A stretch of DNA of 64,000 nucleotides from NCBI GenBank assembly GCA_025558095.1, contig JAIVFI010000002.1, forward strand, positions 1,178,001 through 1,242,000, read 5' to 3'. The DNA comes from Hyaloraphidium curvatum (lineage: Eukaryota; Monoblepharomycota; Hyaloraphidiomycetes; Hyaloraphidiales; Hyaloraphidiaceae). The position numbers were made by a program, and so were the translations under genes. This document shows, one piece after another, positions 1 to 64,000 of this stretch. The notes beneath the pieces are model-generated. The model was given only the letters and a program-made list of their open reading frames with translations, had not been told where the DNA came from and ran no database searches. The first letter of the stretch is position 1. The number at the start of each line of letters is the position of its first letter.

Positions 1-18
1 TGTTTGTGTACGGCAGCC

Positions 19-1103
19 TCACATCTCGAGAAAGGCAATCCCGTTGCTGATCACCTTGACCTTGCGCTCCGGCACAGAGGTCTCGAACGCGACCACCCTC
101 CGCCCGCTCTCCGCGTCCTTTCCCAGGTCCCACATCTCGGTCCGCAGCGATTCGCCCGGGTAGACGGGGCTGGAGAACCTGCAGCGGATCACGCGCAGCC
201 TGCCGGGCACGTTGGAGCACCAGCTCGAGAGCACGGCGCGGGAGGCGAAGCCAAAGGTGCAGAGGCCGTGCAAGATGGGGTTGGGGAACTGCTTGCGGGC
301 GTACTCGGGGCTGATGTGCAGGGGGTTCGTATCGCCCGAGAGTCGATCTGGCCGCAAAACAGTCAAAGAAGGTACTGAGGAACTCGCGACGACGAGACCC
401 ACAAACGATGGCCTGATCCGGCGTCGTCCGCTCCTCCACCACCTTGTCCGCCGGCCGCTGCGGCACTCTCCACTTTTCCGCCAGTTCGTCCCGAGGCCTC
501 TTCTTGCCGCCGAACCCGCCCGCGCCGATCACGAACTGCGTCGAGATCCATCGAGCCACTGGCTTCCCGAAACCCCGCTCGGCCAGTAGGTACTCCAACT
601 CCTGGATCATCCCCTTGCCGGCGTCGTACAGGCCGATGATAGAGGTGCGCATCTCGAAGCCGTCGCCCGAGTCGGGAGGAATGCCGTCGGGCGAAAGGAG
701 CTCAAAATGCTGCTCGCCGTGGACGCCCATGCCGTCCTTGGCCCCGGGGACAACCACCCTGGTCTTTGCGGTGCGGTCGAAGAAGGGGATCACGTCGAAT
801 GAGTCGCCTTTGTGCTAGCACGAGGGTTTAGCGACGCAGAACTCCAGGGTGGAGGCAAACACGAACCCGAAGCACGCATGGATAAGTTGGGAGAACAGAG
901 AAGCCCGGCGAGAGCTCATAGGTGAATCGCAGATCCGTTTCCCCGATGCCGACTCTGGTGAGAGGTTCGGGAACGAATCAGGTTGCGGTGGGGGCAGATG
1001 ACGCTCGGCAGACCACCCACGCGTACAGAATAACATCTCTTCGGTTCCACTTCACGGGCTCAACCCGCGGAGGGATCTTGCTGATGTCCGGAACGAGCGA
1101 CAT
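19..1103 (-). CDS. Stand-alone 2-enoyl-CoA hydratase 2 (MaoC/hotdog), peroxisomal type
   Basis: Hydrates trans-2-enoyl-CoA in peroxisomal beta-oxidation. Exons (minus) 1103-1021, 954-867, 814-403 and 347-19 give about 303 aa, the size of stand-alone hydratase 2 proteins, without the dehydrogenase part of fungal Fox2/MFE-2. The hydratase 2 signature YRLSGDTNPLHI (catalytic Asp and His) is followed by PILHGLCTFGFA; the YRL codons are rebuilt across the 348-402 intron. The N-terminal half has ILYAVGIG and VLPTYP as in MFE-2. The start ATG at 1103 precedes MSLVPDISKIPP. The reading frame stops at 19, but GTGAGG at 22-17 is a good splice donor overlapping that stop, so a last exon, possibly with a PTS1, may lie beyond the left edge. 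It is divergent from the peroxisomal carrier at 1359. Family certain; 3' end uncertain. Confidence 0.88.
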
Positions 1104-1358
1104 TGGTGGGAACGCGTCGCGGGAGACAAAGCGGGGACCACGATTGAACAGTCCCCGGCTGTCCGATCCGCCGGAAAGCGCGCAGAACCAAACGTTCTGT
1201 AGAGATTCGTAATCGCACGGCACTAGTTTGGCCGCGATGCGCCAAAGTGTCCGCCCCGGGGAGACGGCCGATCCCACAGCGCTGCGCCGCTTGCCGCTGA
1301 TCGGCGCCAGAACTTTCGTTGACAAACACCGAGCCCTCCCGCGCCGCTCCTCTGCTCC

Positions 1359-2531
1359 ATGCCGCCGGCGTCTGCCGCCGGACCCCCGGCCCGGCTCTCG
1401 CCGTTCGGCGAGGCGGTCGCCGGCGCCGCTGCAGCGGCGTTTGCGAACCTCCTGGTTCGTCCCCGACACGGGTGCGCTGCCCGGACCTGCTGACCGCCCC
1501 GTCTTGCCAGGTCTATCCGCTGGACGTGGTCTCGACGCGCATGCAGGTGCAGTCGAGGCGCCGCGAGGCTCAGGGGAACCTGCCCGACGGGAAACCGGGG
1601 CTGGATCACCACGCTTCGGTCGGGTACGCCTCGACGCTGGACGGCCTGGTCAAGATCTTTGAGCAGGAGGGCGTTACCGGACTATATGCCGGGTTGCAGA
1701 CGTCTATGGCTGCCACATTGTGGGTTCTTGGCCCGGCATGTGCTTCTTTCGCGCCCGTGACCCTTGCTGCCGCCGTCAGGCTGAACAACTTCTCCTATTT
1801 CTACGCGTATTCCATAATCCGCCGGGCATACATCCGCGCGAATCCCGAACCCCCTTCTACCATCGTCGAGCTCCTCCTGGGCATGCTGGCGGGCGCCTGC
1901 GCCCGAATCTGCACGACCCCGGTCAACGTCGTCACCACACGGTATGTTGCCCTCAACTGCGACCGCATTGGCCGTTTCTCACATTCGGACAATCAGGCAA
2001 CAAGCCCGCCCCGCCCTGACGTCCCTCGATATCCTCCGCGACATCCTCGACCGCGACGGGCCGAAAGGCCTGTATGCTGGGCTTCCCGCCGCCCTGGTGC
2101 TCACCGTCAACCCCGCAATCACATACGGACTCAACGAGCGGATGAAGACGCTCGGCTGGCCCAAGGGAGCGTTCGCCAGGGGCGCCCTGGGGAAGGCCGT
2201 GGCGACGATTGTCACATACCCGTACATTCTGGCCAAGGTGAAGCTGCAGTTCGGTGGCGGGGGAAGAAAATACTCTTCTGCGATGGAGGTACTTACGTCG
2301 ACGGTGGGAGATGAGGGTTTCTTTGCACTTTACAAGGTGGGCTCGGTTCGGCGTGCTTCATTTCCACATGTACTGAAACGACCCTCTCTTCAGGGGCTGG
2401 ATGCCCAGCTGTCGAAATCTGTGCTGACCCAGGCCATCCTGCTGGTGGCAAAGGACTGGATTGAAGCCCGCGTGCTCGCCGTCGTCGTGTGGCACTGGAT
2501 GCACCGCAATGGCCCTGCCAAGGTCGTGTGA
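1359..2531 (+). CDS. Peroxisomal adenine-nucleotide/CoA carrier, PMP34/ANT1-like (mitochondrial carrier family)
   Basis: Six-helix solute carrier expected in the peroxisomal membrane, importing ATP or exchanging CoA-type cofactors for acyl activation. Exons 1359-1454, 1511-1719, 1780-1941, 1997-2336 and 2394-2531 give 314 aa. Three repeats are visible: YPLDVVSTRMQ (repeat 1), TPVNVVTTRQQ (repeat 2, Asn for the usual acidic residue) and YPYILAKVKLQ (repeat 3). The segments NNFSYFYAYSIIRR and GLDAQLSKSVLTQAIL are typical of the PMP34/ANT1 subgroup rather than mitochondrial ADP/ATP carriers. The start ATG at 1359 opens MPPASAAG, followed by an Ala-rich first helix interrupted by the first intron. 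The fourth intron (57 nt) stays open in frame. Next to other peroxisomal genes, it would supply ATP and CoA for the CoA ligases downstream. Substrate is inferred. Confidence 0.87.
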
Positions 2532-2664
2532 AAAGTCTTGATTCGAACCCTTTGACCCTCGCTGCTCTCCGTTCGATAACCTTCTGCAATGTGTACATAA
2601 CACCCAAAGATGAAGTAGATACGATCTTGACTTGAACGCCTTCCATCCTCCTCCGCTGATTTTG

Positions 2665-3940
2665 CTAGCAGCAACCGTCGCCCTTGATGACCACAACGTC
2701 CCTCTCCCCTTCCGTTCCGCAGAGCGGCAGCTTGGTCACCTCGCTGTCGCCGACGACCGCCGTGTACGCCCATCCCTCGAACCGGGCCCACCCCAGCGCC
2801 GCCTCCCCGACAGCCACCCCCAGCATGGCGGCCACGAAGACCCAGATGTTGTATGACATGACGACGAGCATCACCACGTACGCCGCCGAGATGGACGGGA
2901 GGGTGCCCGCGAAGCGCAGCAGGGCGGCATCCAGCCGGGCACGGGGGGTGCGGATGCGGTCGCGCCGGCGGGCCAAGGTCGCGAGAAGGTCGCTGGTTGA
3001 AAATCAGCAATGGCAGTGCGACCAGTGCTGGAAACCGTACCGGACGATGGTGAGGAAGACGCTGCCGACGGCGATGGCGAAGATGGCGATGAGCGATGCG
3101 ACGAACTGGCCGTTGTCTGGATGCGGATGCGGCGGGGTAAACTACAGCTTGGTCACGGGGCCATGCATGCCGTAACCCACTGTTTGCAACCCATGTGTAG
3201 GAGAGGAGGTAGTCCCGGAAGCCGGCGTGGAAATACATGAGCATGTTGGGCGGAGGAAACCCGTCGCTGTTGGCAGTGCAGAGGGTGGTCGAGGCGAGCG
3301 GGCCGGAAGACGAGCACATGGAAGCATGGATGATGCACTGGCTCATCGTCGGCATCGCATTGCAGAGGTCCGAGTAGACGGCCTGCATCGAAAAGTTGTT
3401 GAGACGGGGGCGAAAGCGATGACTGCAGCGACCCACTAGCAAATCGCAGTTGGCGTAGGTGACGCCGCCAACGTAGGAGCATTTCTCGCATCCGGTCATC
3501 GTCATTTCGGTGCAGATGCTCTTCACGGCCGCGTTCACCGCGTCCGTTGTCGGGAGGCCCGGCAGAGCGGGGTTCGCGGCGCACTGCGCCACCACCGACA
3601 CGTTGCTGCACATCGAGACGTAGTTGCGGCATCCTCCCATCATAGACATTCCCGCGTCGGAGACGCAAGTGTCCGCTACGAGGCTCATGGGCGTGCAGAA
3701 GCCACCTGCATGCAGCGCCTGTGCGTTGTCCCCGCTCGAAGCGCACATGGCGGCAGCCGAGCAGCCTGTCATGAAGGGCATCGAAGTGCAGAGGGATGTG
3801 AGGTCGGCAGTGGCATTTGCGTCGGGGTATATGAACGAAGCGCAGGTGGCCGTGGTGGGGTCGGCTACGCAGGGTGCCGCCGCGGTGGCGCGGGCCCCGA
3901 GCAGCAGGAGGCCGGCCAGGAGACTGACGAGGGCGAACAT
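2665..3940 (-). CDS. CTR-family copper transporter with Cys-rich ectodomain
   Basis: Predicted plasma-membrane high-affinity Cu(I) importer. Exons (minus) 3940-3437, 3382-3181, 3116-3041 and 2992-2665 give 369 aa. A signal peptide (MFALVSLLAGLLLLG) leads into an extracellular domain of about 200 aa with repeated Cys motifs (SLCTSMPFMTGC, GMSMMGGC, CEKCSYVG). The CTR membrane part follows: MLMYFHAGF before TM1, MLVVM (the MxxxM copper filter) in TM2 and GVAVG (GxxxG) in TM3, ending in a Cys-Cys tail (GDGCC). The intron at CDLL/AVYS is conserved in the plus-strand neighbour at 4443, supporting both models. TM1 is reconstructed as WVANNNGQ across the 3117-3180 intron. The two genes are transcribed head-to-head from a 502-bp spacer. 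Confidence 0.9.
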
Positions 3941-4442
3941 ATCTTCGGCACCGAACCGAGTAGGGGCACTTGGGATGAGAATCTGCTTTGTGGCGGCGCA
4001 GAGGGGGCGGAAGAAGGTTGTTGGCCGGTCGGCTCAGCTCGCCGGCCACAGGTCTTCCGGTTCGCTCCGAGGACTGCGGATCGGCGGCACAATGCGCACT
4101 CCGCAAGCCTGGCAGTGACCGGATCATTTTCTCGAGGTATATTTAATGCATCTGCGCTTTTCCTGCTGCGAGGTAAGGCATTCGGAGCGGCTGAAAGTTG
4201 GGACCGCTCCCTGGAGCGAAAATCGCTCATCGAGCTCCATTCGTGACCCGGGGTTCCGTCCGCAGCCGTGACGGTCGGTAATGAATGCCAGAATCGCGGA
4301 CATGATCATTCGGCGGGAACGAGGGCGGATGGAGGGGGTCAAAGAATGCCTGACTAAAGCAAGCTTCCGGTTGCGGCCGACGACCGCGAGCTGGAGCAAG
4401 CGGGGCGGTGCTCCGATTCCGAGCCCCATCCACACACGCAGA
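3941..4442. promoter_or_regulatory. Shared divergent promoter region of the CTR gene and its GPI paralogue
   Basis: The 502-bp spacer lies between two opposite start codons. A TATA-like TATATTTA sits at 4138-4145, about 200 bp from the CTR start and 300 bp from the other. No exact copper-response element (TTTGCTC type) was found by eye. No additional coding region is supported; the frame open from 4281 lacks a signal peptide until the ATG at 4443. Confidence 0.35.
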
Positions 4443-5549
4443 ATGGCGCTCACGGCCGTCCTCTTCGTCCTCACACTCGCGCTGGCCGCGATCTCAGCCG
4501 TAGCAGCTCAGCATGGCGGCATGCCTTCCATGAACAACACCGGCGGCGTCTTGCTGTCGGACCAGTGCGTCGTGACGCCCTCCACTACAGGATCCGTTCA
4601 TGGTCTCGCGTCTGCGGATCCCCTCGCTAATCTCGCTTCCGATTCTGCAAGTTGCGAGTACTACCAGCTGCCGCACCACACCTCCGTTGCCGACCTCGAC
4701 AACCTCTGCACTATGATGCCCTTCATGTCCGCGTGCTCCGTGCGCGACCTGTGCGCCGCGGGGGCGGTGCCGTACCTCAACGCGTCGGGATGGTGCAAGC
4801 CGTTTTCCCTTCTCGCTCATGTGTGCTCCGTGGACGAGGGGATGTCGAAGATGAAAGGCTGCGTGAACTACAACAGGTGGGCTCTGCCGTCTCTGCCTGC
4901 TCCAAATCTTCCTTGCAACTCACTCATTAGACTTCTTACGTGCATCCTACTGTGTAATGTCACTGCCGGCATGGTTGTCATCCAGTGCAAGGCCATCGTG
5001 CCCCTGCCCAACCTGCCTTCGACGATGCCACTCAACGCCGTGGTGAAGAGCATCTGCGAAGAAATGCCTTACATAAGCGGATGCGAAAAGGTGAACATCG
5101 ACTGCACATGGCCTTTTGAAGGTTGTTAACGGTTCACTAGTGCTCGTACGCCGGGAATGTCACCTTCGCCAACTGCGACCTGCTCGTAAGTCCCATCCAC
5201 TGCTCACGCTCGCCATAGCCACCAGCTCGGTGCATGCATCCCTTTTCAGAGCGTCTACAGCCAACTCTGCCGCTCGATGCCCACGCACACGCAGTGCTTC
5301 ATGATGAACACAATCTGCGCCGGCCCCACAGGTAATACCACCTTAGGCCAAGGGTGGAGCTACACGGCGTACCAAGGACAGACCTCGCCGCTTTCGATCG
5401 TTACTTCGACCAACGGGGTGGTTCCCAGCCCTACTCGGAGCATGACCACGGTCACGTCGACGAGCAGGCCGAGCGGTGGCAGGAGAGTGCACGCGGGGAA
5501 GCTGTGGCTCGCGGTAGCTGTCTTTGCCCTTCCTGTGTTCTTGAAGTAA
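4443..5549 (+). CDS. Predicted GPI-anchored Cys-rich protein sharing the CTR ectodomain
   Basis: Probable cell-surface protein, paralogous to the N-terminal half of the CTR transporter next door but lacking the three CTR helices. Exons 4443-4876, 4931-5090, 5141-5185 and 5250-5549 give 312 aa. A signal peptide (MALTAVLFVLTLALAAISA) is followed by the same Cys pattern (NLCTMMPFMSAC, GMSKMKGC, CEKCSYAGNVTFANCDLL, SVYSQLC). The end changes to a Ser/Thr-rich stretch with a C-terminal hydrophobic tail (LWLAVAVFALPVFLK), as in GPI-anchor signals. The ATG at 4443 is chosen because it opens the signal peptide. Intron 4877-4930 is a multiple of three and stop-free, so a retained form would still be open. 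A surface copper-handling role beside the CTR protein is inference from shared domain and arrangement. Confidence 0.82.
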
Positions 5550-5699
5550 GAGCTGGCCGAGTTGTTGCGTCGCAGATGACGCGATCTGCCACGTGTGGCA
5601 AAGTTCCAATCTCGCCATTCTCCCCCGACTTCCGCGTCTCCCGCACCCGCAGCCTCGTCACGAGACCAGCAAGGGACCTACCGTAGCACTCTGCGTGCC

Positions 5700-6917
5700 A
5701 TGTCAGCCGCAGCGCTTGACTCCGTTGCGCGCGGCGACGCTCCTTTCGCCTTTGAGCCGTTCGGTCTGCCCGCCAGCAACCAGCGGGCTCTCGGCGCGCC
5801 GCACTCCCCGGGCACCGTGTTGCCGCTTGCGCTGCGCCCTGCCGGCACGGACGGCGCCGATCTCGGTGCCGCGATCGCGGAAGTGCGCCGCCTGCAGGCC
5901 ACCGGAGAGCTCACCACCGCGCTCGCCAAGAACGGCGCGCTGCTCTTCCGCGGCCTGCCTATTCGTACTGCGAAAGATTTCTCCGAGTTTGCCCACGCCT
6001 TCGGCTTTGCCCCGCATGAAATCATCGGCATCGTCGTCGAGCGGCCCGAGCTCGCGCCCAACGTCGCCCCCGCCAACGAGTCTTCCAAGGAAGTGCTTAT
6101 ATATAACCACAACGAATCGCCCCAGGTGCCGCATGCGCCCGAGTACGTCATGTTTAACGCGCACCACATCGCTGCCGGCCTGGAAGGCGGCGAAACTCCC
6201 ATCAGCTCTAGCCTGGAGCTGTTCGAATTGGCCAGGCGCGAGATCCCCGAGTTCGTCGCCGAGCTGGCCGAGAAGGGCATACTCTCCCGCATTACGTACA
6301 CTGCGGAACCGCAGTACAAGGGCGGCTCCACGCTGCGGCAGGCGTTCGGCAAACACGTGCTGGAATCGGACCCGCCCCAAGTGCGAAGGGCAAAGATGGA
6401 GGTGCAGCTCGCTCGGTACGCGAGGGGCAAGCACACGACCTGGGAGTGGCAGGACGGTGGAGACACGCTTATCGTGACGCACCGCCTTCCCGCCATCCGC
6501 ACTCAGCCCGGGACCGGACTGGGGACGCTCTTCACCGGGCTGGCTGCGTACTGGAAGAATGCGCAGCAGCAGGCGCAGCAGGGTGCCGCCAGCGCGACGC
6601 AGGCGGCCCGAAAGAAGGTGACCGTCCAGACGTTCGGCGACGGCACCCCCATCCCCGATCGGTACCTCGCCAAGTTGGCCGAGATCACCGATCGGATCCG
6701 CATCCTCCACAAGTGGCAGGTCGGGGACGTACTCGTGTTCGACAACGTGATCGCGCAGCACGGACGTGAGCCGTGGAAGGGCGAGCAGAGCGATCGCGTG
6801 GTTCTGGCGAGCCTGTGGGACGGCCAAGTGCCTGGCGCGTACACCGACGCGGACTGGGCTCGGGTGGTGCAGGCGCTGGAGGATGTGGGATTTGAGGGCA
6901 AGCCCGCAAAGCTGTGA
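5700..6917 (+). CDS. TauD/TfdA-family Fe(II)/2-oxoglutarate dioxygenase with PTS1 (AKL)
   Basis: Intronless 405-aa dioxygenase. The His-x-acid iron motif is in YNHNES, the distal His in VIAQHGREPW, and the 2-oxoglutarate-binding Arg likely in RVVLASLWDG. The open frame extends upstream to a GTG at 5595, but the first ATG is 5700 (MSAAALDSV), used here. The protein ends PAKL: AKL is an accepted PTS1, pointing to the peroxisome matrix. TauD/TfdA relatives cleave taurine, phenoxyacetate or similar carboxylates by hydroxylation; the substrate here is unknown. It is followed 220 bp downstream by an acyl-CoA synthetase also ending AKL, so an oxidised product fed to CoA ligation is a reasonable hypothesis. 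Confidence 0.88.
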   Translation: MSAAALDSVARGDAPFAFEPFGLPASNQRALGAPHSPGTVLPLALRPAGTDGADLGAAIAEVRRLQATGELTTALAKNGALLFRGLPIRTAKDFSEFAHAFGFAPHEIIGIVVERPELAPNVAPANESSKEVLIYNHNESPQVPHAPEYVMFNAHHIAAGLEGGETPISSSLELFELARREIPEFVAELAEKGILSRITYTAEPQYKGGSTLRQAFGKHVLESDPPQVRRAKMEVQLARYARGKHTTWEWQDGGDTLIVTHRLPAIRTQPGTGLGTLFTGLAAYWKNAQQQAQQGAASATQAARKKVTVQTFGDGTPIPDRYLAKLAEITDRIRILHKWQVGDVLVFDNVIAQHGREPWKGEQSDRVVLASLWDGQVPGAYTDADWARVVQALEDVGFEGKPAKL

Positions 6918-7136
6918 AGTTGGAAGTGCAGTTGTATTGGCATCGTCTTGTGACCAAAGTTGTTGAACGTCGAAGAGGGGCGGGCGGCTACGAACGCCTC
7001 GGTCGGGTGGTGTCGGCTCCGGAGCGTCGCGCCATCGGTCAACATTCCGCACCCAGAGGTCCGACTCAAGACCCTCGGTCCGGACCATATCCCGCTCTGC
7101 TGCTCAGCGGACAGCGCTTTCGCTCCCGGCGCTGCG

Positions 7137-9315
7137 ATGGTCCTCTACCGCTCGCCGTACCCGGACCTGACCATTCCGAAGTCGGTTGCCGTTCCTTGCC
7201 TCCGTCGGCCTCGCACCGACGCATCTCTTTTTCCATAGGGTCAGCGTTTACGATCTTCTCTTCTCGTCGCCGAAGCCGGCTTCCTCGTCGCCGCTCACGG
7301 ACGTCACCGCTTCGGAGTCGGGACCTGTCGACAGTGCTTCGTGGGAGACGCGGGACCTCTTTATTGACGCCGGCAACGGCACGGCGTACACGTGGCGGGA
7401 CGCCAAGAAGAGGATAGAGGAGCTCGCGCGCGCGCTGCGGAACGTCGGGAGGGACTCGAGGATCCCCTGGTCGCTGCGGGAAGACGAGGTCGTGGGCACT
7501 TTTAGCCCCAACCAGTGAGGCCGTCGCTGTTGGCGCTCATTGCGGTCTTCTCATCCTCAACTTCCTCCAGCATTGACTTCCCGATCGTCGTCTGGGGCAC
7601 TCTGCGGGCCGGCATGGTCATGACGGCCGCGAACCCGGCGTATACTGTCGGCGAACTGGAACACCAGCTGTCCGACTCCAAGACCCGCATCCTGGTCACT
7701 TCCCCCGCCAACCTGCCGTTGGCCGCCGAGACCGCCGCACGGGTCGGCATCCCCGTCGCCAACATCGTGCTCATGGACTCGCGCACCGAGGACGAGCGCA
7801 AGAAGGGCGGGGTGGACCGGCACTACGCGGATTTCCAGGGCACGCGGCTGTGGACGGTCGAAGGGCTCGTTCACGTCGGGCGATCGCTGGCCCCGCTGCC
7901 CGCGATCACGTACGGGAACGAGATTGTCAACAAAACCTGCTACCTCATGTACTCCTCCGGGACTACCGGACGCAGCAAGGTGGGCTGCGCCACGCAGCGA
8001 CAAAGCTGTAGGCTCACGGCTGTTTTCTTTTCTTCCAAGGGGGTTGAGCAGACCAACGGCAACATCGTGGCCAACTGCCTTCAGATTCAGGCTTCGGTGG
8101 GTTCGGTTGCATTTCTCCGCTTCCAACCAGACTCATTTGTCGCACGAAACAGGAGAAGTATTTCATTCCCGTCGGCAAGCGGATGCTGGCCGTTCTCCCT
8201 ATGTACCATTGCTATTCCTTGACGTGGTGTGTCCACTTTTCCGTGTTCCAAGGCGCACCATTGGTCGTCATGCCTGGGTATGTCGTTGATCGGGTTGCGC
8301 TTTCTGGTTTTCCTCACCCGTGGAACCACCAGGTTCAACCTCGCCGCGCTCCTTCATACCCTCTCGCACTACCAGATCCACTTTGCCCACCTCGTCCCCC
8401 CGATCATGGTGCAGCTCGCCAAGATGCCCCTGGAGGAGCTCCGCAAGTACGACCTCACCCACCTCCGCTGGATCGCCTCTGGCGCCGCGCCCATGGGCGC
8501 CGAGACCGGCGACGAGGTCATGCGGAGACTGCCGCGGGCGAGGATCAAACAGGGATACGGGATGACGGAGCTGGCCCCCGTGTCGATCGTGGAGCGGTAC
8601 GGGCCGCCAGAAGACGACGGGACCGGGTGCATCGGGGTGCTGCTCCCGAACCAGGTCGCGAGGCTGGTGGATTTGGAGGGCAAGGACGTGGGGCCCGGCG
8701 AGGAGGGGGAGCTGCTCATCAAGGGACCGGTAGGTTGACTTGAAGCTTCGCGGCAGGGAGATCGGCTCATCTCGAGGTGCCAGAACGTGATGAAGGGCTA
8801 CCTCAATCGCCCAGATGCTACTGCCGAGACTTTCGACGGCGACTTCCTCAAGACCGGCGATCTGGCGGTCGTCGACGAGCAGGGGCGGTTCTTCATCCGG
8901 GACCGGCTCAAGGAGCTCATCAAGGTCAAGGGCTTCCAGGTCCCGCCCGCGGAGCTCGAGGCGCTCCTCCTTACCCACCCCGTCGTCGCGGACTGCGCCG
9001 TGATCAGCATCCCGGACGTGGACGGGACGGCGGGCGAGCTGCCCAAGGCCTTCGTGGTGCTGAGAGAGAACGTCGCGGACCAGGGGAAGATGGCGGCCGA
9101 GATCCAAGCATTCGTCGCGGGAAAGGTGGCGCACTACAAGCGGCTCACCGGCGGCGTGGACTTTGTCGACGTTATCCCGAAGAGCGCGAGGTAAGTTGGC
9201 GCCTCCGGATCTGTTGGTCGTCCTGATCGCCTCTCGTTCCAGCGGCAAAATCTTGAGGAGGATCTTGAAGGACAATGACGCTGCCAAGCGGCAAAGCAGC
9301 AAGGCGAAGCTGTAG
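7137..9315 (+). CDS. Peroxisomal 4-coumarate:CoA ligase-like acyl-CoA synthetase (AKL PTS1)
   Basis: ATP-dependent ligase activating a carboxylic acid to its CoA thioester through an acyl-adenylate. Eight exons: 7137-7180, 7239-7514, 7571-7979, 8040-8096, 8153-8277, 8333-8729, 8784-9190, 9243-9315, coding 595 aa. The N-terminus VLYRSPYPDLTIPKVSVYD is characteristic of 4CL-like enzymes. Motifs include YSSGTTGRSKG (P-loop), QGYGMTE, NVMKGYLN, the hinge region TGDLAVVDEQGRF and the catalytic Lys in SASGKILRR. The protein ends SKAKL (PTS1). Several splice joins restore conserved residues exactly (IPK/VSVYD, MPG/FNLA, GP/NVMKG), so the model is strong. Unlike the LACS downstream it belongs to the 4CL/short-to-medium acyl group; phenylpropanoid, jasmonate-precursor-like or fatty substrates are all possible. 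Confidence 0.92.
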
Positions 9316-9452
9316 ATGAGGGGTGTACGTTCTCAATTAATTGCCGAATTGGACAAGCAATTGTCGAGCACGTTCGCATCTTGAACGGAGCGATGGTTGG
9401 CGCGGCGCGGCAGATTGTTTCGCCGCCACCGACTCCCACGACAATCTGACCG

Positions 9453-10743
9453 ATGGCCAGCGCCTCCGCGCCGTCAAGAGCACCCAGCGGCGCAACGCCG
9501 GACGGCTCCAGTAGGAATGTCTTCCCAGACTTGCCACTATCCGTGCTTGTCAAGGATTTCCTGGTTACGCCCGACGATGCCCGCGTTTTCCCGGCGACCG
9601 GCATGACGGCCCCCGACGACCGGATCCGGCTTTCCGTCCGTATGTTCGCGGACTCGGACGTCGAGGACGGCCTGGACATCCTGCTCATGCACGCGACGGG
9701 GGTGCCCAAGGTGCGGTTCCTGCCTGCAGCACATGACGTGCCGGAGCTGACTCCCGTGCCTCAAACGACACTAGGCCTGTTACTACCCTCTTGTGCCGAT
9801 GCTGTTCCACGGTCTGCCGAACGTCCGCTCGGTGATCACCTACGACGCCCGGAACCACACCGATTCCGCGCTGCTCAACTCCCCCGCGCTCCTCGCCAAG
9901 GAGAAGGACGGGTTCTGGGCGTGGGGCGTGGACGCTCCCGCGGACTGCTGGGGCGTCGTCCGCGCCTTTGGTCTGGACAAGAAGGGGCACGGGGTGGTCG
10001 GCGTCGGGCACTCTTTCGGCGCGGCGGTGCTGGCATTGACGGAAATCCAGCACCCGGGGACGTTCGAGCACCTCGTGCTAGTGGAGCCGGTGCTGTTTCC
10101 CGCGACGATGGCGAGGAGCGGGCCGCCAAAGGTCGTGGGCAGCGAGCCGCCCCCGAAGCCCAAGGAGGAGGCGGGGCGTCCGCCGGACCGGATCGCGCTG
10201 GCTGCGCGGCGGCGCGCCGTCTTTCCCACCCTCCAGTTCGCCATGGAGTCCTTTGGTTCCAAAGCTTTCTTCAAGACCTGGGACAAGACCATGTTCGGGC
10301 TGTACATGGAGCACGCGTTTTCGAACCTGCCTTCGGGGGAGGTGAAGCTCAAGACGTCGCCGCAGCAGGAGGCCATGAGCTTCGCGGGCGGGCACACGAT
10401 GATGTGGTGCTGGCCGAGGCTGAAGGAGATACGCGCGCGGACGCTGGTCGTTTCGGGACGGACGTCGGACCACCTGCTGATGAAGGTCGAGGGGAAGGAC
10501 GGCGTCATCATGTGAGCTTCCAATGGTCGAAGGGTGGATTACTTTGCTGACGTGCTCGTTCACGGCAGGTCCAAGGATCTGGCGGTGGTTTCGCTGATTC
10601 CCGGCTGCCAACATGTGTTCCTGGATTGCGGACATATGGTCGTTCAGGAGAGGCCGCACGAGGTCGGCGAGGTGATCTGCAGGTTCCTCGGCGGTGCCGA
10701 GTACGGACAGCCAAAGCTGGACGCCGCGGCCGCCAGGCTCTGA
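9453..10743 (+). CDS. Alpha/beta-hydrolase, Lpx1-like lipase or esterase with ARL ending
   Basis: Exons 9453-9710, 9775-10511 and 10569-10743 give 389 aa. The nucleophile elbow is GVGHSFGAA, an acidic residue is available in the C-terminal half, and the likely catalytic His is in DCGHMVV near the end. The YYPLVPMLFHGLPNV to SVITYDARNHTDSAL region resembles the fungal hydrolase group that includes the yeast peroxisomal lipase Lpx1. The C-terminus AAAARL ends in ARL, a PTS1 variant. Introns are placed where VPK/ACYYPLV and VIM/SKDLAVV rejoin. Genes on both sides encode PTS1-ended acyl-CoA synthetases, so it may release acids from esters for activation. The acyl substrate is unknown. Confidence 0.85.
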
Positions 10744-11034
10744 ACACGGACAGCCAATCTGGACGCGGCGATGGCCTGCCCTCACTACTTTCAGCTGATA
10801 GAGTAGATGGATGACTAGATCGACCTTAGAATCGTCGCGCCAACAGTGATCGACCCGAAGTCCGAGCTCCGGTGCCTTCGAACTCTACGATTCGTGTTCG
10901 CAGCAAGCTCCCGGTTTTAGCCGTTTCTCTTGTCGAGTGCCAGGGCCTTGGAGGAGACACGCTTTCACATGTTTTCCAGCCGCGACGCACCGCCATCAGA
11001 CCCCTTCCTCCACTCCCCGTTCTAGCTCGCAACG

Positions 11035-13814
11035 ATGAGCCTGCCCGCCGGGTTCCCCGCCGCCGCGCCGCCGCTGCCCGGGTCGGGCGACCTGCTCGCG
11101 TCGCTGCCGGTGGCCGAGCGCCGCAAGGCGCTGGAGAACCAGTCCAACTTCTCGCCCACGCGGCGCGACGGCGAGTCGCACATCCTCCGCCACCGCTCGG
11201 TGCCGTTCGACGTGCCGCTGCCGGAGCGGCCCGACCCGCTGACCGTGAGCCGCGCGCGCGCACGAGCTCGCCCGCCCTGACACGCCCGCAGCGCAACGTG
11301 TTCGACATCTTCGGCAACGGCCTCAGGTGCGTGTCGTCGCAGCGATAGCGGGCGCTCGGGGCCCCGTTTCCGCGCATGCGGCGTCTTGGAACGGGTTACC
11401 ACCGTCGCTTGGCCAGGAGCGGGTCGTGGAGGCCCGTTTCCGGGTGTGGGACCCCGCGGCGGAGTGTCTCCGCGAATGACTCCGCACCGGAGTGGCAGCC
11501 CGATCGGCCTTCGGTATGCCGCTATCGGCACCTGGCCCGATTGAAAGACGGCGCTGGCCGCGGGATTCGGCGTGCCGGTCGCTGATTCCGCGTTCCCGTC
11601 CTCCAGGAAGGTCCCGGACTTCCCGTGCCTGGGATGGCGGAAGCAGGAGGGCGGCCCGTACATGTGGAAGACCTACAAGGAGGTCAGTACCCGTGCTCGA
11701 TTGTTTCAAGGTACCTTTGCTGACCGGCCGGATAGGTCTACGAGGACGTCGAGGTCGTCGGCTCGGCCCTGATCAACGCCTGCGGCATGAAGCCCGGCGA
11801 GGAGGCCTTTGTCGGCCTCTATGCCAACAACTGCCCCGAGTGGACCATTGTCGACATTGCGTGCGCGGCGTACAGCCTGATCACGGCGACCATGTGGGCA
11901 GCGCCGGTCAAGGTGCCTGTGATCCCGTCTGACTCCGTCTGCCGCCGCCAGGTACCCGACCTTTGACGACGAGGCCATCGGCTACATCGTCAACCTCTGC
12001 GACATCTCCACCGTCTTTGTCCAGCGCGTCAACGTCGCCCGGCTGTTCGGCCTCGGGTCCAAGCTGCCTTCGATGAAGCACGTGATCGTCATGGACGACG
12101 AGCTCTCGGGCGCGGACCGCGACAAGGCCGGCCAGCTCGGCTGGAACATCATGAGCTGGAAGGAGTTCACGGCCAAGGGGCAGCAGGCGCGCGTGCCCGT
12201 GTGCCCGCCTTCGAACCCCAAGGCGATGTACTCGCTCTGCTTCACGGTGGGTCATTGCTGTGGGCACTTTGCTTTCAACATGTCTGACTTCGCCTGCTGG
12301 TGACAGTCCGGCACCACCGGCACGCCCAAGGGCGCGATCCTGACCCACGTCGGGATGACGGCGATGGTAGGTTGACTTCGTTCGGTCAGCTTGGCCGGCC
12401 CAACATGCCGCTCCTTCCAGATCACCGTCCTCCGCACCGTGTTCCCCAGCACTTTCTACACCCCCGGCGAGGACATCCACATCTCCTACCTCCCCCTGGC
12501 CCACATCTTCGAGCGCACCGCCATCCTGGCCATGTTCTACGGCGGCGTCGCCGTGGGCTACTTCCGCGGCGACAACCTCAAGCTGCTCGAGGACATCCAG
12601 GAGCTCAAGCCCACCTTCTTCAACGCCGTGCCCCGCGTCATCGGCCGCATCGTCGACACGGTACAGAACACGGTGGACGCGAGCGCGGTGGTCAAGTTCC
12701 TCTTCAACCGCGCCTACAACTCGAAGCTCTCCACGCTCGAGAACCAGGGCCTCGTGACCAAGGACACCCTGTTCGACCGCCTGCTCTTCAAGAAGATCCA
12801 GGCCGTCACGGGCGGCCGCGTCAAGTCCATGATCTCGGGCGCCGCGCCCATCTCGGCCAAGTCGCTCGAGTTCCTCCGCGTCGTCTTCGGGACCAACGTC
12901 TGCGAGGGCTACGGACAGACCGAGTCGCACGCGGCCATCACCATCACCTCGTTCGGCGACGTCTGGCTGCCATACGGGAACCACATCGGCCCCCCGGTGC
13001 CGTGTGTCGAGGTCAAGCTCGTGGACGTGCCGGAGATGAAGTACCTGGCGACGGACAAGCCGCACCCGCGCGGCGAGATCTGCTTCCGCGGGCCCAACGC
13101 CATGCTCGGTCGGTCCAAGTGGCACCCTTCGCCTGCTTCCATTCTGATCCCATCTTCTGACAGGCTACTACAAGGAGCCCGCCAAGACGGCCGAGACCAT
13201 TGATTCCGAGGGCTGGGTCCACACCGGCGACGTCGGCATGATCCTGCCCAACGGCTGCGTCAAGATCGTCGACCGCGTCAAGCACATCGTGCGTCGCGAC
13301 GTTGCCTCGATCCTTCGGCGCCTCTCACGCGTTTCCGTTTCCAGTTCAAGCTCCAGCAGGGCGAGTACGTCGCCCCCGAAAAGGTCGAGACCGTCTACGT
13401 GCGGTCCAAGTACGTCGCCCAGGCCTTCGTCTACGGCGACTCGCTCCAGCGCTTCCTCGTCGGCGTCATCGTCCCCGACGCGGAGCAGCTGCTCATCTGG
13501 GCCAAGGCCAACGGGCTGGGTGGCAAGACGCTGGAGCAGCTGTGCAAGGACAAGAAGGTGGAGGAGATGATCCTGAAGGACCTCCAGGCCGTCGCCAAGG
13601 CCAACCAGATCCCCGGGTTCGAGCAGTGCAAGGTCGGTCCGCGCCCTCGCGGCCCGTTTGGTCGCCTTTCTGACCCCCCGCGCAGTACATCCACCTCTCG
13701 CCCGACATGTTCACGGTCGAGAACGGCCTGCTCACCCCGACCATGAAGTCCAAGCGCAACGAGCTCAAGAAGTACTTCCAGAAGCAGCTAGACGAGATGT
13801 ATGCCCGCCTCTGA
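11035..13814 (+). CDS. Peroxisomal long-chain acyl-CoA synthetase (LACS; ARL PTS1)
   Basis: Activates long-chain fatty acids to acyl-CoA for beta-oxidation. Ten exons: 11035-11244, 11292-11326, 11607-11682, 11736-11893, 11952-12246, 12307-12366, 12421-13108, 13164-13288, 13345-13632, 13686-13814, coding 687 aa, matching the roughly 690 aa of peroxisomal LACS. Motifs: SGTTGTPKGAILTH, YLPLAHIFER, CEGYGQTES, GWVHTGDVG, IVDRVKHIFK and GEYVAPEKVE. It ends MYARL, a PTS1. The second intron (11327-11606, 280 nt) is about five times the local norm; all others are 47-60 nt. Exon 2 is only 35 nt. It faces the TauD-type gene at 13915 with about 100 bp between stop codons. Confidence 0.92.
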
Positions 13815-13914
13815 GCCGGCTATGTGCTCCTATGTGCAATGATTGACAGCTGATTAATTGAAAAAGCGTCACATTGAAGAAGTTGCCGTCGGGCACATCG
13901 ACCGTCCCGCCGAT

Positions 13915-15165
13915 CTACAAGCGGGCTTTCGGCGCGTTGTCACCCTCGTAGATGCGGAACTGCATCCCATGCCTCTCTGCCATGTTCTTCTCCCACTCGC
14001 GGATCGCCGGCGTGATCTTCTGCCCCCTGAATCCTCCCCTCAATGCCGGCGTCTCGACGTCCTTGTACGCGGGTTTCCAGGCGTCGGGCAACATCGGCGC
14101 GTCCGGGCAGGCCAGCCAGAGCCTCAGGAGGTGCCGCTTCCTCTCGAACTCGGCGTGGTCCTCGTACCCGGTCCGCGAGTGCAGCACGATGTGGTTGTTC
14201 ATGAACATCATGTCGCCGGGGAGCATGTGGCTGCGGTAGCACATGTCCTCACGGGCAAGGATGGCGTCGAAGTAGTCCAGAGCCTCGAGCTGCTTGGGCG
14301 TGAGCCGGGGGACGTCGGGGAAGGAAATCTGCGCCGTGCGGATGTGGTTGCGGATGTGGCGGCACGCCCAGCTGCCGTCGGGACTGCGGCCCATGATCGG
14401 AGCGAGGTAGTGCGGAGGTTCCTGAGAAAGGACAAGGAGGGTCGGTCACGGCTCGGAGCGACCGATTTCCCGCGCTCGACATACCTCTGGCGCCTCCTCT
14501 CCCTGGCGACCGAACGTCATTGGCTGATAGAGCTCCTGGAGCAGGTCCGGCCGCTCCGCCAGCATCACGTTATGGGCCCGGATCGAGGACGAAGCGATGC
14601 TCTCGCCACCGCTGATCGCCACCTTCAAGCAGAACAGTCCTGCCACGTCGGAGCCGTCCGAGTGGAAATCGAGCGCGGACCGCGAAGTGTAGCCGCGGCC
14701 AGAACTGCCCCTGTAGTCGACACCCACATCCCTGACGTTCGTCAGGAACAGAGATTCCTTCCCCTGCGGTCGGGCGACGCCAAGGTAGAGGCCAATTCCC
14801 CAGAAGATGAGCTCGAGATCCTCGGTGGAGTGCTCCGCAACGGGAAACCCGCGGAGGTTGATGATCCCGTTGCCCTCTTGGAGCTCGTCCCGAATGGCCT
14901 CCAGCACGGGGAGGAACGCGTCCAGCGGGAAGTCTTCCGGCAGCACCGAGAACAGATTGACCGGTGAGGGGTGTTTGCTCTTCAGGTGGGCCAGCGCCGC
15001 ACGGAGGTCGGCGATTTCCTCGGGGTACACCTGGCGGTAGAGCTTCCCCGGTTCCGCCGCCTGGCGCTCCAGGTCCGCCCGTGTCCAGCCTCCATTAGGC
15101 CAGGAGATTTCGCGGATCGGGACCTCGACGTTAAACCTGGAGGGTTCCGGCCAGAGGGGAGGCAT
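13915..15165 (-). CDS. Second TauD/TfdA-type Fe(II)/2OG dioxygenase, ARL PTS1
   Basis: Exons (minus) 15165-14485 and 14421-13915 give 395 aa. Iron ligands are visible as DFHSDGSD (HxD) and the distal His in NNHIVLHSRTGYED; the Arg for 2-oxoglutarate is likely in RHLLRLWLA. The start at 15165 opens MPPLWPEPSRF. The C-terminus NAPKARL ends in ARL, again a PTS1. It is only distantly related to the dioxygenase at 5700: it has the longer TauD form with an N-terminal segment of about 100 aa. It is convergent with the LACS gene. Substrate unknown. Two PTS1-tagged TauD enzymes in one locus is uncommon to my knowledge. Confidence 0.87.
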
Positions 15166-15610
15166 CGTCCGTCCGTCGGTTGCGCCACTGGGTGGCAAGA
15201 CTCGACGATGGCTTCTGGGAACGGAAATCAGGTTAGTGTGTGTTTGGGTTGCCGGAGCGCCGCCGCCGCCGAGAGACCAGCAACCGGGTCTGCCGACGCG
15301 ACGACGGTACGTGGGAGTTTGCGGACCTCCTATCGGGCGCGTTGCCCGGGGCCTGCGCCTGCTTAATGGCGCGGCCTCGTTCGCCTTAGGGTGCGCTGTT
15401 CCAGCGTACGCGGACGAGCAGCGACTGCACAAGACTCACTCCATCACCGCAAGAGCACTTCCCACTCTGAAGGCGCCAAGGAGCTTGTCGTCTCATTGTT
15501 CTTCTCATTCGACACAGATTTACAAGGTATTGTACTCTCCTCTGGGGATAGCTGGTTTCGTCGCTCTCCACCGTGCACCGAGACGCCTCGATCAAGTTCG
15601 CATGCGAGCG
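15166..15610. other. Intergenic, no gene seen
   Basis: Upstream of the minus-strand dioxygenase and downstream of the minus-strand protease. Only GC-driven open frames without family features; no repeat recognised. Confidence 0.5.
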
Positions 15611-17121
15611 CTAGAGCGTCTTTGTCCCCGCCCGCGGCACGGTGCCCCTCCTCCGGAGCAGCGCCTCGGGCAGGCAGTCGTACTTCACCCTCGCGAGTTT
15701 CCAAATGTTCGCCGCGCACCCCGAAGACCCGAAGGCCCGGTCGCCGACCATCCCTTCGCACGAGGTGTAACCATCGCACGGCTTGAACTTTGCTGTCCGA
15801 AGGCCTCCGCATGTCCGCGAGCTGATGAAGGGCGATCCGGGCGCCTTGCATCCGCCGGAGAAGCCGGCTGTGCGGCCGACGACGTCGCGGCCATAGAAGC
15901 CCGAAGTGATGCTGAGGTACGTGCCCGGATATGATCGGCACGATGGCCGGATCATGGCGCCCTGGCAAGCGCCCGCGACGAGGCCGTAGCGGGCGGTGGG
16001 GGCCGGAGTCCGCTTGACCGTGGTGGTCCTGCGGCGGGTGGTGGTCCTCCGCGGCGCCGGGATCGTGGTAGTTGAGGCGGGAGGGTCGATCCGGGCATCG
16101 ATCGGGGTCCAGATGAAGCCCATGGTGTCGCCCTCCCCCGACATGATGCCGCCGGCGCCGTAGGCGATCTTGAAGTGGCCGCCGTTGCCCCACCAGGTTC
16201 CCCAGCTGTTCTTGCAGCTGAGGACGCCCTTGCTCGTCGCGGTCAACCCGCCGTTGGGCGCGTCGTCGTCGAAGCCATAGCACATAACCGCGTGGCCGCC
16301 GAGCACCTTGGCGCCCTTCCTGGGCCCGGGATAGACATAACTGGAGTTGAAGGAGGCCGAGACGTTTCCGAACCCCGGGAAATCGTCGTAGACAGTATAG
16401 CCCGTCAGGACGGCACCGTGGTTAAAGATGTGTGTCCGTACTGCCTCCCAGCTGTTCAGGGTGACGCTTTGCAGCGATCCAGTTCCGTTCCGAATCAGGT
16501 TCGACGCTGCAGGGCACTTCAAGACTCCACAACCCGGGCCTTCTGCTTCGGGAAGGCACTGTTCGGCAAAGACTCCCTGCTGGGCCGCCACATTCGCAGC
16601 CTCGTCGACGAACCAGCCCGAGTCACACTTGTTCTGCCCGAGGCAGTAGTAGAGGTGCCGCTCGGCAAGGTCCGGCTCCCCGGCAAAGTCTGGCGGGATG
16701 TGGGTTCGGCCGCGGTACGAGACCGTGGCCTCGAGGGCAGCGATGGCAGCGTAGGCCACGCATGAGCCGCAGGAGCCCTGGCTCTTCACGGAAGTGACTG
16801 CGTCGGGGAAGAATCAGTCGTTGGGGAGAGGGCTCGAAGACATGGGATCCTACCGTAGTTGTTGCCGTTGAGGGCCGAAAGGTCCCATCGCCGAATCCCG
16901 TTTATCCTCCCAGCGGAGCGATGGTCCTCGAACTCGGCGGCGAGCAGCGCTGCCCGGGCAGCCCGCTTGGAGCCGTCGGGGTCGCCGCGCGGGAAGTTGT
17001 TTTTCCCCAGGTTGGGCGGGGTCCACTGCGAAGGCTCGTCGGCCGCCGCGCCGCGGGCCAGGAAGGCCGCAAAGCCCAGAATGGTATAAAGTGAGAGTTG
17101 TTTCATTTCTCGCGGTTTCAT
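15611..17121 (-). CDS. Secreted papain-like (C1) cysteine protease with Cys-rich C-terminal domain
   Basis: Exons (minus) 17121-16854 and 16797-15611 give 484 aa. A signal peptide (MKQLSLYTILGFAAFLARG) and a short propeptide of about 70 aa precede the catalytic domain. The splice join rebuilds NYVTSVKSQGSCGSCVAYA, containing the oxyanion Gln and catalytic Cys. The His lies in GGHAVMCYG and the Asn in CKNSWGTWWG, so the triad is intact. After the catalytic domain a Thr/Arg-rich linker (TTTRRRTTTVKRTPAPT) leads to about 110 aa with eight or so Cys and no recognised family, perhaps a binding module. A second in-frame Met five residues in could be the start. Extracellular or vacuolar proteolysis is expected. 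Confidence 0.88.
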
Positions 17122-17304
17122 GTTGAGGTGAATGGGTTTTCTTGAGGGTGAATCGTTGTGAGTCGCCGAGGGCCCGCCGCATTGCGTCCCTGTCCCTTAC
17201 ATTTGTCATGCGGAGTCAGGATGCGCCACACCAACCGCGCCAAAACGCCGCAACACCGCCAAAACGCCAACGCGGGAGTATTCTCGCTCATAGATATTCG
17301 CCCG

Positions 17305-19945
17305 TCACTCCAAAGGCACCCTGACGAACTCGGCCTCGCCGCTGACCCATCCCTGCTCGACGCCGACGAGCCTCAGCCTCGCCTTCCACTCCCACCGCCC
17401 CTGCTCCGGCAGCCCCGCGAGCGGCACCTGCGCCGCGCCGCACAGATCGTCCTGCGTACCGCGGTCCCAGTCCATGACCTGCACGGTGAGCCAGCCCCGG
17501 GCGAGGTCGCGGAGGAGCGCGGCCGGAGTCGGGTGGCTCGCCGTGGTTTGCCGAAGGCGAAGCGTGGGCAGATCCGACGCCGGCCAGACGGGGTTGAGTG
17601 TGCGCATGATCTTGCCCGACTTCGCGGCGGAAACAAGGTTCTCGCCCGTGAAGATCACATCTGCGGTAGTAGTATGAGTCATAAGGATGGCGGCGAGCAA
17701 TCGAACGCCAACACCCACAGGGATCGCTCGTCCCTCCGATGTCCTTGGGCGCGATATTTCCCCCCCGCATCGAAACGATCCGGATCGCCCAGCGTTCCGG
17801 CCTGCCGGGCACGGGCGGGGGCGTCGGGCTGGAGTTCTTGCCCCCGAGTCCTACCAAGCTCCCTGCGGCAGAGCCCATCGCCCCCACGAACCCGCTCACG
17901 GCAGCCACTCCGTCCGACATGTTCCCCGGCAGCCCGACCGCCTTGGCCACCCCGTCACCGGCCTTGACGATGCCTTCTCCGACCGCCTTCACCCCGTCCC
18001 CGACCGCCACCGCGGTTCCGACCACCACCCCGTGAGCAGGTCCGCCCACGTCCCCCGCCTTTGGCGTCGGCGCACCCACCGCCCCCGCCCTCCTCCTCGC
18101 CTCCGCCGCCCCGATCAGCCCCGCGATCCACCCCGTGGGCACCCTGATCCTGAACCTCGCCGCAACGGGCTTGTGGTCGCTCGACCCCACGTCCTCGCGG
18201 GACCAGTACCCCCTGCCCTCGACGGTCCCGGGCATGCCGTGGAACAGCACGCGGTCGCACCACGCGGGGAGCCGCTTGGTCTCGTACATGGGCGGCGCGG
18301 TCGAGCGGGTGCGCTTGAAGGTCGGGGGGAAGGTGATGGGCTGCTCGTGGAAGAGGGCAAAAGAGAGGCCAGAGCGGCGGTCGGCTGCGAGCTCGTCGCG
18401 GTCCAGGAGGGACTTGTACGGGGACTCCGCCTTGGTCGGCGGCGAGTCGGGCCCGGGCGGGGGGTTTGCGGCGAGGATGTGGTCGACGGTCGAGGCAATA
18501 TGCTCCCACAGCGTGCGGTCGGCCTCGGGGTCGTCGTCCTCGGGGGTGTCCTCGCGCTTCTCGGGGACGACGGGGAACGTCTCGCTGCGGACCAGGCCCG
18601 AGGGGCGGACGGCGTTCGAGGCGGCGCTGGCATCGGAGGAGAGGGAAGAGCTCGACGAGGTGGGCGACGAGAGGTTTAGGGAGGCGGTGGAGCTGCTTGA
18701 CGACTTGCGGCCCAGGCTGCCGATACGGCCAAAGAGCCCCTTCTTCTTGTCCTTGGGCGGCTCCTTGAACTCCTTCTTCTCCTCGCCGAACTCGAGGCGG
18801 TAGTTGAAGTCGCCGGCCCAGAAGACGGCGCCACTCTCGTGGAGGAAGTCGCGGTTCAGCTTGCTCACTATGCCGCGTACCGACTCGCGGTAGTCGGAGC
18901 GGCGCGCAGAGACGTGGCCCTCATGCGCGGCGAGGTGCGAGGAGAGGAAGCTGAGGGGGAAGCCGTAGTGGCGGAGGTGGAGGAGGATCGTGCCCTTGTT
19001 CTGGAGACGGGGAGCGAGATGCGATCAGAAAAGATTGCGGCGCCTCGCAAGGTCAGGAACACCCACGGGCCAAACGCCGACGAGTCCCGTGGCTTCGCTC
19101 TCCGCCCCGTCGCACTCCCACCCGGTGGCGCCAGCCTTGACGAACGCCGCGATCCGCATCTCGCCCAGCCCCTTCTGCCTGAGCAGCCTGTACCCCTTGG
19201 CGGTCATGTGCGCCGCCAGAAGCCCGTAAAAGGCGTCGCTGGTGGGCGCGCCGCCAGCCGACGAAGGCGGGTCCTCGTGCTTCTCCTTGTCCCACGAGCT
19301 CTCCTGCACGCCGACCACGACGAGCTCTTCCGCGAGGGATCCAAGCCACTTTTCGAAAGCGTCGTGAGAAGGGCGGGCGTTGCCGACGTTCCAGGTGCCG
19401 AAAACGGCGTCGAACTCGCGGAACGCGTCGTCGATAGGGACGAGTGACAGCGCGAGGGTGAGGTGGCCATCGGGGGGCATGTGGATGTGCTGCACGCCCG
19501 GCGTGGGGTTCAGCAGGCTCAGAGGGAGCTCGGCGGCGGCGATGGGGACCGAGCCGTCCGAGACTGTGAGTTTCATGGTCGAGGAGGAATCCAGTACGGC
19601 GATTTCCAGGGCCTGGAAGAACGGATAGACCGCGCCGGCGTCGGCGGCCGTTCCTGAGGGCGCAAGCACCGTTTCCGCGGCCAGGCTGCCCAGCTGCGCT
19701 TTTTCCAGGCCGGCCCGGAGCGCGGCGGCCGCGTCCACCAGCGCGACGCCCTTTGCTGCCTCCGACACCGCCGAAGCCCCGCCGGCCGCGATGGACACGA
19801 CAGCTTTCTCCGGCTTGTTTTGGAGCACGGCGGCGACGATTTGGGCGCGCAGCAGGAACCGCGGCGGCGCGGCGGGCGCGACGTCGGCCGGCAGGGCGAG
19901 CCCGGGCAGCAGCGTAGTCGGGGTGGCGGGCTCCGCGTCGGCCAT
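17305..19945 (-). CDS. Inositol-polyphosphate 5-phosphatase with C-terminal C2 domain
   Basis: Removes the 5-phosphate from phosphoinositides at membranes. Exons (minus) 19945-19067, 19000-17719 and 17660-17305 give 838 aa. The catalytic motifs are in order: TWNVGNARPS (about residue 184), the NKG motif at the first splice junction, FWAGDFNYR (about 350), LPAWCDRVLF and SSDHKPVAARF. Between GDFNYR and CDRVL lies an unusually long Lys/Ser-rich insert of about 170 aa, likely disordered and regulatory. A Gly/Ala-rich amphipathic segment links to a C2 domain whose SDPYVIFTGE is restored across intron 17661-17718. The N-terminal 170 aa may be a second C2-like domain. Closest in layout to C2-bearing 5-phosphatases of lower eukaryotes. 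Confidence 0.9.
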
Positions 19946-20246
19946 CGTGGAAACGGCGTGGAAATGTGTCCGATTGATGGGAAAGCGGCGATTGGCAGGC
20001 CTTCGCGGCCAACGGCCCTCCGGAGTCGGTCGGTCGTCCGACGGGCCCTGATCTGATCGATCCCGGTCGCGGGCATCGGCCTTGCTCGCTTCTGCTCATG
20101 CATCGCATCTCATGTGGCCGGAACGGCGGTTGACTTGCAAGAAAAGAGCAATTGGGACACCTGGAGGCGCCTGGAGCCGCAGAACTCGGTGAATCGACCT
20201 GTCGCCCGCCTCAGCTTTCTGGTCCACGTCAGCCCTTCCAGCGCCG
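19946..20246. promoter_or_regulatory. Divergent intergenic spacer
   Basis: A 301-bp spacer between the 5-phosphatase start and the small membrane protein start. No specific sites identified. Confidence 0.35.
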
Positions 20247-20877
20247 ATGGCTGTCCCGCAGGAGGACAAACCTACACCAACGGCCCCCCTGTCGACGACC
20301 ACACATGCAAATGATGCTCCCGCCTACCCACCGCCTGCCTACGCCCCGCCGCTCGACTCGTTCGCCGACCGGGTGCAGCCGCCGCCGCCGCCGCCGCCGC
20401 CAGGCAACTACGCTGCCCCCGCGGAGCCCCGAAGTTGGTCAGACCACGCTCCACCAGGGGCACAGGAGGCCCCGGTGACGTACGCTCAGGCGGCGTGGGC
20501 GGCGGACATGGACAACTACCCGCCGCCGAAAAGGAGTTCCGCTTCGATCGGTCGGTATTCTCCTTCCCGCCATGGAACCTATTCAGCTGACTCTTCGGCG
20601 GTAACAGTGTGCACGGGACTCTTGCGGATGGTGCTGCTGCTCCTGCTATCGAGGTGGATCTTTGGTTGGGGGTGGGCATCCTCTCCTTCCTTCGAGCACC
20701 CATTTCCGCGGACACTGACACGCAGACATCGATCTTCTCCACAATGTCCGCAGGTACTGGTGGACCGGAATCGCCACCGTTGCCGCGGCCGGGTTCCTGC
20801 TGGCCGCATTTGTGCTCCTCGATCGCGCCAGGCGGAGGCGCAAGCGGTCCCGGATGGCGACGGTGGAGATGGGCTGA
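20247..20877 (+). CDS. Small single-pass membrane protein with PPxY/polyproline head
   Basis: Exons 20247-20554 and 20754-20877 give 143 aa. The N-terminal 100 aa is Pro-rich, with PPPAY (a PPxY WW-domain ligand) and a run of eight Pro. After the splice join comes one transmembrane helix (GIATVAAAGFLLAAFVLL) and a basic stop-transfer sequence (DRARRRRKRSR). There is no signal peptide, so the Pro-rich part may be cytosolic. Such PPxY membrane proteins can act as adaptors for Nedd4/Rsp5-type ubiquitin ligases; that role is inference. The intron is 199 nt, long for this locus, and could hide a small exon. No family recognised. Confidence 0.62.
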
Positions 20878-21244
20878 TTTGCTTGGGGGGAGCGAAGCCT
20901 TGCATTTTTCTCAGCTGTCACACGGCGCAAGAGATATCGGTTCTTGAGACGGGAATTGCCGTCTGGCCGTCCGGCCCTTACTTCCGCCGCGGGGCCAACG
21001 ACCACGCCATGATTCCCCCCGCCAGTCACATCCCACCGTTCGTTGACTTCAGGATACTCTGAAAGCACAAACGGGCATTGGCGAACCCCGTCGACGCCTG
21101 GCGGGACGCCCCGGGTCTCTCGCCGGGTGCGGGCTGGTCTCGGTTCGTCAGCGCATGCGAACCCGCGCAGCTTTGTCAGCGAATCCGAGTCACGGCCGGG
21201 CGGGACGCTCGCCTCCGGCCTCCCGTCCAGACGATTCTCCAAGC
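20878..21244. other. Intergenic, no gene seen
   Basis: Between the PPxY membrane protein and the sulfate permease, both on the plus strand. Nothing beyond random open frames. Confidence 0.5.
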
Positions 21245-23896
21245 ATGGCAGACATTCCGAGCGACCTGGACGTGCTCCAGCACACCGAGACCGCGCCGAA
21301 GCGGGACCTCTACGCGACCTTCCGGGCCGCAGCGTCCCGCAATAGACAGCCCACCGCGCTCGGCCCGCGCAGACTCTCGGCGGCGGCCGAGCTCCGGCGT
21401 GAGCGGCAAAAGGCCGAGAGGAAGCAGGCAGTGAAGAGCTACTTCCTCGGCCTGTTCCCGCCGGTGGGTGGCACTCGTCGCGGGTTTTGGGGCCCGTCTG
21501 ACGGCGCCCGCAGCTGCAATGGATCCCGCTGTACTTTGCATCGGCAAAGAAGGCCGACGTCGAATCCGGGGCGGCCCAGAAACCGAAGGTTCAGAACGCC
21601 TTTCCCCTGGAAAGCTGGAAGAAGCTGCTGCAGAACGACGTGCTGGCCGGCATCCAGGTGGCGCTCATGGTCGTGCCGCAGGGCATGGCGTATGCGACGC
21701 TGGCCCAGCTGCCGCCCGTCTACGGGCTCTATTCGACGCTCTTTGGCATGTGCGTGCTCGGTCGTCGCGCTCGGTCTCGGCGGAAGCTGATCTGCCACCG
21801 CCTCCAGGTTCATCTACCCGCTCTTCGGCACCTCCCGCGAGCTGTCCGTGGCTCCGGTGGCCGTCAACGCCCTCCTCATGGCCTCGACACTCTCGGGCTT
21901 CGCCAACCCTACCTCCCAGGCCGACCTCTACCTCCAGTACGTCCTGGTGACCACCTTCCTCATCGGTGTCTTTTCGCTGGGCTTCGGCCTGCTCAACCTC
22001 GGCTACGCCGTGACGTTTGTGAGCCCCGCGGTGATCACGGGGTTCACCTCGGGTTCGGCGCTCGTGATCATGGTGTCCCAGCTAGAGACGCTGTTTGGGT
22101 TCTCGACCGAGAAGTCGGTCCGTAGTTACGTGCCCCGCAAGGGAAGGACAGAAGCTCATCAATGATGTTTCTTTTCCAGGACTATGCGCTGGTCACGCTG
22201 TACCGCTTCTTCGCCAACATCGCCAAGACCAAGTGGGTCGCGCTTCTGATTGGTCTCGTCTCCCTTGCGTGAGTGCATTGCTTGCTTGCCATTGACGCAT
22301 GCAGCTGATTTAATCGTCGCATCCAGGATCATGGAGGTCCTCAAGCGCATCAAAAAGGCCCGCCTCGTGCCGCGCCCCCTCGTCGTCGTCGTCATCTCCA
22401 CCATCATGGCCTACCTCTTCCAGCGGTTCGCCCCGCAGTTCCCCCTCCCCATCGTCGGCGAGGTGCCGCGCGGATTGCCACCGGTCACGGTGCCGCCCCT
22501 GGGCAATTCGGAGATCATGCTCAACTCGGTCATGCCCGCCTTCCTCCTCACCATCATCGGGTTCCTGCAGTCGATCGCCGTCACCCTCCGCTTCTCCGAA
22601 AAGCGCGGTTACGCCGTGCGCCCCTCACAGGAACTCAACGCCCTCGGCCTTGTTCACATCGTCTCCTCCTTCTTCTCGTGCTTCGACTCGACCGGCGGCT
22701 TCTCCCGCACCGCCGTCTCGGTCTCGGTCGGCACCTACTCGCAGCTCTCCTCCATCGTCACGGGCATCGGCCTGATCCTCGCCCTCCTCGTCCTGACCCC
22801 GCTCTTCTACTACATGCCCAAGAGCGCGCTGGCGGCCATCATCATCTCGGCCGTGATCCCGCTGGTGGACCCGGACGCGTACAAGCGGCTCTGGCGCATC
22901 GGCCAGCGGATCGATTTCTTCGTCGCCCTGGGGACGGCGATCGTAACGTTCGCCGTGACGGCGCAGGTCGGCATCGGCGTGGGCGTCGGCGTCAGCTTGC
23001 TCGGGGTGCTCTACAACATCTCGCGGCCGCATTCGACGGTCATGGGCAGGATCGTGCTCAGGACGAGCGACGAGAAGGAGGAGGTCGGCGAGGAGGAGGA
23101 AGAAGAGGAGGCGGACGCGAAGCACGAGGATGAGGCGCCGCTGCCTCCGATCAAGGAGGACGAGTGGGTCGGGGAGGCGCTGGCGAGGCGCGTTTCGAAG
23201 GCGGATGCAGGCGCATCTCCGGCATCGGCGGAGGTCGCCGAGGCCGCCTCGGCTGAGGTGCTTCTCCCGGGCGCCCCCGAACTGCCCAAGACCAAGCCTG
23301 CCGTTTCCGTCGCCGCGCAGGCCGACTCATCCGGCACCATGAACCAGCCGGGTAGCATCACCGTCTGGCGCAACGTGCGGCGCTATGCGACCGAGCAGAT
23401 CCCCGGCATCGTCATCTTCCGCTTCGACGCCAACCTGTGGTTTGCCAACGCCAACTACTTCCGCGAGCGGTGCCTCGCCGTCGTGCGACATCCCGACGAC
23501 TTTGGATACCGCGTCACCGGGCAGCAGCTGCCGGCTACGCCGGCCAACGCCGTGGCCTCGGATGCCTCCGGCGGGACGGAGCTGCGGGACCTTCCGGCAC
23601 CGCTGCCGACGCTTGCGATCGCGCCGCCGCCTGTCAAGTTCCTGGTGATCGACGCCACCCCGATGAACTCGATCGACGACGCCGGGTTCCAGTCCCTCGT
23701 CTCGCTGCGGGCGACGCTCAAGGACACGGCGGGCTGCAGGCTTCTGATGGCGGGCGTCAAGGGCCCATGCCGGGACGTGATCTGGCGCAGCACCAAGGGG
23801 TTCACGGAGAAGGGGAGCCTGGGGGACGACATGTTCTTCCGGGACGTGGATGCGGCCGTGGAGCACGCCGAGGCGGAGATGGCGGCGGGAGTCTGA
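21245..23896 (+). CDS. SulP-family sulfate permease with STAS domain
   Basis: Plasma-membrane anion transporter, probably importing sulfate. Exons 21245-21463, 21514-21749, 21808-22117, 22180-22268 and 22327-23896 give 807 aa. After a basic N-terminal tail the SulP core begins with NDVLAGIQVALMVVPQGMAY and LPPVYGLY, then FGTSRELSVAPVAV and SPAVITGFTSGSA. An acidic loop (about residues 505-535) and an Ala/Glu-rich linker precede a C-terminal STAS domain (FLVIDATPMNSIDDAGFQSL). Splice joins restore conserved membrane segments (LFGM/FIYPLF, SLA/IMEVL). The Glu-rich linker makes the protein longer than many fungal SUL proteins. Confidence 0.93.
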
Positions 23897-24830
23897 GTGG
23901 CATATATGGGTGGAATGGCACCAGCATAGAGCTCTTTGTCCCTAGATACAAAAAAATGGCCGATGCGGGTCCTCGGAAGCCATCCAACCGACTAGCTACG
24001 GAGCCCGCTGTCCCTGCGGCCAAGAGCCCGACCGGCGGCCGGGCGGACGAAGTGCCGCTTAGGGTCTGGTGGCAAACCACCACAAGGCGCCGCCCGGAAG
24101 CGGCGCTGCCTGCCCTTGCGGACCGCCGGGACGAAAACTGTTTGAACACGCCCCTGCGACTTTCCCGCAAGGAGCGCGGGGATCGGAGCACGATCGAGCG
24201 AGCTGGAGGCGGCCGAACGCCGGTGCCCGAAACGGCGGAGAATGGCTGGGCTGCGGAGGAGGGATCCGACACGGCCGCCGTTGCGGATGCAGGAATGCAT
24301 CGAGCTGATCTCTCTCCTGTCGGGAAGATTGAACAAAAGAGGTGTGTGGCAGACCCGGGTCCGCATTCGTTGGCGTCTCGGTCGACGTCCGGAGGTTCGG
24401 TTGGCTTCCGTACGGTCCTCCCCCAGTCCTTCAAAGGGGCAGCAGCAAAGACGGTTTGCCCACAAGCAGTGGGTGTCACAGCGCTGCCTTAATGAATCAG
24501 GACGCTGAGCATCCCTGGAGGAAGGTCCAGGCGCAAGAAGAAGGCCGACCGAGGCCAGGCTCCGTTTTTCCGGCGGCGGCCGCCGGCCGCAAGGGCAGTT
24601 GTTTTCGCCATCGCGCGGCCAAAGCAGACATGGAAAGCAGAGAAAAGACGACGGCAGCTGTCGTAGGCAGGAACATATTCACCTGATCCGCTGTGCGACG
24701 GCCGATCACTCCGCGCCGTGGGTGAATGCATCGGTTCGGAAGGGATCTCCTCGCACTCACGCGCTCCAGACCGATTCCGCCCCCCCACGATGGGCGTGCC
24801 TCCGCGCTAGCGCCGGCGTCCGAGGCCGCG
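23897..24830. other. Long intergenic region, nothing recognised
   Basis: Nearly 1 kb between permease and kinase. Open frames on both strands (such as 23802-24479 minus) have compositions expected of GC-rich non-coding DNA and no motif. An in-frame upstream ATG for the kinase lies at 24726. Probably 3' and 5' untranslated and promoter sequence. Confidence 0.5.
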
Positions 24831-27003
24831 ATGGACCGCGAGCGGCGCGCGGCCATCGACCACGGCCGCGCGCGGCGGCGCGACTTCCGCACCGTGCGCG
24901 TTCTCGGCATCGGCTCGAAGGCGGCGGTGAAGCTCGCCGTGCGGCTGTCGGACGGCCGCGAGCTCGCGCTCAAGTCGATCCGCAAGCCGGGCCGCCACGC
25001 CGACGGCGACTCGGCGGCCTCGGGCTCGCCGCAGCGGCCGGCGCACGCGGGCCCGCACGGTGGCGCGTCCGACTCGGCGGGCGACTACGCCGCGCTGGAA
25101 CGCGAGTGGCGCACCGAGGTCCGCGCCCTCGAGATCGTCGGGCAGCACGAAAACATGCCGGAGCTCATCGAGGCGTTCGAGACCTCGAGCAAGTGGTACA
25201 TCGCCCTCGAGTTCCAGCGCGGCGGCGACCTCTTCTCGCGGCTGGCCGTGATGGGCCAGTTCACGGAACTGCACGCCAGCGCCGTCATCGCGACAATCGT
25301 CAACGCCGTGCACTTTTTGCACGCCCACGGGATCGCCCACAGGGACCTGAAGTGGGCTCGAAAGGCTTGCCGACCGTCGCGAATATTGACCGGCGCCCAA
25401 AATTCCCCAGACCCGCCAACTTACTTATGAAGGACGAGTCTGAAAACTCCAACCTCTGCCTGGTCGATTTCGGCGCCGGGTTTGTCATGGACCGTGGCAT
25501 AACCGAGCAGGCCGCGACGAACAGACCCCTATCCTCCGCCGTCACCCGCCCGAGCGCCTCGCGGTCGACATCGGACCTCCATCGCCAGTCCATGAAGACA
25601 ATCACGGGTGGGCCACTCCGCCCGAATGTTGCCTGGATTCTTCGCGGCCTCTCACACGTGCTTTCTTGCCAGGAACGCCCTTCTACCTCGCGCCCGAGAT
25701 TGTCGTCGGGATGAGCTACACCACCAAAGTGGACATGTGGAGCCTGGGCTGTATTGCGTACCAGCTGCTTGTCGGCGTGACGCCCTTCCAATCCTCGGTC
25801 AGCTTCGAGCAGCTGTACCACCGGATCGTGACGGCCGACTACGCCTTCCCCGACGACATCCCGCTGTCGGACCTGGCGAAGGACTTTGTCAGCTCGCTCC
25901 TCGTTGCGGACCCCAACCGCCGCTTTTCCGCCGGGCAGGCGATGCGGCATCCGTGGATCCGCCAGGGCGTGCCGCCCTCGTACCTCCTCCTCCTCCTCGA
26001 ATTCAACCACGAGGCCAACCCGGACCTCTTTTCTGCCCCCTCTCTCGAGATACTCAACGACACTTCCCCGAATTCCGACTCATGGGGCCTCCGCAGCCTC
26101 CCGCGCCAGTCCGCGGGCGGCGCACCCTCACTCTCCGTGCCGGGCTCCCTGCCCGACGCCCTGCCCGGCGCGCTCCCCCTTTCCAAACAGCCCAGCGACG
26201 AGACCCTCGGCCGCTCCATCCGCTCGCGGTGGGAGCAGCAGGGTCGGCCCGGCGTCCTGCAGATCCCGAGCACCTCGTACCCGGGCCCGGCCGACGCCGC
26301 GAGCCCGCTCAGCGACGGCGACGTGGCCATGCAGGACGGTTTCCAGAGCGGCAACCTGAACCTGCCGGACCTCCTGCAGCCCATCCGCCGCGCCATCTCG
26401 GGTATGCCCGTATGGGCGTCGCCCTCGGGGCACCTGCAGGTCGGGGAGGACGACGACGGCGACGGCGGCGGGCCCGAGGTGGAAATCACCGCGGCCTCGG
26501 GCCCGCCCGAACCCACGCCATGGTTCTCCGGCCCCGCGACGGCCGGCGACGCGGACGGCCACCAGGCGGGCCCCCAGGCGGACGGGATGGCGGGGCAGTA
26601 CGCGTACGGGACCGTGTTTTCCGGGGGTTTCCCGGCCACGGGCGCGTTCCTGTGGGACTCGGTGGCGCCGGACGGGGAGGCGGACAACGACGAGGCGCCG
26701 ACGGAGCTGGAACCGGCGCCGCCGGCGGGCTCCTTCGGGCAGCCGGCGGGTTACCCCGCGGGCTACCAGGCGGGGCAGCACCAGCAGGGGGGACACGCGC
26801 CGTACGGACAGTTCGGGCAGTACGCGGGGTACTGGGCGCCGCAGGGGCCGCAGGTCCCCTTTGCCGGACGGAGGGGGTCGGCGGGGCTGGCGGAGCCGTA
26901 CCAGGGCGCGGCCGAGGGCGAGGGGAACCGGAGCGGCGAGATCGCGAGGGTCAGGGGGCTGGTGTCGGATCTCGCGGGGTTCGGGTTCGGGAGGTCGGGG
27001 TAG
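24831..27003 (+). CDS. Ser/Thr protein kinase, CaMK-like, with long Gly/Pro-rich tail
   Basis: Exons 24831-25351, 25411-25607 and 25673-27003 give 682 aa. Kinase features: LGIGSKAAVKLAV (glycine loop), ALKSIRK (Lys), HRDLKPANLL rebuilt across intron 1, LVDFGAG (DFG) and GTPFYLAPEIV rebuilt across intron 2, then DMWSLGCIAYQLLVG. All catalytic residues are present. A Ser-rich insert of about 45 aa lies between DFG and the activation-segment end, where regulation usually acts. The 340-aa tail is Pro/Gly/Ala-rich with no domain. An in-frame ATG at 24726 would add 35 aa; 24831 is preferred because the kinase-flanking basic segment starts there. Confidence 0.87.
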
Positions 27004-27164
27004 CCGGGCATGGTGGTAGTGTGCGCCGGGGATGGGGCGATGCCAGAATCGAAGCCGATCTAGCCGGGCGACGTTGGACATTTCCTCGTCCTCACAGAGG
27101 CTTATGCTTCTGCAGTTCGTGCGAGTTCATTTCGGATCAAATGGCATCCACCGTCCATCGAATG

Positions 27165-29747
27165 CTACCTGACTACGGTCAAGGTCTTCCTCGCTGTGGC
27201 CTGCAGCAGCGTGGTGGTGCCGAGGAAGCGCGCGGTGACGGTTGTCCTCCCCAGGGCAGCCCTCGCCGGCACCAAGTAGTTGGCCGACGCCGTTCCTGCG
27301 GCGTTGGTTGTCCCGTTGACCTTGGCCCCGGAGCCGACCTGGAATTGGATGACTAGCTTTGACACCGGCTTTCCCGCAGAGTTCAGAGCTCTCGCGGAGA
27401 TCGCCACCCTTCTCCCACGACGGGCGCTCGCCGGCGCCGAGACCGACAGCCTCACGGCACCTTTCGCCCTGCAGGATTTCCCGTTGCCATAGAATGCGGC
27501 CTTGCAGGTGCAAACAACTGCGGTGCCGTCTGGCCTGATGGAGCATGTTGCGTTGGCGGAGCATCCGCCGTTCGGCCTGGTGAGGCACTTCGACCTGCAC
27601 TGATAATAGTGTCCGTCGAGAGTGTAGCCGGATTCATAGCCACCGACGCAGACGCATTCGGGGTACCCGTGGATGCTGTTTATTGCGCACTTGGCATGCG
27701 CGTCGCAAACCGGATAGTCGGGCCTGCATTTGCAAGTCCGGGAAGATGGGCCGGTGCGGACGCACAGCGCGTATTCTGTGCATCCGCCATTGTTGAAGCA
27801 CGGGTCGGGCAAGCAGTTTCGGCCGTCGCCCAGGTAGCCTTCCCAGCAGGTGCAGACGGGCCCGCTGGCCGAGGGGGCGCAAGTCGCTTGCGGCGAGCAG
27901 CCGCCGTTGTTGTTCACGCACGGGTCCGCCGTGCAGGTCAAGCCGTCCCCGAAGAAGCCGTCATTGCACAGGCAGAAGGAGGAGCCGCCGTAGCGGACGC
28001 ATGAGGCCGACGGCGAGCAAGCGCCGTTGCACGGCGCGCGGATCTCTTGCGGGGCGCAATCCGAGACGCCTGTGCCCCAGGGCAGCACCGCTGCCGCGGC
28101 CCGGGCGCACCATCCGGTCATCTGGTCGTCCACGCTGCACACGTATCCGACCTCGCCCGAAGGGTGCGGTTCCGGCTCCCCCGGCGCGAGGGAAGTGCAA
28201 GCCGAGTCTCGGTAAAAGGAGCAGCGCCCCGCATCGGAGCCCCTGCACTGCACGCCGCCTCCGGTGCCGTGGTACCTGGCGAGGACGCGATCGCCGTTCT
28301 CGCCGCAGAGCTGCACGCATTTCCACGCGCCGCGAGGTGTTGGAATCGGAGGGTCAGGCGGGGTGCCCCCTGGAAGAGGGCGTGCGGGGTCCATTCCCAG
28401 ACGATACAGGATTTCCGTGTCGTTGTAGGCCTTGTCCGATCGGTCCAGGATCTTCCAGAATATGTCTGCCGGGACGGTGCGAGCCAGGTTGGCGGCGCAG
28501 GCGGGGTCCGTGATGGAAGGGTAGTTATAGTCGTCGAAGCACCTGGCGGAGTACGTCTTGGAGCCCGCGCAAGCTATCGATCCATTGCCGGTGCGTCGAA
28601 GGATGCGGTAAGTGTACGTGCGCTTCGAGTACTCGGAATCGTAGGTGCTCGGCGTCCGTCTCACGACCGTCCACGGCCCAGCGCTGGGATCCGGCTCGGA
28701 CTGCGTATAGTTCTCGTTCTGGTTCGTGCGAACGGGCGTGAACGTGCAGTTGTGCCCCAGCATGGCGTTGAAACTCGTCATGCCCGTCGTTGCAGCCAGC
28801 GCACGGGGGCACCAGGCGGCACCCGCAGGGCAGGGCACAGTCGGCCACGAGGTAGGCGGCCCCCTGTCCGCGGCAGCGGTGACCGCCCACGACTGGTTCC
28901 GCCCGAGGACGCTGCAGCACGATCCGGGAAGAACCATGCACGATCCCGAGCCATCGGTGAGGCAGGCCGCACGGCCAAAGGAGTCGCGCTTCACCAGCAG
29001 GCCCTCCATGAAGGCGTCGTCGTTGGGGATGCAGGCAAAGTAGGTGCCCCCATAGTCCACTTCAGGGCCGGAGCTGAACAAACCACCGAAGGCTGGGCAC
29101 GCCATGGCGGCCCTACAGGCCTGCTTGCCGCTGACGGAGGCGGAGCCATCATTGGGATTGGCAATGAGGTGCGTCGCTGCAAGGACCCAAGACGACGGCC
29201 CCGCTTTCGAGCTTCCTTTCCTCAAAGCATTGAGCGAGTCCCAGCGGCATGGTGCGGTCGAGTTGCAGCGCAGGCTGAAGTCGTAGCTCCTGGAGTAGGG
29301 AGGACCGCGGTAGACGCCGTCGGCGGCCTTGAAGAAGCATTTGCCGGCATCCTCGCCGACGGTCATGTTTGCGCTCCACGAGGATGTCGTCAGACTGTTG
29401 GTTGCAATGCCGCAGGTGACCCTGGTGTCGTTGGCATACGATTGGCAGGTCATCGGCCTCCTGTTGGCCGGGTCCCCGCACCCCTCGGGGCAGTACCAAG
29501 ACCCGTAGGCGCACGTGTCATAGCTCGAGGTGTAGTAGCACTGGTTGTCGACGGTGACCCTGCAGGCCGGTGTGCCCATGGCGGGTTCCGTGAAGTTCTG
29601 GTAGTAGTAGGAGCTGCAGGACGGCGACGTCCTCGGGCGGATCCCGTGCGGGTCCGGCGCCGCGGCGGCGCCGGCGAGCAGCGCCGCCGCGATCGCCGCC
29701 CACAATGCGAATGTGCTGGTGCGGAGTGTCCTTTGTGACTTAATCAT
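27165..29747 (-). CDS. Large secreted multi-EGF protein with C-terminal Ig-like domain (paralogue A)
   Basis: Single-exon 860-aa secreted protein. A signal peptide (ALWAAIAAALLAGAAAAP) is followed by about 550 Cys-containing residues of unknown family (YYYQNFTEP; CGENGDRVLARYHGTGGG), then EGF-like repeats (CNDGFFGDGLTC, CWEGYLGDGRNC, CKAAFYGNGKSC). The last 95 aa form a beta-rich domain like bacterial Ig-like or filler domains (SARRGRRVAISARALNSAGK to TLTVVR). Closely paralogous along its length to the plus-strand gene at 40970, 11 kb away in opposite orientation. Absence of introns in so long a gene is notable here. Adhesion or wall-matrix function is inference. Confidence 0.85.
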   Translation of the reverse strand: MIKSQRTLRTSTFALWAAIAAALLAGAAAAPDPHGIRPRTSPSCSSYYYQNFTEPAMGTPACRVTVDNQCYYTSSYDTCAYGSWYCPEGCGDPANRRPMTCQSYANDTRVTCGIATNSLTTSSWSANMTVGEDAGKCFFKAADGVYRGPPYSRSYDFSLRCNSTAPCRWDSLNALRKGSSKAGPSSWVLAATHLIANPNDGSASVSGKQACRAAMACPAFGGLFSSGPEVDYGGTYFACIPNDDAFMEGLLVKRDSFGRAACLTDGSGSCMVLPGSCCSVLGRNQSWAVTAAADRGPPTSWPTVPCPAGAAWCPRALAATTGMTSFNAMLGHNCTFTPVRTNQNENYTQSEPDPSAGPWTVVRRTPSTYDSEYSKRTYTYRILRRTGNGSIACAGSKTYSARCFDDYNYPSITDPACAANLARTVPADIFWKILDRSDKAYNDTEILYRLGMDPARPLPGGTPPDPPIPTPRGAWKCVQLCGENGDRVLARYHGTGGGVQCRGSDAGRCSFYRDSACTSLAPGEPEPHPSGEVGYVCSVDDQMTGWCARAAAAVLPWGTGVSDCAPQEIRAPCNGACSPSASCVRYGGSSFCLCNDGFFGDGLTCTADPCVNNNGGCSPQATCAPSASGPVCTCWEGYLGDGRNCLPDPCFNNGGCTEYALCVRTGPSSRTCKCRPDYPVCDAHAKCAINSIHGYPECVCVGGYESGYTLDGHYYQCRSKCLTRPNGGCSANATCSIRPDGTAVVCTCKAAFYGNGKSCRAKGAVRLSVSAPASARRGRRVAISARALNSAGKPVSKLVIQFQVGSGAKVNGTTNAAGTASANYLVPARAALGRTTVTARFLGTTTLLQATARKTLTVVR

Positions 29748-29953
29748 TTGGTTTGGCTGCGTGTGGCGAAGCAGGGAGCGAGGTTGCAGTCATCCTTGGC
29801 TAGCCCTGGTCGGGACCCTGAAGCCTGAAGCCATGCGACCCTGCAGATCGATTCGCAAGCCGACCTGTCGAACGGACTCTGGCCGTCGTCTGCATTTGCA
29901 TCCCCGTAACGAGGCTCCACCCTGCCGCATAGTAAACGCGCCACCCATCACCA

Positions 29954-31618
29954 TCAAGACACCTCGCACGGCTCGCCCCCGGGTTCCCCATCTCCGGCCG
30001 CCCCGCCCGCCGTGTAAACCACGCTCTCTTGCCCCAGCAACCCCACCACATCCTGCAGCTCCGCCTCCCTCCTCCCCTCGGGCCTCGCCGCCGCCCTCCC
30101 CGCCGCATCCGCCACCCTCGCGACCCTCTCGATCGCCTTGCCCACGCCGAACCCGTCGTCCCCGTCCAGCCCGACCGTTGAGCCCGCCAGCGTCCTGCCC
30201 AGCTCCCCCGCGGCACTCGCCAGCTCCCTCACCATCCCGCGGAGGAGCGCGACCTCCCTCTCCAGCGCCGCGATCCGCCCGTCCCACGGCGGGCGGAGAA
30301 GGTACCTCTTCATCCCCTCGAGCTCCTCCCTCGCACCCGAGGGCAGGTCCTCCCGCGCCAGCAGCACCCTGGCGGGGTGGTCCAGGGTGCCGCCCAGCTG
30401 CAGCGCATCTTTGAGGGTCCACGAGCCCTCGGGCGGGGAGCCGGCGGATGCTTCGAGCGCCGCGCGGAGGGCGGCGAGCGAGGACGGGGTGGAGAGGGAG
30501 AGCAGGGCGTGCAGGACGGATTGCAGCGCCCTGAGCGCCGGGACGCGGCCGGGGGCGGTGCGCTGCAGGGTGGAGAGGTGCGACGCCTGCTTGCTCGCGA
30601 GGAGGGCGAGGAGGGCGGTGCCGGCCGCGGAGTCGGAGGGCAGCACGCCGCGGGAGGTGGGAGGGAGGGTGGCGAGTGCGAAGAGCGCGGCGACCAGCGC
30701 TTCGGGCCCGGATTGGGCGGCGAGAAGTGCGGTCACGGCCACGGGATCGGCCTTGGCAAGCAAGGCTTGCGTGGCGACGAGGAAGGCCCTCTGCGGGGGG
30801 GATCCCCTTGCGGTGCCCGTGGCCGTCGTTTCCGCGAGGAGCATGCGCAGATCGGAGGATATGGCGAGCCGTGCCGCGACGGCCGCAAGCTCCTCGAGAG
30901 CGCCTGGGACGAACTCGGCCGGAACCCTTGCAGGCAACCGCAGCACCAGCTCCATCGTCTCGCGACGGACCCTCTCCTCCGTTTCCTGCGACGCAATCGT
31001 CTTCAGCGCGAGCTCCACATCCGCCAGCGTCATCGAAAAGTCGGGAACCTTGGAGCGCCGCAGCAGCCTCTCGCTCTCGGGCAGCGCGGCCGCCGCCTCC
31101 GCCGACGGCGCGACGGTGATGTCCGTGGGGCCTGCTACCAGCGTGTATGGAGGCAGCTCGTCGCCCCTGGGTTCGGGGAACGCGTCCGCGGGCGCCGGTT
31201 GCGGTGCGGGGGACGCGTTCCGAGGCCTGGCGAGCGACGACGCCCGCGGCGGGGCCACCGGCGCGTCCCCCGCCATCCCAGCGAGCCCGATCCCGCCATC
31301 CTGCCCGCCGCTCCCCGGTCCCAGCAGCCCCAGCCTCTCCAGATCGCCCCTCGTCACGCGTTCCGTGATGGTCCCCGCGGCGTGCCAGGAGGGCAGCAGC
31401 GCCGTGATCTCGTCCTGCGACGCGTCCTCGCCGAAGCTCTCGATCACGCCGTCGCAGAACTTGAGCAGCCGCTCGTCCGGGGGCGGCGCGGCGTCGAGGC
31501 CGTTGCGGATGGCGAAGCGCTGCGCGATGAGGGAGGCGAGGCGGAAGGAGCCCTCGTGGTGCACGGGGGCGGTACCGGCGGGGCCAGCGGCCGGTTTGGA
31601 CTTGGTATTGGAGCCCAT
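29954..31618 (-). CDS. Unknown helical-repeat protein
   Basis: Single exon, 554 aa from the ATG at 31618 (MGSNTKSKP); the open frame extends upstream without a supported start. Residues 30-110 are mixed, 115-190 Pro/Ala-rich, and 195-480 a series of amphipathic Leu/Ala-rich helices that could form a superhelical repeat (LALKTIASQETEERVRRE; LEELAAVAARLAIS). A coiled-coil stretch follows (RIAALEREVALLRGMV). No signal peptide, no membrane helix, no catalytic motif. A scaffold or armadillo-like role is possible but unsupported. It lies tandem with the Sel1 gene upstream, about 200 bp apart. Confidence 0.6.
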   Translation of the reverse strand: MGSNTKSKPAAGPAGTAPVHHEGSFRLASLIAQRFAIRNGLDAAPPPDERLLKFCDGVIESFGEDASQDEITALLPSWHAAGTITERVTRGDLERLGLLGPGSGGQDGGIGLAGMAGDAPVAPPRASSLARPRNASPAPQPAPADAFPEPRGDELPPYTLVAGPTDITVAPSAEAAAALPESERLLRRSKVPDFSMTLADVELALKTIASQETEERVRRETMELVLRLPARVPAEFVPGALEELAAVAARLAISSDLRMLLAETTATGTARGSPPQRAFLVATQALLAKADPVAVTALLAAQSGPEALVAALFALATLPPTSRGVLPSDSAAGTALLALLASKQASHLSTLQRTAPGRVPALRALQSVLHALLSLSTPSSLAALRAALEASAGSPPEGSWTLKDALQLGGTLDHPARVLLAREDLPSGAREELEGMKRYLLRPPWDGRIAALEREVALLRGMVRELASAAGELGRTLAGSTVGLDGDDGFGVGKAIERVARVADAAGRAAARPEGRREAELQDVVGLLGQESVVYTAGGAAGDGEPGGEPCEVS

Positions 31619-31821
31619 GGAGGCGGGATGCGGGTCGGAGGGCGGGTATCGACGAAACCTATTGGTCGGTTCTTCCGCCGGCAATCCCTTCCAGAACCCG
31701 TTGAGGTCCGCCGAAACGGCAATCCGGACCGATCGATGCGCACCGTCTCGACCGCGAAGCGCGACATCTTGGTATATTGTAATCGTTCTCGGAGCTACAT
31801 CGGCTGTATCCATCTGCTGCT

Positions 31822-33295
31822 TCACTGCTTCTTGAAAACCAGCATGTACGCCTCCTTCGCGTCGACGCCGTGTTCCAACAGAAGCTGAAAGTGCCTGTCC
31901 TGGCGGGCCTTGTCCTTGCGCCTCTCCTCGCGATCGAGCTCGGCGGTCCTCGTCTTGCACCGCTTCCTGGGATCTGCGTCTGATTCAACGGCGCTGCTGG
32001 AGCCGTCGTCGTCGCTGGAGGAGCGCTTGCGGCTTCCGGACTGCTGCTTCTGCTTCTGGAGCACGGTGCCGGTTTGCTTAAACTCGTTGTCCTCGGCCCA
32101 GATCTGCATGTCTCCCACCCGGCTCGCGGTCCCGGTCGAGCAGTCCAGCGTCTCCATGGTTTCAAAGGACGCGCCGCGCTTGTGGATGACGTGGGCGACC
32201 ACCCAGTGCAGCTTCTCGAGCGGACCGGTCGCCTTGATCTGCTCCTGCTCGGCCTTGAACACCTTCTCGCAGAACTTGTCGAGGTCGAACTCCTCGCACG
32301 ACCTCTCCCTCATTGTGTTGGACCGCTGGACGACCCCTATGAACCATTTCTCGATGCTCCTTGGTTTGCATCCTTCCCTTGTAAGGAACTGGAAATCATG
32401 GGGTAAGGGCTAGTTCACAACTGAATTAGAGTGCCGCACTCACCTGAAACAGAACCTTGGTCTTGTCGCTGGCGTGCTGCTTCCTTCGGTCTTCAATCTT
32501 GATCGAGATGCCGATCTTGCCGTTGCCTTTCTTTGTCAGCCCCAAATAGACGTAGCCCCGCTGGGCCTCCTCCGCGTCCGTGGTTTCTCCCTCCTTACCA
32601 GAGGAGACCTCGATCGGAGCGAAGGTGAGCCTAGCTTGCTCGATCATTCTCAAGCTTGTGCGGGTGCTGGAAATCTTCCGCGCAGCCAACGAGTTTCCCA
32701 GGTCAGCTGAGCGCACGTAAGCCTCGAGCGCCTGGTACTTGTACCCGGCATGCAGCAAAACATCTCCGATGAAGCCCAGCAGTTCCGCATCGTTGGCTCC
32801 GACGCGCTTGACCAGCGAGAACCACTTGCGTGCCTCATTGGCGTTCGTGACCGTGTAGCGTCTTCCCAAGATTCGACACGTCAAGTTGGCGGCGCCCCAC
32901 CCGTCTTCCATCTCGGCGGCGCGTCGGAAGCGCTCTTCCGCTGTGGCAAGGTCCGTGGGCGGCGCGCCGGGCTTCAACCCATACGCACAACCGACTAGGT
33001 TGTGCACAGATGCTTCGTTCGAGCCGATGGCTTCAGCCTTGGAGAGCCAATGCATACCATCTTCCAGGCTCTTGGGTACCCCCTCCCCCATGAAGTAGGC
33101 GCAAGCGAGGTGGCCGCAACCGTTCGGGTCTCCGAGGTCGGCGGCGCGCCGGTAGAGCGCAGATCCCCTCACGTCGTCTTGCGCCTTGCCTTTGCCTTCC
33201 CTGTAGCAGACACCAAGTCTGTCGAGCGCCGCGGCGTTCCCGGCCTCGGCGGCGCTCTGGACCACGGCGGCGTTCAGGGCGAGGGAGTAGGACAT
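31822..33295 (-). CDS. Sel1-repeat protein with T5orf172/GIY-YIG-like segment
   Basis: Exons (minus) 33295-32444 and 32388-31822 give 472 aa. The N-terminal 200 aa has Sel1-type repeats (LGVCYREGKGKAQDD, GCGHLACAYFMGEGVPKS), which bind partners. Next, RGYVYLGLTKKGNGKIGIS and IEDRRKQHAS match the start of a GIY-YIG-like T5orf172/MUG113 domain (YVY...KIG...R..QH). The join to FLTREGCKPRSIEKWFIG and on to a helical, Lys-rich C-terminus (SRKRSSSDDDG; RKRCKTR) suggests a nuclear protein. The later catalytic Glu of GIY-YIG nucleases could not be placed with certainty. The C-terminal 160 aa is unknown. Confidence 0.72.
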
Positions 33296-34195
33296 GCTGC
33301 TGGTCGCGGCGCGGGGCAGGTGCAGGGGACGACGTTCTACCGTCTACGGTCGGGTGTACAACGCGTTTCTCTGTGAGCGGCGGCGCGGTGCGTACCAGAC
33401 GGGAGGGCAACGACCGGGCAGGCAGTGATGAGAAGCGGCGCGCTGGTGCGGCCCCGCCCTTTTGATCCACGCCGCATGGCTGAGCGTCGGGCACTTCCGA
33501 GACCGGCCGACCTTGCGGCGTCGGGCCTTTTCGGGACCTTGCGGAACGCATCCATGCGAATCCGAATCCGCGCGCGCGGCAAGAATGCGTAGGCCAGCGA
33601 TCGCCGGCCCTGCCTGCGGTGCCCGCTCCGCGCGGCCGTGGCGCATGCAAGCCGTCCCTCCCGCCCATTCACACCGCGCCCTGACGGCCTCGGAAGAGCA
33701 CCTCGCCCTCACCCTGCATTCATCCCGATCCGACGCTCCTCATTCCCCTGGCGCCCCGCGGCGGGTCCCATCCGTCGGGCAAGCGGCCCGCCCGCCGGGC
33801 CTGGAACCAGGGACGCCGCGGCCGCCGCCCGCCTCCCCGACGCCTGGCCCGGCGGCGACCGGGCGGGCGGGAGGGCGGTGATAATCGGTCGGAGTGGCGG
33901 GGCTCGATGGGGACGGGGCGGTACTGGCGGGCGGGCGGGCGAATGGCGTGGGCGTGGGGTGCAGTCAAGAACGGGATCGTGTTTGCCTCCGGGTTCAGAG
34001 TGGGCCTGGCCGCGTATACGACGGCGGTCCGACGCCCCGGTATCCAATGCACCGCGATGGATGCGCCATACGCACCGCTGCCGCTCCCCCCCCCTCGCCG
34101 TCGCTCCTTGCCGGCTTCCAGCTCCACACGTCCTCGCGCTGCACACCAACGGCCCCGCATGCGACGTCCCCGATCGCAATTGCCCCGACCGGGGC
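33296..34195. other. Long intergenic region, nothing recognised
   Basis: 900 bp between the Sel1 gene start and the zinc-cluster gene stop. It includes very GC-rich stretches producing long overlapping open frames on both strands, none with recognisable domains or splice-supported structure. Confidence 0.45.
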
Positions 34196-35302
34196 TCACG
34201 ACGGGCCCCACCGCGGCGGGGGCGGCCATCCCTGCCCGCCCAGCTGGTACGCCGCCGGATCCGTGGAAAAGGCCGGCCTCGCCTGGGCCCCCGGCGAGCC
34301 CTGCCCCTGCCCCTGCCCCGCCGCGTACGGGTACGGATAGGGTGCCGGGTACCGCGTCGGCGGCGGCCAGCTCGCATGCGGGCCCTCCGTTGCCGAGCCC
34401 GGGTGCGCGTAGGGAGCGGGGGTGGCGCCGGGGTAGGATGCGTGCCGCGCGTACGAAGGGTGCGGCGGAGGGAAGCCACCCATCGGGGGGAAGGATGCGC
34501 CGGGCATCTGGGGGGCAGGGTAGGGGATGCCGGCGAGGATGGAAGAGGGCGGGGGGAGGGCGGGGCGGGGGGGTTGGTAGGGAGGGGCGTTCCAGCGGTG
34601 CGGCTGTTGCGGCGTGCGGTAGTCCGTTGTTGCGGGGATCCAGGGCGAGTCGGGGGGTGGCGGGAAGGCGGGGAATGCCTGCGGCGGGTAGGGTTGCGGG
34701 GGCTGTTGGGGATGGACGGGGTGCAGGGCGGGGAAGATGGGGAGCTGGGGCGGGGGCAGCGGCGAGGCGGCGGCGGGATGCAGCGCAGCCTCGCCCACTG
34801 CGGGCGACCCCTCCGCGGCCTCCGACGTGCCCTGCGACCCGGGATCCGACCCGCGGGCCCGCGACGCCCTCGGCGACCTCGCGCCTGCGCCTGCCCTCCT
34901 CGCCTGCGCGTGCTTGTGCGCCCACGGCCCGCGCGGGCCCCGCTTCCGCGGCGCGAGGAACTCGCAGGGGAATCCCAGCCGCAGGCACCGCGCGCACGGC
35001 TGCGGCGGGCCGGGCGTCTGGCAGCGCTTCCTGAGGGCGGGGGTGAGTGCGCGGGTTGCCACCTGCCGCCGCCGCGCCCACCTGGCCGCCGTGCACGCCT
35101 CGCACGAGTTCCGCAGCGCCGGCTTGCTGTCGTCGGCGGCCGCCTTCGCGGAGGGCGAGGCGGGGCCAGCCGGGGACGCCGGGGGCGCCGGTGGGCTTCC
35201 CTGCCCGCCCCCAGGCGTCGGCCGCTCCTCCCCCCTCTCCCTGCCCTCCACGGCGGGCGGCCCCCCGTCGCCCGACTCTCCGCGGTCTGTTTTCGCCGCC
35301 AT
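34196..35302 (-). CDS. Zn2Cys6 zinc-cluster transcription regulator
   Basis: Exons (minus) 35302-35082 and 35030-34196 give 351 aa. The zinc cluster is created by splicing: SCEACTAARKRC, an eight-residue loop, then CARCLRLGFPC, giving the six cysteines of the Gal4-type DNA-binding domain. The 51-nt intron falls inside the cluster and is stop-free, so unspliced mRNA would encode a disrupted cluster. A basic stretch (RKRGPRGPWAHKHAQARR) follows, then a Pro/Tyr-rich activation-type tail (PYPYPYAAGQGQGQG). The ATG at 35302 opens MAAKTDRGE. This family is almost confined to fungi and is the best taxonomic marker in the window. Confidence 0.83.
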   Translation of the reverse strand: MAAKTDRGESGDGGPPAVEGRERGEERPTPGGGQGSPPAPPASPAGPASPSAKAAADDSKPALRNSCEACTAARWARRRQVATRALTPALRKRCQTPGPPQPCARCLRLGFPCEFLAPRKRGPRGPWAHKHAQARRAGAGARSPRASRARGSDPGSQGTSEAAEGSPAVGEAALHPAAASPLPPPQLPIFPALHPVHPQQPPQPYPPQAFPAFPPPPDSPWIPATTDYRTPQQPHRWNAPPYQPPRPALPPPSSILAGIPYPAPQMPGASFPPMGGFPPPHPSYARHASYPGATPAPYAHPGSATEGPHASWPPPTRYPAPYPYPYAAGQGQGQGSPGAQARPAFSTDPAAYQLGGQGWPPPPRWGPS

Positions 35303-35636
35303 CGCTCCGGCGGGCTCCGCTGGCGGCCGTGGGCGGGGCTCCGAGGGAGCGTCCCAAGTGGTTCTGGATTGGGGGCCCGGATTCATTCGCGGGTGCGTCC
35401 TTGCCCCCGCCGCCCCGACCGACCGGAGGGGATCGAACAAAACGCCCCGCTCACATTGTCGGGAAACTGCACCGCACACCGCACCGTCGCAACTGTCCGC
35501 CCGAGGCGGCTTTACTCCGCCCGCCCGCCTTTTCGCGCCCAGCCCCGCTCCCCCGCCCGACGGCTCCGATTGCCGCCTTGCCGCCGCCTGCCGCATCCCA
35601 GCCAGGCGGCCGAGCGGCCGCCGCCAGCCGCCCCGC

Positions 35637-37215
35637 TCAAATCGACAGGTCCTCGAGGTTGTAGTCGTGCATGTCTGCCCTCGCCGCGTCGTCCCACCGG
35701 TACCGCTCCCCGTTTTCGGCGTGCGGCGCGTACACGTACGCCTCCTCGTCGGGGTACTTCTGCCTCCGCGCGTCGATCGCGTAGCCGATCACCCGCGACC
35801 GCCGGCGGATCCTCTCCGCGTCGTACTTGGCCGGCGCGTTGTGCACGCCGCCCGCGTAGACGTCGAGCACAGAGGACCGCCGGTGGAACCCGTAGTTGAG
35901 CGTCACCCGCCACTCGGTGCTGGTGTTTGCGAACGACCCTATTCGGGGGGGGGGCGGGAACCGCGTCAGCCCTCCGTGGGGAATTCCGCACGCTCCCCCC
36001 GGGAAACCGAGGGGCGGGCGGCCGAGGGAGCTCACCGTGCACGGCCTGCCGGTTGGTCACCGCCACCCCCCCCGGCCCGCAGACGATCGGCACGGCGTCG
36101 GGCAGCCGCTCGGTGCCGGCGCGGTCGATCCAGGCCTTGATGTCGACCTTGCCGAGCTTGTGCGAGCCGGGGACGACCCAGACCGCGTTGGCTGTTCCGA
36201 AAAGGGGGGACGGCGCGGGAACGGCGAAAGCGCGGGCGGCGCGGGAAGGCGGGATCAGCCGGGCCCGCGGCAGCGCAGGACAACGGGCATGGAAACCCAC
36301 AGGCGTTGCAGCCGTACAGCTGCGCCATGCAGTTGAACCCGTGCGTGTCCTGGTCCCACCCCGGCGCGCCCCAGTGCGTCACGCCGTCCTGGTGCCACGC
36401 CGTCGACGCGCCCTTGCCCGGTTCCTTTTCCGGGCGGGGCGGGGTCAGCCTCCTCCGCCGGGAGCGGACGGGCGCAAGCCGGCTCGGAGGGGACGCACCT
36501 TGATCCACAGCGCCTCGTTGAACGGCGCAAAGTCCTTCCCGTTCACCGCCTCCACGAACTTCAGGATGCCCGGGTGCGCGTACGCGCGCAGCTGCGCCTC
36601 GAAGAACTGCAGGCTGCCCAGGACCAGCACGCACACCTCCTCGTCGCCCTGGCCCGACGGCGGCTCGTACATCTTGACCGGGTACCGCCCGTTGGCCGCC
36701 TGCGTGCCGCCGTTGGGGTCCGACAGCGGCTTGGCCCAGAAGGTCGTCGGCGCGGTGCAGCCCACGCCGATGGCCTTGCGGCCCCGCGAGTCGACCTCGG
36801 CGCCCTTCTTCACCGGGAGCCGCGACAGGAAGTCCTTGAACCCGGCCTCGATGTCCTCCAGCTCGGCCTTGGAGAGCACGTCCTCGAAGACGTAGAACCC
36901 GCACCGCGAATAGGCCTCGAGGATGTCCGGGTGGATGTCGCCGGAGGGGGTGAACCGGAGCGGGCCGCGGTTGCCCAGCGCCATGGCGCGCGCGGTGCCG
37001 TCTGCCCGCCGCCCCGCCGACCCGCAAGCAACGACCGGCGCGGCGGAAGCGGGCCCGTCAGCCGTCCCGCGCCGCGCCCCGGCCCGGGAAAGGCACCCAC
37101 CGGCGACGTACTTGCGCATCTCCGCCTCCTCCCGCCCGTACCCCGCCCCCAGCGTCTCCGGGAGCGCGGGGGGGTGCAGGTGCGACGCGAGCTGCGCGAG
37201 GCGGGGCGCGGACAT
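35637..37215 (-). CDS. Phytanoyl-CoA dioxygenase (PhyH)-family 2OG oxygenase
   Basis: Exons (minus) 37215-37101, 37001-36499, 36424-36301, 36191-36036 and 35938-35637 give 399 aa. Iron ligands: HQD in TAWHQDGVTHW and the distal His in VHGSFANTS, rebuilt across intron 35939-36035. The 2OG-binding Arg is likely in WRVTLNYGF. The N-terminus carries DIHPDILEAYSRCGFYVFED, typical of PhyH proteins. Introns are longer here (74-109 nt). The C-terminus (DLSI) is not a PTS1, so unlike true phytanoyl-CoA hydroxylase it is probably not peroxisomal by that signal. The family hydroxylates many small molecules; substrate unknown. Confidence 0.87.
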
Positions 37216-37676
37216 CCTTGCGTGGGGGGGGTGTTTGGGCGGTTGGGGGTGGTGTGGGAGACGGGTGGCGAAGGGGCGCCGTGCGGAGGCCACCGGGGCT
37301 GTGGAGGCGCGCGGGCTGCACCTTCCGATCCGGGGTCGGGGCGCGGATCCGGGGAACTTCGCGGTGGTGGGCGGCTGCCGGTGGTTCCGGGGTCACGCGG
37401 GGGCCGGCACGGAGGCGTCGGCGGAGGTCGGCGGCGGCCCGCGGGGAACCGCGCACCCGAGACCTTCCGCCCGCGCTGCTGTGGAAAGGAACGTCGTTCC
37501 GGCCGTCTTTTGGGGCCCCTTTGTCGGTGCTCCGTTGCTCGTTCGCCGGGGATCAGGGCAGGGCTCGTTCACCGATGAACTACTGGCTTTTACAAATCTT
37601 GCTCATCTCTATTGTAGTGAGCGGGCTTCTGGTTATGGCAAGTCGTTCTCGATTGTTTCTGAACTTGCTCTTTGCC
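37216..37676. other. Intergenic, nothing recognised
   Basis: Upstream of the PhyH-type gene and downstream of the minus-strand glycosyltransferase. No conserved open frame. Confidence 0.45.
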
Positions 37677-38591
37677 TTACATCCTTGCGCTCTGGATGCT
37701 GCGGTCCGTCCCACTCCCGGACCCGAACCCGCCGATCCCGATCCGCGACCCCCGCAGGCGCCCGCCGACCACCATCTCCCTCAGCTCGGCATCCTCGACC
37801 TCGTTCCGATCCGCCTCCCGCCTTGCCCGCGCCGCATCCCTCGCCTTCCACCCCCTCGGCGCCCTGCCCATCTTCACCCTCCAGAACTCCTCCGACTGCG
37901 CGCGGTAGTGGTTCAGCCGCACCCCCTCGGGGCAGCCCGCCGGAACGCCGCGGCGGAGGAGGTGCCGGTGCACGCCGAACCGCGCCAGATGGGGGAGGCG
38001 GGCGGCGGATTTGTCCCCCGCGTGCTCGCGCGCGGCGCGGCGGACGAAGGATTCGCGCACCGAGGCGGGCTGCGAGGGAAGGCCGGAGGAGCCGAACATC
38101 CGCCACTTGCACGACACCTGCCCGACGGAGGGGTCGGCGAACGCGCGGCGCAGTTCGGAGGCGAGGGGGAGGGGGGTGGAGGAGTACATGAACTCGTCGA
38201 GGTCCACGACGAGGACGAGGTCGGCGCCGCGGGAGGCCAGCAGGGGGCGGGCCGAATCGTAGTGCCGCGGCTGCATGCCGCGGCCTTCTGCCGGCAAAAC
38301 GACGAGGTCCGCGCTGCGGTTCATTTTCGCCGCCGCCATTCGGGCCGTTTCCGGGGTGCCGTCCGTCGAGCCGTTGTCGAGCAGCACGACGAGGTCGGCC
38401 CCCTCGGCAAAATAGTGGGCGAGCCACTCGGCGACGATGTGCGACTCGTTCAGCGCGACGGCGAGCACGGCGAGGCTGCCCGGCGCGGGCACGTCGGAAA
38501 AGTCGTCGGGCGGGCGGCGGCCGGCCGTGAGCGAGAACAGGAGCGCGGCGGCGGCGAGGGACGCGAGCAGCGCGCGCCACCGCCGGCGCAT
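37677..38591 (-). CDS. Type II membrane glycosyltransferase, GT92/DUF23-like
   Basis: Single exon, 304 aa. A short basic tail and signal-anchor (MRRRWRALLASLAAAALLFS) place the enzyme in the Golgi or ER lumen. The GT-A-like core has VALNESHIVAEWLAHYFAEG, LLDNGSTDGT and VVDLDEFM (DxD-type metal motif), the order seen in GT92/DUF23 proteins. The C-terminal third is basic. It is divergent from the next glycosyltransferase-like gene with 147 bp between start codons, suggesting co-expression. Sugar donor and acceptor unknown. Confidence 0.8.
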   Translation of the reverse strand: MRRRWRALLASLAAAALLFSLTAGRRPPDDFSDVPAPGSLAVLAVALNESHIVAEWLAHYFAEGADLVVLLDNGSTDGTPETARMAAAKMNRSADLVVLPAEGRGMQPRHYDSARPLLASRGADLVLVVDLDEFMYSSTPLPLASELRRAFADPSVGQVSCKWRMFGSSGLPSQPASVRESFVRRAAREHAGDKSAARLPHLARFGVHRHLLRRGVPAGCPEGVRLNHYRAQSEEFWRVKMGRAPRGWKARDAARARREADRNEVEDAELREMVVGGRLRGSRIGIGGFGSGSGTDRSIQSARM

Positions 38592-38738
38592 TTATCCATC
38601 GCGTCGAATGACGCGTTCTTCCGGCTCCGCTGATCCGTGGGCGGGCCTAGGAGGCGTTGGAGAGGGGTCTCGCGAGCGATAGACAAGTGTCGCGCGCCCC
38701 CCTGCTCCGGCGCACGTCCTCCCAACGCATGGTCGCCG

Positions 38739-39884
38739 ATGCGCCTCCGCCGCAATGTCCTGCCCGTTGCAATTTCTCTGCTCGCCGCGGCGGCCGCGCT
38801 GACGTGGCTCTCGCGCCCGCCCCACGCGCCGCCCGCGCCGCTGCGCTTCGCCGCCCTCAGCGCGGACCGGCCGTCGCGGCCGCCCCTCCGGCCCGATCCG
38901 GCGTGCCCGCGCGTGCTCGTGCTTTCCTCGGCACCGGCAGGACTCGGCCACCGCGTTACGGCGCTGGCCATCGGCGCGGCGATGGCGGGATCGGCAAACG
39001 CCGCACTGGCCGTGCCGCGGGACTACTGGTCGAAAGTCAGCCGCGAGCACCGTCGCGGGTTTGCCGGGGCCGGGGAGGTGCTCGGGCTGGACGCGTTCGC
39101 GGCCCCGGAGGACATGAACGTTGCCCGCCTGCGGACCGTTGCAAATGGGCTGCCATGCCAAGCAGTGCTGGACGAGATCGAAAGACACTGCAACGTCTCC
39201 GCCATCCTACCGGCAGGCAACATCGGCGGCTGCCTCTCCGCAACCGGCAGGCGGACATCGTGCTTCGCCGTCTCCCCCGGCGCCCTGCGCGCAGCCAAAC
39301 CCCTCCTCTCTGCACTCTTTGCCCGCGCCCGGCCCTCCGAACCCCGGACATGCCGCACCGCGCGCGCGCTGACGGTCGCCTGGCACGTCCGCAACGGCGA
39401 CCAGCGCATCGCCCTGCCGCCCGCCTTCTTCCTCTCCCTCCAACGCGCCATCCTCTCCGCCGCGCGGCCGCTCGGCCTGGCCGCCGCGCACCTCGTGTTC
39501 TCCGCCCGCCCCCTTTCTACCGACCCCTCGCTATCCTACATCCCCCCGCTCTTTCCCAACGGCACCGGCTACCAGAAGGGGGGCGACCCCGTCACCAGCC
39601 TCGCCTCCCTCGCGCGCGCGGACGTGCTCGTGGGGACCGGCTCATCCTTCGCCGCCGCCGCCGCGATGCTGGCACCCGCGGGGAGCGTGTGGATCCACGC
39701 GGCACCGAAGGAGGCGAGGATCGCGGGTGCGGGGGGGTGGGAGGGGACCTACGCGCTGGATGGGATCGAAGTGGACGATGGGGGGGGGTTGGGCGGAGCG
39801 GGGCAGGGAAGGTTGGCGGATGCGCTGGCTGGGCTGTGCGGTGCTGGGAGACAGGAGGCCGGTTCGGGCACGCAAGGGCGGTAG
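38739..39884 (+). CDS. Type II membrane glycosyltransferase-like protein (fucosyltransferase-type motif)
   Basis: Single exon, 381 aa from the ATG at 38739 (MRLRRNVLPVAISLLAAAAA), a signal-anchor. The lumenal domain has VAWHVRNGD, an Arg-containing donor-site motif like those in GT-B fucosyltransferase-like families, and VLVGTGSSFAAAAA near the end. An Asn-linked glycan site (NVSA) and several Cys fit a secretory-pathway enzyme. The upstream open frame to 38637 is not needed. Last residues (GAGRQEAGSGTQGR) look non-conserved, so the true 3' end could involve splicing into the damaged gene downstream. Exact family uncertain. Confidence 0.65.
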   Translation: MRLRRNVLPVAISLLAAAAALTWLSRPPHAPPAPLRFAALSADRPSRPPLRPDPACPRVLVLSSAPAGLGHRVTALAIGAAMAGSANAALAVPRDYWSKVSREHRRGFAGAGEVLGLDAFAAPEDMNVARLRTVANGLPCQAVLDEIERHCNVSAILPAGNIGGCLSATGRRTSCFAVSPGALRAAKPLLSALFARARPSEPRTCRTARALTVAWHVRNGDQRIALPPAFFLSLQRAILSAARPLGLAAAHLVFSARPLSTDPSLSYIPPLFPNGTGYQKGGDPVTSLASLARADVLVGTGSSFAAAAAMLAPAGSVWIHAAPKEARIAGAGGWEGTYALDGIEVDDGGGLGGAGQGRLADALAGLCGAGRQEAGSGTQGR

Positions 39885-39928
39885 AAGCGCGCCCTGGCAG
39901 GCCGCGCCGGAGAAGCAAATGTCCGGAG

Positions 39929-40689
39929 CCGAACCTCGTGGATCTCCGCGCCGCCATCGGCGAGGCCATCGAAGGCAACTCGGATTCACTACTCGCGGAT
40001 TTTCGGGCCGGGCTCGTCTTCCGATTCCGGGTCGGATCGGGGGCCAAGGTCAACGGGACGACCAACGCGGCGGGGACGGCGTCGGCCAGCCGCTCGCCGC
40101 CCGCGCAGACGAGATCCGCAGCGAGGTGTGGGATCCGTTCCGCGCGCGGTTCGCCAGCCTCAACGGCAGCAACACGGACCTGCACTACGCAGAGACCGAC
40201 ACCGCGCTGGACTGGCTCCTCGGCAGGGCAAACGAGCGCGACCCGGGCTGCGGCCACGTGATCGTCACCAACGGGGACAACCTTCTACGCGACCGACTTT
40301 GCCGCCCTCCTCCTCCCCTTCCTCGCCGCGCCGACGTCCTGGCGTTCGACTTTGTCTCGCACTACGACCAGCAGCACTGGACCCCCGCGCAGGACGGCGT
40401 GGTCGGCGTGGGGCCGTACCGCCCGATGGCGTCGCGCCTCCTGTTCGGCGCCGTCGACCTGGGCGCCACCGCCTTCCGCGCCTCGTTCCTGCGCGCGCAG
40501 CGCGTGCACCGCAACGGCTCCGGCGCGCCGCTGAGGTACGCAAACAACTACTGCGCGCGGTTCGAGGAAACCCGGCGGGACAAGGTGGAGCCGCGGCTGG
40601 CGGACGGGTACATGGCGCAGGAGCTGGCGGAGAGGGCGGGGGAGGGCAGGAAGGCCGTGGTGCGGAGGACGCTCATGTTCCACCAGTAG
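39929..40689 (+). pseudogene. Damaged glycosyltransferase-like gene (5'-truncated, frame-disturbed)
   Basis: Coding similarity starts abruptly (NLVDLRAAIGEAIEG) with no ATG in frame, only 45 nt after the previous stop. The first part (39929-40030) and the second (40090-40689) are in different frames; removing 40031-40089 as a 59-nt GT..AG intron joins them (FRFR to PLAARADEIRSEVW). The second part holds NTDLHYAETD and HVIVTNGDN, then FDFVSHYD, to a stop at 40687. Between about 40281 and 40331 another frame reads FYATDFAALLLPFLAA, the expected continuation after NGDN, so two compensating one-base shifts appear. The protein resembles secretory glycosyltransferase-like families. Either a pseudogene or a region with sequence errors. 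Confidence 0.5.
40012..40090 (+). repeat. 79-bp duplicated segment of the Ig-like domain coding sequence
   Basis: Aligns without gaps to 43396-43474 in the Ig-like domain of the secreted paralogue, differing at only about eight positions by eye, and to the corresponding stretch of the minus-strand paralogue near 27.3 kb. It spans the candidate intron 40031-40089 of the damaged glycosyltransferase-like gene. The reading frame KVNGTTNAAGTASA is intact. Confidence 0.85.
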
Positions 40690-40969
40690 GAGAGTGGTAC
40701 GGGTCGGTTCCTCGCGCTCAATGCTGTCACTGAGATTGCCCCCGCCGCGTTCGTGCGAGACTCCATCTCGTGCGGTGGGGCGCGTCGGAGGTTGGACTGC
40801 GACGCGCAGGCGGCAGCCATCTTGCCAACAAGACCATAGGAATCACTGCAATCCGGACGTCCGAAGAATGCCTTTAGATCAATTTTCGTCGGGGACCCGT
40901 GGCTCGCAGGATTCCCCGACAAGGGATGCCAAGATGACACCAACGTCCCCGGCTTAGCCACACAACAGA

Positions 40970-43588
40970 ATGATTCACGAGCACAGAACACCCCGCTGCG
41001 GCCGCAACGGCCGCACGAATCCAATCTCATTGTGGACGGCGCTCGCGGCGGCGCTGCTCGCGGGCGCCGCCGCGGCGCCGGAACCGCACGGCGCGCCGGA
41101 GGGCAGGGGCGGCCCTGTCTGCCGCCCGCTGTTCTACCGCAACTTCACGGAGCCCGCCACGGGCGCCCCGGCCTGCAGAATCTCGGAAAACAGCTCGCCG
41201 TGTTCTCCCCCGTACATGGGCCTGACGTGCGGCCGCGAGTCGTGGTACTGCCCCGAGGATTGCGGCGACCCGGCGAGGAGGAAGCCGACGACGTGCGACA
41301 ACCCCGGCGGCAGCCCGGCGTGCCGCATCGCAACGAACGGCCTGACGACTTCCTCGTGGACCGCCAACATGACGGTGGGCGAGGAAGGCGGGGCGTGCTA
41401 CTTCGTGGCCGCGGCCGGGCTCTACAAGGGCCCGCCCTACTCGCGGAGCGTCGACTTTGGCCTGTTCTGCAACTCGACCGCCCCTTGCCGCTGGGACCTT
41501 TTGGCAGCCCTGAGGAAGGGGAGCTCGAAAGCGGGGCCGTCGGCGTGGGTAATCCAAGCGGGCCACATCCTTGTGGACCCGAAGGACCGCTCCGCCGACG
41601 TCGGCGGACAGGAGGCCTGCAGGGCCGCCATGTCGTGCCCGCCCCTGGGCGCCCTCCTGTCTTCGGGGCCGGAGGTTGATTACGGCGGCACCCAGTTCGT
41701 CTGCATCCCCAACGACGACGCCTTCAGGGAGGGGCTGCTGGTCCGGCGCGACGGCCTCGGCCGGGCAGCGTGCCTCACCGACGGCTCCGGATCCTGCATG
41801 ACGCTCCCCGGATCATGCTGCGGCGTCCTGGGGCGGTTGACCGCCGCCCGGAACGGCCTCTCGTCGACCACGTGGCCGGCAATCGCCTGCCCGCCGGGCG
41901 AGCCCTGGTGCGCCCGCGCGCTCGCCGCCACGGCCGGCATGCGGGGACCGGACCTCGCGATGGGGTACAACTGCACGTTCCGCCCCGTCGGTGGGATGAA
42001 CTACACGCAGGACGCGCCCGATCCCGGGGCCGGCCCGTGGACGGTGGTGCGGCGGACGCCGGGGTCGTACGATCCGGAGACGCCCGGCCCGACCTACGGG
42101 TACCGCATCCTCCGCCGGACGGGCAACGGCTCCATCGCCTGCATGGGGTACAAGCTGCGCGGGCTGTTCGAATGGCAGGGGACGTGCCTGCTCGAGTACC
42201 TCAACAGCCCCGAGGTCACGGACGCCGGGTGCGCCGTCAACCTCGCGCGCACGGCCCCGGCGGACGTCTACTGGAAGGTCATGGACCGGCGGTGGGACCG
42301 CGCATACACCGACCCGGACATCCTCTGGCGACTGGGCATGGACCCCGCGCGGCCCCTCCCCGGAAGCGCTCCGCCCGATCCGCCGCGCCCGCCGGCCCGG
42401 GGGGCGTGGACGTGCGTGCAGCTCTGCGGCGAGAGCGGGGACCGCATCCTCGCCAGGTACCACGGCACCGGCGGCGGCGTGCAGTGCAAGGGCCCGGATG
42501 CGGGGCGCTGCTCATTCTACCGAGACTCGGCGTGCACGTTGCGGGCGCCGGGGGAGCCGGAGCCGCATCCCTCGGGCGAAGTCGGATACGTGTGCAGCTT
42601 GGACGACCAGGAAGCCGGATGGTGCGCCCGTGCAGCGGCGGCGGTGGTACCGTGGGGAACCGGGGTCGCGGACTGTGCCCCTCAAGAGATTCGGGCACCG
42701 TGCAACGGGACGTGCTCGCCGTCGGGCTCATGCGTACGCTACGGCGGCTCCTCCTTCTGCCTGTGCAACGACGGCTTCTTCGGCGACGGCGTGACGTGCA
42801 GGGCAGACCCGTGCGCGAACAACAACGGAGGTTGCTCGCCGCAGGCAACCTGCGCTCCTTCCGCGGGCGGGCCCGTCTGCACCTGCTGGGAAGGCTACCT
42901 GGGCGACGGCAGCACCTGCCTCCCCGACCCGTGCTTCCACAACGGCGGGTGCGACAGCCGCGCTCGCTGCACCCGCACCGGCCCCTCCTCCCGAACCTGC
43001 ACTTGCACGACGGGCTTCGTCGGCAACGGTACCTACTGCGAGGATGCGTGCCTCAGCTACCCCTGCGCGGCCAATGCCGCATGCTTCTACAGCACCTACA
43101 CCAACGGCCCCAGGTGCCAGTGCCTGGGCGGCTACACGGGCGACGGACGCGTGCGGTGCAAATCAAAGTGCCTGACCCGGAACGGCGGATGCTCCGCCAA
43201 CGCCACGTGCTCCGTCGTCCCGGGAGGGGGCAACGTGGCGTGCGCGTGCAAGCCCGCGTTCTACGGCAACGGATTTACGTGCAGGGCCAAAGGAGTGGTG
43301 AGGCTGTCGGTCTCGGGGCCGGCGAGCGCCCGCCGCGGGAGGAGGGTGGCGATCTCCGCGAAGGCGCTGAACGCGGCTGGCAGGCCGGTGGCCAAGCTCG
43401 TCATCCAATTCCAGCTCGGATCGGGGTCCAAGGTCAACGGGACGACCAACGCGGCAGGAACCGCGTCGGCCAGCTATTTGGTGCCCGCGAAGGCGGCCCT
43501 GGGCAAGGCGACGGTCGTCGCGCGCTTCCTGGGCACCACCACGCTGCTGGCAACCTCTGCGAGGAGGACGTTGACCGTAGTCAGGTGA
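40970..43588 (+). CDS. Large secreted multi-EGF protein with C-terminal Ig-like domain (paralogue B)
   Basis: Single-exon 872-aa protein, co-linear with the minus-strand gene at 27165. Signal peptide (LWTALAAALLAGAAAAP), a Cys-bearing region with FYRNFTEPATGAPACR and CGESGDRILARYHGTGGG, then EGF-like units (CNDGFFGDGVTC, CWEGYLGDGSTC, CTTGFVGNGTYC, CLGGYTGDGRVRC, CKPAFYGNGFTC), one more than paralogue A by my reading. The C-terminal Ig-like domain ends TLTVVR in both. Potential N-glycosylation sites are many (NGTCSPSG, NATCS). It is preceded by glycosyltransferase genes. Likely a cell-surface or matrix protein; function unknown. Confidence 0.86.
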   Translation: MIHEHRTPRCGRNGRTNPISLWTALAAALLAGAAAAPEPHGAPEGRGGPVCRPLFYRNFTEPATGAPACRISENSSPCSPPYMGLTCGRESWYCPEDCGDPARRKPTTCDNPGGSPACRIATNGLTTSSWTANMTVGEEGGACYFVAAAGLYKGPPYSRSVDFGLFCNSTAPCRWDLLAALRKGSSKAGPSAWVIQAGHILVDPKDRSADVGGQEACRAAMSCPPLGALLSSGPEVDYGGTQFVCIPNDDAFREGLLVRRDGLGRAACLTDGSGSCMTLPGSCCGVLGRLTAARNGLSSTTWPAIACPPGEPWCARALAATAGMRGPDLAMGYNCTFRPVGGMNYTQDAPDPGAGPWTVVRRTPGSYDPETPGPTYGYRILRRTGNGSIACMGYKLRGLFEWQGTCLLEYLNSPEVTDAGCAVNLARTAPADVYWKVMDRRWDRAYTDPDILWRLGMDPARPLPGSAPPDPPRPPARGAWTCVQLCGESGDRILARYHGTGGGVQCKGPDAGRCSFYRDSACTLRAPGEPEPHPSGEVGYVCSLDDQEAGWCARAAAAVVPWGTGVADCAPQEIRAPCNGTCSPSGSCVRYGGSSFCLCNDGFFGDGVTCRADPCANNNGGCSPQATCAPSAGGPVCTCWEGYLGDGSTCLPDPCFHNGGCDSRARCTRTGPSSRTCTCTTGFVGNGTYCEDACLSYPCAANAACFYSTYTNGPRCQCLGGYTGDGRVRCKSKCLTRNGGCSANATCSVVPGGGNVACACKPAFYGNGFTCRAKGVVRLSVSGPASARRGRRVAISAKALNAAGRPVAKLVIQFQLGSGSKVNGTTNAAGTASASYLVPAKAALGKATVVARFLGTTTLLATSARRTLTVVR

Positions 43589-43743
43589 CCACCTGGCTGC
43601 CCTGAAGAAGGCGGCGGGCGAGCACGGGCCGGTGGCGGGACCGGTAGAGGAGTGCATGAGTGGTGGACATGTATGTGCATGCAGAGATTGCAAAAGCCTG
43701 TGCACTGCCCGCAACCCCGCGCGCAAGCACCGCCACCGCCTAG

Positions 43744-44748
43744 TCAACCGAGCTGCTCCTCCGGCCTGCAGTTCGGCTTGTGCGAGGGCCAGTCGGCCTT
43801 CTGGCACTGGGCCGAGCAGTAGAAGGCAGCCTTGCACCGCGAGCACCGCTTGGTGGACCCGGAACCGGGCCCGGTCGTCGACGACTTTTCGCAGCGGCGG
43901 CAGATTGCCCTCGGTTTGCCGAGCCCTTCCACGTCTCGCATGTGCCTGATCATGAGCTTCTCGTTTGCCTGCACGCATGTTGGGTCCGTGCAAGCAACCC
44001 ATACGTCGATGATGTAGGTGCTCCGCGGCGGGTCGAAGCGGGCGAGCCGGAGGTGCTTGCAGTTCACCCCAATCTTCAGGCCGCCCTTCCCACAGGTGAG
44101 GCACGCAAAGGTCCGGCACGACATGTGTAGGAGTATCCAGCTCTCCGCCTGAGCATCCAGGATGTGCTGTGTGCGTTCGACGGCTCCGAGCTTCCCGGCC
44201 GGGTCTTTATCCGAGGGAAAGTTGAACAGGCCCCTTTCCGCCTTGACGGCGATCGATTCTTCGGTGGCCGTCAGCTCTCCGCCGGCGTCCCGTGCGATGA
44301 AGCGCAGCACGACCGTCGCTATTTCCACCCGCGCCGCGGGGGCCGGCGGCAGCTTCTCCCACCTGTCCCGACCCGGGAGCCGCCCCCTGTTGACCTCCAA
44401 ATTCATTTGGAGCTCCTGGAAGCACTCCAGTGCGCCACAACGAGGAAAGTCCCACGCGAGCAGCACAGTCACCGGTTCGTCAGCCTCCGTATCCGTGCCG
44501 ACGACGACGCGGCGCAGGATCGGTCGGCCCTCCATCACGGCCGGTTCGCCGCAAACCGTGCAGCTCCATTTCCGGGACCCGAGCATCTGGTGCTCCCACT
44601 GCAGCGACACGGTGCCGAGCCCGCCCTCCTCCAGCACCGCGGCTCCGGGCGCCAGCAGCGCCCTCCGCACCGGAATAACGCGTTGGTAGCTGACGTACGC
44701 GCCGGGCACTCGGTCAAAGACATCTAAGCGAAAGATGACCTCCTCCAT
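43744..44748 (-). CDS. MYND zinc-finger protein
   Basis: Single exon, 334 aa from the ATG at 44748 (MEEVIFRLDVFD); the frame continues to a GTG at 44793, rejected as a start. The C-terminal 50 aa is a MYND finger: CRRCEKSS, then KRCSRCKAAFYCSAQCQK and HKPNC, with the full set of Cys/His ligands and an inserted Gly/Ser loop. Upstream CxxC pairs (CTVCG; CLTCGKGG) may bind another metal. MYND domains bind short Pro-rich peptides; no SET or other catalytic domain is seen. Convergent with the EGF/Ig gene, 155 bp away. Confidence 0.83.
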   Translation of the reverse strand: MEEVIFRLDVFDRVPGAYVSYQRVIPVRRALLAPGAAVLEEGGLGTVSLQWEHQMLGSRKWSCTVCGEPAVMEGRPILRRVVVGTDTEADEPVTVLLAWDFPRCGALECFQELQMNLEVNRGRLPGRDRWEKLPPAPAARVEIATVVLRFIARDAGGELTATEESIAVKAERGLFNFPSDKDPAGKLGAVERTQHILDAQAESWILLHMSCRTFACLTCGKGGLKIGVNCKHLRLARFDPPRSTYIIDVWVACTDPTCVQANEKLMIRHMRDVEGLGKPRAICRRCEKSSTTGPGSGSTKRCSRCKAAFYCSAQCQKADWPSHKPNCRPEEQLG

Positions 44749-45269
44749 GTCGCTCGTGTTGGGGTTTGCGCGGGCAGTTGTGTAGTGAGTCACTGAGGCG
44801 CGTTTGACGAGTCAAGCACTTCACCCGCTCCAGACGAAACGAACCTGTGGTCGTGGATAGAGATTGCGCCTCAAGCTTTCGACAATCGCTTCATTCTTCG
44901 TTTGCGGATGGGATGGATCAACTCGACGCCTTCGCGGGTTCTCGGGCTTCCAACGCTTGACGACTCCGCGACCGCAACGACCGCAACAGACCTCCTACCA
45001 CACCCCGCCCCGCGATGCCGCGCATCGTCATCGACTGCGGCGTCTACGATGGCGCCACGGCCACCAGCGCCATCGCCCCTCGCCGCACCGTCGACGTCGC
45101 CGCCGCTCTACTCCTTCCCGGCGCCCTGGCGGGGCCGGACGGCGATCTGGCGGCCCTCCTGCTGCCGTAGATGCCGAACCTATCCAGAGATTGCAAGAAG
45201 CTTGTACACCCCCCCGTAACGAACCGCGCGCGAGCAACACCTCCCCCACCCCCCCGACTCTAGCCGCCT
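44749..45269. other. Intergenic, nothing firmly supported
   Basis: Upstream of the MYND gene. A 51-codon open frame at 45015-45170 (MPRIVIDCGVYDG) is too short and featureless to call. Confidence 0.45.
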
Positions 45270-47270
45270 CTAGACCATCCCCCCCCCGAACCCCTCCATC
45301 AGCTCCCCCCCGAACGCCCCGAACCCCGTGCTCCCCATCCCGTCCATCACCCCCTCCCCCATCCCCGCGCCCTGCCCCGCCCGCCCGTACCGCTCGCGCG
45401 GGTACCTGAACTCGACGCTGAACCTGCTCGTCCCCGGCACCCTCCTCCCCACCCGCACGCGCACGCGCTCCCCGCACACCGACGCCATCCGCATGCAGAA
45501 GGCGCCGTAGAGCACGCGGAGGTACTCCTTGTAGTCCATGCGCGCGGGGTCGTGCGGCGAGGCGATGTGCCACCGCACCACGTGGGAAGCGGAGCGCTCC
45601 ACGCGGAAGCGGGTGGTGGGCTCGTTGGGGAGGGGCATGCGGGGGAAGAGGTCGAGGAGGGAGCAGAGGCCGTCGGGGGTGGAGAACTGGTGCAGGGAGG
45701 AGGCGGTGAAGGAGATCTGGGCGGAACCGGGACGCGTGAGCTGGATTGCGAGGCGCGAAGCGGTCGGCTCACCTTCTGGAGGAGCCGGTACACCACCGGA
45801 CACTGCATCTCGAAAGCCTCCGAGGTCAGTTCCATGTCCTCGGGCACGACAAAGTCGCGGAAGCACGGCGAGTTGCAGACGTGGTAGATCTCGTTGGGGT
45901 TGAAGCCGCCGCCGGGGCTCTCGGGCGTCTCGCGCCGCTTGGCAAGCAGGATCATGTACTCGGCGTACACCCGGCCGAGGGGCTGCTCGTCGAGGTGCTG
46001 GCACAAGCTGGATGGGGGAACGGTCAGCACGCAGGCACCTCGAGTCCGGCGACGGGCGGGCCCACAGGTTGACAAACGCCCCGCGGTGGCAGATTTCGTC
46101 GCAGTCGTCCGGCTTGGTGTCGGGCAGCAGGTCGTCCGGCGGCAGCAGCGGCCCGTAGTCCGCCTCGTCCTCCTCCTCCGGCGCGCCGGCCTCGTCCTTG
46201 ACCGTCGGCTGCAGCAGCGTCTGGTCCATGCCCCAGCTGGCGAGGCCGGGCGTCGCCTGCTGCTGCGGCTGGGAGAGCTGCACCTGCGGCGGGGTGTCGT
46301 ACATGGACGGGTAGACGCCCGCGCTCTGGCCGTAGGCCGCGAGGTAGTCCGGCGGCATGGGGGGGTTCATGGCGGGATAGCCGTTGGCGGTCGCGTCGTA
46401 CGACGGCCGCTGGGAGGGGACGGCGGGCTGCTGCGTGGCCTGCGCCTGCGCCTGGGCGTGGGCCTGCTGGAGGAGGTGCGCCTGCTGGGCCTGTGCCGCG
46501 GGCGGGTAGGACTGGTAGCCCTGCCCGCCCTGGTAGTAGGGCGACTGGAAGGGGTGGTGCTGGTGCTGCTGGCCGTGGTGCTGCTGCTGCTGGTAGTGGC
46601 CGGACAGGTTGGAGGCCGACTGCATTGGCGAGTTCTGCCACGACGCGTAGCTGGAGTCGTAGCTGGAGTCGTAGCTTGCGTCGTACGAGTACTCCTGGGC
46701 GCGAGCGGCGGTCGCAGCGGGCGCGCCGCCCCCCATCTTGCGCTCGGGCGAGTCGCGGGCGCGCTTGCGCGGCGGCAGCGAGCCCTCGCGCGAGTCAAAG
46801 TCGGCCGACTCGGACGCCGAGTCGTTGAAGCCCGCGCCGGCCAGCGGGCCGCCGCCGCGCTCCATCCAGTCCTTGTACACGCGGGTCATTGTCGTGCCCG
46901 ACACGCCCAGCGCCTTTGCCACGTGCGCCTTGCCGCCGTGCAGGTTGCCGTTGTGGGCCTTTGCGTACTCGTCCAGCAGCTCGAAGGCGCGGAACCGCTC
47001 GGCCTCGGTGAGGTGCGCCGACTGGCTCCGCACGGCGAGCGATTTCCCCGGCTTGTGCGACTTGGGGCTCTTCATCTTGGGCGGCGGCAGGCCGGCCAGC
47101 CCGGGCGGGAGGTCGTACGCCACCGCCTCGCCGTCGCCGTCGTCCTCCTCCTTTACTAGCCCCGGCCCGCGCACGCGGCGCTGAGACCCGCGCCGCGCGG
47201 AGCCCGGCGAGCCCGACAGCGCCGACGGCGGCGAGGGCTCCGAGAACGCCGTGGCGTCGTCGCCCTTCAT
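45270..47270 (-). CDS. Poly-Q/His-rich putative nuclear regulator of unknown family
   Basis: Exons (minus) 47270-46066, 46007-45773 and 45716-45270 give 628 aa. The N-terminal part is acidic and Pro-rich; residues about 85-135 form a helix-turn-helix-like segment (LTEAERFRAFELLDEYAKAH; HVAKALGVSGTTMTRVYKDW). A basic patch (PPRKRARDSPERK) is a likely nuclear signal. The middle is Gln/His/Tyr-rich (QQQQHHGQQHQHH). The C-terminal 250 aa is compact (CHRGAFVNLLCQHLDEQ; YMILLAKRRETPE; VVRWHIASPHDPARMDY) and rejoined cleanly at two introns, so it is a real conserved-looking domain, but I do not recognise it. Transcriptional function is inference from composition. Confidence 0.72.
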   Translation of the reverse strand: MKGDDATAFSEPSPPSALSGSPGSARRGSQRRVRGPGLVKEEDDGDGEAVAYDLPPGLAGLPPPKMKSPKSHKPGKSLAVRSQSAHLTEAERFRAFELLDEYAKAHNGNLHGGKAHVAKALGVSGTTMTRVYKDWMERGGGPLAGAGFNDSASESADFDSREGSLPPRKRARDSPERKMGGGAPAATAARAQEYSYDASYDSSYDSSYASWQNSPMQSASNLSGHYQQQQHHGQQHQHHPFQSPYYQGGQGYQSYPPAAQAQQAHLLQQAHAQAQAQATQQPAVPSQRPSYDATANGYPAMNPPMPPDYLAAYGQSAGVYPSMYDTPPQVQLSQPQQQATPGLASWGMDQTLLQPTVKDEAGAPEEEDEADYGPLLPPDDLLPDTKPDDCDEICHRGAFVNLWARPSPDSRCLRADRSPIQLVPAPRRAAPRPGVRRVHDPACQAARDAREPRRRLQPQRDLPRLQLAVLPRLCRARGHGTDLGGFRDAVSGGVPAPPEGEPTASRLAIQLTRPGSAQISFTASSLHQFSTPDGLCSLLDLFPRMPLPNEPTTRFRVERSASHVVRWHIASPHDPARMDYKEYLRVLYGAFCMRMASVCGERVRVRVGRRVPGTSRFSVEFRYPRERYGRAGQGAGMGEGVMDGMGSTGFGAFGGELMEGFGGGMV

Positions 47271-47596
47271 GGCCGCGCGCCCCGGATGGCCGCCGTCCGG
47301 CGCGCCCAACCACGCTCCTATAATAAAGCAGTTCCGCCCCTCGGCGCTGGCGCGAGCGGCCTCCGCGGAATGGGCCCCGTCGGACCGCGGAATGTTCTCC
47401 GGGCGTGCTAGAATTTGCCGCCGTGCGCCTGATAGCAACAATTTAGGCTTAGAAGCGTCGGAATCCCTGGGGCGCAAAACAGGGCCGACAGTGCCGGAAA
47501 AATGAATCTGTGCTGCTCTGAGGCCCGACTGGGCGTGTACGGAGCCCGCAATCCCGGTTGAGTGCCCTCCCAGTCTCGCGGACGCGTCGGACAGAC
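47271..47596. promoter_or_regulatory. Divergent spacer between regulator and methyltransferase
   Basis: 326 bp between opposite start codons. A/T-richer than neighbours around 47310-47330; no defined motif. Confidence 0.3.
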
Positions 47597-48727
47597 ATGT
47601 CACCCACGCCATCGCCGCCGGTGGCCATGTCGGCCACGTACGCGGAGCAATCGGCCCCGCAGCGCTTGCAGGCAATGCCTTTGCTCGATCTGTTCAAAAG
47701 GCACGTGCTTCCGCTCCATATCGGGCCAGCCGAATACGCGCTCGCGGACTTTGGCGCAGCCGAAGGCGCCACGTCGGCGATCCTATTTGCCGGGGTGCTC
47801 GGGATGCTCCTGGAATCAAGATTCCGAGGAAATGGAAGTCGACGCGATGCTGAGGAGGGCGTGACGAGCCCATCGGGCGCCCCAACGGCCCCGAAGAAAT
47901 CTCCGCTTACAGCCACTACGATCTACAACGACCTCCCCGGCGCCCCGCTCCCGTCCTCCATCCCACCTTCCCTCCAGGCTTTCCTCACCGAGCACCAGGA
48001 TACACTCACCATCGCCCACCTCGCGAACTCCGCCTCCTTCCACGGCCCGTGCCTCCCACCATCCTCAGTCGACCTCGCCCTAACCAACTCGGCCCTGCAC
48101 TGGCTCTCCTCCCCCGCCCCCGCCGCGGACCTCGCCTCCCGCGCCGCATCGGACTGGCACGCCTTCTGGCTCGCCCGCCGGGACGAGCTTAAACCGGGGG
48201 GCTTCCTCCTCGCCTCCCTCGCATGCCTCCCGCACCCCTCGCCCCCCCCTGACACCCTCGACCGGATAGCCAGCTTCCCCTGGATCCCGCGCCTCGCCCT
48301 CCGCGTAACGCACCTTGCCCTCTCCCGCAACCTCATACGCCCCCCTCCCGGCCTCGGGCCCGCGGACCTCCCCTGGCCGCTGTACCCCCGCACCCCCGCG
48401 GAATGCCTCGCCCCCTTCACCGACCACCCCTCGGCGATCCCGGGGCTGCGCCTGCGCCACCACGAGGTCCGCGCCGCGCCGCACCCGATCTTCGCTTCCT
48501 TCCTCGCGCACGGGGACCCGGCGCGCTACGCGCGGGAGCAGGCCGCGCAGAGCAGGGGGTTCTTTGGTCCTTCGGTGCGGGTTCTGTGGGCTGATTGGGA
48601 CGTAAAGGGGGATGATGCGGAGGGGGTTTTCTGGGGGCTCGCGGAGGAGGTGTTGAGGGAGGAGGAGGGGGCGAGGTACAGCGAGTTTGGGAGGATGTTC
48701 ATGGTCGTGGAGCGGGTTGCCCAATGA
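47597..48727 (+). CDS. SABATH-family carboxyl methyltransferase
   Basis: Single exon, 376 aa from the ATG at 47597 (MSPTPSPPV); the frame begins earlier at a TTG. SAM-binding: ALADFGAAEGATSA. Family hallmarks follow: TIYNDLPGAPL, SFHGPCLPPSSVDLALTN and SALHWLSS. SABATH enzymes methylate carboxyl groups of small acids (salicylate, jasmonate, farnesoic acid) with S-adenosylmethionine. They are best known from plants; occurrence in fungi is sporadic, so history by transfer or loss would be worth testing. The region between the SAM motif and YNDLPG is shorter than in plant enzymes. Later Met codons (47627) could also serve as start. Confidence 0.8.
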   Translation: MSPTPSPPVAMSATYAEQSAPQRLQAMPLLDLFKRHVLPLHIGPAEYALADFGAAEGATSAILFAGVLGMLLESRFRGNGSRRDAEEGVTSPSGAPTAPKKSPLTATTIYNDLPGAPLPSSIPPSLQAFLTEHQDTLTIAHLANSASFHGPCLPPSSVDLALTNSALHWLSSPAPAADLASRAASDWHAFWLARRDELKPGGFLLASLACLPHPSPPPDTLDRIASFPWIPRLALRVTHLALSRNLIRPPPGLGPADLPWPLYPRTPAECLAPFTDHPSAIPGLRLRHHEVRAAPHPIFASFLAHGDPARYAREQAAQSRGFFGPSVRVLWADWDVKGDDAEGVFWGLAEEVLREEEGARYSEFGRMFMVVERVAQ

Positions 48728-48982
48728 TGGACTGGATCGCGGTTCATTCGGGTGGAACTCTTCGTGTCTACATAGCACCGACCGGAGAATCGGAGGACGC
48801 CTCGGGAAAAGTGAGGATGATGGGTCGCGGGAACGCCGTCCGCGAGGGATGTTAGGGCGTGGATGGACCACGCCGAGTGGATCAATAATGCGATCCGATT
48901 GCTGCAGAAGAGTTCCGGCCGGAATCGCGGAATCAAGCGATCCGGTGAGGCGCGCTTCTGGGACGACCATAAACACCGACCA

Positions 48983-49666
48983 ATGTCTCCCGCCTCGCTA
49001 TCCTGCCGCTGCGGCAAGGTCCGGCTCCTCCTCGCCGATGAGCGCATGCGCGCGCGCACCGAGTGCTTCTGCGCCGACTGCCGGCAGCGCGGGCTCATCT
49101 CGGCCGCGCGGTCGCCGGCCAACGCGGTGCCCCCCGAAGTGGCGAGCTTCGACCGCGGCGTCGACCTCTACTACTTCTCCAACGCGCTGATCGTCGACGA
49201 GAAGACGCGGGAGCTGATCCGGTTCTCCAAGCTGCGCCCGGACGCAAACAACACGACGTGCATGTCGGCGTGCTGCGGGACCCTGCTCTGCGGGATCCAC
49301 CCCGTCTACGGCGGCACGACCATCTCGGTCAACGCCGACAGCTGCCGCGTGTCGGTGCCCTCGGTGCTCCCGAACCAGCTCGTGATCTTCGGCTGCGACG
49401 CGCCGGCGGACAAGTGGGCGGCGAGGACGGCCCGCGCCGACGTGCCGATGGTGCACTCGTCGCCCGAGGGTGCGGCCGCGGCGGCGATGCAGGCGTTTTT
49501 GGCGGCGGTGACGACGCCGGTCGAGGAGCGGCACAAGGGGCCGGGGGTGGCGACGTTCGAGGAGCTCTGCGGGGGCAGGTTCATCCTGGACAACTCCTTC
49601 TACGACGAAAGCCGGGCGGCGGTGCCCCGTCCGGCGAATACGTCGACGGAAAAGGCGAGGATGTGA
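48983..49666 (+). CDS. GFA/CENP-V-fold zinc protein
   Basis: Single exon, 227 aa from the ATG at 48983. Metal-binding cysteines are arranged as in glutathione-dependent formaldehyde-activating (GFA)-like proteins: LSCRCGKV, ECFCADCRQRG and CMSACCGTLLC. The family binds zinc and often glutathione; activity is uncertain in most members. The C-terminal 90 aa (after VPMVHSSPEG) is an extra helical region not typical of the minimal fold. Tandem with the SABATH gene, 255 bp downstream. Confidence 0.8.
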   Translation: MSPASLSCRCGKVRLLLADERMRARTECFCADCRQRGLISAARSPANAVPPEVASFDRGVDLYYFSNALIVDEKTRELIRFSKLRPDANNTTCMSACCGTLLCGIHPVYGGTTISVNADSCRVSVPSVLPNQLVIFGCDAPADKWAARTARADVPMVHSSPEGAAAAAMQAFLAAVTTPVEERHKGPGVATFEELCGGRFILDNSFYDESRAAVPRPANTSTEKARM

Positions 49667-49772
49667 CCGGGGATGCGGTAGCTGTGGGAGAAATGGGCCT
49701 CGATGAATCAAGCGTCCATGTTTGGAGAGCGAAGTACATGCGGTGCTACAGGCGGCAGTCATGCGGTTCAGC

Positions 49773-51553
49773 TCACAGGTGCGTCGTGTCCGGGTCCTCG
49801 GCCGCGATCAGCTTCTCCACCTCGTCAATGGCCGCGGGCACGAACGGCGCCGTCAGATTCTCCATCCCCGTCTCGGTGACCACAATGTCGTCCTCGATCC
49901 GCACGCCGCCGACCTTGCGGTAGCGCTCCAGCGTGGGTGCATCGATGAACTTGGAGATCTCGGGGTCCGCTGGACGGGCAGCGGACGGTCAGTTCGGACC
50001 CGCAGAAGGGCGGTGCGAGGGAACACCCACCGAGCGCGGGCTCCAGGAACGCGTCGATAAAGTAGATCCCCGGCTCGACGGTGAGCACCATGCCCGGGAT
50101 CAGCTTCCGGCGCATGCGAAGGTATCGTAGTCCGGGCTCGTCGATCCGGTCCACGCCCTTGGGGTAACCGCCGACGTCGTGCACGTCGAGCCTGGGACGC
50201 CGTCAGCTCGATCGCGCCTGCCGACGGAGCGGACCTACCCGAGGAGGTGGCCCAGCCCGTGCGGCATGAAGATCCCCCCGACGCTCTTCTTGAGCATCTC
50301 ATCCACGTCGCCCTTGAGGATGCCGAGCTTCTTGAGACCCTCGACGTGCACCCGGTCCGCGAGCCGGTGGATGTCTTCCCAGTTGACGCCGGGCTTGATG
50401 GCGTCGAAGCAGGCCAGCTGCGCGTCGTAGACGACCTGGTAGATGTCCCGCCACTCGCTGTACGGCAAGGAGGGGCTGGTGAGGAGAGCTCCAGGTGGTG
50501 CGCGCACGGGACGACGCACTCGAGGTACTTGCCCCCCACGGGCCACGTCCGGGTGATGTCCGACGCGTAGCAGAAGTACTCGCACCCCGCGTCGATCAGC
50601 ACGAGGTTCCTGTCGTCGGGCGGGAACGGCCCCCTGTTCTTGACGTAGTGCAGCGCGGCCGCGTGGCACCCCGACGCGCAGATGGGGTGGTACGCCTGGT
50701 GGAACGAGCCCCGCTTGGTCGTCTCGTACATGAACAGCGCGTACAGCTCGTGCTCCGTCGTGTGGGTCTTGCGCTTGGCGGCGCGCATGAGCTTGATGTG
50801 GGCCAGGGAGGAGAGGCGGTTGGCCTCGCGGAGGATGCCGATCTCGCCCTCGGACTTGACCACGCGGGTCTCGAAGAGGGGCCAGTCGATCTTGCCCTTG
50901 GAGACCAGCGGGCGGAACTTGGCGGGGAGGGAGGCCGACACGGCGTCGGCGTTGTACTCGAGGGTGTTTAGGGCCGAGGGCTTGAGCGCCTCGAGGGCCT
51001 TTTCGAGGTCCGCGTCGTAGATGACCTCGTCAAAGTCGTAGGTCTTCTTGAGCACGGGATTCGGGTCGGGCTCGCCGGACCACATGGTGACCGAGACGGG
51101 GTAGTGCGGCGCGACGAGGGTGGAGCGTCCCGAGGGCAGCTCGATGAGGAGCGAAAAGTCGGGCAGGTTGACGCCGGAGAGGTAGCTGGACCGCGATATC
51201 AGGTTGAGAGAGTCGGAAACTGGTAAGAAGAGGCAGTGGAGGAGGCGGAAACGTGTCACCCACAAGAAGTTCGACTCCTGCCGGAAGGCCAGCTCGACGT
51301 CCGTGTTGTAGCGGTACACCACCTCGCCCCCGCGCAGCACCACGGCGCCGTCGGCGATGCCTCCGATCTTCTGCAGGTTCTCCACGAAGCGCTTCCGGTT
51401 GTCGCGCGCGACGGGCGCGAACGTCGCGGGGTCGATGGAGCCCGGGCCGTCGTCGAGCCGCGCGTGGAACGAGAAGGCGCCGCCGCCGGCGATCGACGCC
51501 GCGCCGTCCGACGCGTGCGCGTGGCCGTCGGCGTGCACGTGCGAGTGTGCCAT
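49773..51553 (-). CDS. Xaa-Pro dipeptidase/aminopeptidase (M24B, prolidase-like)
   Basis: Exons (minus) 51553-51264, 51185-50520, 50457-50239, 50191-50031 and 49969-49773 give 510 aa. The N-terminal prolidase domain has [15 protein letters not shown], restored by the first splice. The pita-bread domain has all five metal ligands: Asp in LIDAGCEYF and [10 protein letters not shown], His in [10 protein letters not shown], Glu in VLTVEPGIY and Glu in VVTETG. The gene therefore encodes an active-looking metallopeptidase releasing residues before proline. The His-rich start ([14 protein letters not shown]) is unusual and could bind metal or mark a non-conserved leader. All introns are supported by conserved joins. 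Confidence 0.92.
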
Positions 51554-51810
51554 TGCTCCTCGGGGGGGAGAAGTGAGTGGAGACAACGGCGACTCGTTCA
51601 GGGCCTGCTGGTGGTCCCTTGCCACTGCCGGGAGCGATCGTCGTCGCCCGTACCCCCGGCCGCGCGCGTCAAAGGTGCATTTGATCAGCGCAAGCAATCG
51701 GACAATGAGCTCAAGTTGATGATGAAACTCTTGGGTGTGAAAAGAGCTTCGCGAGCTACAATAAAGCCTTACAGTCTCTGTCATGTTCACGACACGCCTC
51801 CCGCATAGCT

Positions 51811-53028
51811 TCAATCTTCTCGATACGACAGATCACCAGCGGCCTCAAGGGCTTCCAGCCCCTCGACTTGCGTCCCTTCCGGAACCCCCGTCCCGACCAG
51901 CTCGCGCAGCTTGCTCAAGCTCTGCTGCGCCTGAAACCGTCTCGGCCTGCCCTCGATGACGCAGCTCAGACATTGAATAGAGAGGCGCAAGCCTGACGGG
52001 TCCGACAATGAGCGCAGCAGCCGGTCGAGGTTGTCGGGCTCGTCCAACGGCGTATGCCATTTGAGGACTTTAACGGAGAGGGATCGAAGCGTAGGCGGAA
52101 GCAGGCGTGCGAGCACGCGCACTTCCAGAATTTCGACGCAGCTGAGAGAGGCGAGGGCGGGGAGGAGGAGGAAGTCGGAAACTGGGGTGTGCACCCCGAT
52201 GTACTGGTGGACGTGCAGCTCCTCGATGCTCTGCACATGAAGAAGCAGCATCCTGAGATTTTCGAGGGTGGTATGGTCAATGTGATCGCCGTTGCGAAGC
52301 ACCCTCGGGCGGAGCGCACTCGTGGTCCGTATGGAAGCAAGCTGGTCGGGGTAAGCGGTCAATGACGTGATCTTGGCAAGAATGTGGCCCGGGATCAGAT
52401 GCCAATTGTCCTCGACGTCGGCAAGCTTGGCACGGAGGTCAATCTGTTCCAGCTTGGGACACCGCTTCGCCAGCACGAACAGGAATCGCCACGGGACATC
52501 GCCCCCAAGCTCCAGGCGCTCCAGACTGGGCAGCACAGGGAAACCGCTCAAAGAGGCGGGGTTATAGCCGGATTCAAACTCGCCGATTCTGATCTTCAGG
52601 CACTTCAAGTGGGGAAGCCTGGCCCGCACGAGATGACGGACGCCAAGGTCAACACTAATATCCGCGGATAGCGCCTCGAGAATGCGGGTTCCAAGAAGCA
52701 CGCGCATTTTCGCACGGTCGGAAATCGCGGCGACGAGGTCCAGGTGCCTGATGTGGGCCAGGGCGCCGCGCCCTTCGAGTCTCCAGACAAGCCACTCCGC
52801 GCGGCGTCCCGTCCCGAGCCGCGCGAGCGAAAAGCGCTCCTTGAGCCTCGGCAGCAGCAGCTCGAAGTACGATTTGCACGCGAGGGCCATTTCCAGGAGG
52901 CTGCGAGAGCCGGGTTGGAAGTGCGACGCGACGGCGAGGAGAAGCTCGGGAGGGAGGAGTGGTTCGGAAGGGTCGCCCATCCCCGCCGCTCCCGCGTCTC
53001 CTGCATCTGCCGAACATTTTGCCTCCAT
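51811..53028 (-). CDS. F-box/LRR-like protein
   Basis: Single exon, 405 aa. The start region LLPPELLLAVASHFQPGSRS followed by LLEMALACKSYFELLLPRL fits a divergent F-box. After it come irregular Leu-rich repeats (HIRHLDLVAAI, LPHLKCLKIRIG, LPSLERLELGG, CPKLEQIDLR, VEILEVRVLARLLPPTLRSL). Such proteins usually act as SCF ubiquitin-ligase substrate adaptors. The F-box match is by pattern only. Divergent from the methyltransferase at 53128, with 99 bp between starts. Confidence 0.68.
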   Translation of the reverse strand: MEAKCSADAGDAGAAGMGDPSEPLLPPELLLAVASHFQPGSRSLLEMALACKSYFELLLPRLKERFSLARLGTGRRAEWLVWRLEGRGALAHIRHLDLVAAISDRAKMRVLLGTRILEALSADISVDLGVRHLVRARLPHLKCLKIRIGEFESGYNPASLSGFPVLPSLERLELGGDVPWRFLFVLAKRCPKLEQIDLRAKLADVEDNWHLIPGHILAKITSLTAYPDQLASIRTTSALRPRVLRNGDHIDHTTLENLRMLLLHVQSIEELHVHQYIGVHTPVSDFLLLPALASLSCVEILEVRVLARLLPPTLRSLSVKVLKWHTPLDEPDNLDRLLRSLSDPSGLRLSIQCLSCVIEGRPRRFQAQQSLSKLRELVGTGVPEGTQVEGLEALEAAGDLSYRED

Positions 53029-53127
53029 TCGGAGGCACCGATGGGGCCCGCGAAGGTTCCTTCGCTGTTGTCCCTCTCAAGCTGATCGATCCCTTGCGGA
53101 ACGAAACGGCATTGCAGCGCGGGGTCG

Positions 53128-54255
53128 ATGCCTGCCCTTCCGAGGCGATGGGTCGCGCTTTCGGCCGTCGCCTTCGTGTTTTCGTACCTCGGCTTCCTCG
53201 CCGGGACGCGGCACCGCTCCGCTTTTCACGTGGAACACGAGAACGAGCTCGGCGACCTCTGCGCCGGCTTCCGCCCCTTGCCGCCCGCGGACGCGCCCGA
53301 TCGCGCCGATCCCGCGCTGCATGGCGCCTCGGAATCTTCGGACGCCGTGCGCGACGCGTTCACGGGCATCTACGCGAACCGCAGCTGGGACTCGGACCTC
53401 GCCGGGGGCGGCTCCGGCCCGGGCAGCGCGCCCGGAAACACGGCCGCCACGCGCAGGCTGCTCGAGCTGTTCTTCTACAAACGGCACGTGACGAGCATCC
53501 TGGACGCGCCGTGCGGGTCGTCGGCGTGGTGGCCGCCGCTGTGGACCGCGGTGCGGCGCGCAATCCCGTGCTTCCGCTACGTGGGCGTGGACGTCGTCGC
53601 CAGTGTGGTGGCAAACAGCTCGGCACGGCACGCCGGCGACCCGCTCACGACTTTCCGGACCGCCGACGTGGCGGCGGACCCGCTGCCCCGGGGCTTCGAC
53701 GCGATCCTGTCGCGCGACGCGCTGCAGCACCTGCCCATCGCGACCGCCATCAGCGCCCTGGAGAACTACGCCAGGGCGGACCCGCGGTACCTGCTCGTCG
53801 GATCGTACGCGCCGGGCGAGTACACGGCCAACTGGGCCGTCCAGATCGGGGGCTTCTTCAGAATCGACCTGCTTGCTCCGCCCTTCTCGTTGCCTGAGCC
53901 GCTAGAGGTGCTGGAGGAGGGGTACGAGGACAAGATGCTGCTGGTGTACGCGCGGCGGCAGCTGCGGGGGCTGGACTTTGCCGCCATGCGGAAGAGGGCG
54001 AAGGGCATGACCGATAGGAAGGAGCTGGATCCGCCTTCGTGGACGGTGCCGTACGTGGACGACGGTTGGGTACCAACGGCCGAGGTCGGCGAGACGGTCG
54101 TGGCCGAGGGTGATCCGCCGCAAGGGGAGGACGCGCCGGTGGACGGGGAGGACGCGCCGGTGGACGGGGAGGACGCCCCCGTGGACGCCGCTGGGGACAT
54201 CGAACCCCGGTCAGGTGCTTCCGGGCCGCGAAATCAGACAAAAAGCTCAGATTGA
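53128..54255 (+). CDS. Membrane-anchored SAM-dependent methyltransferase-like protein
   Basis: Single exon, 375 aa. A signal-anchor (WVALSAVAFVFSYLGFLAG) is followed by a lumenal class I methyltransferase fold: TSILDAPCGSSAWWPPLW (motif I, with CGSS in place of GxGxG), YVGVDVVASVV (motif II) and ILSRDALQHLPI (motif IV). The change in motif I leaves activity uncertain. The C-terminus carries three copies of GEDAPVD encoded by a 21-bp tandem repeat. Probably acts in the secretory pathway, perhaps on glycans; substrate unknown. Confidence 0.72.
   Translation: MPALPRRWVALSAVAFVFSYLGFLAGTRHRSAFHVEHENELGDLCAGFRPLPPADAPDRADPALHGASESSDAVRDAFTGIYANRSWDSDLAGGGSGPGSAPGNTAATRRLLELFFYKRHVTSILDAPCGSSAWWPPLWTAVRRAIPCFRYVGVDVVASVVANSSARHAGDPLTTFRTADVAADPLPRGFDAILSRDALQHLPIATAISALENYARADPRYLLVGSYAPGEYTANWAVQIGGFFRIDLLAPPFSLPEPLEVLEEGYEDKMLLVYARRQLRGLDFAAMRKRAKGMTDRKELDPPSWTVPYVDDGWVPTAEVGETVVAEGDPPQGEDAPVDGEDAPVDGEDAPVDAAGDIEPRSGASGPRNQTKSSD
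54124..54186 (+). repeat. 21-bp tandem repeat, three copies
   Basis: Unit ggggaggacgcgccggtgga plus c at 54124-54144, 54145-54165 and 54166-54186, the last copy slightly diverged. In frame, it encodes GEDAPVD three times near the C-terminus of the methyltransferase-like protein. Confidence 0.9.
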
Positions 54256-54354
54256 AGACGAATGAACAAGAATGACCCGATATCGATGACACAGTGTCCG
54301 ACGAAAAGTCAATCGACCTTTCGAAAGACCAAGTGAACCCCGTCCACTCCCTCT

Positions 54355-55465
54355 TCAGGCCTTGTAGAGCGCCGCCAGCAGCTCCTCCTGCGTGCCAAAG
54401 ACCTCCCGCTCTTTCCTCTCCTCCTCCAGCTCCCCCTCGGTGGCCGTGCCCTCCCTCGCCTGCCACTTGCGCCTCACCCGCGGGTGCACCTCGCCCACCA
54501 CGCCGTCGACCCAACGCCTCGTTTCGCCCGGGAGCACCGCCGGCACCAGGGGCGCCGACGACTCGAGCCCGACGAACAGCACCGCCGACAGCCGCCTCGC
54601 CTCCGTGCCTTGCGCCGCCTCCCCCGAGACCACGCGGTGCTCGGCGGGCAGCACGCGGTCGTTGCTCCTCCACCCCGCGCAGATACCGAACAGCAGCACG
54701 GTGCGGCCGGCGGGCACGGGCACCCATTCCCCGGCGACGTTGACCTCGAGCCCGCCGGTGCCGTCCTGCCAGATGACGGTGAAGGGGCCGAAGTCGCGGT
54801 GCTTGCCGCAGCGCGGGGCCGGGGAGTCGGAGGGGCGGATGAAGTAGTCGGCCATGCGGTAGTTGAAGCGGAGCTCGGCGGGGTCGTAGGCGGCGCCGGA
54901 CGCCAGAGCGAGCGCGGCGACGAGCTTGGGCGCGGCGTCCTTCGACGCCTTCTCAAAGAAGGCCAGGGACTCGCCCAGGCAGGGCCCGATCTCGGCCTCC
55001 AGCCCCGGGTCGGTCTCGGCTATTTGGGCAAGGCGGGCGGGGCTGAGGTCGATGGCGCGCTTCTCGTCGACGTCGGCGGACGACGTGCCCCGCAAGCGCG
55101 GGTCCTTGACGACCGGATGCACGTCGTAGGCCTTGTTGGCCCGCTCGCCGAGGGTCGGGTCGGCATCGAGGCGGGCGAACAGCTGCTCGATGGCGCGGAA
55201 CGGGGCGGGGCCCGCGTTGCTCAGCAGCAGGGCGCCGCCCGCGTTGGACTTGATCACCGCTGCGATCTGATCGATGCCGGCTGAGAGGTCGACCATCGGG
55301 AAGGCGTATTTTCCATCCTGCGATGGCGCATGGGACGTCAGACCCGGTCCTTGACAGGTCGCGGGGAGCGTCGCCCCGGGACGGACCCACCGCGGGGACG
55401 TTCTTGGCGCCATCGATGATCGATCCGCGATCGGGAAGGGTCGTGATGACCGAAACTGAGGCCAT
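54355..55465 (-). CDS. Isopenicillin-N-synthase-like 2OG/Fe(II) oxygenase
   Basis: Exons (minus) 55465-55391 and 55317-54355 give 345 aa. The first exon is short (MASVSVITTLPDRG) and joins to DGKYAFPMVDLSAG, the usual N-terminal motif of this family. Iron ligands: HxD in CGKHRDFGPFTVIWQD and the distal His in PAEHRVVSG. A typical double-stranded beta-helix core (GGLEVNVAGEWVPVPAG) lies between. It ends ALYKA, no targeting signal. The fourth 2OG oxygenase in the window but of a different subgroup. Substrate unknown. Confidence 0.85.
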
Positions 55466-55549
55466 GGTTTGAGAGGGGAGACAGCTCGTCGTCACGTGCC
55501 GGAGCGAACTCATCGGAAAACGCGACCAACGTGAACATTCAGTGCCTCG

Positions 55550-56159
55550 ATGGACGCGATAAAGGTCGACGTCGACGACGGCTTGGAACTCCGGAGCTCG
55601 CCGAACGCGATTCTGACGCCGGCGGATTGGCTGCTGCTCCTCCCGTCGCCTCCCAAGAACGAGGACGGACTGGTGTCGCGCAGCTTCCCGGACCCGGCTC
55701 TGGAGCTCCGCAAAACCTTCCCGCTGAACTTTGACGCCTTTGTGGGCGCCCTGGCCTCCCGCTCCGCCATTCTCGCTGGATCTGTACAGACACAGGTTGG
55801 AACCACTGTTTGGTCATCGCGTTGCCGTCGTAACCCTTCTTTTTCTGGCCGGTATGCCTCTATTGGCCGTCGCATGGGTCTTCAACGACGGTGCTTTTGG
55901 CACCAGGCAGCTGGTGGTTGGTACGGTCTGCCTCGTGGTGACCTGGGCGTTGCCGACCGTTTTTCCGGTTCTGTATGGGCGAATCTACGCCGCGTCGCTC
56001 AACGTTTCTCGTTCCGCCGGCCCTTCGATCAAGACGGTACCGACGAGCCGCGATTTTGCTGCCCACGGCGCCGCGGGGTTCGCTCGATGGGCGCAAGCCG
56101 TTTCGGGCCTGCTTGGGGAGAGCAGACTCCTGCAACACGACGGAGTCTGGCCTCGCTGA
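55550..56159 (+). pseudogene. Frame-disrupted membrane protein fragment
   Basis: An open frame from the ATG at 55550 (MDAIKVDVDDGLELRSS to FPLNFDAFVGALASR) looks coding but loses its frame near 55785; another frame then continues with DLYRHRLEPLFGHRVAVV and two hydrophobic helices (LLFLAGMPLLAVAWVF; LVVGTVCLVVTWALPTVF). No GT..AG pair with the right phase joins them, so a frameshift is the simplest explanation. The second frame runs into the 41-bp tandem repeats and stops at 56157. The piece resembles the downstream fragment at 56703 (DLYTDLHRTF then a hydrophobic helix), so the two may be duplicated parts of one membrane-protein locus. Family not recognised. Confidence 0.45.
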
Positions 56160-56262
56160 TTCCAGGTCGCGCGGCGAATCCCCGAGTCTGGCCTCGCTGA
56201 TTCCAAGTCGCGCGGCGAATCCCCGAGTCTGGCCTCGCTGATTCCAGGTCGCGGGGCGAATC
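56143..56262. repeat. 41-bp tandem repeat, about three copies
   Basis: Unit beginning gagtctggcctcgctgattc at 56143, 56184 and 56225, the last copy slightly short. Copies differ by one or two bases. It terminates the disrupted membrane-protein frame. Confidence 0.9.
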
Positions 56263-56294
56263 AATTGGTCGCTCTCCCGCCGCTACCTGCCTGC

Positions 56295-56457
56295 AAGCTT
56301 TGCCGCGGAGCGGCCCCGCGAGCGCCAGCGAGCCCCGCGCCAGCGGGCACGTGCCCCGCCGCCTCAGGCACGCACGTTCCCCGCCGCTCCCTGCACGTCC
56401 CCCGCCGCCACTTACCTTCTAGCTTTGCCGCGGAGCGGCCCCGCGAGCGCAGCGAGC
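56295..56457. repeat. Pair of about 37-bp direct repeats with GC-rich filler
   Basis: The sequence beginning agctttgccgcggagcggcc occurs near 56297 and again at 56421, followed in the second copy by a hairpin-like ggggcgaagcccc near 56473-56485. The stretch 56160-56700 has no coding sequence and may be the remnant of a mobile or satellite-like element. A poly(A)-type AATAAA lies near 56599. No transposase seen. Confidence 0.6.
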
Positions 56458-56702
56458 GGTCTGGGCGAGGGGCGAAGCCCCGAGCTACAGGGCAGCAGGC
56501 GTATATGACTTTTCGCGCCCAGTTCTTTCCCCCGTGGACGGCCGCCGGCGGCGCGCTGGAAACGGACGTTGAGATGCATACGCACGCTTTTCATGCAATA
56601 AAACCCGTGGGGAAATGCATGGGTAGTGGGATCCCCTCCGGGGGGGCTTCCGGGCCGGTGGTGGCCGGACTTATGGTGCCGCCGTTGACCAGGGATCTTG
56701 GA

Positions 56703-57200
56703 CGCCCGCGGCCGGACGCGATCTCTACACGGACCTGCACCGCACCTTCGCAGCCAAATGGCGGCGCCGTGTGGTCACCTCGAGTCCGACGACCATCCTG
56801 GTTCCCACGATGCTCGTCCTGGTCGTGCTCGTCGTCATCAACGCCGCGGCCTGCTCGTGCATCCCTGCCGGCTACCTCATCTACAGTGCAAACGTCCTGA
56901 GCATGATCCTCATCGACCTCGTCAACGTCAGCGCTGGCAACGCGCAGGTGACTGACATCCGATCAATGTACCTGGATGCCGCGACGGAGCTCGCGGAACT
57001 CCGGCGCCGGGCCTTGCGGATCGGCTCGGCCGACCCCGCGATGCTGGCCGCGCTCGACGCGGACGAGCGGATTCTGCGGTCGTACCTAGACGTGGATCGG
57101 TACCGGGCCACCGTGCTCGGGTTCGTGGTGACGTACGGCGTGGTGAGGACCATCCTCGTGACCCTGCTGACAATCATGGGGCGGCTGGTGGTAATCGGGG
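56703..57200 (+). CDS. Partial multi-pass membrane protein of unknown family
   Basis: Open frame with GRDLYTDLHRTFAAKWRRR, then hydrophobic helices (ILVPTMLVLVVLVVINAAA; IPAGYLIYSANVLSMILI), a helical soluble part (TDIRSMYLDAATELAELRRR) and a last helix (VLGFVVTYGVVRTILVTLL). There is no ATG at its beginning; a cag acceptor lies just before (56690s), so an upstream exon is needed, perhaps the fragment at 55550 across a repeat-bearing intron of about 900 nt. The 3' end is unclear because the frame overlaps the secreted-protein gene at 57261. Real membrane-protein coding is likely; structure is not resolved. Confidence 0.4.
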
Positions 57201-57260
57201 ACCATCACGACGGGATAGCCTCGCAGCGAGGGCCAGCGAGCGCCAGTCAGGAGCCACATA

Positions 57261-57768
57261 ATGCGTGCCGCCCTTCTCGTCGTTCTGGCGGTGCTTTTCT
57301 CCGCCACCGCGGCTCCCGCGGCGCCGGTGGGCGAAGCCGGAAGTGGTCCCTCAAACGGGGTCCCCGCAGTCTTCAAGCGCTCCTGCGGCGAGTGCCTGGA
57401 GACCGAGCTTTGGTGGGTCCTGCTCCAAACTTACCCTGGCCGAGACCCGCGCTGATTCCCGGTCCTCGCAGCGAGTACGCCTTCCCCGGCGCCCCAGATG
57501 GAAGCGTCGCCTGCGTGGCCTACCCGAGGGACCGCGGCGCCCTCCTATATCGCCGCTACTTCTCCGACACATGTCCCCTCCTCGTGAAAGGAAACTGCGA
57601 AAACGGCCCTGACGACTTTTTTGAGAACCAGGCCTCCGTAGAGGCGTGCTACGGCTCGTTTTCCTCTACGACACCAACAACGGGGACTGCAGCTGCTACA
57701 CTTCGACCTGCGTGGCTCCGGCGGCGTTCCCAGGCGGCACTACCTATGTCTACAAGTGTAACGCTTGA
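57261..57768 (+). pseudogene. Small secreted Cys-rich protein with a frame break in a T-run
   Basis: Exon 57261-57412 encodes a signal peptide (MRAALLVVLAVLFSATAAPA) and FKRSCGECLETEL; the 59-nt intron 57413-57471 joins it to CEYAFPGAPDGSVACVAYP and GNCENGPDDF. At the T4 run 57659-57662 the frame changes: the upstream frame becomes Thr/Ala-rich and runs to 57781, while the frame one base off continues convincingly (LYDTNNGDCSCYTSTC) to a TGA at 57766. One missing base in the run would explain it. An alternative is a non-obvious intron with a gtcccc donor at about 57570. Family unknown; Cys spacing suggests a disulfide-rich extracellular domain. Confidence 0.5.
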
Positions 57769-57998
57769 GGGCGTGAGCTAGGGTATGAAGGCGCGGAAGT
57801 TCAGTGTGCCATGGATCCTTCAATCTTTGGACGCCCTCCTTGAGGACCATCTGCTCGGGCTCGAGCTCTCACTTCGCCGCCTGATGAAGGCAATTTTCCG
57901 AAAGGAAAGGAGATAGCAGCGTCTGTAACGCGCTTCGGGAAATGGAGCTCGATTTTCGCGGCTTTCATTGCCAGACAGGCGGAATCTGGTGCTTTCAG

Positions 57999-59172
57999 CT
58001 ACATTTTCGGCCTCTCTGCCCTGCCTGAGACCGCAACAACCACTTTCCCCCTCGTCCGCTTCCCCTCCACGTGCGCGTGTGCCTGGGCCGCGTCCGCGTA
58101 CCCATACACCGCGTCGATATGCGGCCTTATACGGTGCTCCGACACGATGCGCGCCAGCTTCTCCAGCTCGGGTCCCGACACGTTGACCACCACGACCTTG
58201 GACGAGGCGGAGCCGAACCAGCCAGTGAGGAGGTACGCGTTGGCGAACTCAGTGACGGAGGGAACGGTGGTGATATCTGTCGAGCCCGATCGGCATTGAG
58301 TCAGCATGCTTTGCCAGCTCAGAACTTGAAGCCTACAAGTTCCTCCGGGCCGCAGCTGGTTCCGGATCTCGGAGAAGGAGCGGTTGCCGAAGCAGTCGAA
58401 CCAGACGTCGAATCTCCCGTCTTCGGTCGCCTCGGGGTCCGCGTCCCGGCTTTTCTCGTGCTCGTGCCCGCGCATGCCGTCCGCGCGGTAGTCCAGGCAC
58501 ACATCGGCCCCCAGTCCCTTCACAAACTCAAAGTTGGGCTCGGAGCACAGCGCCGTGACGTGTGCTCCGAATGCGCGCCGCGCGATCTGCACGGCAAAGT
58601 GTCCGACGCCGCCCGAAGCGCCGTTGACGAGCACCCGCGGCTTGCCCCCCGCAGACGTACGCGCCTGAAGCCCGTAATCCCGGAGGGCTTGCAGCGCGGT
58701 GAGCGCGGCTACGGGGAAGGCGGAGGCCTCCTCGTCAGAGAGCTCGGGGGGAGCGGGCGACACCTGGACCGCGGGGATGGCGATGAACTCAGCCAGGGTA
58801 CCGAGGGCGAAGCCTGCACCGCATATCAGCCCGAATCCGGAGAGGGAGTCCGCGGAACGAACCATTCAGCCCGCCCCACACTCGCGTCTCCTCCTTCACC
58901 CCCTCCACCCCGGCCCCGACCGCCTCCACGACCCCGCAGAAATCAGTTCCCGTCCCCATCGGAAACTTCCTCCCGCTCATGAACGCGTACCGGCCCTTGC
59001 GCACGAACGTGTCCTTGGGGTTCACTGAGGCCGCCCGAACGCGGACAAGCACCTCGCCTGCCCCCGGGGACGGGAGCGGGAGGGGCGCGGACGGAGCGAG
59101 GAGAGTGGACGGGCCGAAGCGGGGGTACTCGATGCGGGTGTAGGTGGCGGGGAGGGAGCCGGACGGTGCCAT
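57999..59172 (-). CDS. Quinone oxidoreductase/zinc-independent MDR-family reductase
   Basis: Exons (minus) 59172-58863, 58813-58337 and 58276-57999 give 354 aa. The GroES-like N-terminal half has VLVRVRAASVNPKDTFVRKG and FPMGTGTDFCGVVEAVGAGV; the Rossmann half has VLVNGASGGVGHFAVQIARR for NADPH and FDVWFDCFGN. The joins GLNG/GFALGTLAEF and GGT/YITTVPSV restore conserved sequence. The structural zinc cysteines are absent, so this is a QOR-type NADPH-dependent reductase rather than an alcohol dehydrogenase. C-terminus RPKM is not a PTS1. Confidence 0.9.
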
Positions 59173-59637
59173 GGTTGCGTTTCGAGTTGCGGGGGAACCG
59201 GCGATCTTCCGTGTCGGTAACGCGGCCGCGACGCTTCTCTGAGACGTGTCCAAAAAATGTGCAATTCCGGGCGCATCGGCCCGGATTCGGGTCCGATTGT
59301 GGCGCTAACACATAATCTATGAAGCCCGTCCGCGAATTTTGGGATTCTCGGGCGGCAGCGGGCGGTGTAGGGGTCCTCAGCGGTGCTGTGCCGGGCCGAT
59401 CCTGGTGGGGAAGCACGAGATCAAAAGGGGCCGAGCGTTCGACAGTACCGTGCCTCAATCCGCCCCTGACGTTGAAACCGACGACGATGGACCGGACAGC
59501 CCAGCATCGACCGAATCGCCGCCGCGCCCCTCCCTCGCCGGGTCCCATGGGCACCCACGGGGTCGAAAACGGCAACGACGGGCAGGAGGAGGAGAGTGGG
59601 CTATCAGGCGGTCGCAACTGTTTTAGTGCAGCCTGCT
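59173..59637. other. Divergent intergenic region
   Basis: 465 bp between the reductase start and the first ATG of the next plus-strand gene. The frame of the latter is open from a GTG at 59596. No motif recognised. Confidence 0.4.
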
Positions 59638-60681
59638 ATGGGCCACAACGTGGACGCGAGGCGCATCGTTGCCGCCCGCTGTGCGCGTGACGGGACCACC
59701 ATCCGAATCCTCGCGGGCCACAAGGCCGGGTTCATGCACCGCACCTCCACCGGCGTTACCGTCTCTACCGCAACCCTGCACGCTGCCCGCGGCATCCTCG
59801 CCGCCTGCCCCGCTGCCTTCCGCATCCTCCGCACCCCGAACGCCGGAGGTGATTCGGTATTCTCCGAGGCCGCGGCGTACGAGGTTCTTCACCGGATGTT
59901 CGGAGCCCGCCTCGTGGCGCAAGAGATGGAGGTGCCCTATCGCGCCCGTGGCGGACCCATGGTCGACTTCCTTGCCTCGGTGCGGGGCGCGCCGTGGGCC
60001 GTCTCCGTGACTCGGTGCTTCCACGGCGCGCCAGAGATGCGGCTGCCGCCGGGAAAGAAGGCGCTCGCGAACCGGGACGCAAGGTTGTTAACGCGGCGTT
60101 CTGTGGCCGGGCTGATGGCGCGGAAGATTGCCGGGCTGGCGCTCGCGGCGGACGCGATCGAGGTGCCGGGCTGCGGGAAGGTGCTGCTGGTCTGGGTGAG
60201 GTCGGGAAGGATGGCCAGGGGCGTGCGGCGCGGGGTCAGGACTGCGGCCCGGGCGCTCGGTGCCGACGCCTCCGGGATCAAGGTCCTCGTGCTTGTCACG
60301 GACCTCGAGCCCGTGTTTGCCCGCGGCTCCCCAAGGCAAGCTGCGGCCTTGGTCAGCCACCCCGCTCGGACGGCGCGGCCGACGGAGGTGCCCCAGGGTC
60401 GAAGTCGCCGGGCACCCCTTCGGCAACCTGGCGTCGCGTCGGCCCGTGACCAAGCACCCCGCTGGACCTGCTTGCGTTCCGTCCCTCGCTCCTGGTTGCC
60501 GAACCCCAAGACCACCATGCTCCACGGCAAGCCGCAAGACACGTTCCGCGCAGACTTCTGTGGAGGTATGACCTGCTTTGCAGAACCCGGCAAAAGACGG
60601 GCCCGTTCGTGGCCCAGTCGTCGGGCAGATGCTTCGTCCACAGCATATCTATTGTATCGTTACTTTGCACGGCTTGACTGA
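59638..60681 (+). CDS. Unknown protein, possible nuclease-like fold
   Basis: Single open frame, 347 aa from the ATG at 59638 (MGHNVDARR). Residues about 60-215 look folded: FSEAAAYEVLHRMFGARLVA, MVDFLASVRGAPWAVSVTR and KVLLVWVRSG, an acidic-rich order (Glu, Asp, then beta strand) loosely like PD-(D/E)xK-type cores, but the diagnostic Lys is not certain. After about residue 240 the composition turns Arg/Pro-rich and looks non-coding, so a missed intron or an earlier true end is likely. No signal peptide or membrane helix. Confidence 0.45.
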   Translation: MGHNVDARRIVAARCARDGTTIRILAGHKAGFMHRTSTGVTVSTATLHAARGILAACPAAFRILRTPNAGGDSVFSEAAAYEVLHRMFGARLVAQEMEVPYRARGGPMVDFLASVRGAPWAVSVTRCFHGAPEMRLPPGKKALANRDARLLTRRSVAGLMARKIAGLALAADAIEVPGCGKVLLVWVRSGRMARGVRRGVRTAARALGADASGIKVLVLVTDLEPVFARGSPRQAAALVSHPARTARPTEVPQGRSRRAPLRQPGVASARDQAPRWTCLRSVPRSWLPNPKTTMLHGKPQDTFRADFCGGMTCFAEPGKRRARSWPSRRADASSTAYLLYRYFARLD

Positions 60682-60888
60682 AGCGGTGAATATAATAGAG
60701 CCGATTTCAGTCTTTGTGCCCCACGGCGAGCGCCACTAGCTTGTCCAGCCATAGAAGTTTTGGTCATTCGGAATGCCCCAAGACTGTCCAGATCAGAGGG
60801 AACCAAGATCAGAGAGAACTCGGCCGGACGTTGGCACAGCACAAGACAAGATCAGACGAGAAAATGCTATTCATCAGTCAGAGAGACA

Positions 60889-63800
60889 TCAGGAAATGAT
60901 GGCGAGCGCTTGTTTCGAGAAAGATGAGCACTGCGAGGCGCAAGTGCCAAGGCCGGTGGCTTGGGCAGCTTGCGCTTGCGCTTTCTCCGCGTAGCCCCAA
61001 ATCTCCACCTGCACGCCCCAGACCGCCGACCAGTCCCACGAGGCCACCATGTTGGGATCGCCCGAGATGCGGAAGTTGCCGTAGGCGCCCGGCACGTAGA
61101 ACTTGGCCGCGGCGTCGTCGGTCAGGGAGCCGGGCACGTCGACCTTCCAGTTGTTGGTCGGCTCGACGACCATCGAGAAGCCGAATGGCACGGCCAGGAA
61201 GCGCTCGACGAAGCGGTTGCCCGAGCGGTCCGTGAAGGTGTTGCTGAAGTCGCCCGTGGGGGTGATGTCGAGGGCCAGGGTGGGCGTGACGCCGGGGATG
61301 GCGGTGCCGTTGAAGCGGATGCCGTAGGGCTTCACGTTGATCTGCAGCATGTGGACATTGTCGAGAGCGCCGAAGTAGTTGCGCAGCGCGGGCTTGGAGG
61401 GGTCGCGCAGGTCCAGGTAGCCGACGCCGGTCGAAGACAGGTTGCCGATAAAGACCGGGTCCATCTCGATCCAGCTCGAGTTGCAGACGCACTGCGAGAA
61501 GGTTTTCTGGTTGTCGAGACCGGCCAGGGCGTCGTTGATCGCCGAAGCGAAATCGGCTGCCGAGGTCGAAGGGTCGGGCAGGCCGTTGGGCATGGCGAAG
61601 GTGGCAGTCTGCGCGTAGCCGAATGCGATGCCCGTCTGGTAGACCAGGTCCAGCGCGCGCATCTTGCGCTCCAGCAGGTTCAGGGCCAGCTCCGAGGTCG
61701 CGGCGCCGACGGCCGCCTCGGATCCCTGGGCGCTCGCGATCAAGGCGCCGATGCGCTGCTGCGCAGCCTGGGCCGACTGCAGCTTCGCCGCCGACTGGAC
61801 CGCCTTGATCTGGGCCGACAGCAGCTGGGTCTGCAGGCCGACCAGGTCGATGCCGGCGTTTGCCACCATCTGCAGGGCGAGTGCGTAGTCCGAGGAGCCG
61901 TCGATCCCCGACGAGATGGCGGGGTTCAGGTAGATGGTCGCCTTGTCCTTCAGGTCCTGGAAGTTGAGCAGGGCCATGCTCAGCGAGGCTAGCGTCGAGT
62001 TGTCCCCGAAGGCGCTCGCGAAGTCGACGTCGATGACCGGCGCCGTAGGCATGTCCTCGATCTTGGCCACGATGCTCATGATGGTGCCGGCCAGCTTGCC
62101 GGTCCCGTCGAAGATCTTGCCCAGGTTCTCCAGCAAGGGCACCAGCTTGTCCAGCTGGTCGACGACCTTCACGAGGGCGGATACGCCGCCGCTCGACGTC
62201 ACCAGCTCCTCCAGTCCACCCGCGCCGGCGCCATCAGTGGCGATCGCGCTGCCAATGTCGAACAGGAACTGGATCACGAGCTCGGCGATGGCGGCGGCCT
62301 CGGACTTCTTGACGCCGGCCGCGAACTCCTCCCGTTTGCCGTCCAAGTCCGCAAGCCTGTCCTGGTACGTCGAGTTGATGGTGTCAAAGGCCGACTGCAG
62401 CATCTGCACGTGCGAGAGGTCCCCCTGCAGCTCGATCAACGCGGAGTCGACGGTCGCCTGCATGGTCGCATTGGCGGCCTGGAGCATGGCCAAGGCGGCG
62501 GCGCCGGTGGTCCCCTGGCTTGCCAGGGCGGTCAGGTTGGCCTCCAGGTTGACCATGGCCTGCAGCTCGCGCTGCACGCCCTGCTCAATGGTGGCGGCGG
62601 AGAGGAAGGGCACCGCGTGCACCGCGGGCGAGCTCCGGGCGGTGCGGAGGTCCGAGATGACGGTGAAGGCACGGGCGACCGCTGCACTCTGGGATCCAGC
62701 GAGCGAGGGGGCGGCGTCGGCGAGGAAGGCCTGGGCGTCCGAGAAACGGCCGGCGGAGACCATCTCATCCGCGCAGCCGGCCACGATGCGGGCAAAGTCG
62801 TCCTCGGGCTGGCCGTACGAGTCCGCGGAGGCCGTTGCGGGCGTGTAGGTGATGTTGCCCGCGCCCCCCCAGGCCAGGTAGGCGTCGGGGATGTAGCTGT
62901 CCTTGTAGCTGGGGCACGACGCCCACATGACCATCTGGTCGAAGGTGCCCTGCGTGTACGTGAAGTTGCCGTCCATGAACTGCATCAGGCCCAGGTATGG
63001 TGCGGGGTACGGCTGCGGGAGGGGCCAGTCCCAGTTGTACCGATCATGCTGCGACCAGACGGCGGCGGCCGGGTGGCGATCCATGCTGATGGTGACTGTG
63101 CGGCGGGGCCGTTAGCATCCTCCGACAGGCAGCAGCGGATCAGGCTCACAATCGGCGGTGCTCAGGATGCCCGAAACGTCGCTATCAAATGACGACTGCG
63201 CCGGCGCCGCCGTGCCGTCCCGGGAAAAGAAGGCGGCGACCTGGGCGGCGCTTGTGCCGTACGCGGCGGTTTTGCCCCCTGCTCGCGTCGTGTAGGGCGG
63301 GATGACGAAGCGGTCGGTCTGGAAGGTGGAGAAGGAGAGGCCGTCCGTTTGGGGCTTGGTCCACAGCGCGGAGCCGTAGTAGTTTTGCAAGTTCCAGTTG
63401 ATAGAGGTCCTGTCGCACCGCGTGATTCCTCCGTCGTTGTTCCCGCTGGTGCACGTCGTCGAGGTCGCACACAGGGGTTGGAACCTGTTCGACCCGGCGC
63501 AGTTGAAGGCCTCTTGCACCTTGGCGTTGATGTCCACGCCCATGGCGCAGGAGGTGAAACTCAAGCGCCACCAGCCGTTCTCCTCGGGACCGGCTCCAGC
63601 GGTGGACACAAGGGAATCTGCATCCGTTGTCAGCGTCCGTCGTCGCTCGAGGCGGCGTGAAACCCACAATAGCCCTGCCGGGTCTTGGTCGACACGAGCG
63701 GGTGGCCGGCGGTCAGCCCGTTCTGCATAATGCGGACCTGCCCAAAAACGTTGCGCGCGCGGACGACCACGTCGGGCCCGAACCGGCCCGAGGCGTCCGG

Positions 63801-64000
63801 ACCCTGCGAGCGGACGTCGATGGCGCCACCGCCGCTGCTGACGATGTTGACGGCGCTGATGCGGAGCTTGGTGAAGCCCGTGTTCGATGCGGCGACGACG
63901 ATGGTGCTGTTGTCCATGACGAAGTTGAAGGCCGTGACGTTGAGCTCAGAGACGGTGGCGAGCGAGTAGGCGCCGTTGGTCGCCTTGCGCACCGCGGCGT
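60889..64000 (-). CDS. Large predicted extracellular helical protein, incomplete at right edge
   Basis: Exons (minus) beyond 64000 to 63668, 63617-63150 and 63095-60889; the visible part is about 1000 aa. The edge-side part is beta-rich (FVMDNSTIVVAASNTGF; GGGAIDVRSQG), then WWRLSFTSCAMGVDINAKV. From about 62700 to 61600 the protein is a long series of Ala/Leu helices with coiled-coil character (QSAFDTINSTYQDRLADLD; KAVQSAAKLQSAQAAQQRI) and a Gly/Ala hydrophobic segment (AELVIQFLFDIGSAIATDG). The C-terminal 250 aa is beta-rich with a few Cys. Many NxS/T sites suggest secretion. The splice joins (STADF/TISMDRHP; QGYY/SLVSTAG) restore frame. No family recognised. Confidence 0.7.

What the first reader, a model, noticed from the sequence alone, without database searches (positions are those of the whole stretch)
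1..15165. Peroxisomal gene cluster: seven of nine neighbouring genes, five with PTS1 tripeptides
Seen: five proteins encoded in a row from 5700 to 15165 end in AKL, AKL, ARL, ARL, ARL (TauD dioxygenase, 4CL-like ligase, alpha/beta hydrolase, LACS, TauD dioxygenase). The two genes before the CTR pair are a hydratase 2 and a PMP34/ANT1-like carrier, both peroxisomal families. Known: PTS1 is [SAC]-[KRH]-[LM]. Inference: a co-located catabolic module in which esters are hydrolysed, acids oxidised by 2OG dioxygenases and activated to CoA thioesters, with ATP/CoA brought in by the carrier. Clusters defined by organelle rather than by one metabolite are rarely described.
Basis: partly seen in the sequence, partly recalled or inferred. 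Interest (0 to 1): 0.87.

Follow-up and report, generated by a model that had tools for sequence, protein, structure and literature searches.

The report
Fungal peroxisome-enzyme gene cluster
In an unnamed GC-rich fungus, five neighbouring genes for enzymes that handle organic and fatty acids all end in the short address tag that sends proteins to the peroxisome, which is far more than chance and points to a small metabolic module, although fungal clusters with several peroxisomal enzymes are already known.

Summary
Five consecutive genes at 5700-15165 (TauD-1, 4CL-like ligase, alpha/beta hydrolase, LACS, TauD-2) end in AKL, AKL, ARL, ARL, ARL. Homology fixes each reading frame close to the stop. 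A home-made gene finder found such endings in 1 of 85 sampled genes and 2 of 29 other genes of the window. Five in a row by chance is expected about 2e-4 times per genome (0.04 at the upper bound). "Seven of nine" is too generous: the PMP34-like carrier fits, but the hydratase-2 ends FLEM and has no signal. PTS1 endings are common in some of these families here (other AMP ligases 12/18, other TauDs 4/21), so family habit explains part of the run. The hydrolase's nearest solved relatives are two peroxisomal enzymes, MpaH' and Lpx1. TauD-2 is 56% identical to a betaproteobacterial protein whose relatives lack the tag. Best reading: a peroxisomal acid and acyl-CoA module, probably catabolic, substrate unknown. 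Clusters with several PTS1 enzymes are known (AK-toxin, siderophores), so this is a new variant. Two PTS1-bearing TauD-type dioxygenases, one of bacterial type, are the unusual part. Localisation, expression and synteny are untested.

The parts
5700..6917 (+). TauD-1: TauD/TfdA-type 2-oxoglutarate dioxygenase, 405 aa, one exon, ends KPAKL
   Evidence: PF02668 E 5.5e-32; nearest solved relatives At3g21360 (1y0z) and 9yut; HNE and distal H and R motifs present in sequence; no close paralog among the eight read
7137..9315 (+). 4CL/luciferase-type acyl-CoA ligase, 8 exons, about 595 aa, ends SKAKL
   Evidence: PF00501 E 1.7e-77 and PF13193; best solved relatives 4-coumarate-CoA ligases; catalytic Lys in SGKILRR
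9453..10743 (+). alpha/beta hydrolase of MpaH'/Lpx1 type, 3 exons, 389 aa, ends AAARL
   Evidence: PF12697; MpaH' 2.3e-6 and Lpx1 1.7e-4 as best solved relatives; GHSFG, VEPV, CGHMVVQE motifs
11035..13814 (+). long-chain acyl-CoA synthetase, 10 exons, 687 aa, ends MYARL, GC3 0.97
   Evidence: PF00501 E 8.3e-80; GC3
13915..15165 (-). TauD-2: TauD-type dioxygenase related to bacterial 7n7v/FrbJ, 2 exons, 395 aa, ends PKARL
1359..2531 (+). PMP34/ANT1-like carrier, 314 aa, no PTS1; associated, not contiguous with the five
   Evidence: PF00153 E 1.1e-48, three repeats; full-length alignment to a human PMP34 sequence recalled from memory
19..1103 (-). hydratase-2 (MFE-2 type MaoC), about 295 aa, ends FLEM; peroxisomal location not supported by a signal
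   Evidence: PF01575, PF22622; MFE-2 relatives
2665..3940 (-). Ctr copper transporter; not part of the module
   Evidence: PF04145 E 7.5e-18 on the spliced model
4443..5549 (+). cysteine-rich, probably secreted or anchored protein resembling the Ctr ectodomain; model uncertain; not part of the module
   Evidence: no Pfam hit for the first exon; gene-finder model ends early at 5129

Best explanation
A peroxisomal metabolic gene cluster. Five adjacent genes encode matrix enzymes that would be imported through the PTS1 route: two ATP/CoA-dependent acid ligases, an MpaH'/Lpx1-type hydrolase and two Fe(II)/2-oxoglutarate dioxygenases. Likely working: the ligases turn carboxylic acids into CoA thioesters, the dioxygenases hydroxylate the acid or a side chain (a step that could remove a group blocking beta-oxidation), the hydrolase cleaves an ester or releases the acid from CoA, and beta-oxidation enzymes encoded elsewhere finish the breakdown; the nearby PMP34-like carrier could supply ATP/CoA. 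Shown here: gene order, C-terminal signals, family assignments, catalytic motifs, presence of Pex14 and acyl-CoA oxidase genes, and the extra C-terminal tag on the bacterial-type TauD-2. Inferred: localisation, shared pathway, order of steps, catabolic direction, substrate.
For: Run of five PTS1 endings against 1/85 and 2/29 in other genes; even given family rates from other members in the genome (ligases 12/18, TauD 4/21, hydrolases 1/3) all five would carry it in roughly 0.5% of draws. Hydrolase nearest to two peroxisomal enzymes. TauD-2 keeps bacterial homology up to the last 9 residues, and the bacterial relatives lack the tag; its paralog L006 ends SKM. TauD-2 relatives in bacteria lie near TctC receptors (20/78 loci) and, in single cases, PEP mutase/ICL-type lyase, CoA transferase, HpcH/HpaI aldolase, AMP ligase and an alpha/beta hydrolase. 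Pex14 and ACOX present. By hit coordinates, no other TauD, ligase and hydrolase genes lie next to each other.
Against: No expression, localisation or synteny data. No shared promoter 6-mer stands out. LACS has GC3 0.97 against 0.82-0.87 for the others, as a housekeeping gene would, so it may be a bystander. PTS1 is common in these families in this genome, so a shared compartment does not prove a shared pathway. TctC receptors are abundant in such bacteria, so that link is weak.
Confidence: 0.55

Rival explanations
1. Coincidental neighbourhood: four or five independently peroxisomal genes (a housekeeping LACS plus accessory enzymes) lie together without forming one pathway.
For: PTS1 is usual for AMP ligases here (12/18 others); LACS codon usage differs from the rest; spacing is ordinary; no common promoter element.
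Against: Five in a row is far above background and above the family-based expectation; the chemistry (acid activation, oxidation, thioester hydrolysis) fits together.
Confidence: 0.25
2. A biosynthetic or tailoring cluster, as in mycophenolic acid or AK-toxin biosynthesis: peroxisomal activation, beta-oxidative trimming, release by an MpaH'-like hydrolase and hydroxylation of a specialised metabolite.
For: Ligase plus MpaH'/AKT2-like hydrolase with PTS1 is the pattern of those pathways (PMC9134587, PMC12591190); TauD-2 is related to FrbJ of phosphonate antibiotic synthesis.
Against: No synthase gene (PKS, NRPS, terpene) was recognised among the genes annotated here (five-gene region and near flanks); the upstream 20 kb and the rest of the window were not scanned systematically. 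The nearest bacterial TauD-2 neighbours look catabolic.
Confidence: 0.17
3. The PTS1-like endings are chance tripeptides or are not used.
For: Each ending alone is cheap in a genome rich in A, R and L codons; two ARM endings in the window sit on unrelated proteins.
Against: Sampled rate 1.2-2.6%; expected runs of five per genome about 4e-6 to 2e-4.
Confidence: 0.03

Closest known systems
AK-toxin cluster genes AKT1-AKT2-AKT3 of Alternaria alternata (described in PMC9134587)
   Same: One cluster encoding a carboxyl-activating enzyme, an alpha/beta hydrolase and an enoyl-CoA hydratase; all three PTS1-targeted and shown peroxisomal by GFP
   Different: Has a PKS, P450 and regulator and makes a toxin; no TauD-type dioxygenases named; the Alternaria hydratase carries a signal whereas the one here does not
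Mycophenolic acid pathway, MpaH' plus peroxisomal acyl-CoA ligases (PMC12591190, PMC9134587)
   Same: Peroxisomal acyl-CoA ligase and an MpaH'-type hydrolase act on one metabolite
   Different: Ligases and beta-oxidation enzymes were found by genome mining; a PKS starts the pathway; no TauD enzymes
Siderophore genes sidI, sidH, sidF (PMC3709128)
   Same: CoA ligase, hydratase and transferase, all peroxisomal, tend to lie in gene clusters
   Different: Different enzymes; biosynthetic and iron-related
Lpx1, yeast peroxisomal lipase (2y6u)
   Same: Hydrolase 9453-10743 aligns over the nucleophile region, including the EPV motif
   Different: E 1.7e-4 only; substrate unknown
Bacterial TauD enzymes 7n7v and FrbJ
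   Same: TauD-2 is 33-34% identical to them; iron ligands aligned
   Different: TauD-2 has an intron and a PTS1 tail; the function of the nearest bacterial proteins (51-56%) was not found

Membership tests
PTS1 peroxisomal matrix proteins | C-terminal [SAC][KRH][LM] on the true reading frame | tested here: met
   Five genes; not met by the hydratase (FLEM) or the carrier (KVV)
PTS1 peroxisomal matrix proteins | Organism has the PTS1 import machinery | tested here: met
   Two Pex14_N matches, best E 1.2e-20; Pex5 not searched
PTS1 peroxisomal matrix proteins | Signal-dependent localisation in the cell | not testable with these tools
   Needs imaging
Metabolic gene cluster | Adjacent genes with complementary functions | tested here: met
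   Pfam and PDB matches
Metabolic gene cluster | Co-regulation or conserved synteny | tested here: inconclusive
   No shared promoter 6-mer in a small test; no related genome was available
Biosynthetic gene cluster (AK-toxin/MPA type) | Core synthase gene in the cluster | tested here: not met
   None among the genes of 1-17106 as annotated here; wider flanks not scanned systematically
TauD/TfdA dioxygenases | HxD/E...H iron ligands and distal Arg | tested here: met
   TauD-2 H168, D170, H308, R327 invariant in alignment A1; TauD-1 HNE and distal H and R read directly from sequence, with PF02668
MpaH'/Lpx1 hydrolases | Ser nucleophile, acid and His in place; acyl-CoA or lipid activity | tested here: inconclusive
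   GHSFG, Glu in VEPV (as Lpx1; Asp in MpaH') and GHMVV present; weak E-values; activity untested
PMP34/ANT1 peroxisomal carriers | Three carrier repeats with PMP34-like sequence over the full length | tested here: met
   PF00153 with three stretches; full-length alignment to a recalled human PMP34 sequence, not a database copy

The most novel reading that the evidence does not exclude
A dedicated peroxisomal catabolic pathway in a fungus, assembled in part from a bacterial-type dioxygenase that gained a PTS1 after transfer, in which TauD-type 2-oxoglutarate dioxygenases work inside the peroxisome on an organic acid: a chemistry for which I found no report in fungal peroxisomes.
Probability: 0.2. 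Interest if true: 0.7.

Novelty: new variant of a known kind. Interest (0 to 1): 0.47.

Why it matters
It would show that organelle-confined gene clusters are not limited to secondary metabolism of ascomycetes, and it offers a clear case to test how a bacterial-type enzyme is fitted to an organelle by a few extra C-terminal residues. It also gives a cheap genome-mining rule: runs of adjacent PTS1 genes mark candidate peroxisomal pathways.

Tried and rejected
Structure prediction of TauD-1 from a single sequence gave mean pLDDT 36 and was not used. A fatty-acid promoter motif (CCTCGG) occurs twice before the ligase only. Organism identity: a 5.8S search found nothing, an 18S search failed, and papers did not help; chitin synthase genes (best single-exon match 609 bits) point to a fungus. 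Synteny in relatives could not be tested because no related eukaryote was available. Neighbours of TauD-2 in 78 bacterial loci do not repeat the cluster: 12 carry an AMP ligase within the flanks and none a clear relative of the hydrolase.

Full report
What was checked. The window is G000:C2:1178001-1242000 of a 31.9-Mb assembly in 55 contigs; the window is 66.7% G+C and sampled pieces are 56-69%. The genome has strong chitin synthase matches, two Pex14_N matches and several acyl-CoA oxidase matches, so it is most likely a fungus with working peroxisomes. The species was not identified.

Gene models. I wrote a small gene finder (codon usage plus GT-AG introns, typically 47-66 nt) and corrected the cluster genes by hand from homology. 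The region 1-15165 holds nine genes: hydratase-2 (19-1103, minus), PMP34-like carrier (1359-2531), Ctr copper transporter (2665-3940, minus; PF04145), a cysteine-rich protein (4443 to about 5549; no Pfam hit for its first exon, model uncertain), TauD-1 (5700-6917), 4CL-like ligase (7137-9315), alpha/beta hydrolase (9453-10743), LACS (11035-13814) and TauD-2 (15165-13915, minus). The last five end KPAKL, SKAKL, AAARL, MYARL and PKARL. Conserved motifs near each stop fix the reading frame, so misplaced introns are unlikely to have created the endings.

Is it more than chance? Among predicted genes outside the cluster, 1 of 85 in sixteen 10-kb pieces (fourteen spread over the genome, two just upstream of the window) and 2 of 29 in the rest of the window end in [SAC][KRH][LM]. 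With about 16,000 genes, a run of five is expected about 4e-6 to 2e-4 times per genome, or 0.04 at the upper 95% bound (scaled). A stricter null uses the families themselves. Outside the cluster, 12 of 18 AMP-ligase genes with a readable end carry a strict PTS1, as do 4 of 21 TauD genes and 1 of 3 hydrolase relatives. Multiplying these gives about 0.005 for all five. The numbers are small, but the run is not explained by family habit alone.

The hydratase ends FLEM and shows no PTS1 or PTS2; it is of MFE-2 type but its location is open. The carrier aligns over its full length with a human PMP34 sequence that I wrote from memory and carries three PF00153 repeats; it has no PTS1, as expected for a membrane protein. 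These two are separated from the five by the Ctr gene and its neighbour. The supported core is therefore 5700-15165.

What the proteins are. The ligase is closest to 4-coumarate-CoA ligases and luciferases. LACS is a full-length acyl-CoA synthetase with GC3 0.97 against 0.82-0.87 for its neighbours, which suggests a highly expressed core gene. The hydrolase's best solved relatives are MpaH' (2.3e-6) and Lpx1 (1.7e-4), both peroxisomal, and its nucleophile, acid and histidine motifs are present. TauD-1 is nearest to the plant protein At3g21360 and to 9yut. TauD-2 is nearest to bacterial 7n7v and FrbJ.

TauD-2 and bacteria. A scan of bacterial genomes found relatives 51-56% identical in Betaproteobacteria. 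They align with TauD-2 to the HGMQFxIYxD stretch and then end without any PTS1. The fungal gene has an intron and this GC-rich genome's codon usage, so contamination is unlikely. A TauD paralog elsewhere in the genome (L006, 39% identical) ends SKM. The simplest reading is a bacterial-type enzyme retargeted to the peroxisome, but without other eukaryotic sequences I cannot show the direction or time of a transfer. Bacterial neighbours include TctC receptors (20 of 78 loci) and, in single loci or a few, GntR regulators, PEP mutase/ICL-type lyase, CoA transferase, HpcH/HpaI aldolase, AMP ligase and an alpha/beta hydrolase. This suggests organic-acid catabolism, although TctC genes are abundant in such bacteria.

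How it most likely works. PTS1 import brings the five enzymes into the peroxisome. The ligases form CoA thioesters, the dioxygenases hydroxylate an acid or side chain using 2-oxoglutarate and oxygen, and the hydrolase cleaves an ester or a thioester. Beta-oxidation enzymes encoded elsewhere complete the pathway. Gene content, endings and motifs are shown; localisation, order and substrate are inferred.

Known precedents. In Alternaria, AKT1, AKT2 and AKT3, a carboxyl-activating enzyme, an alpha/beta hydrolase and an enoyl-CoA hydratase of one toxin cluster, are PTS1 proteins shown to be peroxisomal (PMC9134587). Siderophore enzymes SidI, SidH and SidF carry peroxisomal signals and tend to be clustered (PMC3709128). 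Mycophenolic acid uses peroxisomal ligases and MpaH' (PMC12591190). Clusters with several peroxisomal enzymes are thus a known kind. A paper search for peroxisomal TauD-type dioxygenases found no case, within an open-access library only and judged from titles, abstracts and one paper read. The five-gene composition is a new variant.

Verdict.

Noticed in passing
window 27165-29747 (-), 38739-40689 (+), 40970-43588 (+); L003 3074-3750 (-): Four predicted proteins end in a similar motif (ATARKTLTVVR, VVRRTLMFHQ, SARRTLTVVR, VIVRRTLMIHQ); at least two carry EGF_3 repeats. Possibly a shared C-terminal sorting or anchoring motif.
   Followed up: no
window 37677-38591 (-) and 48983-49666 (+): Two further genes of the window end in ARM, a weak PTS1 form: a GT2-type glycosyltransferase and a GFA-like protein.
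   Followed up: partly
G000:C14:62587-67433 and G000:C11:731254-735717: Two other pairs of TauD genes lie within about 4 kb of each other; in each pair one member ends AKL.
   Followed up: partly
G000:C10:39506-40651 and C51:7684-8829; C44:240515-248664 and C47:67846-75995: Near-identical matches on two contigs each suggest haplotigs or recent duplications in the assembly.
   Followed up: no
window 15611-17106 (-): Papain-family cysteine protease (PF00112) with a cysteine-rich tail, a family I regard as uncommon in fungi.
   Followed up: no
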